Source of the DNA: Cinnamomum chago
Lineage: Eukaryota > Streptophyta > Magnoliopsida > Laurales > Lauraceae
NCBI GenBank assembly: GCA_038049695.1
Contig: CP142452.1
Span: 75,214,501 to 75,278,500, forward strand
Reading direction: 5' to 3'
Length of the DNA: 64,000 nucleotides
The stretch's first letter is position 1. The number at the start of each line of letters is the position of its first letter. Made by a program: the position numbers and the translations under genes. Under the pieces are notes generated by a model, which made no database searches, was not told the DNA's origin, and was given only the letters and a program-made list of their open reading frames with translations. Positions 1-64,000 of the stretch are shown piece after piece.

Positions 1-3
1 ACT

Positions 4-294
4 TCAGATGGCGATGAAGGAATTAATGTTGGGTTGGTCTTCTATCCTGGGTTGCTCTACAGTTTCTCCAACCGTAGTTTCGATGATTGTACTTGTGTCC
101 GATTCTCCTGAGGTGGCCATTGGTTTTGCTTTTTCGGTCACTGCTCCAAAGGAGGTGATTGGTTCTGGTTCCAAGCACATCTGGAAGTCAAGGTAGATCT
201 TGTTATATCTTTCCATTTCCTCTTGCGTGGTGATTATTGGTTCCATGTCATTGAAAAGAAAAGAAGTGAGACTTTCGATTGACTCGAATGGCAT
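4..294 (-). pseudogene. Broken copy of the MBD-gene first exon
   Basis: The minus-strand reading frame starting at 294 begins MPFESIESLTSFLF and closely follows the first exon of the MBD gene at 11993-11526 (shared stretches include EPIITTQEE and CLEPEPIT). Compared with that copy it lacks about nine residues in the middle. Near position 20 it changes frame through a small indel and meets a stop at 4-6, before the start of the methyl-CpG-binding domain. The rest lies beyond the left edge. I read it as a decayed tandem paralogue. If the gene were spliced differently outside the window the stop might be avoided, but no donor is visible before it. Confidence 0.65.
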
Positions 295-1154
295 TTTTTG
301 GTGTTTTGGAATGAAAGAAAGACACAAGAGAGAGGTGTTTTGGACTTGAGGGCTTTTGAGAGTGAAGAGCTTGGCTGCATACAAAAATGAAATACACATG
401 AGGGTAATCTTTTAAATAGGTGTCAGCAATGCTCCAACCCACCAAGACTGTGCCCTACATGCTTCCTATCACAACAGGGCCCGCATAATGGACGGTGAGA
501 TTGCCCTAACTGTGACAGCTATTGCAAGTGGTAATGGATACTGTGGGTGTATAGTTGCTAAGTGTGATTAAATGTATTGGGACACTTTGCTAGGTTTAGT
601 ATTGGCTGAGAAGGATACTTATCTACGAGATGCTATTTTTGCACACTCAGTTTATTGCAAAAGATTTTATAGATCTTGGAGAAAGAAATAGGGATAGTGT
701 TGGCCGTTGATCTTTTATATCGGATAAACTAGTATTAACTTCAAGCTAGCCAGGTTTGATGTTCAATACTATTCATCAGATGAACCCTGACCTAGATAAC
801 ATATGTCCGCATTTATTGTTCATTTTAATTTGTGGACCGTACGTCTTCCATTGTGATCAAAATTTTAGGATCTAATATCCAGCACAACATAGGAATAATT
901 AGGATGATGATGATGATAGAAAATCAATTTCTGCACTCCTTATCTAAATGAGTCCCTCTATTGATATGGCACTTTCCCAAAATAAGTCCTACAACTTTTT
1001 AGAGCTGTCAACACTTGGTTTGTGCGTCCCCCATGGTCCATCTTTGTTAAATCCTATGTGTCACATTTATAACCCTCTTTTGAGTTGCCTCAATTTGAAA
1101 AATGATACGATGCCATATATCATTACCCTCTATTTTACATCCCACCTGGTCCAT

Positions 1155-2000
1155 TACAGCCATGCTTGAATGCCCATTTATTCAAATCTGATATATAAAT
1201 AGATGTAAAAATATCTAATAATAATTATGCTGATAAGGATGATGACGACGACGATGATGATAGTAATGCACTGGCATCTTTCTAGTAAAACTGACATTTC
1301 TTGCCTACCTAGGGAAGGGGTTGAAAAGGGCTACTCTTGGATACGAGGCACACCAAATATATTTCAGATTGGAAGGCCCAAAATTGATCAAGATATGCCC
1401 ATCCTTTAATCCTCTTGTTATATGCATTACCCCTCTACGTTACATCCCACCTGGTCCATTATGGCCATGCCTGAATACCCATTCATTCAAATGTGGTATA
1501 TAAATAGGTGAAAGAATATCTAATAATTTATTATAATAATAATGATAGTGAACCAATTTATGCACTTGTATTATATATCTTGGCAATGGCAAGATTGTCA
1601 TTTGTTGTCTTCCCAAGGAAGGGTGAAATTAATGGGCTATTCTTGGATAGGAGGCATGCAAAATTTCAGATCAAAGGATCTAAAATGATCAAGATATGCT
1701 CCTCCTTTCATCCTCCCTCTATGTTGCATCTCACCTGGTCCATTATGACCATGCCTGAATAACCATTCATTCAAATGTGATATATAAATAGATGAAAGAA
1801 TATCTAATGATTTATTATAATGATAATGATAGTAAACCAATTTATGCACTTGTATTATCTTGTCAAGATCGCCATCTGTTGCCTTCCCAATGAGGAAAAT
1901 GGGTTATTCTTGGATAGGAGGCACACCAAATCCCAAATCTAAAGGATTTGAAATGATTGAGATATAAGAAACTCCTTCCATTCCCAAGCCAAATGCATAG
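1155..2000. repeat. Array of about three diverged ~300-bp units (block A)
   Basis: Three consecutive units share the same order of landmarks. Each has a 'cctgaataccattcattcaaat' type segment, a TATATAAATAG stretch, an AT-rich run of ATAAT/GATAAT, a 'cttgtattat' segment, a 'ttcttggataggaggca' type segment, and a 'cacctggtccatta' close. The units start near 1155, 1465 and 1750. The same array occurs at about 12800-13690 in block B, so it is older than the block duplication. Confidence 0.7.
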
Positions 2001-2512
2001 TTTTGAAAGTTGGTGGGTAAAATCGAATGGTGAGGATTGGAAGTGAGCTCCTGCATAGTAGCTCATTTGAGGAATGTTGCTCAGGTGATTAAAGTTACCA
2101 ATTTTTATATAAGATTTAAATTATTATGTATTTTTAAGTGTTATAATGCTCTTGTACATCCTTACAGTATTGAGAACTTTGAGCAAAGCCACCTTCTAAT
2201 CCATCTGAAATGTTCACACACTGGAACCCCCCACTAAATGGAATGGATCATTGGATCAAGGGTCAATTTGTTTCCTTTAATATAAAGTTATTAAACTTGT
2301 GGGCCCTGGATAAAGGGGTTGACCCCTTTTTCGATATCTATATCCATCATGAGTGGCTCATTCCATCCTCCTTGTCTCATTATATATGGGGGCCCCAAGT
2401 GCGCCCCAGCATCCTGGTGTGGATGAATTCACCATTTAACTACAATTGGGTAAATGGTCTAGATCAAAGGTCATTGGTTCTAGATCTTTTTTCACCACCT
2501 TAATTTTCGGGC

Positions 2513-3040
2513 ATGTGCACCTCATGGACATGAACTTTGACCTAATTATTTTCCACCTGAATTAAGAAAAATGCACTTCATAATTCTAAAAAGGGCATTT
2601 CAACCATTAAGAGAAATTTGTCGGTGACTAGGGGTTACCGCTGGAGATGACCTATTTAAAAGAAGATCGGGAATCTTATCAGCTTTATTGAGATATATTT
2701 CTTGAAAAGTGGCAAAGAACCTAGAATCTTTTTTTTTTTTTTAATTTTCTTCTTGAGAAAAAGCGGAGATCCCATTGTAATGACAAGGAGAAGGGGATGG
2801 CCAAGGCCCTTTACAAAAGTGTTCTGAGTTTTTCTATATATTCAATTCAAGGATGATTTTCTCATGCACTCTCACACTCTGCAGTCCATTTGGCTCATTG
2901 CCGGTCATCATGGGGGCTCGCATGAAATTGGGGAAACGGAATTCAACTTAAGCATTGTTCGAATGAGCATTGGGCACACGAGATAGTTTTTGCATTGGGC
3001 ACACGAGATAGTTTTTCTTAATTCATATTATCTACTTTAT
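2513..3040. other. No gene seen
   Basis: Intervening sequence between block A and the p115-like fragments. It holds a T-rich run near 2730-2743 and a short local duplication of 'gcacacgagatagttttt' near 2970-3018. No coding region is supported. Confidence 0.5.
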
Positions 3041-5128
3041 TCCTCCTATTGATGTTGCCATGTTGGTTCCATTGGAGATGACTCCATTGGTTTTTTTTAA
3101 GATCTTAAGCTTTAGAGTGGCCCCTAGTCAAGTGAACCATTGATTGCCAACATACAATTGATAGATGAAGGGCATATATATAATTCAACCCTCACTAGAA
3201 AGGGTCATTAAATGATATGAAGTAGTGGCAGAGCCCGTGCAATGCACAAGCCATCAAGTCTTTTAAAAATAAAAATAAAAATAAATGATAGGACATATTA
3301 GGTTTGAACAAAGAAAAGGTAACTGCAGAGACCATGAAAATTTTCACATTTAACATACTTTTTAAGGGAATTTTTGAAAAAAATAATAAACTTAACTCAT
3401 TAGAAAGGGATGAAAAGTGAGAAGAAGAGTCAAAACGAGGTGAAATAGAAAAAAAATAAAATGTGAATAAAGAATAAAAAAAGAATGAATAGAAGAATTA
3501 AAGACATAAAAATAAGCTATGTAATTCAACATTATGAAATTAATTACTAGTAATATAATTTGGGTTCCCAAAAAATGGACCTAAATAATAGTTGATTTAA
3601 CTAGGGGAGAAAGAAGATAGAAAATAAAATAAAAGAATTGATCAGTAAAAGAGTAGAAACTATTTACCCAATCTAGAGTCATCGCCGTCGCCCACATACC
3701 TTTATTTGAGGTTGTGTTGGTTTGATTGGAGAGAGGTGGAGCTAGAGAATGGATTGTTGGGGCTGGGAAATGTTTTGCAAAGGTTTCTCCTAGGCCCGTA
3801 TGGATTATTCTGGCCCAAAAGGTGAAGAACCCTGCGTTATAAAAAAAAAACGTTGTGCAAAGTTTAGGAGTTTTGATTGCTTCATCATAGGTATGAAGCC
3901 CTTCTTTTACTTTACGTGTTTACAATTATAAACACACTAATTCTCTATGCACCATTATTTCTTTTCAATGTTTAGGCCCGTACTTGAAATCTAAACCATT
4001 TAAAATTACGTTCTATCTATGTTCTACTATTTCAAAATATTTTATACCATTCAGAATTATATCCATGGATAGAGAGAATTTTTTTTTTTCAATTTTTAAT
4101 TTTGATTATTTATATCAGATTAGATCTAATTGGAGAAAATACATCTTAGGAGACAAAAGCCAATGAAACCATGCTTATGAATGGTTTAGATTTCAAATCT
4201 GGGTTGCTACCATTGATTACCTTTTAGTTATATGTTATATAAAAGAAGCTAAACTTGCACAAAGATAGCAAAATTTTTTGAAATAAGAATCAAGATTTGA
4301 GAAAGTCACATTTTGAGACGTTTATCATTGCAACATATACTGAAATATTTGGCACCAATTAGAAACTAGAACATCCAACTCATTGTCCCTCTCCCTATTA
4401 TTCTCCGGTTCAGTATCATCTCCAATCCCTTTAAGGAGCAAGTCCACATTCTCCCCAAATTCTCCCAACTTGGAGCTAAGCTTTTCCAACCTTTCTTGGA
4501 TCAACTCCAAACCTGAAGCACTCAAAAACATACTGCGCAGCTGCGAGTTCTTGAAACAAGTTGGCCACGAAATGAGTGTAGAATGAAGTTCAAAGATGGT
4601 AAAGTCCCCGTCTCCTCTCTTCCTCTCTATGTACTTGACTGGGAAGAGAATTTGGATTCTGAGGGTGTCCATCTGCCTTATCACCGGCGAGTTTCAGGGC
4701 CTGAAAGTTATAGTTCATGATTTAAAACATCTTTAGTGATAAGTATCATAACTTGCGGTAATTACTTCATGACTCAAACAATTAGAAGATTGCTGCATAA
4801 TTATAGTTTTTTTTTTTTTTGCTAAGTTGCAAATTGAATTAAGAAAGGCAAAAAGAGTAACAACAACAGCCTAAACAGGCAACAAAAAAGAAAAAACTAG
4901 GGAACCAACAAACAGAACTCTATCACATAGATGGATAGAGCTGAATTATAGTTTATGCCTCTAGACTCGAGCATAGGAAATGATCATCTCTTTCATAAAA
5001 CATAACTCAATAATGGCAAATAAAAAGACAGATGAGATAAGTTGCAAATAAATAAGCAAAATGTTGGTTATCAAGAAAAAATAAGAAAAATGGATTTAGG
5101 GGCATGGGTATTTAGCCTTTTTATGAAG
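3041..5128 (-). pseudogene. Rearranged fragment of the p115 (GC6/MAG4) gene, introns included
   Basis: Islands in this stretch match the intact p115 gene in the same orientation. 4545-4700 matches exon 14 (27061-27246). 4700-5128 matches the adjoining intron 13 (27247-27470). 4384-4520 matches the 3' part of exon 19, including the VEKLS...GIGDDT-like segment. About 3041-3260 matches part of intron 14 (about 24940-25130). The exon-14-like and exon-19-like pieces are fused directly and leave a 119-residue open frame (4325-4684), but the exon-14-like part is read through frame-disrupting indels and has no flanking splice context. Because intron sequence is present this is a DNA-level copy, not a processed retrocopy. 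It is unlikely to make a functional tether. Confidence 0.75.
4810..4943 (-). mobile_element. Short retroposon insertion with poly(T) head
   Basis: The segment begins with a run of T (a poly(A) tail on the minus strand). It is flanked by an 11-bp direct repeat, AATTATAGTTT, at 4799-4809 and 4944-4954. The matching p115 intron near 27300-27330 lacks it. This fits a 5'-truncated LINE or a SINE inserted on the minus strand by target-primed reverse transcription. Confidence 0.6.
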
Positions 5129-5497
5129 TTCCTCAATGGAGACAAAAGAATAGGATTTCACCATTACTAAGAAGAATGAGGAGAAGATTTTTCACCAAAG
5201 AAAACTTGATATAGAGAGTCATGATCGTGTGGGAGTTATAAACGTGGGAGGGTTTATGATCGTATGGGAGTTTTGAATGTGGAAGGGTTTGTGAAGGTTA
5301 AGGGACAATCAAAACAATCGATTGCAATTGAAGAGGGAGACATTTTTGTTTATTAGGAGTTACAAACATGGACCTTAAAGAAAAAAAAAAAAAGGAGTTA
5401 CAAATGTGGGAGGGCTATTGTGAAGAAGGTCAATAAAATTCAGTCAAAATCAATTGAATCCAATTGGCTGATTTAGCAATTGGATTCACTTCACTTC

Positions 5498-5539
<42 letters not shown>
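5498..5539. repeat. (AT)n-(GT)n microsatellite
   Basis: A compound dinucleotide run: AT repeats to about 5523, then GT repeats to 5539, immediately beside a MITE. Confidence 0.95.
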
Positions 5540-5540
5540 A

Positions 5541-5726
5541 TGTGGAAGTTTCAAGTGCATCTATCCCTCACCATAGAGTGAGAGACACTTCCCTTTTTTC
5601 ACATGAAAACAAGGAAGTGTACCCCACCCTATGTACTTGAAAAGTAACTTTTGTATTTGAAAATTCTCAATTATGAAAGTGTCCATCACCCTATAGTGAG
5701 GGATAGATGCACTTGAAACTTCCCCT
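5541..5726. mobile_element. MITE with ~45-bp terminal inverted repeats
   Basis: GGAAGTTTCAAGTGCATC at 5544 runs through a CTATCCCTCAC segment, and the reverse complement of the same series ends near 5723. The inverted match runs about 45 bp with a few mismatches. The element is about 180 bp and sits within AT/TA-rich DNA, so a TA target duplication (Tc1/mariner type) is possible but not provable here. Confidence 0.7.
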
Positions 5727-5906
5727 ATATATATATATAATTGAATTCAAAAATATTTTTGAAACAAGAAAACTCCGCATGCTGTGCATTTAGCTTTTGG
5801 CTACTTCCGATAAGGTGCCATTTGTATTCATGAATGTTTTAAACTCCATATCAACGATAATAGTTTTCATACAGTACTGATTTTGAGAGCAGTTTGCGAT
5901 GCCTAC

Positions 5907-8900
5907 CTCTGTTTTGATAAACTTCTCTACGTCTTTCTTTGATCGAAATCGGCGGCCACTCCTTGGAGCAAAATAGTACTGCAAAGCCAATAATACTTTT
6001 GAAGGCTTATCGAAGCATAATCAATTTCAAACAAGCAAATTATATAAGAAAGTAAGCAATACAAACACAAGTCCCATCTCCAATCGAAGCATTATAGTAA
6101 ATAACAAATACAATGTTCTATTATTCACTATCCATTTTTACTACTTATATTTAGAATCAATGTAACCAATTTATCAAAATCATAAGGAGAGATAGATGAT
6201 TTTTTTTAGTGTGATTAGCTGTAATATTGGTACATCTATTACAACACAACTTTAAAAGTAGTACGAGCTAGGTGAATTTAAAGTGGTAGAATGTTAATGC
6301 AAGAAGAGTACATATGGCAAATATGACAACATTGCACAACCTTGAATTACTATTTAAATTGAGAAATTGATTAATAGAAAACTCATTAATGAGTTAATCA
6401 TGCAAACATAATTAATCAAAAGTATACATAACAAAGGATCTACATTTGTGGTCTAAAATATTTCTCAACACTGTAAGGTGTAACTGGCATTTAGAGAAAA
6501 TTTGCTCCGTATAGGTTTGATGTCTAGTTAGGGATTATGGTGTGATTCAAAGTTGATCTAGATATTTGGAAGGGGGAATTTTGGATTTAGTATTATCTAA
6601 TATGAATGTACAGATAGGCCAAGAATTATCCCATGAATATCTCTTACAACAATGGTCGGTATAACCAGAAAAAATCATGCATTCTAAAATGTTAAACAAT
6701 TCAAGGGCTTAGGAGGATCTAATGGATTTGGGATTTTGCACACAAGTGGATCACAACTATAAGAAAAGTCATTTTTAGAGGCGGACTATAACCACCACCA
6801 AATCAAGGAAAATTGCGGTTATAGGTTTTATCTACAGAAAACGGTCCGCCACTATTACTGCCTTAAAAACATATCATCAAAGTTTTTGGATTCGAGATAT
6901 CTACTATTAATATGCAGGTATGCAAAAAATTATCCCTTGATCTAGTACAAGAATGGTTGGTATAGCCAAGAAAATTATGCATTCTAAAATGTTACAATCC
7001 AAGGGTTTAGGAGGATCTAATGGATTTGACATTTTGCACACAAGTGGATCACAACTATAAGAAAATTCTTTTTTAGAGGCGGACTATAACCACCACCAAA
7101 TCAAGGAAAATTGCGGTTATAGGTTTTATCTACAGAAAACGGTCCGCCACTATTACTTCCTTAAAAACATATCATCAAAGTTTCTGGATTCGAGATAATC
7201 TACTATTAATATGCAGGTAGGCAAAAAATTATCCCTTGATCTAGTACAAGAATGGTTGGTATAGCCAAGAAAATTATGCATTCTAAAATGTTACAATCCA
7301 AGGGTTTAGGATGATCTAATGGATTTGACATTTTGCACACAAGTGGATCACAACTATAAGAAAAGTCTTTTTTAGAGGCGGACTATAACCACCACCAAAT
7401 CAAGGAAAATTGCGGTTATAGGTTTTATCTACAGAAAACGGTCCGCCACTATTACTTCCTTAAAAACATATCATCAAAGTTTTTGGATTCGAGATAATCT
7501 ACTATTAATATGCAGGTAGGCAAAAAATTATCCCTTGATCTAGTACAAGAATGGTTGGTATAGCCAAGAAAATTATGCATTCTAAAATGTTACAATCCAA
7601 GGGTTTAGGAGGATCTAATGGATTTGACATTTTGCATACAAGTGGATCACTACTACAAGAAAAGTCATTTTTAGAGGCGGACTACAACTACCACCAAATC
7701 AAGGAAAATTGCGGTTATAGGTTTTATCTACAGAAAACAGTTCCTAGCGTTACCGCATCAAAAACAAATCATCGAAATTGATTTCAGTTGCAAAAAACAA
7801 AACCACCACTAAAAAAGATATCTTATACTAGCTCTATGTGTTTAATTTTTTCCACTATAAGCAACTTTTTATATTTTAAAAAAATTGCCTTATTTTGGTC
7901 AACAATGGCAGAATAGCAGCATTTTTCTGCCTGTAATTGTATTACAATCTTTATCAGTGAAAAGTTGTTGCTGCATTTTTCTTTCTTAGCAGCAATTATT
8001 GTCCGTTGCTATATACACAAACGTTTTAGTTTTTTCTCATTTTTTCATTTATTTGCTTAAAAAAAATCATCTTCTGCTAAAAATGTTTGCCTTGCTGAAC
8101 TTGTTTTATCATTTTTAGCAGAGTGGTTAAGTTTGTTTTTCAATGTTTTGCCTCGCTAAACCTGTTCAGTTGGGCCTGCTTCATATTTTATCCCAACTCG
8201 TGTACTAAGACTTAGATTTGATGTAATTAAAAACCCTGGCTAGAGTGGGGGTATTGTCATTCCACCCATAGTTGAGAGTCTTAAAACGGATAGGATACAT
8301 AAACACACAGCCATAAGCATAAAACTGTTCCTTAGCAAGCCCTAATCATGTGTGGAGCTACGATCGATAGACCCAAATCTCGAAACCTATTTGACTTAGC
8401 ATGTTGTGGTTTGTTTGTACCTGCCTCTACTTACAAAGTCTTGACCTATCTGCCCATCTGTCTTACTATGTCTAGTAGGTGTACCATTGGTTTGCTACAC
8501 TTGCTTTAGACATCATGCTCGTCTTTCACCTCATGTCCACTTTGCATTGCTTGCTTTTGAGTAGGTATCCGGGATACCAAGATGTAGGTACATTGGTACT
8601 AAAATGGCATATGATGCTCAGTTTGGTAGGCATTGAGGATGCCGAGATGTAGGTGATTTTTGTACCGAGCCAGTTTGGTAGGCATCAGGTTTGCCAAGAT
8701 ACAACTAATTTTTCTACCAAGTTTGGTTTGCCCCCTTTGTCTGCATCCATAATATTAGCAGCAAATCATTTAGTTACGCTAGAACTTTGTTATATTTTTT
8801 CATTTATTATTGTGCTTTCCGAAGCTTCCGCTTATGTTTGGTTATTTGCTGGGCCGCTTGCATGATCATGTTTACTTATATTTTTGTTCGTTCTTTTTTG

Positions 8901-11900
8901 TATTAATATTGAGATAACATCCATCATCATGTTTGCATTGTGCATTTAGGCTCAATAGAAAAGTTTAATACTGGTTATTATGTAATTTATATTGACTTCT
9001 TGCTAGATTTCGTAAGTGTAATACTACACTTGGTGCTTGTAAGTGAATGGTATCATCTTTGTTAGTGCAATCAAGGTAAGGCGGTTGTTTTTCTAATCCA
9101 TGAGTTAGCTAGAGAGATTCAATGAGGACTGCATGTGATGTATACATCTTTTGGTTCGATTTTCTTTATTGCATTTTAGTTTTCACCCTTGACGTACAGC
9201 CTAAGGTTGTGTTAGTTAATACTTTTCAAAATATGTAATAAATTAAATGTACTTTTGCAACTTTAAAACAATTATTCTTTGCTTAATTTGTTATCTCTTA
9301 AACATACTCCGAAATTTTATTCGTCAACCACAAATCATTTGGAAAAATATAGTCCTTAAACAAACCCATGGTATCATAGTCATAGCCAGTATCAATATTA
9401 AGATTGAGCCAGTTGTAGTTTTGACTATGTTTGGGTCTGCATCTAAACCTCTTTCCTCTCAAATCTAGATCTTGTTCTTACTATACTCTATAATACCTCT
9501 TCCACAAAATGACGAATAAAAAGTAGTAGTAAGGAGAAGAAGATCGACACTAAGGACATGGTTGGACATTGCTCTTTTCGTATTGTTTCATCTCTCAAAG
9601 TTGCATCTTGATGGAGGATGGAGTGAGAAAGAATGATAGATGTGAAGGCTAAAGCATTAGAAGAAGAGAAAGACCAAATGAGGAAAAAGGTAGAAAAAAA
9701 GAGGAGAGAGATAGGTTGTATAAAGAAATTGTCATCCCATTACTTTAGGCAAAAAGTTCTTTAATACTGTTGAGCAAAAGGTTTTCTATATTTGTATAAC
9801 TAAAAAAAAAAAAGGTGCCTCTTCAACTTAGCAGTTTCATGAATCGCATTGACCATTTTCTACCATCAAAATCATTTATTGGTTTTCTGAACTTCAATGT
9901 GAATCCATTTTTGCCTACATTAATGAAGAGATCTAAACTTTGGAAGGACAATCAAAACAATCAAATGGTTCAAAAAAATTCTCTTTATAGCCATCCACAC
10001 AATCATCTGGCCATTCAATCTAAGTTTTTTTTTTTTTTTTTTCCAAGCCTCGTGATCTCTATGCTTCAAGAAAAATCATTATGGATCTGATATTTTGGGC
10101 CCTGGTTCCAGACAAATTCAAAAACAGCAGGTTGCAATAGTATTGGAATCTATATAAAGGCAATGATCACTGCAGGCAAAGCACGGTGGACAATCTAGTA
10201 CGACATTAAACTTATTTCAAAAGGTTACTTTTATAGTAACCAATCACACAATCCTTTCTTGAAAGGACCATGTGATTGATTTCTAGGTACAATTAAAGAA
10301 TATTCTAAACAATGCTGGATATGAAAAAGATGACTTCACCTTAGAACATAATTAGATCAGAGACCAGGTTCCGTTAGCAGCAGACTCAACTCATAAGAAA
10401 TTTTGGAGTGTCTTACATCTTCATACCATTATCAAAACCATAAAAGCTTTTCATTAAATCCAACCATTGTCTCAAACACCAAACAAAAACATTTCTTGCT
10501 TTTGGCCTATCCACGAAACTCTTCCTCTTTGTAAAATCCCAAAGAGGAAGAAGGAAATAAGAAAGATGAAAATCCGATAATTAAATCTTTCAAGTCTTAA
10601 TTAGTATGTGTCACAACCTTGTCCAACTCAGTATGATATTGTTCGCCCCATGTGCGCGCTCGATGACGTTTCGGATGATCACTCATCCCTGTAGTACTCT
10701 CACCCGAACAGGCTTAACTAGAGAGTTCTTATGATTTCTGGGGTCGCACGACTTTAAAACGCGTCAAGTTGAGTTAAGACATGGCTTGACATAAAAGATC
10801 AGGGTCGGGACTTGGATGTTTCCAATGTGGAACTAGCGGAGACTTTTCATTTGAAGCCTGTTGTTGACACACTATGCCCCATAGTTTAGGGTGTCACCCG
10901 AACCGAGTTCTCACACTCTCCCCCACTGAAAATAGAGTCGTCATCGACTCCGATAACAACTGTCATAGTCCTGCCCAACTCAACATGATATCCTGCTTTG
11001 GCCCACGTTTGTGCGCAAGAGCATCCCGGGCTGTCACCCATCCTAGTATTGCTCCTGCTCGAGCACGCTTAACTCCAGGCTTCTTATAGCTTTGCGAGGC
11101 CATACGGCTTTAAAACGTGTCATGTTGAGTTAAGACAGGATTTGACATATAAGTCTAAGGTCGGAACTTAGATATTTTTTATTCAAGACACATGGAGATT
11201 CTTCATTTGAAGCCTGTAGTTAACATGCTACGCCCCATGGTTATGGGTGCCGCCCGGACCGAGTCCTCACGGTATGCAATATAGTTCTATAGATAGTAAA
11301 TATATCATATTCAACAAGACTATAATGGCTCGCATAAATGTAAGATTAGTGGTAATAGTATATATCAACTGAAGACATACCGAACAATGATTAACAGCAA
11401 AGCCTAACAATGAAAGTGTGATCTAATTCTAATAACTAAGATATAGAAATATTTCATAATGAGAACATCTCTTAAAACAAGAAGGATTAAATTGCTTATC
11501 TAGATGGGCAGATCGACTAAATTACCCGATCCTTCGCACCAGCTGATGCGCCATTCTTTCGGACTTCAACACGACTCGTCCATCCTTTTGGCAGCCAATC
11601 TGGCCGCTGCGACTCCTTCATGTTCTTCTTACGACCCTTCCTTGATGGTCGCGTCTTTGTTGGTGGAGTAGAGTTCGCTTCAGCTGTCATTGTAAGAATG
11701 TCGGGCTGGTCTTCTATCCTCGATTGCTCTACAGTTTCTCCAACCGTAGCTCCAATGGCCATACTTGTGCTTGGTTCTCCAGAGGTGGCCATTGGTTCTG
11801 CTTCGTCGGCCACTGCTCCTGACATAATAACAGTATTTGCTTCTCCAATGGCGGTGATTGGTTCTGGTTCCAAGCACCTCTGGAAGTCGAGGTAGATCTC

Positions 11901-11993
11901 GTCATATTTTTCCCTTTCCTCTTGCGTGGTGATTATTGGTTCTGTGTCATCGAAGAGAAAAGAAGTGAGACTTTCGATTGACTCGAATGGCAT
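5907..11993 (-). CDS. Methyl-CpG-binding domain (MBD) protein, two exons resolved
   Basis: Exon 1 is 11993-11526 (156 codons, starting MPFESIESL) and exon 2 is 5978-5907 (24 codons). Both splice sites are canonical (CGG|GTAATT and TTTGCAG|TAC) and the junction is phase 0. Together they give a complete plant MBD at about residues 130-180: a DWLPKGW opening, VRKNGASAGAKDR, then across the intron YYFAPRSGRRFRSKK. The Arg, Asp-Arg-Tyr and Arg positions that contact methylated CpG in this family appear present (family knowledge). The first 125 residues are acidic and Thr/Ser-rich, and a KKTRPSRKGRKK-like basic patch precedes the domain. The role is probably nuclear reading of DNA methylation. A donor (GAG|GTAGGC) ends exon 2 but I found no third exon; if it is not used, the frame closes at 5790 after 39 more residues. 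The intron is 5.5 kb and TE-rich. A longer in-frame start at 12155 lies upstream of the probable TATA box, so 11993 is preferred. Confidence 0.72.
6590..7790. repeat. Four tandem copies of a ~300-bp unit with CACTA-like ends
   Basis: The phrase around 'acaagaatggttggtatagcc' recurs at 6644 (diverged), 6945, 7244 and 7543, giving periods of 301, 299 and 299 bp. Each unit contains GGCGGAC ... GTCCGCC in inverted orientation and an ATAAGAAAA-type motif. In the last unit this reads CACTACTACAAGAAAAG at about 7647, resembling the terminus of En/Spm (CACTA) transposons. The first unit is the most diverged. It lies within the MBD intron. Confidence 0.85.
7791..10613. other. MBD intron, no further gene seen
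   Basis: AT-rich intron sequence on the opposite strand from any convincing reading frame. It includes a T-run at 10025-10042 and an A-run near 9802. Some repeated phrases near 8560-8700 ('gtaggcatc...gccaagat') suggest old repeats. No TIR pair, RT domain or exon was recognised. Confidence 0.45.
10619..11271 (-). mobile_element. Cassandra TRIM retrotransposon with 5S rRNA-like LTRs
   Basis: Two related direct repeats, 10619-10915 (297 bp) and 10961-11271 (311 bp), enclose a 45-bp interior. On the minus strand each LTR carries a 5S rRNA-like stretch; in the upper LTR it includes GTTAAGCGTGCT and ACTAGGATGGGTGAC (about 11029-11085), and a more diverged version lies at about 10675-10732. On the minus strand the interior starts with a degenerate tRNA-Met-type primer site (TTATCGGAGTC) and ends in a purine tract (AGTGGGGGAG). 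Identical 5-bp target duplications GTATG flank it (10614-10618, 11272-11276). 5S-bearing LTRs define the Cassandra family (established). Non-coding and non-autonomous; it sits in the MBD intron close to exon 1. Confidence 0.9.
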
Positions 11994-12114
11994 TTTTTGT
12001 TGTTTTGGAATGGAAGAAAGACACAAGAGAGAGGTGTTTTGGACTTGGAGGGCTTTTGAGAGTGAAGTGCTTGGCTGCATACAAAAATGAAAGACACATG
12101 AGGGTAATCGATCG

Positions 12115-12122
12115 TTTAAATA
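12115..12122 (-). promoter_or_regulatory. TATA-like box of the MBD gene
   Basis: On the minus strand the sequence reads CCTATTTAAACG, about 125 bp upstream of the ATG at 11993. A start of transcription 25-35 bp downstream would leave a leader of about 90 nt. The equivalent motif exists in block A near 410-417. Position and composition are the only evidence. Confidence 0.4.
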
Positions 12123-13266
12123 GGTGCCGTGCCAGCAATGCTCCAACCCACCCAAGACTATGTGCCCTACATGCTTCCCATCACAACAGGGGCCCGCATA
12201 ATGGACGGTGAGATTGCCCTAACTGTGACAGCTGTTGCAAGTGGTAATGGATAGTGTGGGTGTATAGTTGCGAAGTGTGACTAAATGTATTGCTAGGTTT
12301 AGTATTGGCTGAGAAGGATACTTATCTACGAGATGCTATTTTTGCACACTAAGTTTATTGCAGAAGATTTTATAGATCTTGGAGAAAGAAATAGGGATAG
12401 TGTCGGCCGTTGATCTTTTATATCGGATAAACTAGTATTAACTTCAAGCTAGGCAGGTTTGATGTTCAATACTATTCATCAGATGAACCCTAACCTAGAT
12501 AACATATGTCCACATTTATTGTTCATTTTAATTTGTGGACCGTCTGCTTCCATTGTGATCAAAATCAATTTCTGCACTCCTTATCTAAATTAGTCCCTCT
12601 ATTGATATGGCACTTTCCTAAAATAAGTCCTACAACTTTTTAGAGCTGTCAACGCTTGATTTGTGCGTCCCCCAATGGTCCATCTTTGTTAAATCCAATG
12701 TGTCACATTTATAACCCTCTTTTGAGTTAGCACAATTTGAAAAATGATACGATGCCTTATATCATTACCCTCTATTTTACATCCCACCTGGTCCATTACA
12801 GCCATGCCTGAATACCCATTTATTCAAATCTGATATATAAATAGATGTAAAAATATCTAATAATAATTATACTGATAAGGAGGATGATGATGATGATGAT
12901 GATAGTAATGCGCTCTTATCTTTCTAGTAAATTAAACTGACATTTCTTGCCTACCTAGGGAAGGGGTTGAAAAGGGCTACTCTTGGATACGAGGCACACC
13001 AAATTTCAGATTGAAAGGCCCTAAATTGATCAAGATATGCCCATCCTTTAATCCTCTTGTTATATGCATTACCCCTCTATGTTACATCCCACCTGGTCCA
13101 TTGTGGACATGCCTGAATACCCATTCATTCAAATGTGGTATATAAATAGATGAAAGAATATCTAATAATTTATTATAATAATAATGATAGTAAACCAATT
13201 TATGTACTTGTATTATATATCTTGGCAATGGCAAGATTGCCGGCCATTTGTTGTCTTCCCAAGGAA

Positions 13267-13292
13267 GGGGGGGGGGGGGGGGGGAGGGGGGG
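13267..13292. repeat. Poly(G) tract
   Basis: Eighteen consecutive G, one A, then seven G. Block A has no such run at the matching place (near 1621), so the tract expanded after duplication or was lost there. It could form a G-quadruplex, and it is also a place where assemblies err. Confidence 0.9.
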
Positions 13293-13809
13293 AGAAGGGC
13301 TATTCTAGGATAGGAAGCATGCAAAATTTCAGATCCTAAAGGATCTAAAATGATTAAGATATGCTCCTCCTTTCATCCTCCCTCTATGTCACATCTCACC
13401 TGGTCCATTATGACCATGCCTGAATAACCATTCATTCAAATGTGATATATAAATAGATGAGAGAATATCTAATGATTTATTATAATGATAATGTTGATAA
13501 TGATAGTAAACCAATTTAAGCACTTGTATTATCTTGTCAAGATTGCCTTTTGTTGCCTTCCCAATGAAGGGTGGAAAAAGGGTTATTCTTGGATAGGAGG
13601 CACACCAAATATCAAATCCAAAGGATTTGAAATGATTGAGATATACGAACCTCCCTTCATTCCCAACCCAAATGCATAGTTTTAAAAGTTGGTAGGTAAA
13701 ATCCAATGGTGAGGATTGGAAGTGAGCTCTTGCATAGTAGCTCATTTGAGGATTGGTGCTCAGGTGATTAAAGTTTCCAATTTATGTATAAGATTTAAAT
13801 TATTATGTA

Positions 13810-15380
13810 TTATATATATTAAAGCAAATGGGGAGGATGGGTGCCACGTAATCAGTAGGTGAGTTCTCCTTTAAGAAAAATACTTATAAAATCACACAAA
13901 GCTTTAGCTTTAATGTGGGCCACTCCAAATCCCTCCCTCTAATACTTCCCTAAAATCTCATTCTAATATTTCCTGAAATCTCTCATCTTCTTAATAGGAT
14001 TGAATAACTGTTCAATAGGGCTCATATCTCAATAGTTGTGAAACCTTATCACTTCATCTATATTTTCATAACTTTTCTCTTAATCATCTCTCTCCCTAAA
14101 ATCTCTACGATTTGGGTAATCATCTTGTGGATAGGATTGAATAACTTATTTCATTTTTTTATAAAAAAAATAATAATAATTACTCCGTGGGTCTTTCAAA
14201 TATTTCAACCATTAGTCCCAAAATCTATCAAGAACCGTTGGATTGATCACGAGAATTTTATGGCCCATTGATGGACGGAAGTTCGTTATGTTGATGCAAG
14301 CTGTGAGACCATGATTTTGTGTAGTCTACTCTCACAAAAAGGAACGAAGCTATCAAAACAAGAAGCTTGGATTGGATATCAAGCTGAGGAGCTCACCAAG
14401 CAATGTCGTCAAATTAGTAACCTTCCACACTCTCAAAGGTATAGTTCGGGTTAATATTTATGTACAATCCAAACCGTTTAAGTTATGTATCCCACTCTCA
14501 ATCGAGAATGACTTGAAAAAGGAAGGAAGTGGATGGGCCGTTCGGGGCCGAAATAAATCAAAGGCTAAGCCTGGTTAATTTAGTTTGTGGGGGCCTAATA
14601 TTCATCCTAGGACAGTTCACAGGTCTGAAACTGAGGCCTTAGTCCAACTCATTTACAAACTAGATACCCTCTTTTGTATTAAGATGTTGGGTGATGCCAA
14701 GCAACCCCCATGCCACCCACACCAACACATACGCAAAGCTACACTAATTAATAAAAAATCTAATAAATGTTTGCCACTACATATTCAAACAAATTTTGAA
14801 TTTATAAGTAGAAATTAAGGGTCAAAGAAATCTAATCAAATCATCGCAACTAATTATTATGTAAGAATCAAAATTCAATCAAATGTGGGTACAATACAAC
14901 TGAGATTGTACATAAGATCTCAGATAATGTTTGTGGGAATTGTTAGTTTTTTTTTTCTTTTTTCTAAGACGCGACAATCATATTATTATCCATTATATTG
15001 GGCATTTTCATTCCTTTGAATTTTTTGGATTTTTTTTTTCAAAGAGATTATAATCATATTTTGTGAATTTCATTGGGGTTTTCTTATACATTATTTTTTT
15101 TTTCAAGGAGAGCAAGGTCTTATTTTTATTAATTTGTTAGGGTTTTTTTCCCAAATCCGCTAGCATATGGTTTTTCTTTATGTTTCTATGGATTTTCTTT
15201 TAAAAAATAAATATATTATTTTTAGTAGATTTTATAATCCATCATGATATAATTCCTTTCATCTATTCTTTATAATATATTATTTTAGATTTACTTTTCA
15301 TTAATTATTTTAAAAACTCTTAAATTTTTATATATCTTCAATTTTGGCCCCGGGCTTAGCTGACGGGGCTTTGATGCTAG
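13810..15380 (+). mobile_element. Non-autonomous Helitron (1571 bp)
   Basis: The element starts TTATATATATTAAAGC (plant Helitrons usually start TCTATATATTAAAG) and ends TTTGATGCTAG, a CTRR end. A hairpin, GCCCCG at 15347-15352 pairing with CGGGGC at 15364-15369, ends 11 nt before the terminus. It lies between host A (13809) and T (15381), with no target duplication, as Helitrons do. Block A preserves the empty site at 2130/2131, fixing both ends to the base. No Rep/helicase frame is visible. The interior has short open frames that I do not recognise, possibly captured host sequence. Confidence 0.93.
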
Positions 15381-15972
15381 TTTTTAAGTATTATAATGCT
15401 CTTGTACATCCTTACAGTGAGAACTTTGAGCAAAGCCACCTCCTGATCCATCTGAACCGTTCACACATATTGGTACTCCCTTGTCAATCATTGAATGGGG
15501 TTTGCACCCACTGAATGGACTAGATCATTGGATCAAAGGTCAATTTATTTCATTTAATATAAAGCTGTTAAACTTGTGGGCCATTGATCATGGGGTTGAC
15601 TCCTTTTTTCATATCTGTGTCCATCATGAGTGGATATTTCCATCCTCCTTGTTAACTATAATTGGGTAGATGGTCTGGGTCCAAGGTCATTGGTTCCAGA
15701 TCTGTTTTTTGCCACTTTAGTTTGCGGGCAACCAACAATCGATACAATTTTTAATAAAAATGTTCAAAATTGATTACTTCAACTCAATGAAAGAATATAG
15801 AGCACAACTTCAATAATTTTTATTCTGTATTTTATTACTAGGTTTTATGGTCTTTTAGGCGTTTAGAGCACAACTAAATTATAATTACTCATCCAACTGA
15901 GCAATAGAGCACAACTAAACCAGATGCATCATGTGTGTACAAGCAGAAATTAGATAAAAGGAAGAAAGTTAT

Positions 15973-16130
15973 GAAGCAGAAATACCACCTACCATATGAA
16001 TGCGCGCTTTCCTATGAATGGAAAGAACTGGAAGCAATGAAGATTGTTGATGCACATTTTCATTTCATTCTGTAAAGCAAGAGAACTTCTATAGTACAAA
16101 ATAATTCTATAACCCATCTTCGTTCATAGC
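15973..16130. repeat. p115 intron-13-like remnant
   Basis: Matches 27466-27615 in intron 13 of the p115 gene, in the same orientation (shared landmarks: ATACCACCT, GCAATGAAGAT, AAAGCAAGA). Together with the fragment ending at 5128, which matches the adjoining part of the same intron, it looks like a remnant of another copy of the p115-derived fragment. Confidence 0.7.
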
Positions 16131-16506
16131 TTCTGCACTTCTCTAATGCTACCAATAATATTATCTAATACATTTATAATCCATCTTTTATCATAGCTTC
16201 TCCATATTATTTCCAAAACATAGCTATCCATCTACCCACTACATGCTCGTGTTGCCAATGAAAACGAAATATATTCCATTGTAGCCAAGTTTTACTTTTT
16301 TTTTATTATTAAATTCAAACGTAGATAATGGTCTGACTAGTGTAAAATTGGAAATGGTGCTAAAACCATGGAGCATAACTATAAGCGTGTTTTTAAAAAA
16401 AAAACAAAGTACCAGCAAGTACACCCAAAGGCATCCTGGAAGCAAATATTATACGCATGATGAAGCCTTTTGTAGGCATTTCCAAAACAGCTGGTTTATG
16501 TTACTG

Positions 16507-16512
16507 TTTATT
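16507..16512 (-). terminator. Candidate poly(A) signal of the p115 gene
   Basis: AATAAA on the minus strand about 425 nt past the p115 stop codon. Plant signals are degenerate, so this is only a candidate. Confidence 0.3.
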
Positions 16513-16935
16513 TTACCTGTAACAGTGTACCCAAAGATGGGAGAGGTGTGCATGAATGTGCAGATCACACTCAAGTCAGCATGTCAAGATCAGTTGAGGC
16601 GAAAGCAATGCATCTGCACCTGCCCAATCCTTATTATGTAAATCTCATTCTAAAAATAAATAAAAAAATCTCTTTTCACCTCTTCCAAACAATCCCTCAG
16701 TTATTACTCCACTAGTAACAATTTAAAAATTATAATTAATCCTTAAAAAAGATTCAGGTCATAGAGGTTCCAATTGTCTTTTTAACTTAGAATGTCACAG
16801 AATTTGAAACAGTTATAATCACAGCATACATTCGAATATACAGGGACATCTGACCAAAGCCAAACCCAAACCCAATGAGAACTTGTATTATGGAAGAGTC
16901 ATAATGGGCGGAAATTAGATGCCAATACAATGAAT

Positions 16936-19900
16936 TCAATGTCCCTCTTCCTGTTCCTCTTCATCTTCTTCTTCTTCTTCCGGCAGTCCAGTATCATCTC
17001 CAATCCCTTCAAGAAGCAAGTTGACGTCCTCACCCAATTCTGCCAACCTGGTGCTCAGCTTTTCAACCTTACTCTGCTCTTGCCCCAGACAGATAAGAAG
17101 ATCACTCAACTCAGCCTCACTCTCTTTTTGAGCTTCTTCCCTTGCCTCTGCCCTTACTGCTTCCAGGTCCTGATGGAGCCCAGCACCACCCTTTCTCAGT
17201 GCCTTTACCTCTGAATCCAGATGGTAATTGGCCTGCTCTAGACTATTGTAGGCATCTGATAAACTCTTCAGATCGGACTCAATCTTACTCGCTAAGTTCC
17301 TGTACATTGATGCTTCAGCTTCAACCTTGGCTTTCTCTGATTTGAGTGTCTCTATGCGCTGCATTGCTTCTTGGAGGTCTCGCCGGAGGGTCTCAGATTG
17401 AACTCTTTCTCGGCCACTGTTTGTTTTCTGGTCAGAAATTGAATCACCGCCTCCTCCCACCTTTGCCAAGTCCTCAGCTAAACTTGCATTTCGGCCAAGG
17501 AGATCCTTACAAAATATCAACACCAAACAGTTCGTGCAGTATGTCAGTTTAATGTGTTAGATGTGTAGATGCCCACATGCATCTGTATGCCTATGTGGGT
17601 GCATGTTGCATTTCAGCATTTTATTACCATGCATCTGTGCATTAATCACATGTATAAATTATGATAATACTAACATCATAATAATAAATTGATAATGAAC
17701 CAGAGGAGTTATATGTGTGGGAGTCTATCATTCTACAAATTTTGCTGAGGTTGAAAATTCCATTCCAGGCCCCAACACATCTAACACAAGGCACTGGCTG
17801 GACAGGCCCCAACACAGATGAGGATGCCGCACACATGTTGGAAGGAAACATATGGGGATCCTCCTCCAATCTTTCGCCAATCTTCATAAATATCAACTCT
17901 TCTATTTTTTTTATTTGTTTTTTTTCACTATAAACCATCTATTGCAGACGACTAAGCCAGCAGGTGAAATAGTCTATTATCCTAGGGGTTTTCAGGGCAT
18001 CCCCCACCCACAGTTGGAGCCAATCAAATAAATGGTCCAGGCACTGAACCAACAAAACTACTGAATTAGTTGCCTGAGTGAACTCCACATTTGGTGAGAC
18101 ATGAGAAGGATCCCACAATTCCAGTAGCCAAGACCAGGTCCAGATCCAGAACAGTGGAGAACCTACACAAGGTAGACAACAGCCACACCTCCCCTCTATT
18201 CGCAGAAAGCCAACAGGTATAGAAGATACAAAGAAATTAATCATATTAGCAAAAAAGAAAAGAAAAGAAATTAATCGACATACTTTTGGGTTTGGGGTTT
18301 CTAGTTACTTAAAAGTGGTGCATGAGGGGGAAAAGGAAAAAAAAAATCTGGAAACTTGTGTTGGTGTGGGCGTAACAACATGCAATTCAAGCCGGATTTG
18401 TTAGATGTGTGCCCAGGTTGGTGTGCTGGAGTTGCACCCCATTAACAACAAAAAGATCATGGCCTATGATGCCTAGATACAGCATGGATAAGAGAGGGAC
18501 ACACCACATAATGGCAGTAACACGGATTTTACACTAAAAAGTTAAGTATCAGATAAGATACAACCAGATACATTTGCCCATTTTAAAGTTATCCCTGCAT
18601 CATAGATCACGGCCCAAAAGAATAAATCTTGGTATGTTTAGTGATTGCGAGATTCAAAAGCTTAAGAAGCACATTAAGTAATAAGCACAATATTCATTCA
18701 ACAATGAACTGAAACAACCTTACACTTCAAAATTAGTTTAAAAAAATCTACCCAAAAAAAATATATAAAATTCCACAGAAGATATGGAAAAGCTCACCTG
18801 CATCTCATAACACTGCTTCTCCAGAAATGACTTAAGCCTCTTTATATAATCCCTGTCACTCTCCTCATCCTTCTGTTCCAACTCTGCCGGTACCACTGTC
18901 ACCTTGCTCTTCGGATGGCTGAAAACTTCCACAATGCTTTCTCTAATATCCACCTCTAGCCTTCTCACGAAATTAACAAACTGAGAATCAAAAACCAATG
19001 TGAGGACTGGATTCTCTTCCTTCTGGTTAATTCCATCATTCTCAACATTATCTTCAATCTCGTTCATACTAGCAGCATTGGATCTTTTCAATGGCTTATG
19101 ATTTTGCGCTGACATCATAGCATTGAGAGTAATGCTCTTCTGCATCTCATCAAATCTTAGAAAATATGTGGAAAGCCCAATCTTCTGGCTAATTGCATCA
19201 ACAATGGAAAATGCATCTCTACCATTGTTGCTGGATCTATTGTTATAGAGAACACACTCACCCAAAACTAGAGCAGCTAACCCCCGTACACATACATTTG
19301 CAGATGAGCTTGACAACAACTCTAGCAGATAAGGAAGGTGTGCCGGTGAATCCAGAAAGGAATCCACTGCACTTGGGCAGTCTCCCAACCATATGACAAG
19401 CAATCGTAGAATAATAGGTTGTATATACGAAGTTCCATCAAAAAATCTTTCTTCTTCATCATCATCGTATTTTTTTTTCATGGAAGCTGCAAGAGCCAAG
19501 TACTTCACAATCCGGTGCATAAGTGGCTCTGGGGGCCCAAAGGATGGCACTGAAGCCTCAAGTTCAACTCGCAAAGCCTGTGAAAAAAGTAGACAAAAAA
19601 AATAAAATAAAATAAAAGCACAATCAGATTCTGAACATCCCGATAATATGATAGGTTATGAGGCATGGGGCCAGATCCAGTGTGCATCAAGGATGCTAAT
19701 TTATGAGACATGTGGCCAGATCCAGAGCACATTGAAGGTCCTATAATCCATAAGATAGGTTAATGTTGAACAATAAGGACCAACTGGCAGACAACCTCAA
19801 GTAAGGGCAAACTGTCAAGATTGCAGTAATTAGCTATCTGAAACCAATTGATCTATAGACTTTTTTCCTGGACCACAGCTGAACATCTCTTGACTTTCAA

Positions 19901-22900
19901 ATAATGGATGATGGATGAGAGTTGTGAATTAATTACAAAATGTATGATCAATGGCCCATTTAAGACTTAAGAGGTGGCTGTTACATATACAGTCGAGATC
20001 CATTGCCAAGGATCATGGATGATAGTTTCCGAATTGATGCATAAACCAAATGGCACTCAACACACATGGGAGTTTAACTCTAGGATGAATAAAATAATTC
20101 ATTAGACAGGAAGTAAAATTAAATAAAAGTATGTGTTCATTTCAGTAATCTAAGTTTCCAGAAACTTGAACAAAAAACTAACCCTAGGGTTGCATCATGT
20201 GTCTGCCAAGAAGGCATATGGCCTACAGCATTGCATGTTTACCAAACACATGGCCAAACCTAGAAACAGCATTATGTTGGCAATCTAACCATTCTGCTAG
20301 CTTAAGATGGTCTAAAAGCCCTGTCTTCAGTGTACCATGTTCAAAGGCATCTCCTTCAGTCATTTTCATGCACATACAGGAAAAGGCACAGAAAATATAG
20401 AATGAAAGGACACAGTTTGCATACAGACCCGTTCCTTGCAGTGGATATTGTCCTTGAGTATGTGGGAAAGAACACTGGCAGCCCTGCAACAAGTCTACAA
20501 TCAAAATCTTGAGCCAGTTAGTTGCTACACTTGTAATAAGCGTCTGTATAGGTACGTTAGAGAACTCAGATAGATGGAAAAATTCCAGCACACAATGTGG
20601 ACCAACTGACATTAAAACAAATTTAAGAAACTGTAATATCTTGAGTTATCTGGCCCCCAGGATCAAGTACCCTTTGTTGATTTCTTATTATGGAATTAGT
20701 AGTGTTTCACGTGAATGGGTTTTTTTGGAAAGGAGAGGAGTTGTATAACAACTCTAAATAGGAAGTTTGAGATGGCTAGGACTCTGTCTCCTCTTTATGT
20801 GTGTGTATATATATATAATCAACGAGACCTTCCCTGTAATCTATACTTCTTTGTTTTGAGAGAAATCCGAGAGAGAACTTGATCATTGGAATCCTGGGGA
20901 AGAAGAGGAAGGTCAATGACGGATGTCCTATTCGCACCTGCACATTGCAAACGCAACGATCACGTACCAGAGGTGAGTGGATCTTCCTAGTTAACTAGTT
21001 GATCAATTAAGATGATAGATATTGTGATGTGATTTGGATATTCTGCATTAAGAAGATCTGTTGGTCAAGGAATCATATGTTATGGATATTATGTATTAAA
21101 AGATCTGTTGAATCTCATGTTAATAGATAGGGGAATGATATTAGTAGATTGGGATGCAGGTATATGGAACAGGTTTGAAAATCTGATGGAAACAGAGACT
21201 GTCGTTGAGTGGTATTTTGACACTGAAGGGCTGTGGGACCCCATGGGCCACTAAGTGGGAAATCTAGACCATGGATCCAGAGGGGGGCCCATGATCGACC
21301 CACAAGAACCTGGACCCATGAAGAGTGGACCCCATCTGGGCCCTCATCCAATTGGTATTATGAAATAGAGGTGACTGTTGCAGGATTTCATAACTCCTTG
21401 TCGTCAAGCCTTCTGGGACCCACCTGGACACTTGATTGGAAATCAGCTCCGGTCATCAAGTGGGGGACCCATGGTCGACCATAGGGAACTAGGTCATCTT
21501 GGGTTTGGACCAGTGGGTCCCACTGTCGAACAGACTCAAAGAGTCCCAGGCGTGAATATGATGGAAAAAGGGCGGACTGTTGACATGAGTTGGGGGACCC
21601 ATCAGTGGACCTGATCATTGATCAGTACCCCACATATTGAAGGGGTCCAGGGACAACCTGGTTGGTGGTGGTCCCATGTGGAGTAGGCCCCATATGCCCC
21701 ACCATCCAATAAACTCAATTTCAGGTAGCGTGAGGGCTTATCTTTGGGTTATTTCTTTATTAATAGGACTGTGGGGCCCAGAAGGACTAATTAATGTTAA
21801 ATCTGAACCATGTGTATTCATGTGGGGCCCTGGGCAACCCTAGGGAGCAGACCTGATCATACCTTAAGTCAGTGGGACCCACAGCATCTCAAGCCAAGAT
21901 GTTTCTGGCGTGAATTACTATTTCTTTATGTCTCTGTGTATGTAGTAGAAGTCTGAAAGGAGTCTGTAATTGGAGACAGCCTTGGACTTTGGGTACCACT
22001 ACAATTTATCCATATTCTTAGATAAGTTGAAGTTTTAGGAGGATTATGATAATTTTATGGATTGTTTTATTTGCTGATATTGTGTACTGTCTTGTTTATA
22101 ATTAAGTGGGCCGCCCTACGCTTATCACCACCAGTCATGACTAGAGGTGGGGCAGCGACATGTAAATTGTGCAAGGGGCTGGCCCACACTGTTGATTTGT
22201 GTAGGTTATGGATAGTTGATTGAATTCTGGTTATTGTAATGTTATGACATGTCTAGAAAGGTGAACATGGTAATGAAATGTTGCACACTGGATCCTATAT
22301 GTGGATGTTGGACCTGTGTCCGGATGATTGATGGCCATTGTGTTGGTTGGTCCTTAATGGACGTGAATGACCATTGTGTTGGCTGGTCCTTAGTGGACGT
22401 GTCTGATGAGATATGGTCATGGTGACCGGTATACATGTATATGATAGGCCCTTGAGGCGTGGTAACGTGCATGGGCACGGATTTGTATATGGATGTACTT
22501 TTAATGATAATTGATCTATTGATTCAGATTTGTTGATTATGTGATATTGTGTTGTATGCGGCTTGTGTAATTAGGAAAATTCATTCACCAGTAGTATTGA
22601 TGTTGTGTTGCCCCTTCAGGTAATCATATTGTGGGTGGGCCAGAGCGGAATGACGATCAGCATGTAGATTTCGGCATGCGTAGCTGAAGGGATAGAACGA
22701 AAAAAGCTTAAATAGTTGATGGAATCATTAGTCCTTGTCTAGGAAAAGTGATTTAATGTTTAAAGCACATTATTAAATTGAGTCAAGAAATAATAAGTTT
22801 GATTACTTAGAGACTATTTGATATTTATAATTGGAATTATAATTTGAACTAAATGCCTAATTCCTTGTGAAACTTATTTGATGAATGCATGGTGAATATT

Positions 22901-25900
22901 GCTAACTAATCACGATCCGGATATCCGACAGGGCCCCGGAATTTGGGTTGTGACAGAAACTGAATAAAAAATAAGTTAAAAAACTAACGCAATGCATCAA
23001 TCATGCAAGACAAATTGAACCTGTTCAAAACTTTACTTTTCAAACGAACTTGGGTACAAAAGGACTCCTAGCAGAATCAATTTTTTTTTTACTTCTTTTT
23101 TATTTATTTTTTTTGTAGACCAATAAATTCATAAGTGAAAATAAAATAGAAATTACGGATACTTCTGTGTATAAGCAGTTATTTGATCAGTAGCATCACA
23201 CGTTCCTTCTACATAAATGAGAATGATAAGCCTAAAAGTTTTCATTCAATTTCATGGGTCAACACAAAAAATTAAAGCCCTAAGCCTGAGAATGCATGAC
23301 TTCAAAAGATACCAGAAATTAATGCACAAAAGGAGGAAAAAAAAAACATAATGAGCTTTAATTTTTAAAATAAGAGGCAAAATAAAGAAATTCATTCAAA
23401 CTAGTGAATTAGAAAGCATGCTATGTTTAATTTAAATCATTTAATCAGCCTTACAGTTGCAAAAACGGCCATCATGTAGCCATCAAATCACCAGGCCCTA
23501 AGTTGGAAGAAATATTTCCAAAACTCCCGCCATTGGATGGCACGAGCTCCCATCATTCAATGCACATTTGTTCTTTTACACTAAATGCAAGTGATTGACA
23601 ATGAGTATCCATTTTTAAGGCTATTGATCAGAAGAATATAATCATCTAATAAGGAATATTATGGCAACGTTCTCCATGAACAGTCCCAAAATATGAATGG
23701 CTTACAACAGTAAAAGGGGGGGTAAATAAGTCATTCCTAATCTAAAGAACACCCCCTCCAAACTCATACCCACACCCATACATGCAAAGGGAGTGGATGA
23801 TGTGGAGAAAAGGATGGGAATCCATACATTGGAAACTATCACAAAGTTCAAATGGATTGGGAATCCATGGTGCTAAAATACTCATCTGATCATTTTCCCC
23901 ACCAGGGATTCCCCCAGTTTTCCACCCATCCAAATGACCCCAAAACCCGTTATAATAAAGAGTCAAACAAAACCACTTCTCATGAATACTCAAAGCCACT
24001 TCTCATGAACACTCGGATGTATTAAATCATACATATTTGACCACTCCAAGAACAGATAAGCCCTTTCCAGCATAATTTTTTAATGCCTAAATAATTGGGG
24101 GTGAAAACTTAAAACTGAGTATTACCTCAGGATCTCCATCAGACTCCCTATGAATAAGACCACGTAATAGCAAACTGCCATATCATAACAAAAGATAAGA
24201 AAGGAAAATTTATTCATGATAAAGAAAATCAGATAGGCAAACCATGAAAGTAAATACAGAGATATAAATAGATACTATAAAATAAAAGTCAGAAAGATTC
24301 AATTAGACTAAGTGAATTAGAATGTAAGTTTTTTTTCTCTTTCTACTCAATGGACCTTCCGAATGGTATGCTAACATCCTCCTCAAGTTTAGTATGGGAA
24401 GCTGAGACCGGCTGAGGTGTCATTGTGGATGCCAACATTTCTTGGCCATCTTTGTTGTTCTGCTAAATGCAAAGTGGAACCAATCAACAGATAATAAATC
24501 AAAGACGGAGAAAGATGGACATAAATATAATATATATATATAGAGAGGGCAACTATTTGAAATAAGGAATATGAAGGATATCAAAAAGCAAATGCCCATG
24601 CCAGCTTCAATTAAAACAGATCAACCCCCCTTTTTATGGCTCAAGACATAAACTTGCGATGCAGTCCAGTCACATGAATCTATCTCATACAGAGAAGTCC
24701 CACGAGGTCTACCCTTCCAGACAAGCGGGCTCCATCACTTAGTTACTTGTGTAAGTGACATGGGCAGCTCCACAAGTTCAGCTAGAAGTTCTTATGTATT
24801 CCAACTTTTTAAAGAATGTCAAAATTAAAAGTAGAGTTATCATAGTTAAACTAGAATGGAAGTGGAGGCATATTCTTTGTAAACATAAGGAGATGTTCAA
24901 GCGCCATTAGATAGAGGTGTATTATTTGACTTTTATACATTCAACTCAGATTACATGCTTTGTTTCTCCTATTGATGTCCGTTACAGTGGTGATAACACC
25001 ACTGGATTGTTGAAGAGCCTAAGCTTCAGCTTGGGCCACTATCAAGTGAACAAATCATTGCCAATATATAATAGAGAGGAGACGGCATATTATCCAACCT
25101 TTAAACAGCAAGGGTCCTTAAAGGACCCACAATCGAAAAAAATAACTCAAAAATTAATAAAAATGAATGGCAGTTAGTTTTGAATAGGGAAAGGGTAAGG
25201 GGCAAGGATCAAAATATAAATTACAGTAGGCGCATCAGCCGGTGGCCAACATGATATATATCGGTTGCGGCAATATGGATCAATTATCAATGTGAATTGA
25301 AATTGAGTTTAAAAAAAATCCGACAAATCCACATTAATGAAAAACGTTAAAATTTAATTCTTTTTAAATTAGTAACTAAGGTAGGCATACGAGACCCCCT
25401 CATTGTCATGTAGGTCCTGTATCGTTATATGATTATTTTTATAGCATTATTGGTTTATTTGTCCACATATATTCATGTTGATCAGCTATATTAAGTTAAA
25501 AAACTAAAAAAAAAAATGCTTATGATCAAATAGTTTTATAAAAATTTCATGACTATTATGCATGTTTAAAATCTAATAAGCAACTTACCAGCTACTACAA
25601 GGCACAAAGTATAAATGTATAATCATAAACCAGTCATCGAGATTAGAGATATCATGCACAGGTCTTGGATAGGCATATTGATTGTATGAGCCTAATTCAG
25701 ATGATTGTTGCTGCATTCATGCATGGTGACTTGGTGAGGGTGAGGATACAAATATTTCCCTTGTCTTCAATCACTCATTGATTAGTATCCTTCATATAGA
25801 CCACAGTAACCATGGCCCAACATTGTTGCGTGTTGCCCTCCAAGAGTCCAACATCTCCTGACTGTATGGGCCCATATCAGATGATACATATGAAGTGAGC

Positions 25901-28900
25901 AGAAACTGTTTCTATTTTCGGCCATGGCTGATATGTCCGATATTTTGATCCTTGGTAAGAGGTATTGCAAATCTTTTCCCATTTAGTTTATGTTTTTAAA
26001 TAAGATTTTTACAAAATAATATTTCAAAACCTCAAGAAGGGATGACAAAGTGAAAGAAGAACCAAAACATAATAAATATATATAAGCTATAATTTACAAA
26101 GATCTAAAATAAGGTATACATGTTCCTCTCCTTTTTCTTCTTTTTTTTTTCTTTTTTTTTTTATGTGAGCTTGTTTTGGCTAAAAAATAAAATATACGGT
26201 CGCAACTGACAAATATCAAGACTATGCCCAGTGCATACCAGGTTCAATACAATACTTAAAAAGGCAGCTAACGGATTGGACCAAATTTTAGAACTGGTCA
26301 AACCATTCTAAATTCTGAAATTTCTGTGCCAGAGGCACGCCCATTTACCGGGAAGTAGTGAGGAAAGATTTGATAGATTGTAGAGTAATTAGAAACATGA
26401 AGGTGATTTGGATTGGGTGGAAAAGCAGAAGGCTTTGATGATGACAATGTTGTGGTAAATGCCATGTATTTTGTAGTGACTGATAGATATCCTAGGTCAT
26501 ACTGTACACTGGTCCCAAATTATCGCTTTTAAATTGTCCATCCATTGAATGACTATAATTGATTATTGTAGGTGCTACTTTCTCCTTAGCCTACTCTAAT
26601 GTCCTAACTCTAGATTGGCGGATTTGTCAACCATGCAAATGCTAATTTATATAAACTTCAGTGATCTCACAGACTAGGCTGGTCAAGGCCTTTTTTATGT
26701 ACATTCCCTGATTTAGCTTTTGTTCTCCTTTTTCTGCTCATTTTTAGGAGAAAAAAAAAATTAAGTTAAGAGAGAGAAGAGAGAACAAAAGATTGTCTTG
26801 TTGATTAAGGGAGAGAGGAGAGAAAGGGATACAAACCATGCTCTTTTTTTTTTTTTTCCTTCTTTTTTTTATGAGCTCGTAATGATCTTTTATAAAATAA
26901 ATCATATAAAGAATAGAGAACAGTAAAATAAGACAAAATCCAAAAATGAACCAAGAGCATGATCACTCATCCAAAGTGAAAGTTTACCAGCTGAACAGTG
27001 GAGCACACATAAAATTTGATAGTAAAAACCAAATGGATCATGTATGTAACAAGAGACGACCTCACAGAAGCACTTTAAAACATACTGAGCCGCCAAGAAT
27101 TCTTGCAAACAAGTTGGCCATAATACAACGCGTAGAATGGAGTTCAGAGCAGGTATAGCATGTGGCTCCTCTCCAAGTACTTTACTCGCAAGGACATCAA
27201 GATTTTGAGGGTGTCCAAGAACCAAATTGCCAATGCATCGCAGTGCCTGAGAGTAACAATTCATTTAAACCATCTTCAGGATAAGTTCACATATTAGAAC
27301 AGTGATGCATAATTACTTGATGCCTCATAATCATGCCTTTAGATTCTATCATAACAAATGACCATCTCTTTCATTACTCAATAATAGCAAATAAAAAAGA
27401 AGGATGAAATAAGCAGAAACAAATAAAGCAGAAAAGCTTCTGAAGCATGGGTATGTAGCTTTTTTATGAAGTATAATACCACCTGCTATATGCTTTCTTA
27501 GTAAAAAAAAAAAAAAAAACTGGATGCAATGAAGATAATTGCGGCGCATTTTCAATTCACTCTCTAAAGCAAGAAAACCTTTATTGCACAATAATTTTAT
27601 AATCCATATTTCGTTTTGAGAGAGAGAGAGAGAGAGAGAGAGAGTTGACATCCTCCAATTACTTTGAATTGTCCGGTCAACGTAATTTTTGGGCTCTTAG
27701 ACATTGACATCGAGAAGGAAATAAGCAAGTTATCATCACATTATGTTTTCCATGATAAACATCATCAACTCTTCTACAGCACCTTTTATTTCCTTTTGAT
27801 CAAAGAGGCATTGACTCCCATTGCTTGATTAGATATCTAAGTTCTGAGTAGGAAATTTCATCACATACATGTTTGTCATGAGTTACCTCCTCAACTCTTC
27901 TACAGCTCCTCATTTACTTTTCATCAAATGAGACATTAATACAGCTTGAAGTTGTACTTCTAAACTCTCAACATATCCATAAAGTTTGGGAATCTTTTAT
28001 AACTCTCAGATCTGATGCAAAACATTCAGTTTGGGATGTTTGTGTTTGCCATGGATAATAATCGAAGTTTAGTTGAGAATAAATATTCTAGTACTTGGCC
28101 TCACATGGGAAGGAACCCCCACAGCCCCAATCCCCAGACCAACATTCAATATGCAATCTAAAAGATGATGGAAAGAAAAAGAGTGTTGCGTGCTTCTCAT
28201 GTTTTTTTTTTTTTTTTAATTTGATGTGTTAGTGCTTTTCAATGACTTGACAATTATCAGCGTCAATCTCGTCTCTTATTTCTCTCTTCCTCACTCATCC
28301 TTTCTCACTTAGATTAATTCAACAAATTCAACTAAGTTTTCATGAGACTAGCATCTACCTGAAATGACTCGAGCATTTCGGAAAGTTTCTATTGATGCAT
28401 ATTAAATAGCATTTCCAGGAAATAATCATACTCCTGTCATTGAATCTTGAGTAAAACTATTTTCATGCAAATCTTAAGCTGTCAAATTATGATCTACTTC
28501 AAGCTATCCAACAAAGTTCGTTGCTAATGAAGCAGTCATTTTTGCAACCTTGCATGTGGCAGATAAATATTTAATGCCCTTGGTAACCGAATAATTGCAT
28601 GGAGCTCCATGTAAATTTATAATACATTAGCCATCTGGCAACAATATAAACAATTAGCAATTTCCAAGTCTTTCCATTAACGGAAACATAATCCTCCTAT
28701 GAGGGCAAGCAAATGGGCACCTGTGAAATGAGAACAACCCCCCCCCACACACACACACCAAAAAAAAAAAAAAAAAAAAAAAAAGCACAACAGAAAAACG
28801 AATTACATCTTACCGAACATCGGACAGCAACAGGAAGCCATTTGCTCTCAACGCCCAAAAATAAAAGATGGTCCAGGATCTTTTTCTGCAGTTGTTCCAA

Positions 28901-31900
28901 GTGTGAAAAAGTCACACCAATAACTAGAAAAAATACAGCTAAAATGGTAAAATAAAAATAACAAGCACCTGGGCCAAGACTGTTTGGTTAGATAGCCTGT
29001 TGTTATTTTTCGCAGGTTCTATCTCCAGATCTCCCGTCAAGAGCAATCCAATGGTATTCAACGCACTGAGCAGATTTACTGTCTACTGGCATGGTGTATG
29101 TTTTGAAACAAGAATTCACCAGTCAGGATTGAGCTAAATATCTAGAGTAATAAAAAGATTATAGCAGCAGTTAAGAATGTAATAAGCAGAGAAAGTCACA
29201 ATCCATTACACGTGTGGTTTACCTTTTGTTGTGTGAAACCATAGACGGTACCTTGGCGAAGCTTCAAAATTGATATCAATGGCTCAAAGCCAACAGTTTC
29301 CTTCAGTAACATCTGCAATGCACAAATGAAATTGGAAATTGTTCCAACTACCAGAGAAGCGACATGACAACTGACCTCCTTTATTTCTTTTGAAATGAAC
29401 ACTGGACATTTTTAAAAGCCACATACCTGGTTCGATGTATTGTTACGAAGGAGATTGTTCAGCAACTCAAGGCAATCCTGATAAATAAAATACATAATGT
29501 TACCACCAGCACATTCACAAAATCATGAAGTTAATCTAAAATGATAAAACATGGATCTCAAAAGGCATGACTCATACAAAATAGAAGTCTCCAACTGCTT
29601 CAATTGGACCCCCAACCCACATCGTCAACGTCTCAAACCTACCCTCCAACACAAAACTGTAACTTCTATACAGCAAACAAGGAAAAAATCGCTGACAAGA
29701 ATATATCCTCCCTCTTTTATGAATGTTTCTGCTTAGTGTAAACCAAATTAAACTTCCAAGTTAATAACAAGGCAATGTGTATCAGGTACACATCTACCAT
29801 GGCACTCCCACACAGCGCATCAAATTTAAACAATCTGAATTAGATAGTATTCCCATGAGTCCTTACACATATTTTCAATGATTTTCTCGATGCTGCATTA
29901 AAAATATATTGAACTGAACCATTTTCAAAAAATATATATATTGAACTGAACCAGACGCAGGTAAATACCTGACGATGATTCAAAAGTAAAACAGGAGAGC
30001 ACTACATGACTGCTGCAAGTTAATGAAGCAGAATTGTTCAAAAAACTTCAAATAAATCCTGAGACAATGTTCACGTCAAAAAAAAAAAAAAATGGCATCT
30101 GAATCCCCGGGACACTAAGTTGTACATCCACTGTGATGTAGGAGCAGAAGATCCAAAATTCATCGATCCTATTTTGGATCGATCCTTGACTTATTTGGAT
30201 CAATTTGACCTGTCTAATGGATTTTTTTTTTCCATCTTAATCGGGGCCCAACAAAACACAAGGGCTGAAATATGAATTTAAATGGGCTTCAATGGGTTCA
30301 AAAATCCCTAAATTCAAAGTAAGCGTGAAGTAAAATCAATTAAGTCCTAACCATGAAGGATTGACCCATAGTAAACCAATTTGTATAACACTACATATTC
30401 TACAAGTGGGCAACAATCCATGACAAATATGCTCAACAAAGTGGGACCAATCCCAGTTGGAGTGGGACATCCAATGACTTCTAAATCATTCCAATTGCAA
30501 TTTTTGAAATTGAGCTAAAGAGACCCAAAGAAGGCTTCCTTAATTCAAGGCATGCTCAAAGGAAAGGAGATCCAAAAGAGGCAAGAGGATAGACTCTCCA
30601 CATGGGATGTCCAAGGGGGTATTGAATCCCGCAACTTTTTCAAATCTAGTTTATTTCCTATATTTTATCAATTGTTGGGCTTTGTAAGGATTTATTTATT
30701 ATTTTCTTTAATTAACTAGATTAGATAGATGGCTAGGATTAAATCTAGTGCCTAGCGTTTTAAGTTGTATCCTATATAAACAATAGTTTGGGATGTCCAA
30801 CCCAATGCTTGGGCTACTATACTTCTTTTCAATAAAAGTGATCCATGGCGTGCACCTTCTCTTCCCTTATCCATGGCATGCAAGTGTCTCCCAAGGATTG
30901 AAGACCAATCAAGTAAGAATTAGTGACTCAGGGTAAGCTATTTTCTACTTTTCTTGGGTTTTCATATTTAATTGTAGATCAGGTTTGACTTTGATCTATT
31001 TTTGGGTTTTTCTGATTCAATTAAAGTTATTTTCATTTGGGCTCATCAGATAGTCCGATTGCTAATTGGGACTATGTCACACCATCATAGTTATCAGAAT
31101 CATACGATTCGTATCCTGAATCTTAAGAAAAACGATTTGTATCTATGTAATGAATCCCATTTACAAATGAATCTTAGGATTCATGTATGAATCATACATG
31201 AATCCTATGATTCGATACTCGTTTCATTGAATCTTACGATTCAACTGATTCGACTAAGCAAGAATGGCTATAGCCAATAAGCTAATATTAATAATCTTTT
31301 ACCTTTTTTTCTTTCTTTATTCTCTCTTTCTTTTATCGCTTGTATTTTTAAAAGGTTATTTAGCAGTTAACGAAACCTCGTAAGAATTTTTTACGGCTTT
31401 GATAAGGTTTTAAAGATGAATAAAGAACATGCATTTAACTAAAGCATTCGACTGTCCGTATGGTGCTTGTTTATATCTTCTTCTTTTTTTAATATATTTT
31501 GGTTTTTTTACTTCACGAACACTTTCTTAACTTTAAGAGATATCGGACTGTGTAAGATTAATGGTTTGGATTTTATTTTATTTTTATATTTTGATTTAAA
31601 GATAATAAAAAATATATATTGATACTTTAAACTTATTTAACTATTTACACATCATTATTTCATATATATATGTAATAATATGTCATGATGTTCTTGATAT
31701 GATTGTATGATAGACTTAATATTATATTTATACTACTATAAATGGAAAAAATGATGGTTATGAATAATTACTTTTTCCTTTTTCTTTTAATCCATTTTTA
31801 TTAGAAAAATAAAAAATCATACGATTCACGATACGATTCGATTCATGGGTATGAACGATTTGCGATACGTTTCGATTTTGAAAACTATGCACACCATTAC

Positions 31901-34900
31901 TAATGAGAGAGAGAGAGAGAGGTTCTATTAAGGACCTTCACGAACCTCATAGAAAGAAGAACTCCTGTTACAGTTGGCTTAATCATAATCCATAAACATG
32001 TATGCTAAGGTGTCTAATCTCTTAAATTTCAAAGTTTTAAAGGAATCACCTGGACGACAACACCACCTTCTGAACCTCCTTCCTCTTTAATAATGGAAAA
32101 TATCTTGTCAAATGCACCCTCAAAAACCACAATCTTTTGAATTTCCTGAAAATCAACAAGTCCACCACTCAGTAGGAAAAGGAGAATAGTTTTATTGCAT
32201 TTTACATCCGATAAATCTTCACAAAATAGATGTGGAGATTGGGAAAGTCACCTCAGCTTCACGAGTCAAGTGAGTAAGAAGTAACAAGGCTTCATTTCGT
32301 ATAACCTGTCAAGCCAGTTTCCAGAAATTTGAGAACATCAACACGAGTGAAAGAAGCAAGCAAAGGAAAGGAAAATTCTATAAAATGATTTCAGATGGTA
32401 AAAACTGAAAAACAAGTCAAGCAAATTGAAACATTATTTTAGAAGGGAAAAAAAAAAAAGGAAAACCGACTTCTAGCTGATCTGGGGTGAATAATGAAAA
32501 TAATATCAGATGATATGCTATGTATCGGCTGTGATGGTGCACTATTTTGATCATACCTCACTATCTGCCCCTATCCCCAATATCAGCCACAAGGGCCACT
32601 AACAACCAATATTTATTTTTTTTAAAGACTAACAACCAATATTATCAGCAGTGACAATTGCAAAAATTGAATTTAAAAAAAAATTATGACAAAGATATTA
32701 CAGGTGAAGATCCACGAGGGGCCATCAAATTCTCTCCCATTTGATATGAAATAATTACCCAACGATCACCTTAGTAAATTAAATCCTCGGGAAATGATGG
32801 CCCCTTTTAAAGCTACACCTTAAACATTCACTTGAAACCTTTAATACAACTTCTTACGAAAACTCTCCTCACGTATAAATTCCTAGGAATTCAAAGAATT
32901 TAATACCAAGTACAAACACTACTCTTAATGTAATAGAGATTATAGCGTGGTTCTTTGTGGTTTTTACTTCGTGGGGCCTAATTACAACTATTACCAATTA
33001 TAGTAAGATATGAAATGGGAAGGAGTCATTATGGACAAAAGGAGGAGCACATGGAGTCAACATATGAAAGATCATAAGAGAAACCCAAAGCTAATACATA
33101 TATGACAATCATTTTATAATTTAGATAAAAAAGACAAGCTTAGAAAGACATTAAATTCCTTGCAACACTCCAATTCAATCATTAAACTTATATGTATTCA
33201 ACAATTTAGAAAAAAATAGCAAGAAAGCACCCGAATGACTTTGGGGGTCGACTACATACACTTATGTTGCAACCTAATGGGAAAATATGATTCTAGAACT
33301 TTCCAATATTCTTAACTTCTTGGATATTTTGGTAGGTGTTTCTTGAGTTAAACTAAAACTGACACCATGATAGACCATGACAGCTGTGATTATGTATTCT
33401 TGTGACGTATCAGTTTTTCAAACCAACCGCAACGCCCTCCTAAACCATGATATTAAGCTATGGTTGTATCTGACCATTATCATTGATTTTTTAAGTTGGA
33501 AAATGTATATCTTTGGTTTCTCATCTGTAAGGAGTTCTCTTGTTAGCAGTTCATGCATATTGAAAGCTCAATAATTTTTTAGAGTACTCCAATGTGAGGC
33601 TAGTTCAGTTGCAAAGCCTTTTGATGGAGTTCCAGCTTCCATGACACTATATAATAAGGAGACTCAATAGATACACTATGTCCTATTTCCTGATAATAAT
33701 CTTTACCGTCAATATTAGAGTTGGGAATTTGGAATAGACTCTCAAAAGTCCAAATGGTCAATGTTCATTTGCCCCAAGAACCAAATGTTGAATGAACTCT
33801 TTTCCAAAAGGTCGTCTCCTGAACAATATATCAAATGACGAGATGATTGACCATGGTCTATAGACATAACAAGATGACTGCAATAAAGTAACTTGGCCAT
33901 TGCGGCATTGCCTCTCACAAAACCGAAAATTTTCTTATTATCTTTTTTTTGTTTTTTTTATATTTTAAATAGTAATGAGTAACTTTTATTAGAAAGATAA
34001 AACACTAGAATGGGCATCAATTAATGGTGCCACAATACTCAGTGCGACTCTGTTAATCAAAAGCACAGAATCTAGCAAACTCTTGTCATTGAGAACATGA
34101 ATACCCTCATTTGAGCCTTACTCGCTACCTCCCCTGCAGTGGCTGAGCCTTACGCGCTACCTCCCCTGCAGTGGCTAAATTTTCTTAAAGCATTCACTGA
34201 TTCCTTTCCAACCAAATTGACCAAAGAACGACCACTAAAGAACTGCCCAACCTCATCAACTTGAAAACCCAAAGTGCCATGGTTACACTAGAATCATAAC
34301 TGTATCCAGCATTACCCACCATACTCAACACAACTTGAAAAAGCAATCCCCTGAACCTCTTTTGCTAGGGGAAAATGAATGCAAAGGAAAGGGCAGTCCT
34401 CTGCCTCCTATAGACATTAAAAAAAATACAAGCATTCACGCTGACCGCCTCATAGTTCCTGTCCCATTGATTATTCGTTATGAGTATCTGTTCCAAAACC
34501 GTTGTCCATTAAAAGGACAATACTCTAGGAGGTGCTCTTTATCTTCCACAAGTAACCCCCGCCCTTTCGAAGATTCACTTTAGCCCTTCAAGTGCTCCTA
34601 AAATAATTTAACAGAGAACATATGATCTTTTCTTCTTTTCTTTTTTTTTCTGAATGGCAACAGAGAACATAAGATCTTTATGTGACTTTTAAATGTGATA
34701 ACCAACACCATCATGTGGCGCACCCTCAAGGAAAGAAGAGCTGGAAAAACAAAGTCAGACCTCATCCCAAAGATTTCCCCCATTTTATTATTATTAAATT
34801 GTAACTTTTTTGTAACAGTAGCATAACTGTTAATATCATTAAACAGGAAAGAAAAAAAAAGGACTACAAGGCCTACACATCTCAATCAATTACAAAAATT

Positions 34901-37900
34901 TGAAGTGCTAAAAAGAACATTGTATTCCCTACTCTCTCCAACTAATCTTGACAATCCATTGGATACATTGCTACTTGGGAAAATGTAGGACAAGTTTCAG
35001 CAAGTGGCACATAAGCACACCAATAATCCTCCTAAAACCTAATGTCTCCCATCATAAACTTTGTAACCGAACTACAAGAGAAACTCAACTGGTAACATCT
35101 GGAACAACGAAGCAATTGTACCAACATGGTATTCATGGATAATTATTGTTTTCCATAATGCACATCCTCCACAGAGTCCAAACCCAACCCAACTGCCGTA
35201 GTCACTTGCTCAACAAAGCTGAGTTGACATTCTTGAATGAAAGGATACCCAGACCTCGAACCAGTTTACATAAAATGTCACAACAACGGACATTTGTAGT
35301 GCTCCTCCACCAGATTATTCCATAGGCAGTCCGTTGAATCTTCTCAAGATATTTAATCACAACCACTGGGCATCTAAGGACCAACAATAAATAAATACAT
35401 AAATGAAATAAACTTTCTAGCAGCCATGAAAGGACCCTCAACAAAGGAATTCAAAGCAAAGGAATTCAAGGTAGTTACATGTAAATCTTCTTTTCCTCCA
35501 TAAGCAAAAATTTTATATAAAACGATTTTTTCAGAATTAAATATATTACTTAAAGCCTTTCCCCAATTGAACTCTTCTAATGCAATGCTCATTATTTCCA
35601 AGGAAAATATTTTAATTTAGTTTTACTACATGAACCCTGCTGAATGAATCATAAATTCATAATAAGATTACGTATTTCCTTTGTCCTAAATTAGGCATCT
35701 GACAGCTTTAGATGGCATGGAATATGGTTTCTCAGAAAAAAGCTTGATTATGTATTAATTTTCAAATAGTTAGATCATCAACCAAGTTGTCCAATGTATA
35801 GCTACAGTTACGCTTTCAGTTATGATAGAATGGGGAGAAAAGAAGCTCATGCAACCATTAAAGAGCATCTATAAAATATTTCCAAGTTAGTTAAATTCGA
35901 CATATATATATATCCAGATTTGCATTCTTTCAGCTTTTTCCTCGATTAGCCTTTCATCGTTTTAAATAAGAAGTTTTGAAAAACTAGTATATGAACTTAA
36001 ATCTAATCTAAATTGAATTGTACTGAACCACCAAGCCTCTTTACTTCAAGGAAGACTCAATATGCTGATATTTGGTAAGATATCATAATGAATCATAATA
36101 ACAATAAAGATTACATTTGTCCTACATAAGACATGTAGACAGTCTAGATATAGAGTTTACTCCAAGGTGAAGCAGTGGCTAAAGGATAAATACACATCTT
36201 CATCAAGGAAGAAAAAGCACTCCAGATTGTGGAATGCAACTTTGCTAGGCCGTTTATGACCATAGTTGTTAAGTTCGTTTCGGACCCTATTTCGGTTTGG
36301 CTCTGAGCTGAAACAGTTCGGATGATTCGGCAATTCGGCTTTCCAATTCGGAAACTCATTTCGGAAAATAGAATATATATATATATATAATACATAAAGA
36401 AATTTCATTCTAGTAAGCATGAAAACTATAATTTCCAACTGATGGTTTTTTTATTATTTCCATCAAATACATCATCCTCGTATATCACAACAGAAAGTTA
36501 ACCAACCATCATTATCAGATTTCATAATTATAAAATGGGCCAACTCAGATCTCCTAATTTTAAAACATAAAAACAAAAAACACTTTTTGCATATCTAATG
36601 AAGGGCCTACATAAAAAAAAAATTATTAGAAAATGGGGAACATATGTCAAAATCCCCTATTTCATTAAATCAAATTGCACTTAAAACAATAATTTTAATA
36701 CACAAACAAAATTTCAGGTCATATCAAGTGGTTCCTTTGGATTATGTGAACGTGGGCTCATTTGATTTGGGTATCTTTCTCTTTTAGGTGGGCCCACTTA
36801 CAAAAACTTAAAAGAATGAAACAAATTTCAACTCCAGTGCACCCGATTGAACTCAAATCAGATGGCTCAGCTTTGATTGATTAAAAAAAAAATGTTGTGG
36901 TTACTTATTTGATCTTATGGTGGGCCCATCCAATTAAGTGGGGCCAGCAAATGAAAGCCAAAAGGGACTTTTTCGTTTACAAGAAGCGTTGAAAGTGGGC
37001 TTAACGAGTCTTTTAACCTGCTGCCTTGATTTCCGGAAGGGTTCGTGTGTTGCTGCCCTAAGTTAGAACAAGAAGAAGATCGCATGTCAACAATAGCAGC
37101 GATTAGAGCTTCAACTAGAAAATGGTATCAAGCTTTGGTAGGGGAAAGGGGATTCAACTAGAATTAATACGCTCCGTAAGGGACGCATGTGGGCTAGAAG
37201 AAGATGAAGTGTTTCCGGCAAAACTCATTGCTTGGAGATGAAGGTACATGGAACAATTCAATCGGCCACATTTATATCTCTACAAAAACTCAAAAGATGA
37301 AAATAACCTCTTTTTGGGTAAAAATATAAAATAACCTCTCAAAGTCTCTAATTTTTTCTTTTTCCATTTGATAAACTTCACACGAATTGCAGGTTACGGC
37401 CATGATGAGTCCGAAACTACCAATTCTGGTCCGAAATTATGAATCTTGGCTGAAATTACCCGAAATGTTCAACGAACGGGAAAAAACGAGGTGTTCAGTA
37501 CGGTTTTGCTACCGAACCGAACAAATCCGGAAGTTTCGGGTGAAACGAAACGAATTTGATAACTATGCGTTTATCTCGACATTCAAACTACTTTCCATAA
37601 AGAAAACATGTTAAAGTTGGAATTTGCAAAAATAACTATGAATGTTAATCAGTCAAAACTCATAAAGATGATGATGATGATATCTTTGAAGGAGAAGCAA
37701 AGTAGAAAGACACCACAGATTTAACTGTAAATAGATCTAGCGGCTTCCCAATAACAACACAAAACGCTACAGAATTTATAAAAGTAAACCCAAAAAAATA
37801 AGGCTATAAATCATATACAGAAATAATTATTTTTAGTAGCGAAAAGCCCGTAGTACTGTTAGAAGGTGCTCAGCTCAGCATCACAACCACGAGGGGTTGC

Positions 37901-40900
37901 AGGCTCGAGTCATGTTACCGTTCCAAAAAATTTATATAATTATCATTTTTAATAATTATATAGGAAACAATGAAACGAAACCCACACCTCACGATCCATT
38001 AGCATATCCATAAGCCTAGTTATTCCTCGAGGAGTGGCAAGAATTGCTTCTTGTAATCTGAAAACAAAGTCAGAAGATTTAGACCAAGAAATCCGAAAAT
38101 AGCTGTACAATGAAAAAATCTAAAAGAAAAAAAAAGAGTGCAAATATGTACATTAAAGCAATTGAAAAGAATACCTATTTGGTGAATGGCTAAGAAGGGC
38201 AGTCAAAATTTGAAGCGTATAATATCGAACATAGAAATCATCCTCTGACTGCCACAGTTTCAAATCAACAAAGAGAAGAACGTGTATAGAGCAATAGCTA
38301 AACCCACACACACGCAGGCGCGCACGAACACGCACGCACATGCATACACAAAAATAAAAAAGAGAAAGAAAAACTCACCAACAAGCTCAGAAGAAGAGAA
38401 ATGCTTCCCATCTCTCCAGAAAGCATATCAGAGTTCATTAGAGTGGGTTGAACCTCAGTCTTCGGCCCACGAACATGATCAATGGGAGTCAAGGCGCTTA
38501 CAAGAGTCTCCAGAGCACCTCGAACCTACATACATCCCATGTCCCACTGGTAAACAAGATGATCATTCCAGGTATTTCTAGCATGTTGGCAGTAACAGAA
38601 CATGAGTTTGGCAGTAGGATTGTTAATGGAAAAAAAAAAATCACAGGCAACAGATTAAAGGAAAAAAAAAACTATAAATGAAGTTTCTTTTTTATTTTTG
38701 AATAGTATAACTATACATGAAAATAAACAGTCTACATGTGTCATTAACCAAGTGAATGATGCTATACTGAGCAAATAGCTATGGATCCTAGGAGTGAATA
38801 TAAAGTCCTATGGATGAAACTGTAATAGATTGAGATTTGGCCCTATGACTCGATTAAATTTGAGCATCTAGAGGGGTATCATGAAAAGCAACAGCTCCTC
38901 CAACACGATATGATACAAGATGACAAGGGGGACAATATTCTTTAAGACAGACGAGTGGCATGGAGTCTAATGTGACAAGGCCCCTAGATCCTTTCAATTT
39001 AGCATCCAATCTGAAAGTAAGAATGGCAATTATGTGTGATGCCCCGGAGTCCCACATCGACTATAGAGAGGAAAGTGAATGGGGTTATGTGTAGAGCTTA
39101 TACCCTTACCTTGCATGAGGCCTTTTGATGGGTTGAGGTCCATCAGAAGCAAAACCGTGAGGCTGGTGGGCCAAAGCGGACAATATCATGCATGGTTGAA
39201 GGGTAGAGCGTTACAAATGGTATCAGAGCCGACTCTCGACTAGTTTGAGTGTGGGTCCTCTGTCGTGGCCTGGTGTAAGTGGGCGGGTCTCCATGTGGGC
39301 AGGCTAAGAGGGTTGGCAGGCTACAGGGACTGGCAGGCTACTGCACAGGGACGTGCAGCCCTAAGGGGGGTGGAATGTGACGCCCCGGAGTCCCACATCG
39401 ACTATAGAGAGGAAAGTGAATGGAGTTATGTATAGAGCTTACACTCTTACCTTGCATGAGACCTTTTGATGGATTGAGGCCCATCAGAAGTAAAATCGTG
39501 AGGCTTGTGGACCAAAGCGGACAATATCATGCATGGTTGAAGGGTGGAGCGTTACATTATGTATCTGGAAGCAGGTTTGAAGTGATTTGGCCACCCTTAC
39601 TATAATGCAGTCTCATAGATCAGGAGACGGGCCAAGTCATTAAGTTGTTTGAGACTCTCCAAGTGGCTTACGAGTTACAAACCCTGATATGGGGAAGACA
39701 GTTACTTTTGGATCAGTAAATGCAATCTCACAAATCAGGATACAGACCAAGCCATAGAGTTGCATTAGGCTCTCCAAGAGGTCTATGTGCCTTGGTAGGG
39801 GGAAGACATCTGTCTATAGATCGGTCCGATTTTTGGGATGCTTTGATGTGAGATCTTTTTATGGCCACATGCATGGCACTGACAGTTTGAAGCTCTGCCT
39901 CACATATATGGTATACTTCTACCCCTCCAAAGGTCTTCCATTAAAGATGGTATTTTGACCATGAACTTGGAGAAACAGATGAAGAACAATAGTCGATGGG
40001 TGTCTTCTCTGTCTTCAGGATGAGGAATTAGTCAATCACTTGCTCATTAATCGTGCCATAACTAAAGATATTTGGATGCTATACTCTCTTGGTTTGGAGT
40101 CCCCTGGGTGCTCCTGAAAAACATTGTTCTGCATTTCAAGTTGTGGCTTTATGACTTTCATTTACAAAGTGGCAAGACTTAAAATATGATCTCCTTTGTT
40201 GCAACTCGTTGGATTGTTTGGAAGAGAGAAATAGAAGATGCTTCAAGAAAAAGCAGATGTCTACTAGTGCACTAATATCCCTCATCAGATGGCCAGTTAT
40301 CCTAGACCTTTCCTTCGCAACCTTGTGGGTGCACCTAGAATAGATCTTGGATAGATAGAGGTGATAGATACTCATCAAAGTATATTTCCCTTGATGGTCC
40401 CTACCTCCAGAGGGTCAATGGAAGCTAAACTTTAACACTGTTGACTGATGCCAAGGGAAATCTAGGAGATAATAGAATTAGCTACTTGATTTGTGATAAT
40501 AGGAGTAGTATCCAAAGGGATTTCTCAAAGCTAGGAAGTAACAAAAGTATTAAAAAAGCTGAATTCCTTAGCCACTGATAAGAGTGTGGTAGGCTTATAA
40601 TCTAGTTTTTAACCTTGGTAATATAAGGGGATTCGTCTTTGCATGATCAATTGGCAAAGAACAAGACCTATGGCCCTGGAAGATAGGCTCAAGACTAGAT
40701 GAACTCAAGATTTACTCCTCAACAGGGAAGTTGCATTAACACGACTATCTCCAACGCTGGTTCTCTAGCCAAGGAAGATTTTGTGTGGGAGGGTTTTCAT
40801 TTGATGTATGATTAGGGCTGCTTTCTAAAAATGCACTATGTTTTCTTTCTTACTGTAAGTTTGGGTCCAGTGCCCTTCTTAGGAATCCCCTAACACCCTT

Positions 40901-43900
40901 CTATTTTTGCCTTCATTTAATCAATTTGGTTTTATGCCAGGGAGGTCAACTATGGAAACTATCTTCTCACCTAGGCAATTAATGGAAAAATATCGAGCGA
41001 AGAGGAAAAATCTGCATAGGGTCTTCATCGATCTAGAAAAAAGCCTACAATAGGGTACCTAGAGATTTAATTTGGTGGGTTTTAAATAAAATGAATGTTC
41101 CAAGAGGTTATATTGAAATTATTAAAGACATGTATGAAGGAGCGGTAACGAGTGTGAGAATACTTGTGGAGAGAGGTGAGTTCCGAATAACCATAGGTTT
41201 GCATCAGGGGTCAGCACAGAACCATTATCTCTTTGCACTGATTATGAATGAGTTAACTGCTCATGTTCAAGAAAAAACCTTGGTGTATGTTATTTGCAGA
41301 TGATATAGTGTCGGTAAATGAATCAAGAGATGGTGTGAATGCAAAACATGAGAGATGGCGGGAGGCTTTAGATTTTAGAATCCAAAGACTTTAAAATAAA
41401 CCGTACAAAGACAGAATATATGGATTGCAACTTTAATGGGCATGTAGAAAGAGCTGAAACTACTATGAGAATTAAAGGCCATGATGTACCACAAGATTCT
41501 TTCTGTTACCTTGGCTCTATAATTAGTAAGGATGGGGAGATTGATGAAGATGTCGAACATAGGGTGAAAAAGGGATGGTTGAAGTGGAGACTTGCTTTCG
41601 GGAGTACTTCGTGACCGAAAAATGCCAACAAGATTGAAGGAAGAATTTTACATGATAGCCATTAGACCAGCTATTGTCAAACTGGGCCCAAGATGATTCA
41701 GTTGAAACTAGCCCAGTTGCCTAAATGCCTCACATGTATATACTTGGTCAAAAGAATACACCTGTACATTCTTTTACTTAGGAAATTCTTTTACTGTAGT
41801 ATCTTTTAAAATTATGTAAGTTAGGAAGGATTGACTGTAATGATACTAATGTAAGCCTTGATTAAGGCAGTGATAAGCAATATAAGGTGTCGATCCTAAG
41901 AAAAGGAGACACATTTTCATCTCAATACTTCTTATTGTTTTTCGGTTTCTCTCCTCCTACCTAGAGCTTCATCAAATGTTACGGTATCGGAGCTTCCTAC
42001 TGTCAAGGTTCAAAGTTCTGGTTTCAAGCTTAGACCCTTTTCTAAGGCTTTAATAGAGATCTTCACTCACTGTCTTGAAAGAAATAGATCAGGAATATGT
42101 TTTATAGTAGCTGAACTTCATCCAGCACTCACGGTTTCTGTAGATCATCTCTGATCTACCATGGCCCACCAGTGATCATCAAGACCTGCTCATCCAGATT
42201 CCAGTCACTTCAGAGTCCAGCCAGGGTCGCCCACTGATCCATGGTTTTTTTGTGAATTTTCTGAGATTTTTCAGCATCTGGAAGTAAAGTCTTTTGACCA
42301 CTCTTGTGATTCGCAATTTTTTTCCTTTGTTTTTTTATCAAGACCGTCCAAAATCTTGGATCTTAGGTCTTTCTCAGATCAACTTTCACCAGTAGGAAGG
42401 AGATAACAGTCTGAAATCAGATCTGAGATCTGATCATGACTTAGATCTGTAAGTGGGGCCCACGTTGCTAATTTGGTGCTCTTTTAGGGTCGTCGGGGGC
42501 ATTTTTTTCCCTAGAGTGTGACTGTTTAACACTCTTCTTCAGATTATCAGTATTTGTCTTCTTCACTCAGTCTAAATCTACATTTGGTTCTATCCATTCC
42601 AGAGAGCATTTTCATTGCTGAAATTCTGTAGTGCTAGACATTTTTGTTCTTTCATATTGAACATCATTGAAATGGAGAAATCTGACGTTAATGTGATTAA
42701 ATTCAATGGTAAAAATTATCCATCATGGGCATTTCAGTTTCAATTCTTTTACTTTAGTATCTTTTATAATTATGTAACTCAAGGAAGGATTGGCTGTAAT
42801 GATACTAATGTAAGCCTTGATTAAGGCAGTGATAAGCAATATAAGGAGGTGTCGATCCTGAGAAAAGGAGACACAGTTTCATCTCAATACTTCTTATTGT
42901 TTTTTGGTTTCTCTCCTCCTACCTAGAGCTTCATCGAATGTTAGCTATGACCTACGGAGAGAATGTTGGTCGATCAAGAAGTAACATATGCACAAAATAG
43001 ATATAGCAGAGATGAGAATGTTGAGGTGAATGTGTGGTAAAACTAGGAAGGATAAAAAAAAGAAATGAGCGCTTTCGAAAGCATTTAGGGCCCGTTTGGT
43101 AATTAACTTTTAAAATAAAGTGGAGTGAAGTGAAATGAAATGAAAAGAATGAATAAAATATAAGTGAGTTATGATGATATTTTGTTTTTAGTTGTTTGAG
43201 AGAAAAAAAATTTGACTTTTTGTATGGGGAAATGGAATTTTTTTGTCTTTTAGTGATTAAATGTAGTTGCTTTTTGACTTTTTTTGGAAAAGGTGGAGGG
43301 AGTTTTGGTAAAAAGTGCTTTTGATGGGATGTTTAACTTGACTTGACTTCACTTGACTATATTAGTAAAATTACCAAACGGGCCCTTAGGGTTAGCATCA
43401 ATAGGGGATAAAATTAGAGAAACACGTTTGAGATGGTTTGGACATGTACAACACAAGCCAGCAACGGCGCCGGTTAGGAAAAGTTGGCTATGAAGGCTGA
43501 TCGCCCACCAAGGGGAAGGGATAGGCCAAAGAGGACGTACATGAAGATAGTAAAAATAGATTTGAATAAGTGCAACTTATATAAGGATTTGGCTCAAGAT
43601 AGATTAGAATGGAGAAACAAAATTCGTGTAGGTGATCCCAACATAGTTGGGACAAGGCTTTGATGATGATGATGACGATGATTTAATAAAAATTTCAAAA
43701 TAAAAAAAAAATCCTTGAAAAACTATGGTATTGCCCTTCATCTCTAGGTTCTCAGTTAGTTTTTCTTCCCATGGACTTTAAATCAATCAGACAATGTACA
43801 TAACAAATTTGCAACCAAGATAATATAACTAAAAATCAAATTAATAGATTACTTCAAGAAAGGATAGGTACACAAATAAGAAGGATCAAAGAAAACGAAC

Positions 43901-44012
43901 CATTTCCACATCATCACGCTCTTCCTTTAAGATAGTCAAAAGCACCGGAAAACCTATGCCCATAAATTAAAAAATTTTAAAAAAAAATGCAAACAGTATG
44001 TGTGAGCATGTG

Positions 44013-44047
<35 letters not shown>

Positions 44048-44665
44048 TTTTCCCACATACGGTAATATTCAGATAAGAACTAGTTCTCACATATTATATG
44101 ATAACTTTTTGGCGATGCCCAATTGTGGGCCCCATTTGGGGATGGGACTAGGGGTTATGGAAAGATCTATGTAAGACCACCCCAAGTATCAAGTTTGACC
44201 CCAAACTCATGCCCCTAACCCCTTCATCCATGACCCACAAGTTTAATGGCTTCATATTCAAAAAAATATTCAACCCTCGATCCAACAGTTCAGTCCATTT
44301 GGATGTGTGCCAATCCTTGGAATTAGTGACAATTAGGGGGTTTCCTATTGGTTGCTAGGTTTGGATGGGTTGCTAGTTGGGCCCCACAAAGAAGTTCTCA
44401 TATAATAAGTGAGAACTAGTTCTCACTTGAATATTTTCTCATAGCTCAAACCATGAGAACTATGAGTGGGGCCCACCTATCACCCAATCCAAACCTTGCA
44501 ATGGACAGGGACCCCCCTTGATAGTCACACATCCCATGATCTGGCACCAATGCGAATGAACTGGACCGTTGGATCAACTATATACCCATACGAATGGACT
44601 GGGTTTGTCGACCATGGATGAAGGGGTTCGGAGCATGGGATTGGGGCCAAAGTTGATATATGCCC

Positions 44666-44696
<31 letters not shown>

Positions 44697-47138
44697 AAGT
44701 CCCACAATCAGTGGGGCCTTAGGTGGGCCCCATCAAGTTTGTCACTCACCATATGGTAATGGTAAGGGATAGATGGACATGAATGCCCCCCATATACATA
44801 CATACATATATTAATATATACATCTATACAAATATAAGGGAAAAAAAAGGATGGAGCACTGACCCATTGCTCCAAATGCTAACTGAGCTGCTGAACTTTC
44901 TGCTACAATAGATTGAAGTTCAGTCATAGCAGCACGCCTATCATCTGCTAGAACTCCGTTGCTTAAACGGTCAAGCAAGCGTTCCACATAGCTATTGAAA
45001 CATGCCATTGGTAATGATTAATAATTAATAGTAAAGAGGAAGACACTAAAGAAGCTCTACTATCTTCTATTACAGCAAAAAATAAGAAACAATATTTAAA
45101 AAAATTGGAGATCCACAATCACCTTGCACATAGAAAACACATGCAATCAGCAATTCCCTGGTTGAGGTAACTTAAGCAATGCAGACCAGACAAGTCAACT
45201 AACAATTTTTTTTTTTTTTTTGAATTGTGAAAACTAACAATTACTATAAATGGAACTTCTAATACTGCCACCATACTAGGTTGAATAAAGATAAGATATC
45301 GTGTATGCTAGCTGTAAGGAACAAAACATGTTGACCATTTTTAAACACAAGGATGAAATTTATTTGACAACAAACAATTTAACTCCATATCAAAATGAGT
45401 AAATGCTATCCAGTAGATTGGCCAATAGCATGTGTGCAAATGCATGGCGTGTGGCGCTGCAGGTGTGTGCACACAAATGCGTGAGAAGCGAGAACAAAGG
45501 TTGTGTATGAGATTGTGTGGGGCTGTGGGTGCGTGCATTTGAGGTATGAGAAGAGAGAACAAAGGCTGTGTGTGTATGAGCATTGTGTGGGGCTGTGGGG
45601 GCATGGATTTGATGAATGAGAAGAGAGAATAAAAGGTACAAGAGATTCTTGGCTAATCCCATCTATTTAGGGTTGCTTTTGTGTGTTATTCTTTCCACTT
45701 GACCCTATTTGAGGCCATGCTTCCCATAACTCCACAACTAGCATGCTCATCCTATTGAACTCCACTTTCTCCGAGTTCCCCAAACTAGAAGCCCTTTGAC
45801 ACATCATACAGGAGCTGATTCAGGCTTTCTTTGTACATGCCCATATCATCTAAAATAGCACTTCTTGAATTTATCTTCTCTTGAAACTCTACCCAAAAGT
45901 TCCGTCTTACAAATTCAATTCTATTTCTAATTTCTATCCCTTCTTATAACTCCACATATCCATCTTAGCTTGCGCACAGCAGCCACCTTCACTTTGGCTT
46001 CTTGTTATTTCTTTGTTACCCATCCAAAATTCAAGTGTTCAACTCCATCCAGAAGAGCAGGTTTAACTGTCATATTAAAAATATATATATATATATTCAT
46101 TTAATCGAAGTGGCAAATGACAATTATATAGGATTCCATTTTCTTGTGTCTGCTTAGCCTGAACTACATTGATCCTATTCTCTATATTCATTCCAATCCC
46201 TCTTTTTTTTTTTTCTACAAATGGCCCAATATAATGAAATATACTGCAATGTCGTAGAAGTGATATTCAATTTGACAAACTCATCTTCTCTACTCTCAGA
46301 ACCACTAAACTTGCAATCATATTTTTTGTTCTGCTAATTATCCGCTCATTAGACTCAAACTCCTTTCTTCAAAAAAGTACAAGCTTATCATTTATCTTTC
46401 TTGTTTGATAATTGACCATCACTTCATCTACACATACATACACGATGAGACTCACCTTGGATATCAGTCATCATGTTGTCCATAGTCAAGGCAAATAAAG
46501 ACTCAAGCAAACCCTTGAGACTTATTCAAAACTTGGCAAATTATTTCAGTGTTAGACATACAGGCACTCTTTTGGGCATACAGTCACTCATGCTGTAGGG
46601 ATAGTGATCAAATAAACATCTTAAATTATTTTTTATAAGATACAATTTTCTTTCCTAAAATAAAGGAATTCAACTAAGGGCAAAAGGGAACAATTATATA
46701 CACAGAATAAACAAAATTATCCACATAAAGTAAAATGCATCCAAAAAACACAGATGAGAAGTTTGCGTGCATAGCATAGGTTGTTCCACTTAAACATGAT
46801 AATTTATATGCACTAAGCAAAAATTACGTGATTAAATTACTCATGCACAAGGCTTGCCTTTTATAGTATACTACACATAGCACGGCAAATTCCAACTATG
46901 TACACATTTGATAGAATAAATAAATGGCACCATTACATAGCTACGGGGTCATTTGTTTGCAACATTTTACATATGCAGACGTTACTCAAGTGGAAAATCT
47001 ACATGGGTATTTTAGTTTCATGAGACTTGCATATGTAAAAGATTCACGAGTAACAAATGGTGTGCAACTGGGCCGATTTTCATGCAAAAAGTTTTCACAC
47101 CTCCCACACTTGTAAAGTCATTTACACATGTAAATGGC

Positions 47139-47182
<44 letters not shown>

Positions 47183-50100
47183 GAAACGTAATGTACATGG
47201 CATGAATCCTTTACAGAAAAGCAAAAGGAGCCAAAGTTGGCAGAGAACGCATGTTCCATTTCACAGGACTGGGCATCAAATCCCTCTAGCCTCTTTTTTA
47301 TGCATGCTAACAAGGCAAACATCACATCCCATGGTTTTTTTTTTTTTTTTTTTTTTGGCATTCGTGGAACCCAATATGTAATCCAAACCATTCAACATTT
47401 TTCACAAAACTAACAAATCACAACATGCGAAGTTTCATATCTTACATCCTCATAAATTTTAAGAATTATATGAAAAATGAAAAAACAACCTAATCTATTT
47501 TATTTATTTTTTCTGCATTCATGTGAGCCCTGCATTCGTGATTCAAACCATTCAATACTCATAGATATAATAAACCCAAAGGTGAAGCTTTTTATATCTT
47601 AGATCCACACAAATTTTGAGAAACATGTGAAAAATAAAAAAACTGAATCCTACTATCTGATTTCTGCACTTTTATGGCCTCCAATTCATATTCAGAATCA
47701 TTCAATATTCTCATAGAAATTATTAACCCTAGTGTATGAAGTTTCATATCGTAGATCTTCATGGGTTTGGAGAAATACGTGAAAAACACAAAAACAACTT
47801 AATCTCAATTTTTTATTGTTTGCACTAGTGTGATCCCCCAATTCAAGATCCGAACCATCCATTGTGTTTGAGACCCACTATTTCCTCTATAGACAAGTTT
47901 TGGGGTCTTGGCCCCCAAAGCTGAATAGGAACTGAGATAGATCATTACTTCCTGTTCCTCTTCCCATCCCCATACATTGATTTCTTAATTTTTTTATATT
48001 TACACATCCAATTAAAAATAAAACGTGGTATAATAAATCTCACATGAAAATGATACTTGAAAACAAATGATGTAATACAACCAACATATGTAAACACATA
48101 AGAATTTTACATATGTAAGTTTCATTTATTATTCCCATGAATAAAAAATAAAAAAACAAAGGACCCATAACAAAATAGCAATATTGTTTACATAACTTAG
48201 TAGTAAACAACATTGTATCAATTATACACCTAAGAGAATTCATTTGACTTCAATGCATAGCTCCAGCAAGAAGAAGATATATAGTATAAATTACCTATCT
48301 TCATTGGAAGCTGAACTTTCATTACCGAAAACAAGCCCGCCAACTCCCTACACAAAAGTTCAATTTAGAAAAGTGATTTATAATATTCACAAACTTTATT
48401 CTAGAATTTTGGTACCATTACATATCAACCACTGGTCCACTGCACAAATAACATCATCAAGTTAATATTTCTGGAGCTATCAACAGGAGACTTCTACAAG
48501 TTTGAATTTCTCTCAAGTTATTAACAGATAAATTTAAAAAAATAATAATAATAATAAAAACATCTAAAAATAAAATATATAGATGCAAACAATATTAAGT
48601 AATAAGATAAATTTATACTATAATTATAGGAAACATAAAATTGATGAGGATATAAGATAAAAGATAAGCACTGGATGCATGACAGTCTGAGTCATGAATG
48701 AAGACACTCCAAAGAAGCACTAAGGCTCACATTGTTATCATTTGGAAGGTAAGGTAACTTGGTGAGGATAAAACTAATATAGCCTGGTTTGACATAATCT
48801 TTAGAGCACCTACTCATGATCAATCTAACCTTTTCAGCCTCAGTACGACCCATTGACCCCATGGTTTTACACCATAGTTATCAAATTCGTTTCGTTTCAC
48901 CCGAAACTTCCGGATTTGTTCGGTTCGGTAGCAAAACCGTACCGAACACCTCGTTTTTTCCCGTTCGTTGAACATTTCGGGTAATTTCAGCCAAGATTCA
49001 TAATTTCGGACCAGAATTGGCAGTTTCGGACTCATCATGGCCGAAACCTGCAATTCGTGTGAAGTTTATCAAATGGAAAAAGAAAAAATTAGAGACTTTG
49101 AGAGGTTATTTTATATTTTTACCCAAAAAGAGGTTATTTTCATCTTTTGAGTTTTTGTAGAGATATAAATGTGGCCGATTGAATTGTTCCATGTACCTTC
49201 ATCTCCAAGCAATGAGTTTTGCCGGAAACACTTCATCTTCTTCTAGCCCACATGCGTCCCTTACGGAGCGTATTAATTCAAATCATCAACATTATATGGT
49301 CAGGATATCTCCTGAAGTTAACAAGAGGTTTATGGAGAAAAGACAGAAGAGAAAAAAAAAAAAGGAATGTAAGACGAAACCCATTCATACGGTCAAATAC
49401 TCCAATCACGTATATTCCTTATATATCTCTAAAACCTCAAAATCCCCATAATAAAACACTACCAAAAAAAGATAGAAAGAATGTAAAAGAAAAAATTATT
49501 AATACTAGCCACTCAGTTGTGACTAATCCCGACTAAACAAATCACTTTAATCATAAGATTATATAAAATAAGTATAGAATAGCAAGATTCGCACTTGAAA
49601 CCTAAGATTCATCTGTAAATGGGATTCGTTGGATAGATGTGAATCTTTTACCCTTAGGATTCGATACAAATCATAGGATTTTAATAACAATTTCCACAAA
49701 ACAAAAAAAAAAAGCATTATTTCCAATCTAATGCATTTTATACAATTTTCCCATTTCCAAAACAGTCGCAATAATATAGGCAAATTTTCAGAATACCATC
49801 AATTTTGGTAACAATGATGTCAACAACAAACGAAGAAAGTTCAATACATGTAACTTAGATGAAAAAATTATATATTGATTCGACACATTTAATCAATGGA
49901 TCAAAGCCCATTAAGTAGCAAACCCACTATTTCTATATAGAAATTTGTTTTTTAAACTTATTTATGTAGGCAAAGAATATGTTTCAACTTATGATGCACA
50001 GACCACTGATACTTCAAAATGGACAATGTATCGTGTTGAATTGTATCTGATACTTCACTTTTTACGTGTAAAATTCATGTCCCCGCCGTGTCCACGGCGT

Positions 50101-52100
50101 GTCCTTATCGTATCTATGCCGAATCTGAGCATCATAGGTTTCAACAGCAGGCTCGCCAAAGTAAAGAACTGCAATGGTCGTGCACCGACCACAAAGGGAA
50201 CCGAAAAAGGCCAAATCACCAAGACAATGAACAAATGAGAACCAAAAGCAATCCTTGATAAGGATTCCATTGTCAAGTTTGCACCCTTAGGGCCTATTTG
50301 GATAGGCAAAAAATAGAGTAGAGTGAAGTTAAACGAGCCCTAACAGTCTAAAATTTCAACTCTACCCCGTTTGGATGAATCTGGCCTGATAGATAAAGTA
50401 ATGTTGTGAGCCACATGTACTCCATTTCACTTCAACTCTAAATACTTCCATTTCCTTGAGTAAAAGTGAATTCTACTCCAAACCGTCACTTCAAAATAAG
50501 CATCAAAATGAAAAATGAAGTGAAGTGAAGTACTCTGCTTTAACTTCAACCTACTTCTCTTCACTCCACTCCACATGTGAAATCCACATCATCTTACTCC
50601 ACTCCTCATTTATCCAAACAGGCCTTAAGGAAATGTGAGTGTGACTTTCAAGAAAATCCTTCGAGTCATCAATTACGGTAGCCATTCCGTAACGCACACA
50701 CCCAAGTAAGATTGCAGGAAACTCCATTTGAAACATGGACAGGACCCAACTTTTTTTTTTTTTTTTGAAAGGTGGACCCTCCTACTCCCGCCTCGCCAGA
50801 ATACAGAATAAAATAGAATCGGGTTTTGAACCACCCTCTCAAAGAGATAACCACTTGAAGGTCATGGGCATAACCCCTCTGTCAATGACCTCCAACTACT
50901 TCCAGTCAAGAAACTCAAACAATGAACTAGCGAAGTGCTTCAATTCTAAAGCCCAAGAGATCCCTTGCCTCATAATGAGGCTAATCAGGTCAATCGCCAA
51001 CATAGATTTGTTCCCAAAGCATCCACTTCTCTCTTTCCAAATATACCATAATGCAACTGCAAATGATGTCATTTAAAAATACAAAAAGTCTACTTGGACA
51101 AACTTTTTGGCCAGAATTTTGGCCAACCCATATGGTTTGCATTGAATATCACTATGATATTCAATGCAAACCATATGGGTTGGCCAAAATTCTGGCCAAA
51201 AAGTTTGTCCAAGTAGCATTACTCTTAAAAATATTTCCTCCAACGTTAGGAAAGAGGAGCCTCCATCACATGAAGTCACCTCCGAAAACCTAATTGTATT
51301 GGACCTTCCGCTTCACCACCTTTACATTCTATTTGTACATTTGTTTATATTTGAAAATCCAAAAAACAATAAAATAAAGATTTAAGTTTTATTTTCTATA
51401 CAATTTTCAAAAAAAAAATCTTCTAAACAAAAAAAGGACCAAAATAAACTTCCAGGGTGGATATATTGGCTGACAGTGAGTTTGAGACCGCGCTTATAAG
51501 TAATACATCTGATTTTTATACTATAACACAACGAGTTGAAATTTGAAGCAAAACGAGGGGGGGCGGGGGGTGGCGCATTCGATTACTTGTTATAGAATTC
51601 CTAGGAATTCATGCTAAAAGGGAGATCTTTATAGACTTTAAGGAATACTAGAGTGTTGACCTATGCAGTGGAGATGTCATATCATTTCCTCTGCAATTTA
51701 ATTCGCTAAGAAGACGCGTAGGTTTACCATTTCCTACCAAAGAGAAGGTTCACCTTTAACCGGTCACTTTTAGCCATTCCTATACAAAAGCATAGCTTAG
51801 GAGACCTAGTAATTCAATACCAATCAAACCGGCAGACCCTCTAAGGATCAGCCGATCAGGTAAGTTAACCTTCAGAAATTCGTTGAATCAGCAAAATGAA
51901 AGAAGCGCAGAAGAGAAAGATCCAAACATTGTAATAATCAGAACTTCTAACCACACATCACCAAGAGAAGTCATCAATAAAAGCTTCCACATGCAGATGC
52001 AACAGACCCAAGGTCACCAGAATAAAGAAAACCTAACAATTGAAGATTCAAGTACCTGAGCGACGGCATTGAGATTTATGCGGCCGAGCTTGAAATCCAT
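16936..52100 (-). CDS. MAG4: p115/Uso1 vesicle-tethering golgin (Golgin candidate 6)
   Basis: Nineteen exons with canonical GT-AG sites: 52100-52056, 48347-48295, 44991-44864, 43953-43901, 38525-38379, 38248-38175, 38057-37988, 32305-32252, 32145-32050, 29477-29427, 29312-29223, 29082-28969, 28885-28814, 27246-27061, 24459-24356, 24174-24126, 20494-20429, 19577-18798, 17505-16936. The joined CDS is 2802 nt, in frame throughout, encoding 933 residues; the Arabidopsis protein is about the same length. Residues 1 to about 700 form the armadillo-like Uso1/p115 head (landmarks ERLLDRLSNG, DFYVRYYTLQILTALL, LLLLTHLTREAE, GFEPLISILKLR). About 740-905 is a coiled coil. The last 18 residues are Glu/Asp-rich. 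The product tethers ER-derived vesicles at the Golgi; loss in Arabidopsis impairs storage-protein export (family knowledge). The head-domain exons are spread over 35 kb by large, TE-filled introns. No disabling change was seen. Confidence 0.96.
20632..22955. mobile_element. Solo LTR (2324 bp) in p115 intron 16
   Basis: A TG...CA segment starting TGTAATATC and ending GGTTGTGACA, flanked by identical 5-bp target duplications GAAAC (20627-20631 and 22956-22960). No interior, primer site or second LTR is present, so this looks like a product of LTR-LTR recombination. Read on the minus strand it starts TGTCACAACCC, a start common among plant Ty3/gypsy LTRs, but a TATATATATA stretch near 20808 would fit plus-strand transcription. 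Orientation is left open. Several 'gtgggacccac' phrases recur inside (21230-21900). Confidence 0.85.
27618..27644. repeat. (GA)n microsatellite
   Basis: About thirteen GA units in p115 intron 13. Confidence 0.95.
31086..31889. mobile_element. TIR DNA transposon, non-autonomous (804 bp), CATAGTT family
   Basis: Starts CATAGTTATCAGAATC and ends GATTTTGAAAACTATG, inverted with few mismatches. Flanked by a perfect 8-bp duplication CACACCAT (31078-31085, 31890-31897). The interior is rich in GATTCG/CGAATC motifs. It has no coding capacity. An 8-bp duplication fits hAT or Mutator-like elements. Located in p115 intron 9. Confidence 0.85.
32614..32627 (-). mobile_element. 14-bp retroposition stub
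   Basis: Fourteen T-rich bases between two exact 16-bp copies of ACTAACAACCAATATT (32598-32613, 32628-32643). Interpreted as a nearly empty target-primed insertion. It lies in p115 intron 7. Confidence 0.5.
34631..34658 (-). mobile_element. 28-bp retroposition stub
   Basis: A T/C-rich 28-bp insert between two 21-bp direct repeats (34610-34630 and 34659-34679) that differ at one base. A minus-strand poly(A)-tailed stub is the simplest reading. Confidence 0.55.
34850..35640 (-). mobile_element. Degenerate L1-type LINE fragment
   Basis: Minus-strand frames broken by stops contain the stretch LVRGLGILSFKNVNSALLSK at about 35205-35265, which resembles the conserved GGLGI...NxALLxKW region just after the reverse transcriptase of plant L1 LINEs. 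The adjoining frame around 35374-35601 appears to belong with it. It lies in p115 intron 7. Confidence 0.55.
36261..37567. mobile_element. TIR DNA transposon, non-autonomous (1307 bp), CATAGTT family
   Basis: Starts CATAGTTGTTAAGTTCG and ends CGAATTTGATAACTATG, as inverted ends. The flanks CGTTTATGAC (36251-36260) and CGTTTATCTC (37568-37577) agree at 8 of 10 bases, fitting a decayed Mutator-type 9-10 bp duplication. The right 407 bp recurs inverted and almost identical at 48873-49279. Many CCGAAA-type motifs occur near the right end. The 75-residue open frame at 37387-37614 is probably not a gene. Located in p115 intron 7. Confidence 0.8.
39035..39556 (+). mobile_element. Complete TRIM retrotransposon (522 bp)
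   Basis: Two 181-bp LTRs, 39035-39215 and 39376-39556, each starting TGTGAYGCCCCGGAG and ending GAGCGTTACA. Three bases after the first LTR is a tRNA-Met primer-binding site, TGGTATCAGAGCC (39218-39230). A purine tract, AAGGGGGGTGGAA, abuts the second LTR. Flanked by 5-bp target duplications TTATG (39030-39034, 39557-39561). The 160-bp interior has no coding capacity, so it must be moved by proteins from elsewhere. It sits antisense in p115 intron 4. Confidence 0.95.
39840..40600 (+). mobile_element. L1-type LINE 3' fragment (zf-RVT and RNase H-like parts)
   Basis: Broken plus-strand frames carry a zf-RVT-like part near 39940-40230 (landmarks EELVNHLLI and TRWIVWKRE) followed near 40425-40570 by an RNase H-like start (LTDAKGN, KAEFL). 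This order is typical of plant L1 LINEs that carry RNase H. Stops and frameshifts are numerous. Confidence 0.55.
41675..42943 (+). mobile_element. Internally deleted Copia retrotransposon nested in the LINE
   Basis: LTR 1 spans 41675-41991. It is followed by a primer-binding-type CGGTATCGGAGC, a leader, and a gag start at 42672 (EKSDVNVIKFNGKNYPSWAF, typical of Copia gag). The frame then runs straight into the 3' part of LTR 2 (about 42743-42943); all of pol and the first ~120 bp of LTR 2 are gone. The junction falls in a short ATTCTTTTACT match shared with LTR 1. Target duplications GCTAT flank it (41670-41674, 42944-42948). Confidence 0.88.
43088..43385. mobile_element. PIF/Harbinger (Tourist-like) MITE nested in the LINE
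   Basis: 298 bp. Ends are GGGCCCGTTTGGTAATT and its inverted partner AATTACCAAACGGGCCC, with TTA target duplications at 43085-43087 and 43386-43388. Removing it with one TTA leaves the surrounding LINE frame continuous, confirming both borders. Confidence 0.93.
44064..44435. mobile_element. MITE with ~38-bp inverted ends
   Basis: AATATTCAGATAAGAACTAG... at the left is matched inverted by ...CTAGTTCTCACTTGAATATT at the right, with four or so mismatches. The GAGAACTAGTTCTC core is itself palindromic. No clear target duplication. Located in p115 intron 3. Confidence 0.75.
44663..44698. repeat. Poly(C)-poly(A) tract
   Basis: Twenty-four C followed by twelve A in p115 intron 3. In the p115 pre-mRNA this is a run of U then G. 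Confidence 0.95.
45208..45231 (-). mobile_element. 24-bp retroposition stub
   Basis: A T-run plus GAATTGTGAA-type tail between 11-bp direct repeats AACTAACAATT (45197-45207, 45232-45242). Read as a very short minus-strand poly(A)-tailed insertion in p115 intron 2. Confidence 0.5.
45655..46500 (-). mobile_element. Possible decayed RTE-type LINE fragment
   Basis: On the minus strand, phrases such as 'aagctaagatggatatgtgg' near 45950-45975 resemble the LRWMCG region near the 3' end of RTE LINEs, and the flanking sequence has the character of a long-decayed copy. No intact frame remains. Recognition is by wording only. Confidence 0.3.
47142..47178. repeat. (CT)n microsatellite
   Basis: About eighteen CT units in p115 intron 2; (AG)n in the pre-mRNA. 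Confidence 0.95.
47355..47850. repeat. Three diverged tandem units of ~160 bp
   Basis: Starting near 47355, 47518 and 47680, each unit has the order 'atccaaaccattcaa', 'gaagtttcatatctta', 'gatcctca...aaattt', 'gtgaaaaa...aaaac', 'tgcat'. The units are diverged but in register. In p115 intron 2. Confidence 0.65.
48873..49279. mobile_element. Inverted near-identical copy of the right 407 bp of the element at 36261-37567
   Basis: From CATAGTTATCAAATTCG at 48873 to the end of similarity at 49279, this is the reverse complement of 37161-37567. The length is the same and I could find only three mismatches. The rest of the element is missing, and sequence of another kind begins at 49280. It lies in p115 intron 1, about 525 bp upstream of exon 2. 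Confidence 0.9.
49560..49710. mobile_element. Partial copy of the 31086-31889 element family (inverted)
   Basis: The reverse complement of about 49598-49695 follows the first part of the 31086 element (landmarks GAATCCCATTTACA, ATGAATCTTAGG, ATTTGTATC). The terminal repeat is eroded. Confidence 0.55.
49995..50150. repeat. Dispersed repeat shared with 60160-60300
   Basis: Same-orientation match running from TTCAAAATGGACAA, through ATACTTCACTTTTT, to TCATGTCCC, GGCGTGTCC and GCATCATAG. The second copy is in the MYB3R gene. Family not recognised. Confidence 0.6.
50290..50624. mobile_element. PIF/Harbinger-type MITE
   Basis: Starts GGGCCTATTTGGATAGG and ends TATCCAAACAGGCC as inverted ends, with TTA duplications at 50287-50289 and 50625-50627. 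335 bp, in p115 intron 1. Confidence 0.8.
50748..51065 (-). mobile_element. 3' end of an L1-type LINE with poly(A) tail
   Basis: On the minus strand the sequence encodes an ALWYIWKER-like zf-RVT tail segment, then a 3' untranslated part ending in about sixteen A (the T-run at 50751-50766). It is 5'-truncated, which is usual for LINE insertions. In p115 intron 1. Confidence 0.65.
51090..51216. repeat. Perfect 62-bp inverted repeat with 3-nt loop
   Basis: Arm 51090-51151 and arm 51155-51216 are exact reverse complements, separated by CTA. If the terminal TA on each side is a target duplication, this is a 123-bp fold-back MITE starting CTTGGACAAAC. In the p115 pre-mRNA it would form an uninterrupted 62-bp duplex in intron 1. 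Confidence 0.95.
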
Positions 52101-52406
52101 CGAATTGGGGAATCACAGGAAGTCCTTCTTCTTTTTTCTTCCTTATTATTCTTCTATTTGAGCAATCAATGGAGAGGAGGAGGGAGGGGTTTTCTTTTGA
52201 TCTAGGGTTTGTCTTTAGATCTTGTTCAGTGAAGATATCTGAAAAGGGGATTTGGAGATCAACTGAATTAGAGTTTGCTATAATCAGAACAAAGAGAAAT
52301 ACAAAAAGAAGTCAAAATCCATGCAGAAGCTGATCCATGAGACCATGACCTGAGATCAATGAATATTCATCAAAGGAGAAAGAGATGAAACTGATGAAAA
52401 TGTGAT

Positions 52407-52418
52407 GTATATATATAG
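52407..52418 (-). promoter_or_regulatory. TATA box of the p115 gene
   Basis: CTATATATATAC on the minus strand, about 310 bp upstream of the ATG at 52100. This would place the transcription start near 52380 and give a leader of about 280 nt. Further A/G-rich sequence follows towards the ATG. Confidence 0.55.
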
Positions 52419-52440
52419 TAGCAGTAGGCCTCAGGGCCCA

Positions 52441-53446
52441 GGGGTCTGAGCTGGACAGTTATTAATAAATTTGTTTTAAAGGGCAAGGCCAAGGGAAAGG
52501 AAGAAAAAAGAGGAGAGTTCTGAAAAATAATTTTTAGGTTTTTTTTTTTTTTAATAACCCATGGGGGGGTTGGAAACCAAGAGAGATCACATGTTTGGGT
52601 CTGCACCTCTCAAACTAGAATTATAGGTCCACCACTCAAGACAACACACTGTGTGGAAAAAGAGCTTACACATGTGGGAAGAGGTGGTGTGTCCCGGGAT
52701 CAAATTCAAGTAGCTAAGTGAGAAGTGTCCCTCCTTACTGCTCACAGAAGTGGTGATGTACCAAAGGTTCAACTTTTGAAAGTTAGTTTTAATTTTGAAA
52801 TGGTTTTGGGGAACCCTTCCTTTTTTTCTAACTGAATTCTAAGAGTACTAACTTTGTGTTTTTAAAATCAGTTAAAATTGAATAAATAAGGATAAGAATT
52901 TTATAAAATGAGCACAAAATAATATCCCACATGGCAAATGATTGGAGGGACATTGAAAAATGCCACACACCATGATAAATCTTTTACCCCCTCAACATCT
53001 AATAATATTTCATTGGAGCCCATTTTATCATGAATTTCTATATATCTAATTTCACGGATCAATGGGCTCTATTTGGCAAAAATGAAATTATTTTACAAAG
53101 AGGAAGAATGATTGTGAGTTGTTCTTATTAATTATATTTAATAATCTTTTATTTTATGAAGTGAATGTATATTTATCAAATTTTACTAAAAAAAAAAGAA
53201 ATTTACCAAGATGTAGAAAGTGATTCTGTACAATCTTAATTCTTAAGAAACAGATAAAATATTGAGAAGAAAACAATTTCACGCAACAACTTTCAGAAGT
53301 CGTTGCACCAGGACACAATCTCATGTGCTCTTCGCATGCACCAAGCTCCCTAACCAACTGGGCTCTATCTGGGAATGGTTTGGATCCACCTAATTTCCCA
53401 TTCCTTTTTCTGGGAACACCAAGGACGTTGGTCATACCATACGATA
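52441..53446. other. Intergenic, no gene seen
   Basis: Sequence upstream of the p115 promoter. It includes a T-run near 52541-52552. Short minus-strand frames (for example 53154-53435) show no recognisable domain. Confidence 0.5.
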
Positions 53447-53454
53447 CGTGGAAT

Positions 53455-53882
53455 TAGGGGTGCAAAAAAAAATCCGATTCGATCCGTGGATTTTTATCCG
53501 ATTCGAAGGTAAATGGATTGGTGACGGATTGAGAAATTTGTAATCCGTTAGCAATGGATCGGTGGTGGATTCCACCCTCAATCTGCGGATTCAATCCGAT
53601 CTGATCCGTTGACATTAAATATAAATAAATATAAATATAAATGGTTTAAATATAAATTAAGAAAAAAATTTATGGGTCAAAATATAATTTTTCTTACAAC
53701 ATGTTTGTTTTCTTTCTTTTAATATTAGATTGAACGGATTAATCTGATCCGATCCGTGGAGGACCGGATCGGATTTTAACAGCCACGAATTGGTGACAGA
53801 TTCCAAATCCGTCAATCCGTAGGTACCGGATTGGTAACGGATTTGACTTAATCCACACCAATCCGATTCGTGTACACCACTA
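53455..53882. mobile_element. hAT-type MITE (428 bp)
   Basis: Starts TAGGGGTGC and ends CACCACTA (inverted TAGTGGTG). 8-bp flanks CGTGGAAT (53447-53454) and CGGGGAAT (53883-53890) match at 7 of 8. The interior repeats ATCCGATTCG, GATCCGT and related motifs. Confidence 0.85.
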
Positions 53883-54727
53883 CGGGGAATCACAGTAAAT
53901 AAAAGTTTGTGTGGAATGGTCTAGTGGTGGTGGATCGATGGTGTAATTGACTTGGACGGGAAATAAGAGCATTTGGAATAGGACCAAGGTTTGCACCCAA
54001 AGCATGAAGGTACGAAACTGCACCATCAACTGGAGATTTACTAGCCTCCCTCTGAGCCCATAGGGATTATTCTGGCTCAAATGACTGAGACACCCTCCAT
54101 TATAAAAGAAAAAATGCACCGTGTAACTTTGCTTTGTGGTAAAATTATCTTTCATTTGTATCCATGTTGAAGGCATGGCAATGGATCGGGTCAAATGGGC
54201 GACCTGCCCACACTGCCCCTTCCAATTTTTATTTTTTTTAGGTCTGACACAGTCACACACAGGATTGGATGATCAACGACATAGGCCATAGGTGACAACC
54301 TCTGTGGGGCCCACTTCGGGGCACGATTAGATGCAGGCTCACCCTCACACACTATAACTGAATTTCTGCTGGACTTAAGTCCGATACCTCGACCCAATTG
54401 TTTTTTACTATCGATTTTTGGTGGTCATATCTTGATCATCATTGATCATTAAGAGCTGAGATTTGATGGGCTACTATGCCAACACCACTCAACCACAAGC
54501 GTGTTGGCCACGGTTACGATCAATTGATCCTCATGATATTAACTGATGTTCCTCTTGTCAAAACACTCATTTGACTACTATGTGAAAATGGTGATTTTCA
54601 CATGTGTATCATCTGCTCATATAACATATCCTTTCTTCTCATGATCAATACAGCCAATGCATTTTACCAGATGAACACTATCCTTTCTTCTGTTTTTACT
54701 ACCCCTATAGAAATGTTCTGCACAAGA

Positions 54728-54873
54728 TGTCACTCTCCATGTTCTTTTCATTGGTATGTGACAAACATTCCTCTTACTTTGCATGGAGATACATACAAAA
54801 TGTCACTCGCCATGTTCTTTTCATGGCTATGTGACAAATATCCCTCTCTTACTTTGCATGGAGAGACACAAAG
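54728..54873. repeat. Two tandem ~73-bp units
   Basis: Adjacent units both run ATGTCACTC.CCATG, TTCTTTTCAT, TATGTGACAAA, TTACTTTGCATGGAGA. They are responsible for the repetitive short open frame here, which I do not consider a gene. Confidence 0.8.
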
Positions 54874-56742
54874 CCAACAGAAATTAGGTGTCTTATGGTA
54901 AAACTTTCACCATAATGTCCTTGCTCGACATAGTTGGCCACACCCTACAAAGCACAATAGCCATAGGATAAGAAGAACCCACCATGGATACCATAGGCCC
55001 GATTTTATCACTTTTATCACTTTCACGAATCATCTTATCTCTGACTAACTGCCTGCAAAATGGATGGTTAAAACAAATTTTGAGGATCCGTCCATTTTGT
55101 ACTCATAAAAAATGAGCTTGGGTCAAAAAACCAAGGTAATGTAACCCTCACTATTGCACGGATTAACCGACCATAGGTGTGCTCCATTGCTTAGCATAAA
55201 GATCTTCATTCAGTGAATCAGTACTTACATGGCCTTTGTTTCAGGATTCAAGTCATAGAAAGTAATGTATTTGAATCTTTGATCTAATTTTGAATTGGAA
55301 TTATGTTTTCTCTTACATGATACAGGTAATGTTTTGGAAGATGCTTAACCAAGCACATCACCCATAGCAGAATGAGAAAAGTAAATGGAAAATGCCAACA
55401 GAGATTGGTTTGTGATGTATTATATCTCAAAGCCTTTTCCCCTCTGATGCCGATAACCAATCTTGAAATACATTTCTGAAAAGTGGTAGTTGGAAGGGTC
55501 CCTTACTCTACAAACTGACCAATGGCATGAGATGTTCTCCCTGCAATTTGCATGTAAAAGAGTAGTTATCAGGCATGTGTTGCCTGCTTGATTGCACATG
55601 ATCATAATGATGTGAATGCTGTCGAGAAAGGTTTGACTCATCCTTGCCATCAACTTGCTTGGTTGGCCCAATTCCAATGTCTACAGTTATAGTCGTGGAG
55701 AACAGTGATCGCCGCATCCAAACTCAAGATTAACTTGGAATTTGATCTCCTAAGTCATCAAAAATGGAAAAGAAAAAACAAAACACAGAAGCATTACTAA
55801 TCAGTATTTGTTAATAATAAAGTAGAATGACTAAAAGCTAGTGAACACAAGAACATCATCATCATCGAAGCCTTGTCCCAACTATGTTGAGGTCAGCTAG
55901 TGAACACAAGAACATGTACAATAAATAATACACTAAGTACTAGACTAGTTATTTAGTGACTTTTAGTGGATTCAGCATGCAACAATGCTTAATAACGTGT
56001 GTGCGTTCCAAAATTACAAATTCTATTGAGAAGTCAAACAAACTCCAATTTCTTTCTATTTCCTTTTTCCCCCTAATGGGTTTACAGCATGTTATGCCAA
56101 ATTCAACTTAGGTGCACCACTCAACGTGAGGCCCATTGTTTACATCCAGCTTAATCGCCCACGGGGCCAAGCCCTACCAGGAGAAAGCCGAAACTAACTG
56201 TTTCTCTTATTTTCATGTTTTGAGAAGAGGAAGGAGGCTTCTAGGATTCCTTCGACTAATTTTGGAATATAGCAACTACTTTTATCAGAAGATCTTAACA
56301 ATAAAATATAGAATGTATTGTTCACCCAACTGGGTAAAAAAAAAACAAAACAAAAACAAAAAAAAAAGAGAAAAGTGACACCCATTATTACTTAAATTCA
56401 TTCTTAATAGTTAAAACATGTCTTCAACTTCTAGATTCATACCGATCAATTTCTATTTCTTGAGATTTTTTAAATCATTTTTCACAACTGTTGTGGCTTT
56501 TTGGGTGCTCTAGGGTGCGCCTTTATCCAACCCAGCTGAGTCCCATGGACTAGGCTGAGTTGACTCAACTTAAGGGCGACCAAGTTGTCCCATGGTTCAA
56601 GTATTAAAGCACTGGTAAGGTCCAAGGCGCATGTAACGGAATGAAGAGTTATATTAGTGTCAATATACAGCCTGCACAAAGCTGCATAACAAGAAAATTA
56701 AAATGGATACTGATGAACAGAAAGAAGTCAGTTGAGAGCATA
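54874..56742. other. Intergenic / MYB3R 3' flank, no gene seen
   Basis: No coding region is supported. A 38-bp LINE stub is at 55857-55894 and an A-rich run at about 56338-56370. If the donor at 56743-56750 is used, part of this region is the last intron and 3' UTR of the MYB3R gene. Confidence 0.45.
55857..55894 (-). mobile_element. 38-bp RTE LINE 3'-end insertion
   Basis: On the minus strand it reads GTTGGGACAAGGCTTCGATG followed by GATGATG, the usual 3' end of plant RTE LINEs and the same end seen at 43640-43675. It is flanked by exact 21-bp direct repeats (55836-55856 and 55895-55915). This is a LINE insertion that stopped after a few dozen bases. Confidence 0.8.
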
Positions 56743-56750
56743 CTTACATC
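56743..56750 (-). other. Strong splice donor just past the MYB3R stop
   Basis: GAT|GTAAGTAT on the minus strand, 15 nt beyond the TAG at 56757-56759. A good donor here suggests an intron in the 3' UTR or a longer coding gene cut short by the TAG. Confidence 0.45.
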
Positions 56751-56756
56751 TACACT

Positions 56757-59700
56757 CTAGGTCACGCCTGCCTTAGTTGTATGTGAAAAGTTGCTACTCA
56801 GTCTCTTCCCGTGAATTCTTGAAAGGCTAGCATCAGAATCCACTCCACAATCTTTGACTGCTCCAAAGCTCAAAGATTTAGTACTGCCATCCAACGACTC
56901 TTCATCTAATGTGAAATCGAGTTGCTTCTCCACAGACTTGAGAATAGCAGTTCGTTTTGACTTCAATCGGTATGGTGGAGAGACACTGAAGACCTTCCCA
57001 TGGAAAGCCTCAACTCCGTCATTGCCATAACCAGCTGGACTTTCACATGGACTTGCATTCTCACACCCCAAATGACCTTGATCATTACTTCCTGTTTGCT
57101 CTTCTTTGGGAGTATATGAGCTTCCCTGGACCTTTGTACCATCTGTTACCTCATTTTTAAGAGGTGTGCAATGGGTTTCCCTCTTTCTTTTCCTTAGTAT
57201 GGAAGGAGTATTAGGAAAGCTCTTAGCTGCATTCCTCAGTATAGATTCTGCAGTTTCAGGACTTGAGCCAACACTTTTCGCAAGAGGAGTGAAACAACCA
57301 AAGGGGGATTGTGACAAACTTGTCGAGTGGCATACATGCTGCATGTTGGGGAACATGATAGAAAAGGTGGCATCCATGGAAGCCTCGCAATTCCCTGACA
57401 CAGGCTCATAGCACAAAGAACCAATTTTTGGAGTCCCTGTAATATAGGTTTGATCAATTTCACCATGTTTATTATTAGAGCAGTGATCGAATTTTGCTGC
57501 CCATTTCTTGGAGTCAAAATTGTTGAGTCCATTGACAGTTACATTTGTTGAAGTGTCTGTATCAGGACGTTTTGTGGTTGAAGGCTCCAACTGATTATTG
57601 CAGTTTTCATCCGGCTGACAATGTGGGGTTGTCAGGCCATGTATAGCATCTGAAGTCCCTGAGAGAGTTTGGTCAATTTTGTCCAAACTTTTATTAGTGC
57701 AGATCGAAAGTTTTCCAGTAGCTTTTACAGTATTTTTGGTATCACTTTGCATGGGTGTCTTTGGAGTTGGTGGAAGTGTCCCAGTAGCCAGGTAGAAATC
57801 CAACTTTTTCTTCAAGGAACTATTCCAGTGATTCTTTATTGAGTTATCAGTCCTGGAGACACAGATAACGAAGCATTTAATGCAGTAAATTTAATTTAAA
57901 CTGAAAGTACGGAGCAATAGATATGACAAAATTTTCAATCCTTGTTTCAGAATGGCCTATGAGTAGAGGTACTTAAGAAGCAAATGACTAGAAAAGTTTG
58001 GTGCAACTATCCATTTAAAATCAATAAATAGGGGTGAAATTTCGCCTGTTCCCAGTCAATGATCCCCTTCTTCACATACCACCCAAGACCATAAATTTGC
58101 ACGCATCCATTGGTAGGACGCAAACTGAAAAACCAGGCTATGGATCCAAGATGTGGACCTGTTTTTAATTCAGGTCCAGGTCCAGGTCCAGGTTCAGGTT
58201 TGGGTCGAGGTGATAGGGAAGTTGAAAAACTACTAGCACTTAAATATGGCAAGAAAGGCTTCTCATAGGGCCTCGATTTGTGCCCAGATCGAGCCTCTTT
58301 ATTTGGGTCTGGATGGCTGTTTGGACCATTAAAATTTAAAGCAGGGTATGGATACAATCCTGTAAACCTAGACTCAAGATGGTTATGGGTGTAAAGTAAG
58401 ATATTGTTTATTTCCCTCTGGTACAACTCACTCAAGGTTCTTTATTTAGGTCTGGATGGCAGTTCAGATCATTAATTTAAATCAAGGTATTGGTGAGGTC
58501 CTGTAACCCAGACTAGAAATGGCTATGAGTGTAAAGTTACAACTTACAAGAGCTTTTTTTCTTCCCCACTCTGGTACAACTCACACACACCCACGCACAG
58601 TCTTCCCAAGTCCCTAACCATCAGTGTTATCAACGGGGATCGAACTCTGGTTGTTTCTGCAGAGCGTGGAGAGAGAGGTGCCTCACAATGGAGTTAACAA
58701 TGCATTGGCAAGTAAGAGAGCTTTTGGTGAAGTTGAGGATGATCAGGCCACAAATCCTCTATAAAAGATTTGAATCAAAGTGATCATAATGATACAAGTT
58801 GAAGGAATATCTATCCCGTCCCCAAGGATGAATACAAAATATAAATCTAATCTACTAGAGATAATAATCTATTATGGTACACCATATGAGTTTCTTGATC
58901 CCTCGGCTTTGACAATGGGTACAGCCGTACAGGTGGTCCCTGTTATTAATTCGGGCCTGAGACTAGGTCCAGGGATGTTATGGACCTGACCCATCTCTAC
59001 ATAAAGGTGGGCCGCATAAAGCAGCCCTCACCATAGGCGGCTCTTTCTACAACACTCCTCTCTACTACTACATTGAAAATTATTAAATATGTAAAAATAT
59101 TAGCACTAGTAATTAAAGAAAACCAGTACTTAGTGTTATCAATTGAGCCACGTCCTAGACTGTCAACATGGCAGTAAACACTAGGAAATGAAGATCATAA
59201 AACTTGCAGATAGAGGGCAAGTTATGAAAACAATAAATTCCACCACAGCTGATACCTGCCAGGTAAAATCTTTGCAATTTCTGCCCATTTATTCCCATGG
59301 ATTTGGTGGGCTTTCATGAGTGCAAATTCCTCCTCCAATGTCCAAGCATCTTTTTTTATTGTTGGGTTCAAATGATTGTGCCACCTGAAAAGTAGTTTGA
59401 AAACCATTTGTTAAGAATTGGAAATGATCTAATAAAATAGTCAGCTTTACCAATGGAAGAGGTCAAAAAATGGATGTACACTGACAATTCATATTGTGGA
59501 AACCTGAGAGCATTACAACATTAAACCAGAACAATTCTAGGAAACCATAGGTGTTTAGATTATCATCTTTATGTTGATTGTAGAATAACTTATTAGTAAA
59601 ATTCTATAATATGACATTTGTGCATTGGCTGAAATTTGAGTAGGACATAAAAATGCAATAACAAATGGTGATTTTTGGTATTCTAAATGCAGTGTGTCAA

Positions 59701-62224
59701 ACGCAAACTAAAATGTGAAATATAAATGGTTGTTAAAATGTTGAGAAAGTTTTAAGCACCAGAGTAGGACTACAAAGGCATATACAACTTTAGCTGCTTT
59801 CACTCAAAACCAAATATAGTCGGGCAAATTAGAAAACCATAAAGCAATCATGTCCAACTGCCAAAAGAATGGTGAGTCAATGAAAGAAAGGATACACCAA
59901 AACAAACTATGAGCTTAGCAAAAATCTTAGACAATAACCTAGATAAAGCATGGAAGCTTAGTTGCCAAATCGGTAATGAAGATAATGACGAATCAACACC
60001 CAAAAGATAATGGGAAACCAAGAAAGATGTGGACGTGAAAAATACTTGGGTAGACAGGGACTAACAGCTTGAATGAGTGCACAGAAAAAAGAAATTTTAG
60101 CCAGATTCTTTCGTTTCAAAAAAAAAAGAAAAAAGAATCATTTGCCTAAACCCTCTAGAACTATTATGCATGGATTCTTCAAAATGGACAACGTATCATA
60201 TTGTATTGTGTCCAATACTTCACTTTTTCTATGTAAAATCCATGTCCCTGCCATGTCTATGGCGTGTCCCTGTCTTATCTGGGCATCATAGCTCTATACT
60301 CAATTACTCATGCCCTCTAATCAGAGGTTGGCTTTGTGAGTTCTACAAAACTCTACTCATCCCTTTTAGGTGATGTTCTCTAATGTGGCTTCCAAGTGTT
60401 GTTTGGCATCCCCTTTCTCCTAGCCCCTTGTACTGGTAACACAACATTTTTTGTACAGGGGATTACTTTGGTCTTTTAAACACATGTCATTTAGAAGAAG
60501 AAGAAAAAACCCTAAAAAATCTTGTATTAGTAGATGATATCATCTTACTAAAATTACCTCTCACGACATTGTTTCCCAATGCGACCAGGTACCGATTTTG
60601 CTATATCAGCCCATTTTCTAGCACCATACTTGGAGACCAGTTCAACGATCTTATCATCTTCCTGTGAATCAAATGAACAAGAGGGGAAACAATTTGAGAG
60701 TCATTAACTTGCAAGGAGCTGTTAATAAGCATATATACAAGGACAAAAATCAGAATAGGGAAACCTCTTGGGTCCATGGTCCTTTAACTAGTTCAGGATT
60801 AAGAACTTTCTGCCATCGATGCAAACATTGCACTTCTGATCTATCTGGAAAAGATTCAGCTGCATGGCATAAAGGCATCCAGATAAATCATAAGACTCCA
60901 TCCAAACATTTGAATGAAGATGAAAGCACCCAGTCAAAATTAACTTCAAAATGATAAATCCCATTTCAGAAATTTCTCAGCAAGATAATTTTTATCGTAT
61001 AGTTTTAGAAGATGAGAAAAAACAACTGCTGTTCCATAATGTGTTTTTCTTCTAGATTCCTCCCAACCGACATCAAATCCACCCTTGCTGTTGTTTTCTT
61101 GTTATTCTTTTCTTACCATTTGAAAGGGAAGGGAAGGGATCGTTCTCATAATATATGACATGCTTTTTCTCTGGGACACAAGTACACAAACACAATTGCA
61201 CAAATGCATGAATTTGCTGATACATAATTCCAATTTATTTTCTCATTTAGTTTAGTTCATACTTCAAACCACAGGACGTTTTCTTCCAAGAAATGCAAGA
61301 AAATAGTCCAGAAATAAATTTTGAAAGATTTTTCGTCCAGCGAGCCTAGTCACTTTGACAAAAATTGTTTTGCAATAAAAGACAATTGCACACCAAAACA
61401 CTACAACGCGTAGCCCACCTGGACTCATTAATATTTTTCAATATATTTTCTTACTTCATTTAGTTCCAAATAACTTGACACATTCCTTATTTCCTCCAAG
61501 ATTTCCAAGAGGATTTCAGAAAAATATATTTTGTGGAATTTGTTTAATTTAGCAGGAGAAACTAAGTCAAACGACTATGAAAGTAATTACTATTGAGATA
61601 GTGGGATGGAAATACATGTAAGAGGTGATGAACTGGTAAAACTAGAGAAAAGGAAGAAATGAAAACCTATTTTCTTCCAACATTTTCCCTTGAAAAGTTT
61701 GACAGCATCTCCTAATTTCTCATCCTGCAACATGTTAACAGGTCAGAAACCAAATGCAATACCAAGTATAATGAAGAAAGCAGTAAGCCTATGTTCACAC
61801 CATATTTCAAAAGCAAAAGTAAAAGAATAGTAAATGAATGTTGTTGAACAAGCAAATACATGAAACTCCAATACATGGTTAGACAGGTTGCAGTTATTTT
61901 GGACCAACAGAGTAACCTATAATATTAAAGCTAAGGATGAAAATTAGCAAAGACCACAATCTGAAAAGGTCAGCCTGAACTCAGAAGTAAAACATGTTTA
62001 AAATGCAATTAAAAAAACTTAAAATACAACTCATCCTCAAGAAATTATATAAAGTTTGGCTGTGTTTTCCTTTTTTGAAAAAAAAAAAAAAATACTGAGA
62101 CAGCAGCAGCTTCTTATTTGCCTGCTAGATATATGATGGCAGTAATTTGAAAGAAATGATCAAATTGCTCACCTCCTCTTGTGTCCACCCCCCTTTTGCT
62201 CGTCTTATAGGACCAGTAGTCCTC
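56757..62224 (-). CDS. R1R2R3-type MYB (MYB3R) transcription factor, 5' exon(s) outside window
   Basis: Six exons are visible, all with GT-AG sites: 62224-62173, 61724-61667, 60859-60765, 60661-60558, 59384-59256 and 57852-56757. They join in frame to 510 residues ending at TAG. R1 runs GGWTQEED..CWKKIAESFPDR..CLHRW, R2 GPWTQEEDD..KWADIAKSVPGR..CRERW, and R3 DAWTLEEE..KWAEIAKILPGR..IKNHW; all nine structural Trp positions are present. After the domain come LPPTPKTP and, near the end, SPPYRLKSKRTAILKSVEKQLDFTLDEE, a segment conserved in plant MYB3R proteins. MYB3R factors bind MSA elements (AACGG core) and control G2/M genes as activators or repressors (family knowledge); which type this is cannot be told. 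The start codon and N-terminus lie beyond 64000. The C-terminus is shorter than in long MYB3R forms. Confidence 0.93.
58007..58540. repeat. Repeat-rich stretch in the last MYB3R intron
   Basis: Short CAGGTC/CCAGGT units recur at about 58165-58200, and the phrase 'tttgggtctggatggc' occurs at 58310 and again near 58448. The 142-residue minus-strand frame here lies inside an intron and is Pro/Gly-repetitive, so I do not call it a gene. Confidence 0.5.
60160..60300. repeat. Dispersed repeat shared with 49995-50150
   Basis: Second copy of the repeat noted in p115 intron 1, here in a MYB3R intron between the R2 and R3 exons. Same orientation. Confidence 0.6.
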
Positions 62225-62514
62225 CTGGACACAAAGTTAGAACATCTCCTTAGTACAGACATAAAAGAATTGAGTTCTAGTTTCTAAAGAAATTCTTTAC
62301 TACCAGTGCTGCTATTGTAATACAAGCAATAGTAGATGAAACAATACTCAAACAAAACAAAATAATAAACAAATTGGAATATAAAACATATCACAATGTG
62401 CTCATCAGCAATGTAACACTTCAAAGATTAATAGAACTGTATTGCAACTAAAGATTTATAAATTTAACATTCAAAAATAAAAAAGAACTAGAACTTTCCA
62501 AAAACAACTGGGAC

Positions 62515-62923
62515 TAGGGGTGCTCAAGGGCCAGGACAGCCCAGGCCCAACCTGCTGGCGGGCGGGGTTCAGGCCTTGGGTTTTAGAAAGTGGGTTGGGC
62601 CTAGATCTAAATTTCTGGCCCATTTAACATATGAGTCGGGCTTGGATCAAGCGATAGAAAGCCTGCCCGCCGGCCTGGTCCAACCCAGCCCAAATAAGTA
62701 ATGCATGTAGTTTAGTAACCAATTTACCCAAACACGTGATTCAAAAGCCCAAGCGCCCAGCCCGGCCCTGCCTGATTGACTAAATGGGCAGGGTCAGGCA
62801 TCACAAGTCACAAGTGTAAGGTGGGCCAAGCTTGGCCAATCACTTATGGCTCGAGTTGGGCTTGGGGCTGGATACAGGTTGGGCCAGGCCTTGATATGCC
62901 TCGGCCCAGCCCATGAACCCCTA
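62515..62923. mobile_element. hAT-type MITE (409 bp), GC-rich
   Basis: Starts TAGGGGTGCTCA and ends TGAACCCCTA. 8-bp flanks ACTGGGAC (62507-62514) and ATTGGGAC (62924-62931) match at 7 of 8. The interior is rich in GGCCCAGCCC and GGGCGG motifs, far above the local GC level. It lies in the MYB3R intron upstream of the first visible exon. Confidence 0.85.
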
Positions 62924-62931
62924 ATTGGGAC

Positions 62932-64000
62932 GTTATGTGCACGGTAGAAAGTCCTCCTCTAGTAGCAAACTGTGCACCATCTAAAACATCAATTAGAACT
63001 GTATAATAATGTAATTGAAAATTATCCCGTTGGAAAATACAAGGCATACACTCAAATTTATTTTTGCTTTTTCCAATCATTTTTACAAAAAATTATTATC
63101 TAAAAATCATTTTACGTACTAAACCAATCTGTTTAATGAAAAAGTTTAACTACTAAATTTTTAATGTTTAGAATCTATTTTTCAATTTATCAATTACATA
63201 AATGAAATGGGCATATCATGGAGAGTAATTAATGCATCATATGAATTACAATGCATGGTGTGAAATGATGAATTGATATCATACATTAAAACAATGATTT
63301 AAACAATGGGAGCAACTGCAAAGCTACCAACGACAAGTTGACCAATTCTCTTTTTCCTAGCAGTAGGAACAGGGTACTAGTAAAAAGGTCCAAATTTTTC
63401 TTTTTTATAAAAATAAATACTAAATATATCAATGACAAGAAAAAATAGAAGGATCTACTAAGATGACACTGAGGAGTACATGTGGAAAGATTGTCTCAAC
63501 AGGTGCCTCTGATAAGGGAGTGGCCAAAGCATTGCTCAAAATATGTATGGAAGATGAATTAAATTCTTTTTCTCCTCCAAACCCAGATCTCAAAAATAAT
63601 AAATAACAATCTTCCCCACTTGGATTCGTTGGAACACAATGCTAAATGTCGGAGCGTAATGAACCAAGAAAGACAATGAAAATCTCTAACCAATTTGCTT
63701 GGATGATTAAAGCTATATGGTGGTTAAACAAGAAAATAAGTAAGACTATTGTGACTGTCTACAAATTTTACACCTAAACGATGCCCATGAGGGGGCTTTG
63801 CTTCTGTTACTTGCCAATTGCCATCCAAACGATCCTGGTACTAATGCAATTAGTATGCAAGTTGATAGTCCCTTTTTCATTTTTTTTTTGGGATATGGGA
63901 ATCATTCAAGAGAATACTACTATTGACTGCAAGCCAGTTTAGAGAAGATGAATAACAAAATGTGGTGTCTAAAACTAGCATGCCTACTAATATGTGGATT
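62932..64000. other. MYB3R intron, no exon seen
   Basis: I looked on the minus strand for the exon that supplies the two bases joining to 62224 and found none, so it probably lies beyond 64000. The stretch 63480-63850 has a denser, possibly TE-derived composition but no domain I can name. Confidence 0.45.

Follow-up and report, generated by a model that had tools for sequence, protein, structure and literature searches.

Introns 7 and 1 of a plant p115/Uso1 gene contain two inverted, near-identical stretches of 407 bp, one on either side of exons 2–7. They most probably represent two intronic copies of one terminal-inverted-repeat transposon that were inserted separately. We give a probability of about 0.75 to this reading, in which the gene yields mostly linear p115 mRNA and at most a minor 525-nt circle; such a circle would probably be functionless. 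The arrangement is of a known kind, and the p115 locus is a new example of it. All coordinates refer to the window, i.e., the whole stretch of 64,000 nt of Cinnamomum chago DNA that was analysed.

The p115/Uso1 gene and its exons

The minus strand encodes a plant p115/Uso1 protein. Results of a Pfam scan of six window ORFs showed matches for two of them, to the p115 head domain (PF04869, 1.2e-17) and to the C-terminal domain (PF04871, 3.4e-30), while the remaining four had no Pfam match at E 0.001. Both the head and the C-terminal domain of a p115/Uso1 vesicle tether are thus present, and one of the two ORFs also matches p115 in PDB (2.2e-06). As the homology probe for the exons we used an unverified Arabidopsis p115 sequence. 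With this probe exons 3–8 gave matches at E 3e-4 or better; the match of exon 2 was weak (E 4.0, 17 aligned columns), and its frame and splice sites fit.

52056..52100, minus strand: candidate p115 exon 1, coding part, MDFKLGRINLNAVAQ; ATG-led open frame with a GT donor, phase 0, without homology support
48295..48347, minus strand: p115 exon 2; splice sites, frame, weak probe match
44864..44991, minus strand: p115 exon 3; probe match, splice sites, frame
43901..43953, minus strand: p115 exon 4; probe match, splice sites, frame; donor gttcgt
38379..38525, minus strand: p115 exon 5; probe match, splice sites, frame
38175..38248, minus strand: p115 exon 6; probe match, splice sites, frame
37988..38057, minus strand: p115 exon 7; probe match, splice sites, frame
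32252..32305, minus strand: p115 exon 8; probe match, splice sites, frame

Splice sites were read from the sequence. All junctions are of the GT-AG type, counted from the donor of exon 1 through that of exon 8, and the joined frame of exons 1–8 is open. Intron 1 measures 3708 nt and intron 7 measures 5682 nt. Exons 2–7 sum to 525 nt with both outer junctions in phase 0, exactly as the first-pass annotation had claimed. Its further point, that a circle of these exons or their skipping would keep the reading frame, is correct but unremarkable: of the 28 blocks delimited by exon ends within exons 1–8, 11 keep the frame, so its preservation carries little weight. An exon 2–7 circle would hold an endless frame of 175 codons, with no in-frame stop through three turns.

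Downstream of the gene, on the minus strand at 4408–4694, we observed a degenerate p115-like fragment. Its part 4694–4515 resembles the Arabidopsis p115 probe (E 0.005, stop included) and 4408–4493 is 84% identical at the DNA level to 16986–17070; the fragment is probably a decayed partial duplicate.

Inverted arms in introns 7 and 1

37161..37567, plus strand: arm A, within p115 intron 7; the right-hand part of a putative terminal-inverted-repeat element; 404/407 identical to arm B
48873..49279, minus strand: arm B, in intron 1 of p115; truncated inverted copy that keeps the element terminus at 48873 and ends at 49279

Arm A and the reverse complement of arm B form an ungapped alignment of 407 bp with 404 identical positions, which corresponds to a divergence of 0.74%. 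The mismatches lie at 0-based offsets 235, 258 and 336 from 37161 (37396, 37419 and 37497); where about three differences between the inverted copies had been reported, we counted exactly three. The arm sequence occurs twice in the window, and 11,305 nt separate the two copies. They were the sole inverted pair listed in 36000–50000 by an ungapped repeat scan (seed 14, minimum 60), and they ranked first among the 10 inverted matches that a gapped scan of 16801–52400 listed at E ≤ 1e-3, with a bit score of 632; the second-best match there (191) is a local palindrome. Arm A begins 420 nt beyond exon 7 and arm B lies 525 nt ahead of exon 2, both distances being those given earlier. Reverse-complementary sequences are therefore found in both introns flanking exons 2–7, as in a circRNA locus of the intron-pairing type. 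The description of the arms as closely flanking the exons stands as to distance, but the closeness is mild: with the arms placed uniformly in their introns, the probabilities are 0.08 and 0.16, and the feature was noticed post hoc. The high identity of the arms was the sole pointer we found to an assembly artefact. We regard this explanation as hardly credible, given the three substitutions between the arms, their different flanks on both sides and their difference in truncation.

The element containing arm A

36261..37567, unstranded: fuller element around arm A, with ends CATAGTTGTTAAGTTCGTTTCG / CATAGTTATCAAATTCGTTTCG
36251..36260, unstranded: left copy of the putative target-site duplication, CGTTTATGAC, matching 37568–37577 at 8/10 positions
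37568..37577, unstranded: right copy of the putative target-site duplication, CGTTTATCTC, matching 36251–36260 at 8/10 positions

The terminus of arm A at 37567 reads ...CGAATTTGATAACTATG, and the opposite end at 36261 is CATAGTTGTTAAGTTCGTTTCG. These inverted 22-bp ends match at 19 of 22 positions. Directly outside them lies an imperfect 10-bp duplication (8/10) in which the first 7 positions are identical. Among 200,000 random 10-mer pairs drawn from the window, 0.107% match at 8/10 or more and 0.0215% share the first 7. Given the matching ends and a flanking repeat as good as few random pairs show, we favour reading 36261–37567 as a terminal-inverted-repeat element whose putative right part is arm A. 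The transposon origin claimed for the arms is in this way supported by the termini, the 22-bp ends and the imperfect target duplication of arm A's element.

No ORF of at least 90 aa lies wholly inside the element. Short coding-like open frames were seen on the plus strand at 37080–37250 (...LELIRSVRDACGLEEDEVFPAKLIAWR), and they may possibly represent a captured gene fragment. When a captured gene in the interior was considered, neither QLELIRSVRDACGLEEDEVFPAKLIAWR nor a longer version of this peptide gave a Pfam match (E up to 5), and the longer version had no PDB match either (E up to 10). The predicted fold of the whole element has an energy of -305.2 kcal/mol; this value comes without a shuffle control (length above 1000 bases), and nothing is inferred from it.

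Target duplications are about 9 bp long in the Mutator superfamily and 8 bp in hAT. Copy A has a 10-bp duplication with 2 mismatches, and an 8-bp one (7/8) fits only if the left end is moved 2 bp outward. The element may be hAT- or Mutator-like. It resembles plant non-autonomous elements of these groups in its short terminal inverted repeats, in a target duplication within the 8–10-bp range and in the lack of a wholly internal ORF of at least 90 aa, a placement made by general features.

Copy B and the neighbouring elements

31086..31889, unstranded: E2, a CATAG...CTATG element in a later intron of p115; may compete for pairing with intron 1
49280..49691, minus strand: E2', a truncated older element adjoining arm B; relative of E2

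The similarity of the arms begins exactly at the element terminus in both copies (CATAGTTATCAAATTCG at 37567 on the minus strand and at 48873 on the plus strand), as would be expected from transposition and not from random template switching. Copy B has one end only. Beyond 49279 no minus-strand match to the terminus was found within 5 mismatches; at up to 7 mismatches there are six (49606, 49692, 52323, 54582, 57089 and 63846), and the one at 49692 marks the end of E2'. The flank of copy B, GGTTTTACAC, has 8 copies beyond 49279 at up to 2 mismatches. None of the 8 is preceded by CTATG, and no target-duplication partner beside a second terminus was found in this region.

E2 and E2' form an older inverted pair of about 65–68% identity that joins a later p115 intron and intron 1 (local score 263; the highest among 100 shuffles was 143). 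E2 carries an exact 8-bp duplication, CACACCAT, at 31078–31085 and 31890–31897, directly outside CATAG and CTATG; matches at 8/8 occurred in 0.008% of random pairs. An insertion of arm B within E2' was considered and found no support, as the remainder of E2' was not found in 48300–48872 in either inverted (score 83, shuffle maximum 92) or direct orientation (66, shuffle maximum 96). A single family comprising A and E2 was rejected. The two are similar at their termini only, and their scores of 74 and 110 fall within the ranges of 60 shuffles, which reach 120 and 126. Since the likeness is limited to the terminal motif, the 8-bp duplication of E2 leaves the superfamily of A unsettled.

Probable transposition history

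The simplest history that we infer would comprise two insertions, with subsequent truncation of the second. A family of short DNA transposons with terminal inverted repeats would have inserted twice, separately and in opposite orientation, into p115 introns 7 and 1. Copy A would have stayed nearly complete; copy B would then have lost its far end together with part of E2' and become fused to the truncated older element. The case for a transposon is built on the sequence of the two copies, their termini and the duplication, and is qualified accordingly as a probable one. We rejected a reading of the whole as one 12-kb element ending in the two arms, since a second terminus and a duplication belong to A itself at 36261, and p115 exons 2–7 sit in normal order between the arms.

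A tension lies in the target duplication of A, which is mismatched at 2 of 10 positions though the arms diverge by so little. The duplication may never have been perfect, or the arms may have been homogenised. This discrepancy, together with the missing element end of B, would suit an alternative in which repair or template switching copied A locally to give arm B, or in which gene conversion keeps the arms about 99% identical. We consider it improbable, because the start of B coincides exactly with the transposon terminus, an outcome seldom expected of a random template switch, and conversion alone leaves the origin of B unexplained.

Predicted pairing of the arms and its competitors

On the sense strand the arms are predicted to form a duplex of 406 pairs with an energy of -750 kcal/mol. 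Self-folds of the single arms reach -90 and -97, and the mean of 20 shuffles of one arm is -126, so the duplex would be very stable, in agreement with the pairing potential claimed for the arms. Other inverted matches join intron 1 to later introns: 31087–31321 and 31387–31572 with 49469–49691 and 49275–49455, and 18463–18589 with 50011–50138. The predicted energies of these competitors are -282 (E2/E2') and -133 (18463–18589/50011–50138). Pairing of the two ends of element A with each other gives -28, and local hairpins give -110 at 51090–51216 in intron 1 and -245 at 44187–44658 in intron 3. As modelled, all competitors are far less stable than the arm–arm duplex, and doubts about pairing would concern distance and timing, not stability.

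Several further structures were observed in the region. Intron 1 contains a near-perfect palindrome of 127 nt (51090–51216) with a predicted hairpin of 62 pairs and a 3-nt loop (-109.8 kcal/mol), which may possibly be a fold-back element or a source of small RNA. The sequence at 44187–44658 is a long imperfect palindrome (66%), perhaps an old fold-back element. A dispersed repeat of about 110–130 bp occurs at 18463–18593, 50008–50138 and 60173–60280, two copies being inverted inside p115 and the third lying outside the gene. No Rfam structured RNA matched in the window at gathering thresholds, and ARAGORN reported none in the window.

Possible consequences for splicing

As long as both introns remain in the pre-mRNA, the arms may pair, and back-splicing of exon 7 to exon 2 may rise. 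Such pairing-driven back-splicing is possible according to the predicted duplex. Transcription reaches arm A 11.3 kb later than arm B, and because of this delay intron 1 would usually be spliced out before pairing could happen. The timing argument draws on the general behaviour of co-transcriptional splicing.

It is unlikely, in our estimate, that the arms drive substantial back-splicing, i.e., at least several per cent of p115 transcripts, with an abundant exon 2–7 circRNA and less linear mRNA, as is reported for reverse-complementary pairs of transposon origin in maize. The locus itself offers near-perfect complementarity over 407 bp, 420 and 525 nt from the splice sites, the top rank among the 10 listed inverted matches of the gene, and long flanking introns. 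Longer flanking introns are linked to circRNAs in tea (PMC9861842) and cotton (PMC13008959), and those of tea are also repeat-richer. Flanking repeats of at least 40 nt were sufficient in grapevine transient expression, and LINE1-like pairs are enriched in maize, where they occur at 17.3% of circRNA flanking regions (both in PMC11276256). On the other hand, the same 2024 review counts flanking complementary sequences above 15 nt for only 46 of 6074 exonic circRNAs in rice and 1 of 5152 in Arabidopsis; its other proportions are 20 of 2354 in a second rice set, 2.7% in soybean and 10 sequences among 720 in moso bamboo (PMC11276256). Reverse-complementary sequences were seldom found in tea (PMC9861842). 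In cotton the longest such region flanking circRNAs does not differ from that around random exons (P 0.62), with a lower repeat content (PMC13008959). At the locus, the 11.3 kb between the arms and the rival inverted partners of intron 1 at 31087–31567 and 18463–18589 also speak against a large effect. A stronger version, in which a recent transposon pair has made p115 a strong circRNA gene with an abundant exon 2–7 circle, its endless 175-codon frame and a lowered level of the linear Golgi-tether mRNA, appears very improbable.

Long inverted repeats in plants are linked to siRNAs made by DCL proteins, and the main effect of the arms might lie there: their duplex would be diced to 21–24-nt siRNAs, which would methylate the two introns as well as the element's relatives. 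The near-identity of the arms, with its potential for 407 bp of near-perfect dsRNA, would favour such an outcome, but the 11.3 kb of RNA between the arms normally undergoes splicing, and we consider this outcome conceivable though doubtful. The preferred reading therefore remains that of two separate intronic insertions in a gene with mostly linear mRNA.

If a circle were found, p115 would let one ask, in a clean natural setting, if a near-perfect inverted pair of transposon copies is enough for back-splicing in a plant, where flanking complementarity is usually absent, and lines with and without arm B would supply the comparison. As known from DNA sequence, the p115 arms are an ordinary case of intronic transposon load.

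Comparison with known systems

We found no literature linking AT3G27530 to circular RNA, and none linking golgin candidate 6 to circRNA. According to a 2020 review, few plant circRNAs have complementary flanking introns, and maize is the case enriched for transposons and reverse complements (PMC7248317). Transposon-derived reverse-complementary pairs flanking circRNA exons, termed LLERCPs, are known there (Chen et al. 2018, as described in PMC7248317, where it is named, and in PMC11276256). The p115 arms are like maize LLERCPs in being inverted transposon copies on either side of an exon block in a plant host; in contrast, the p115 element is not LINE1-like, and the case is that of one locus known from genomic sequence alone. 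Mammalian circRNAs, too, have been linked to young transposons, and many of these circRNAs are mis-splicing noise in the view of the authors (Gruhl et al. 2021, PMC8516420). With the mammalian transposon pairs the p115 arms share near-identical young inverted copies in the flanking introns, whereas the p115 case comes from a plant and is known from DNA.
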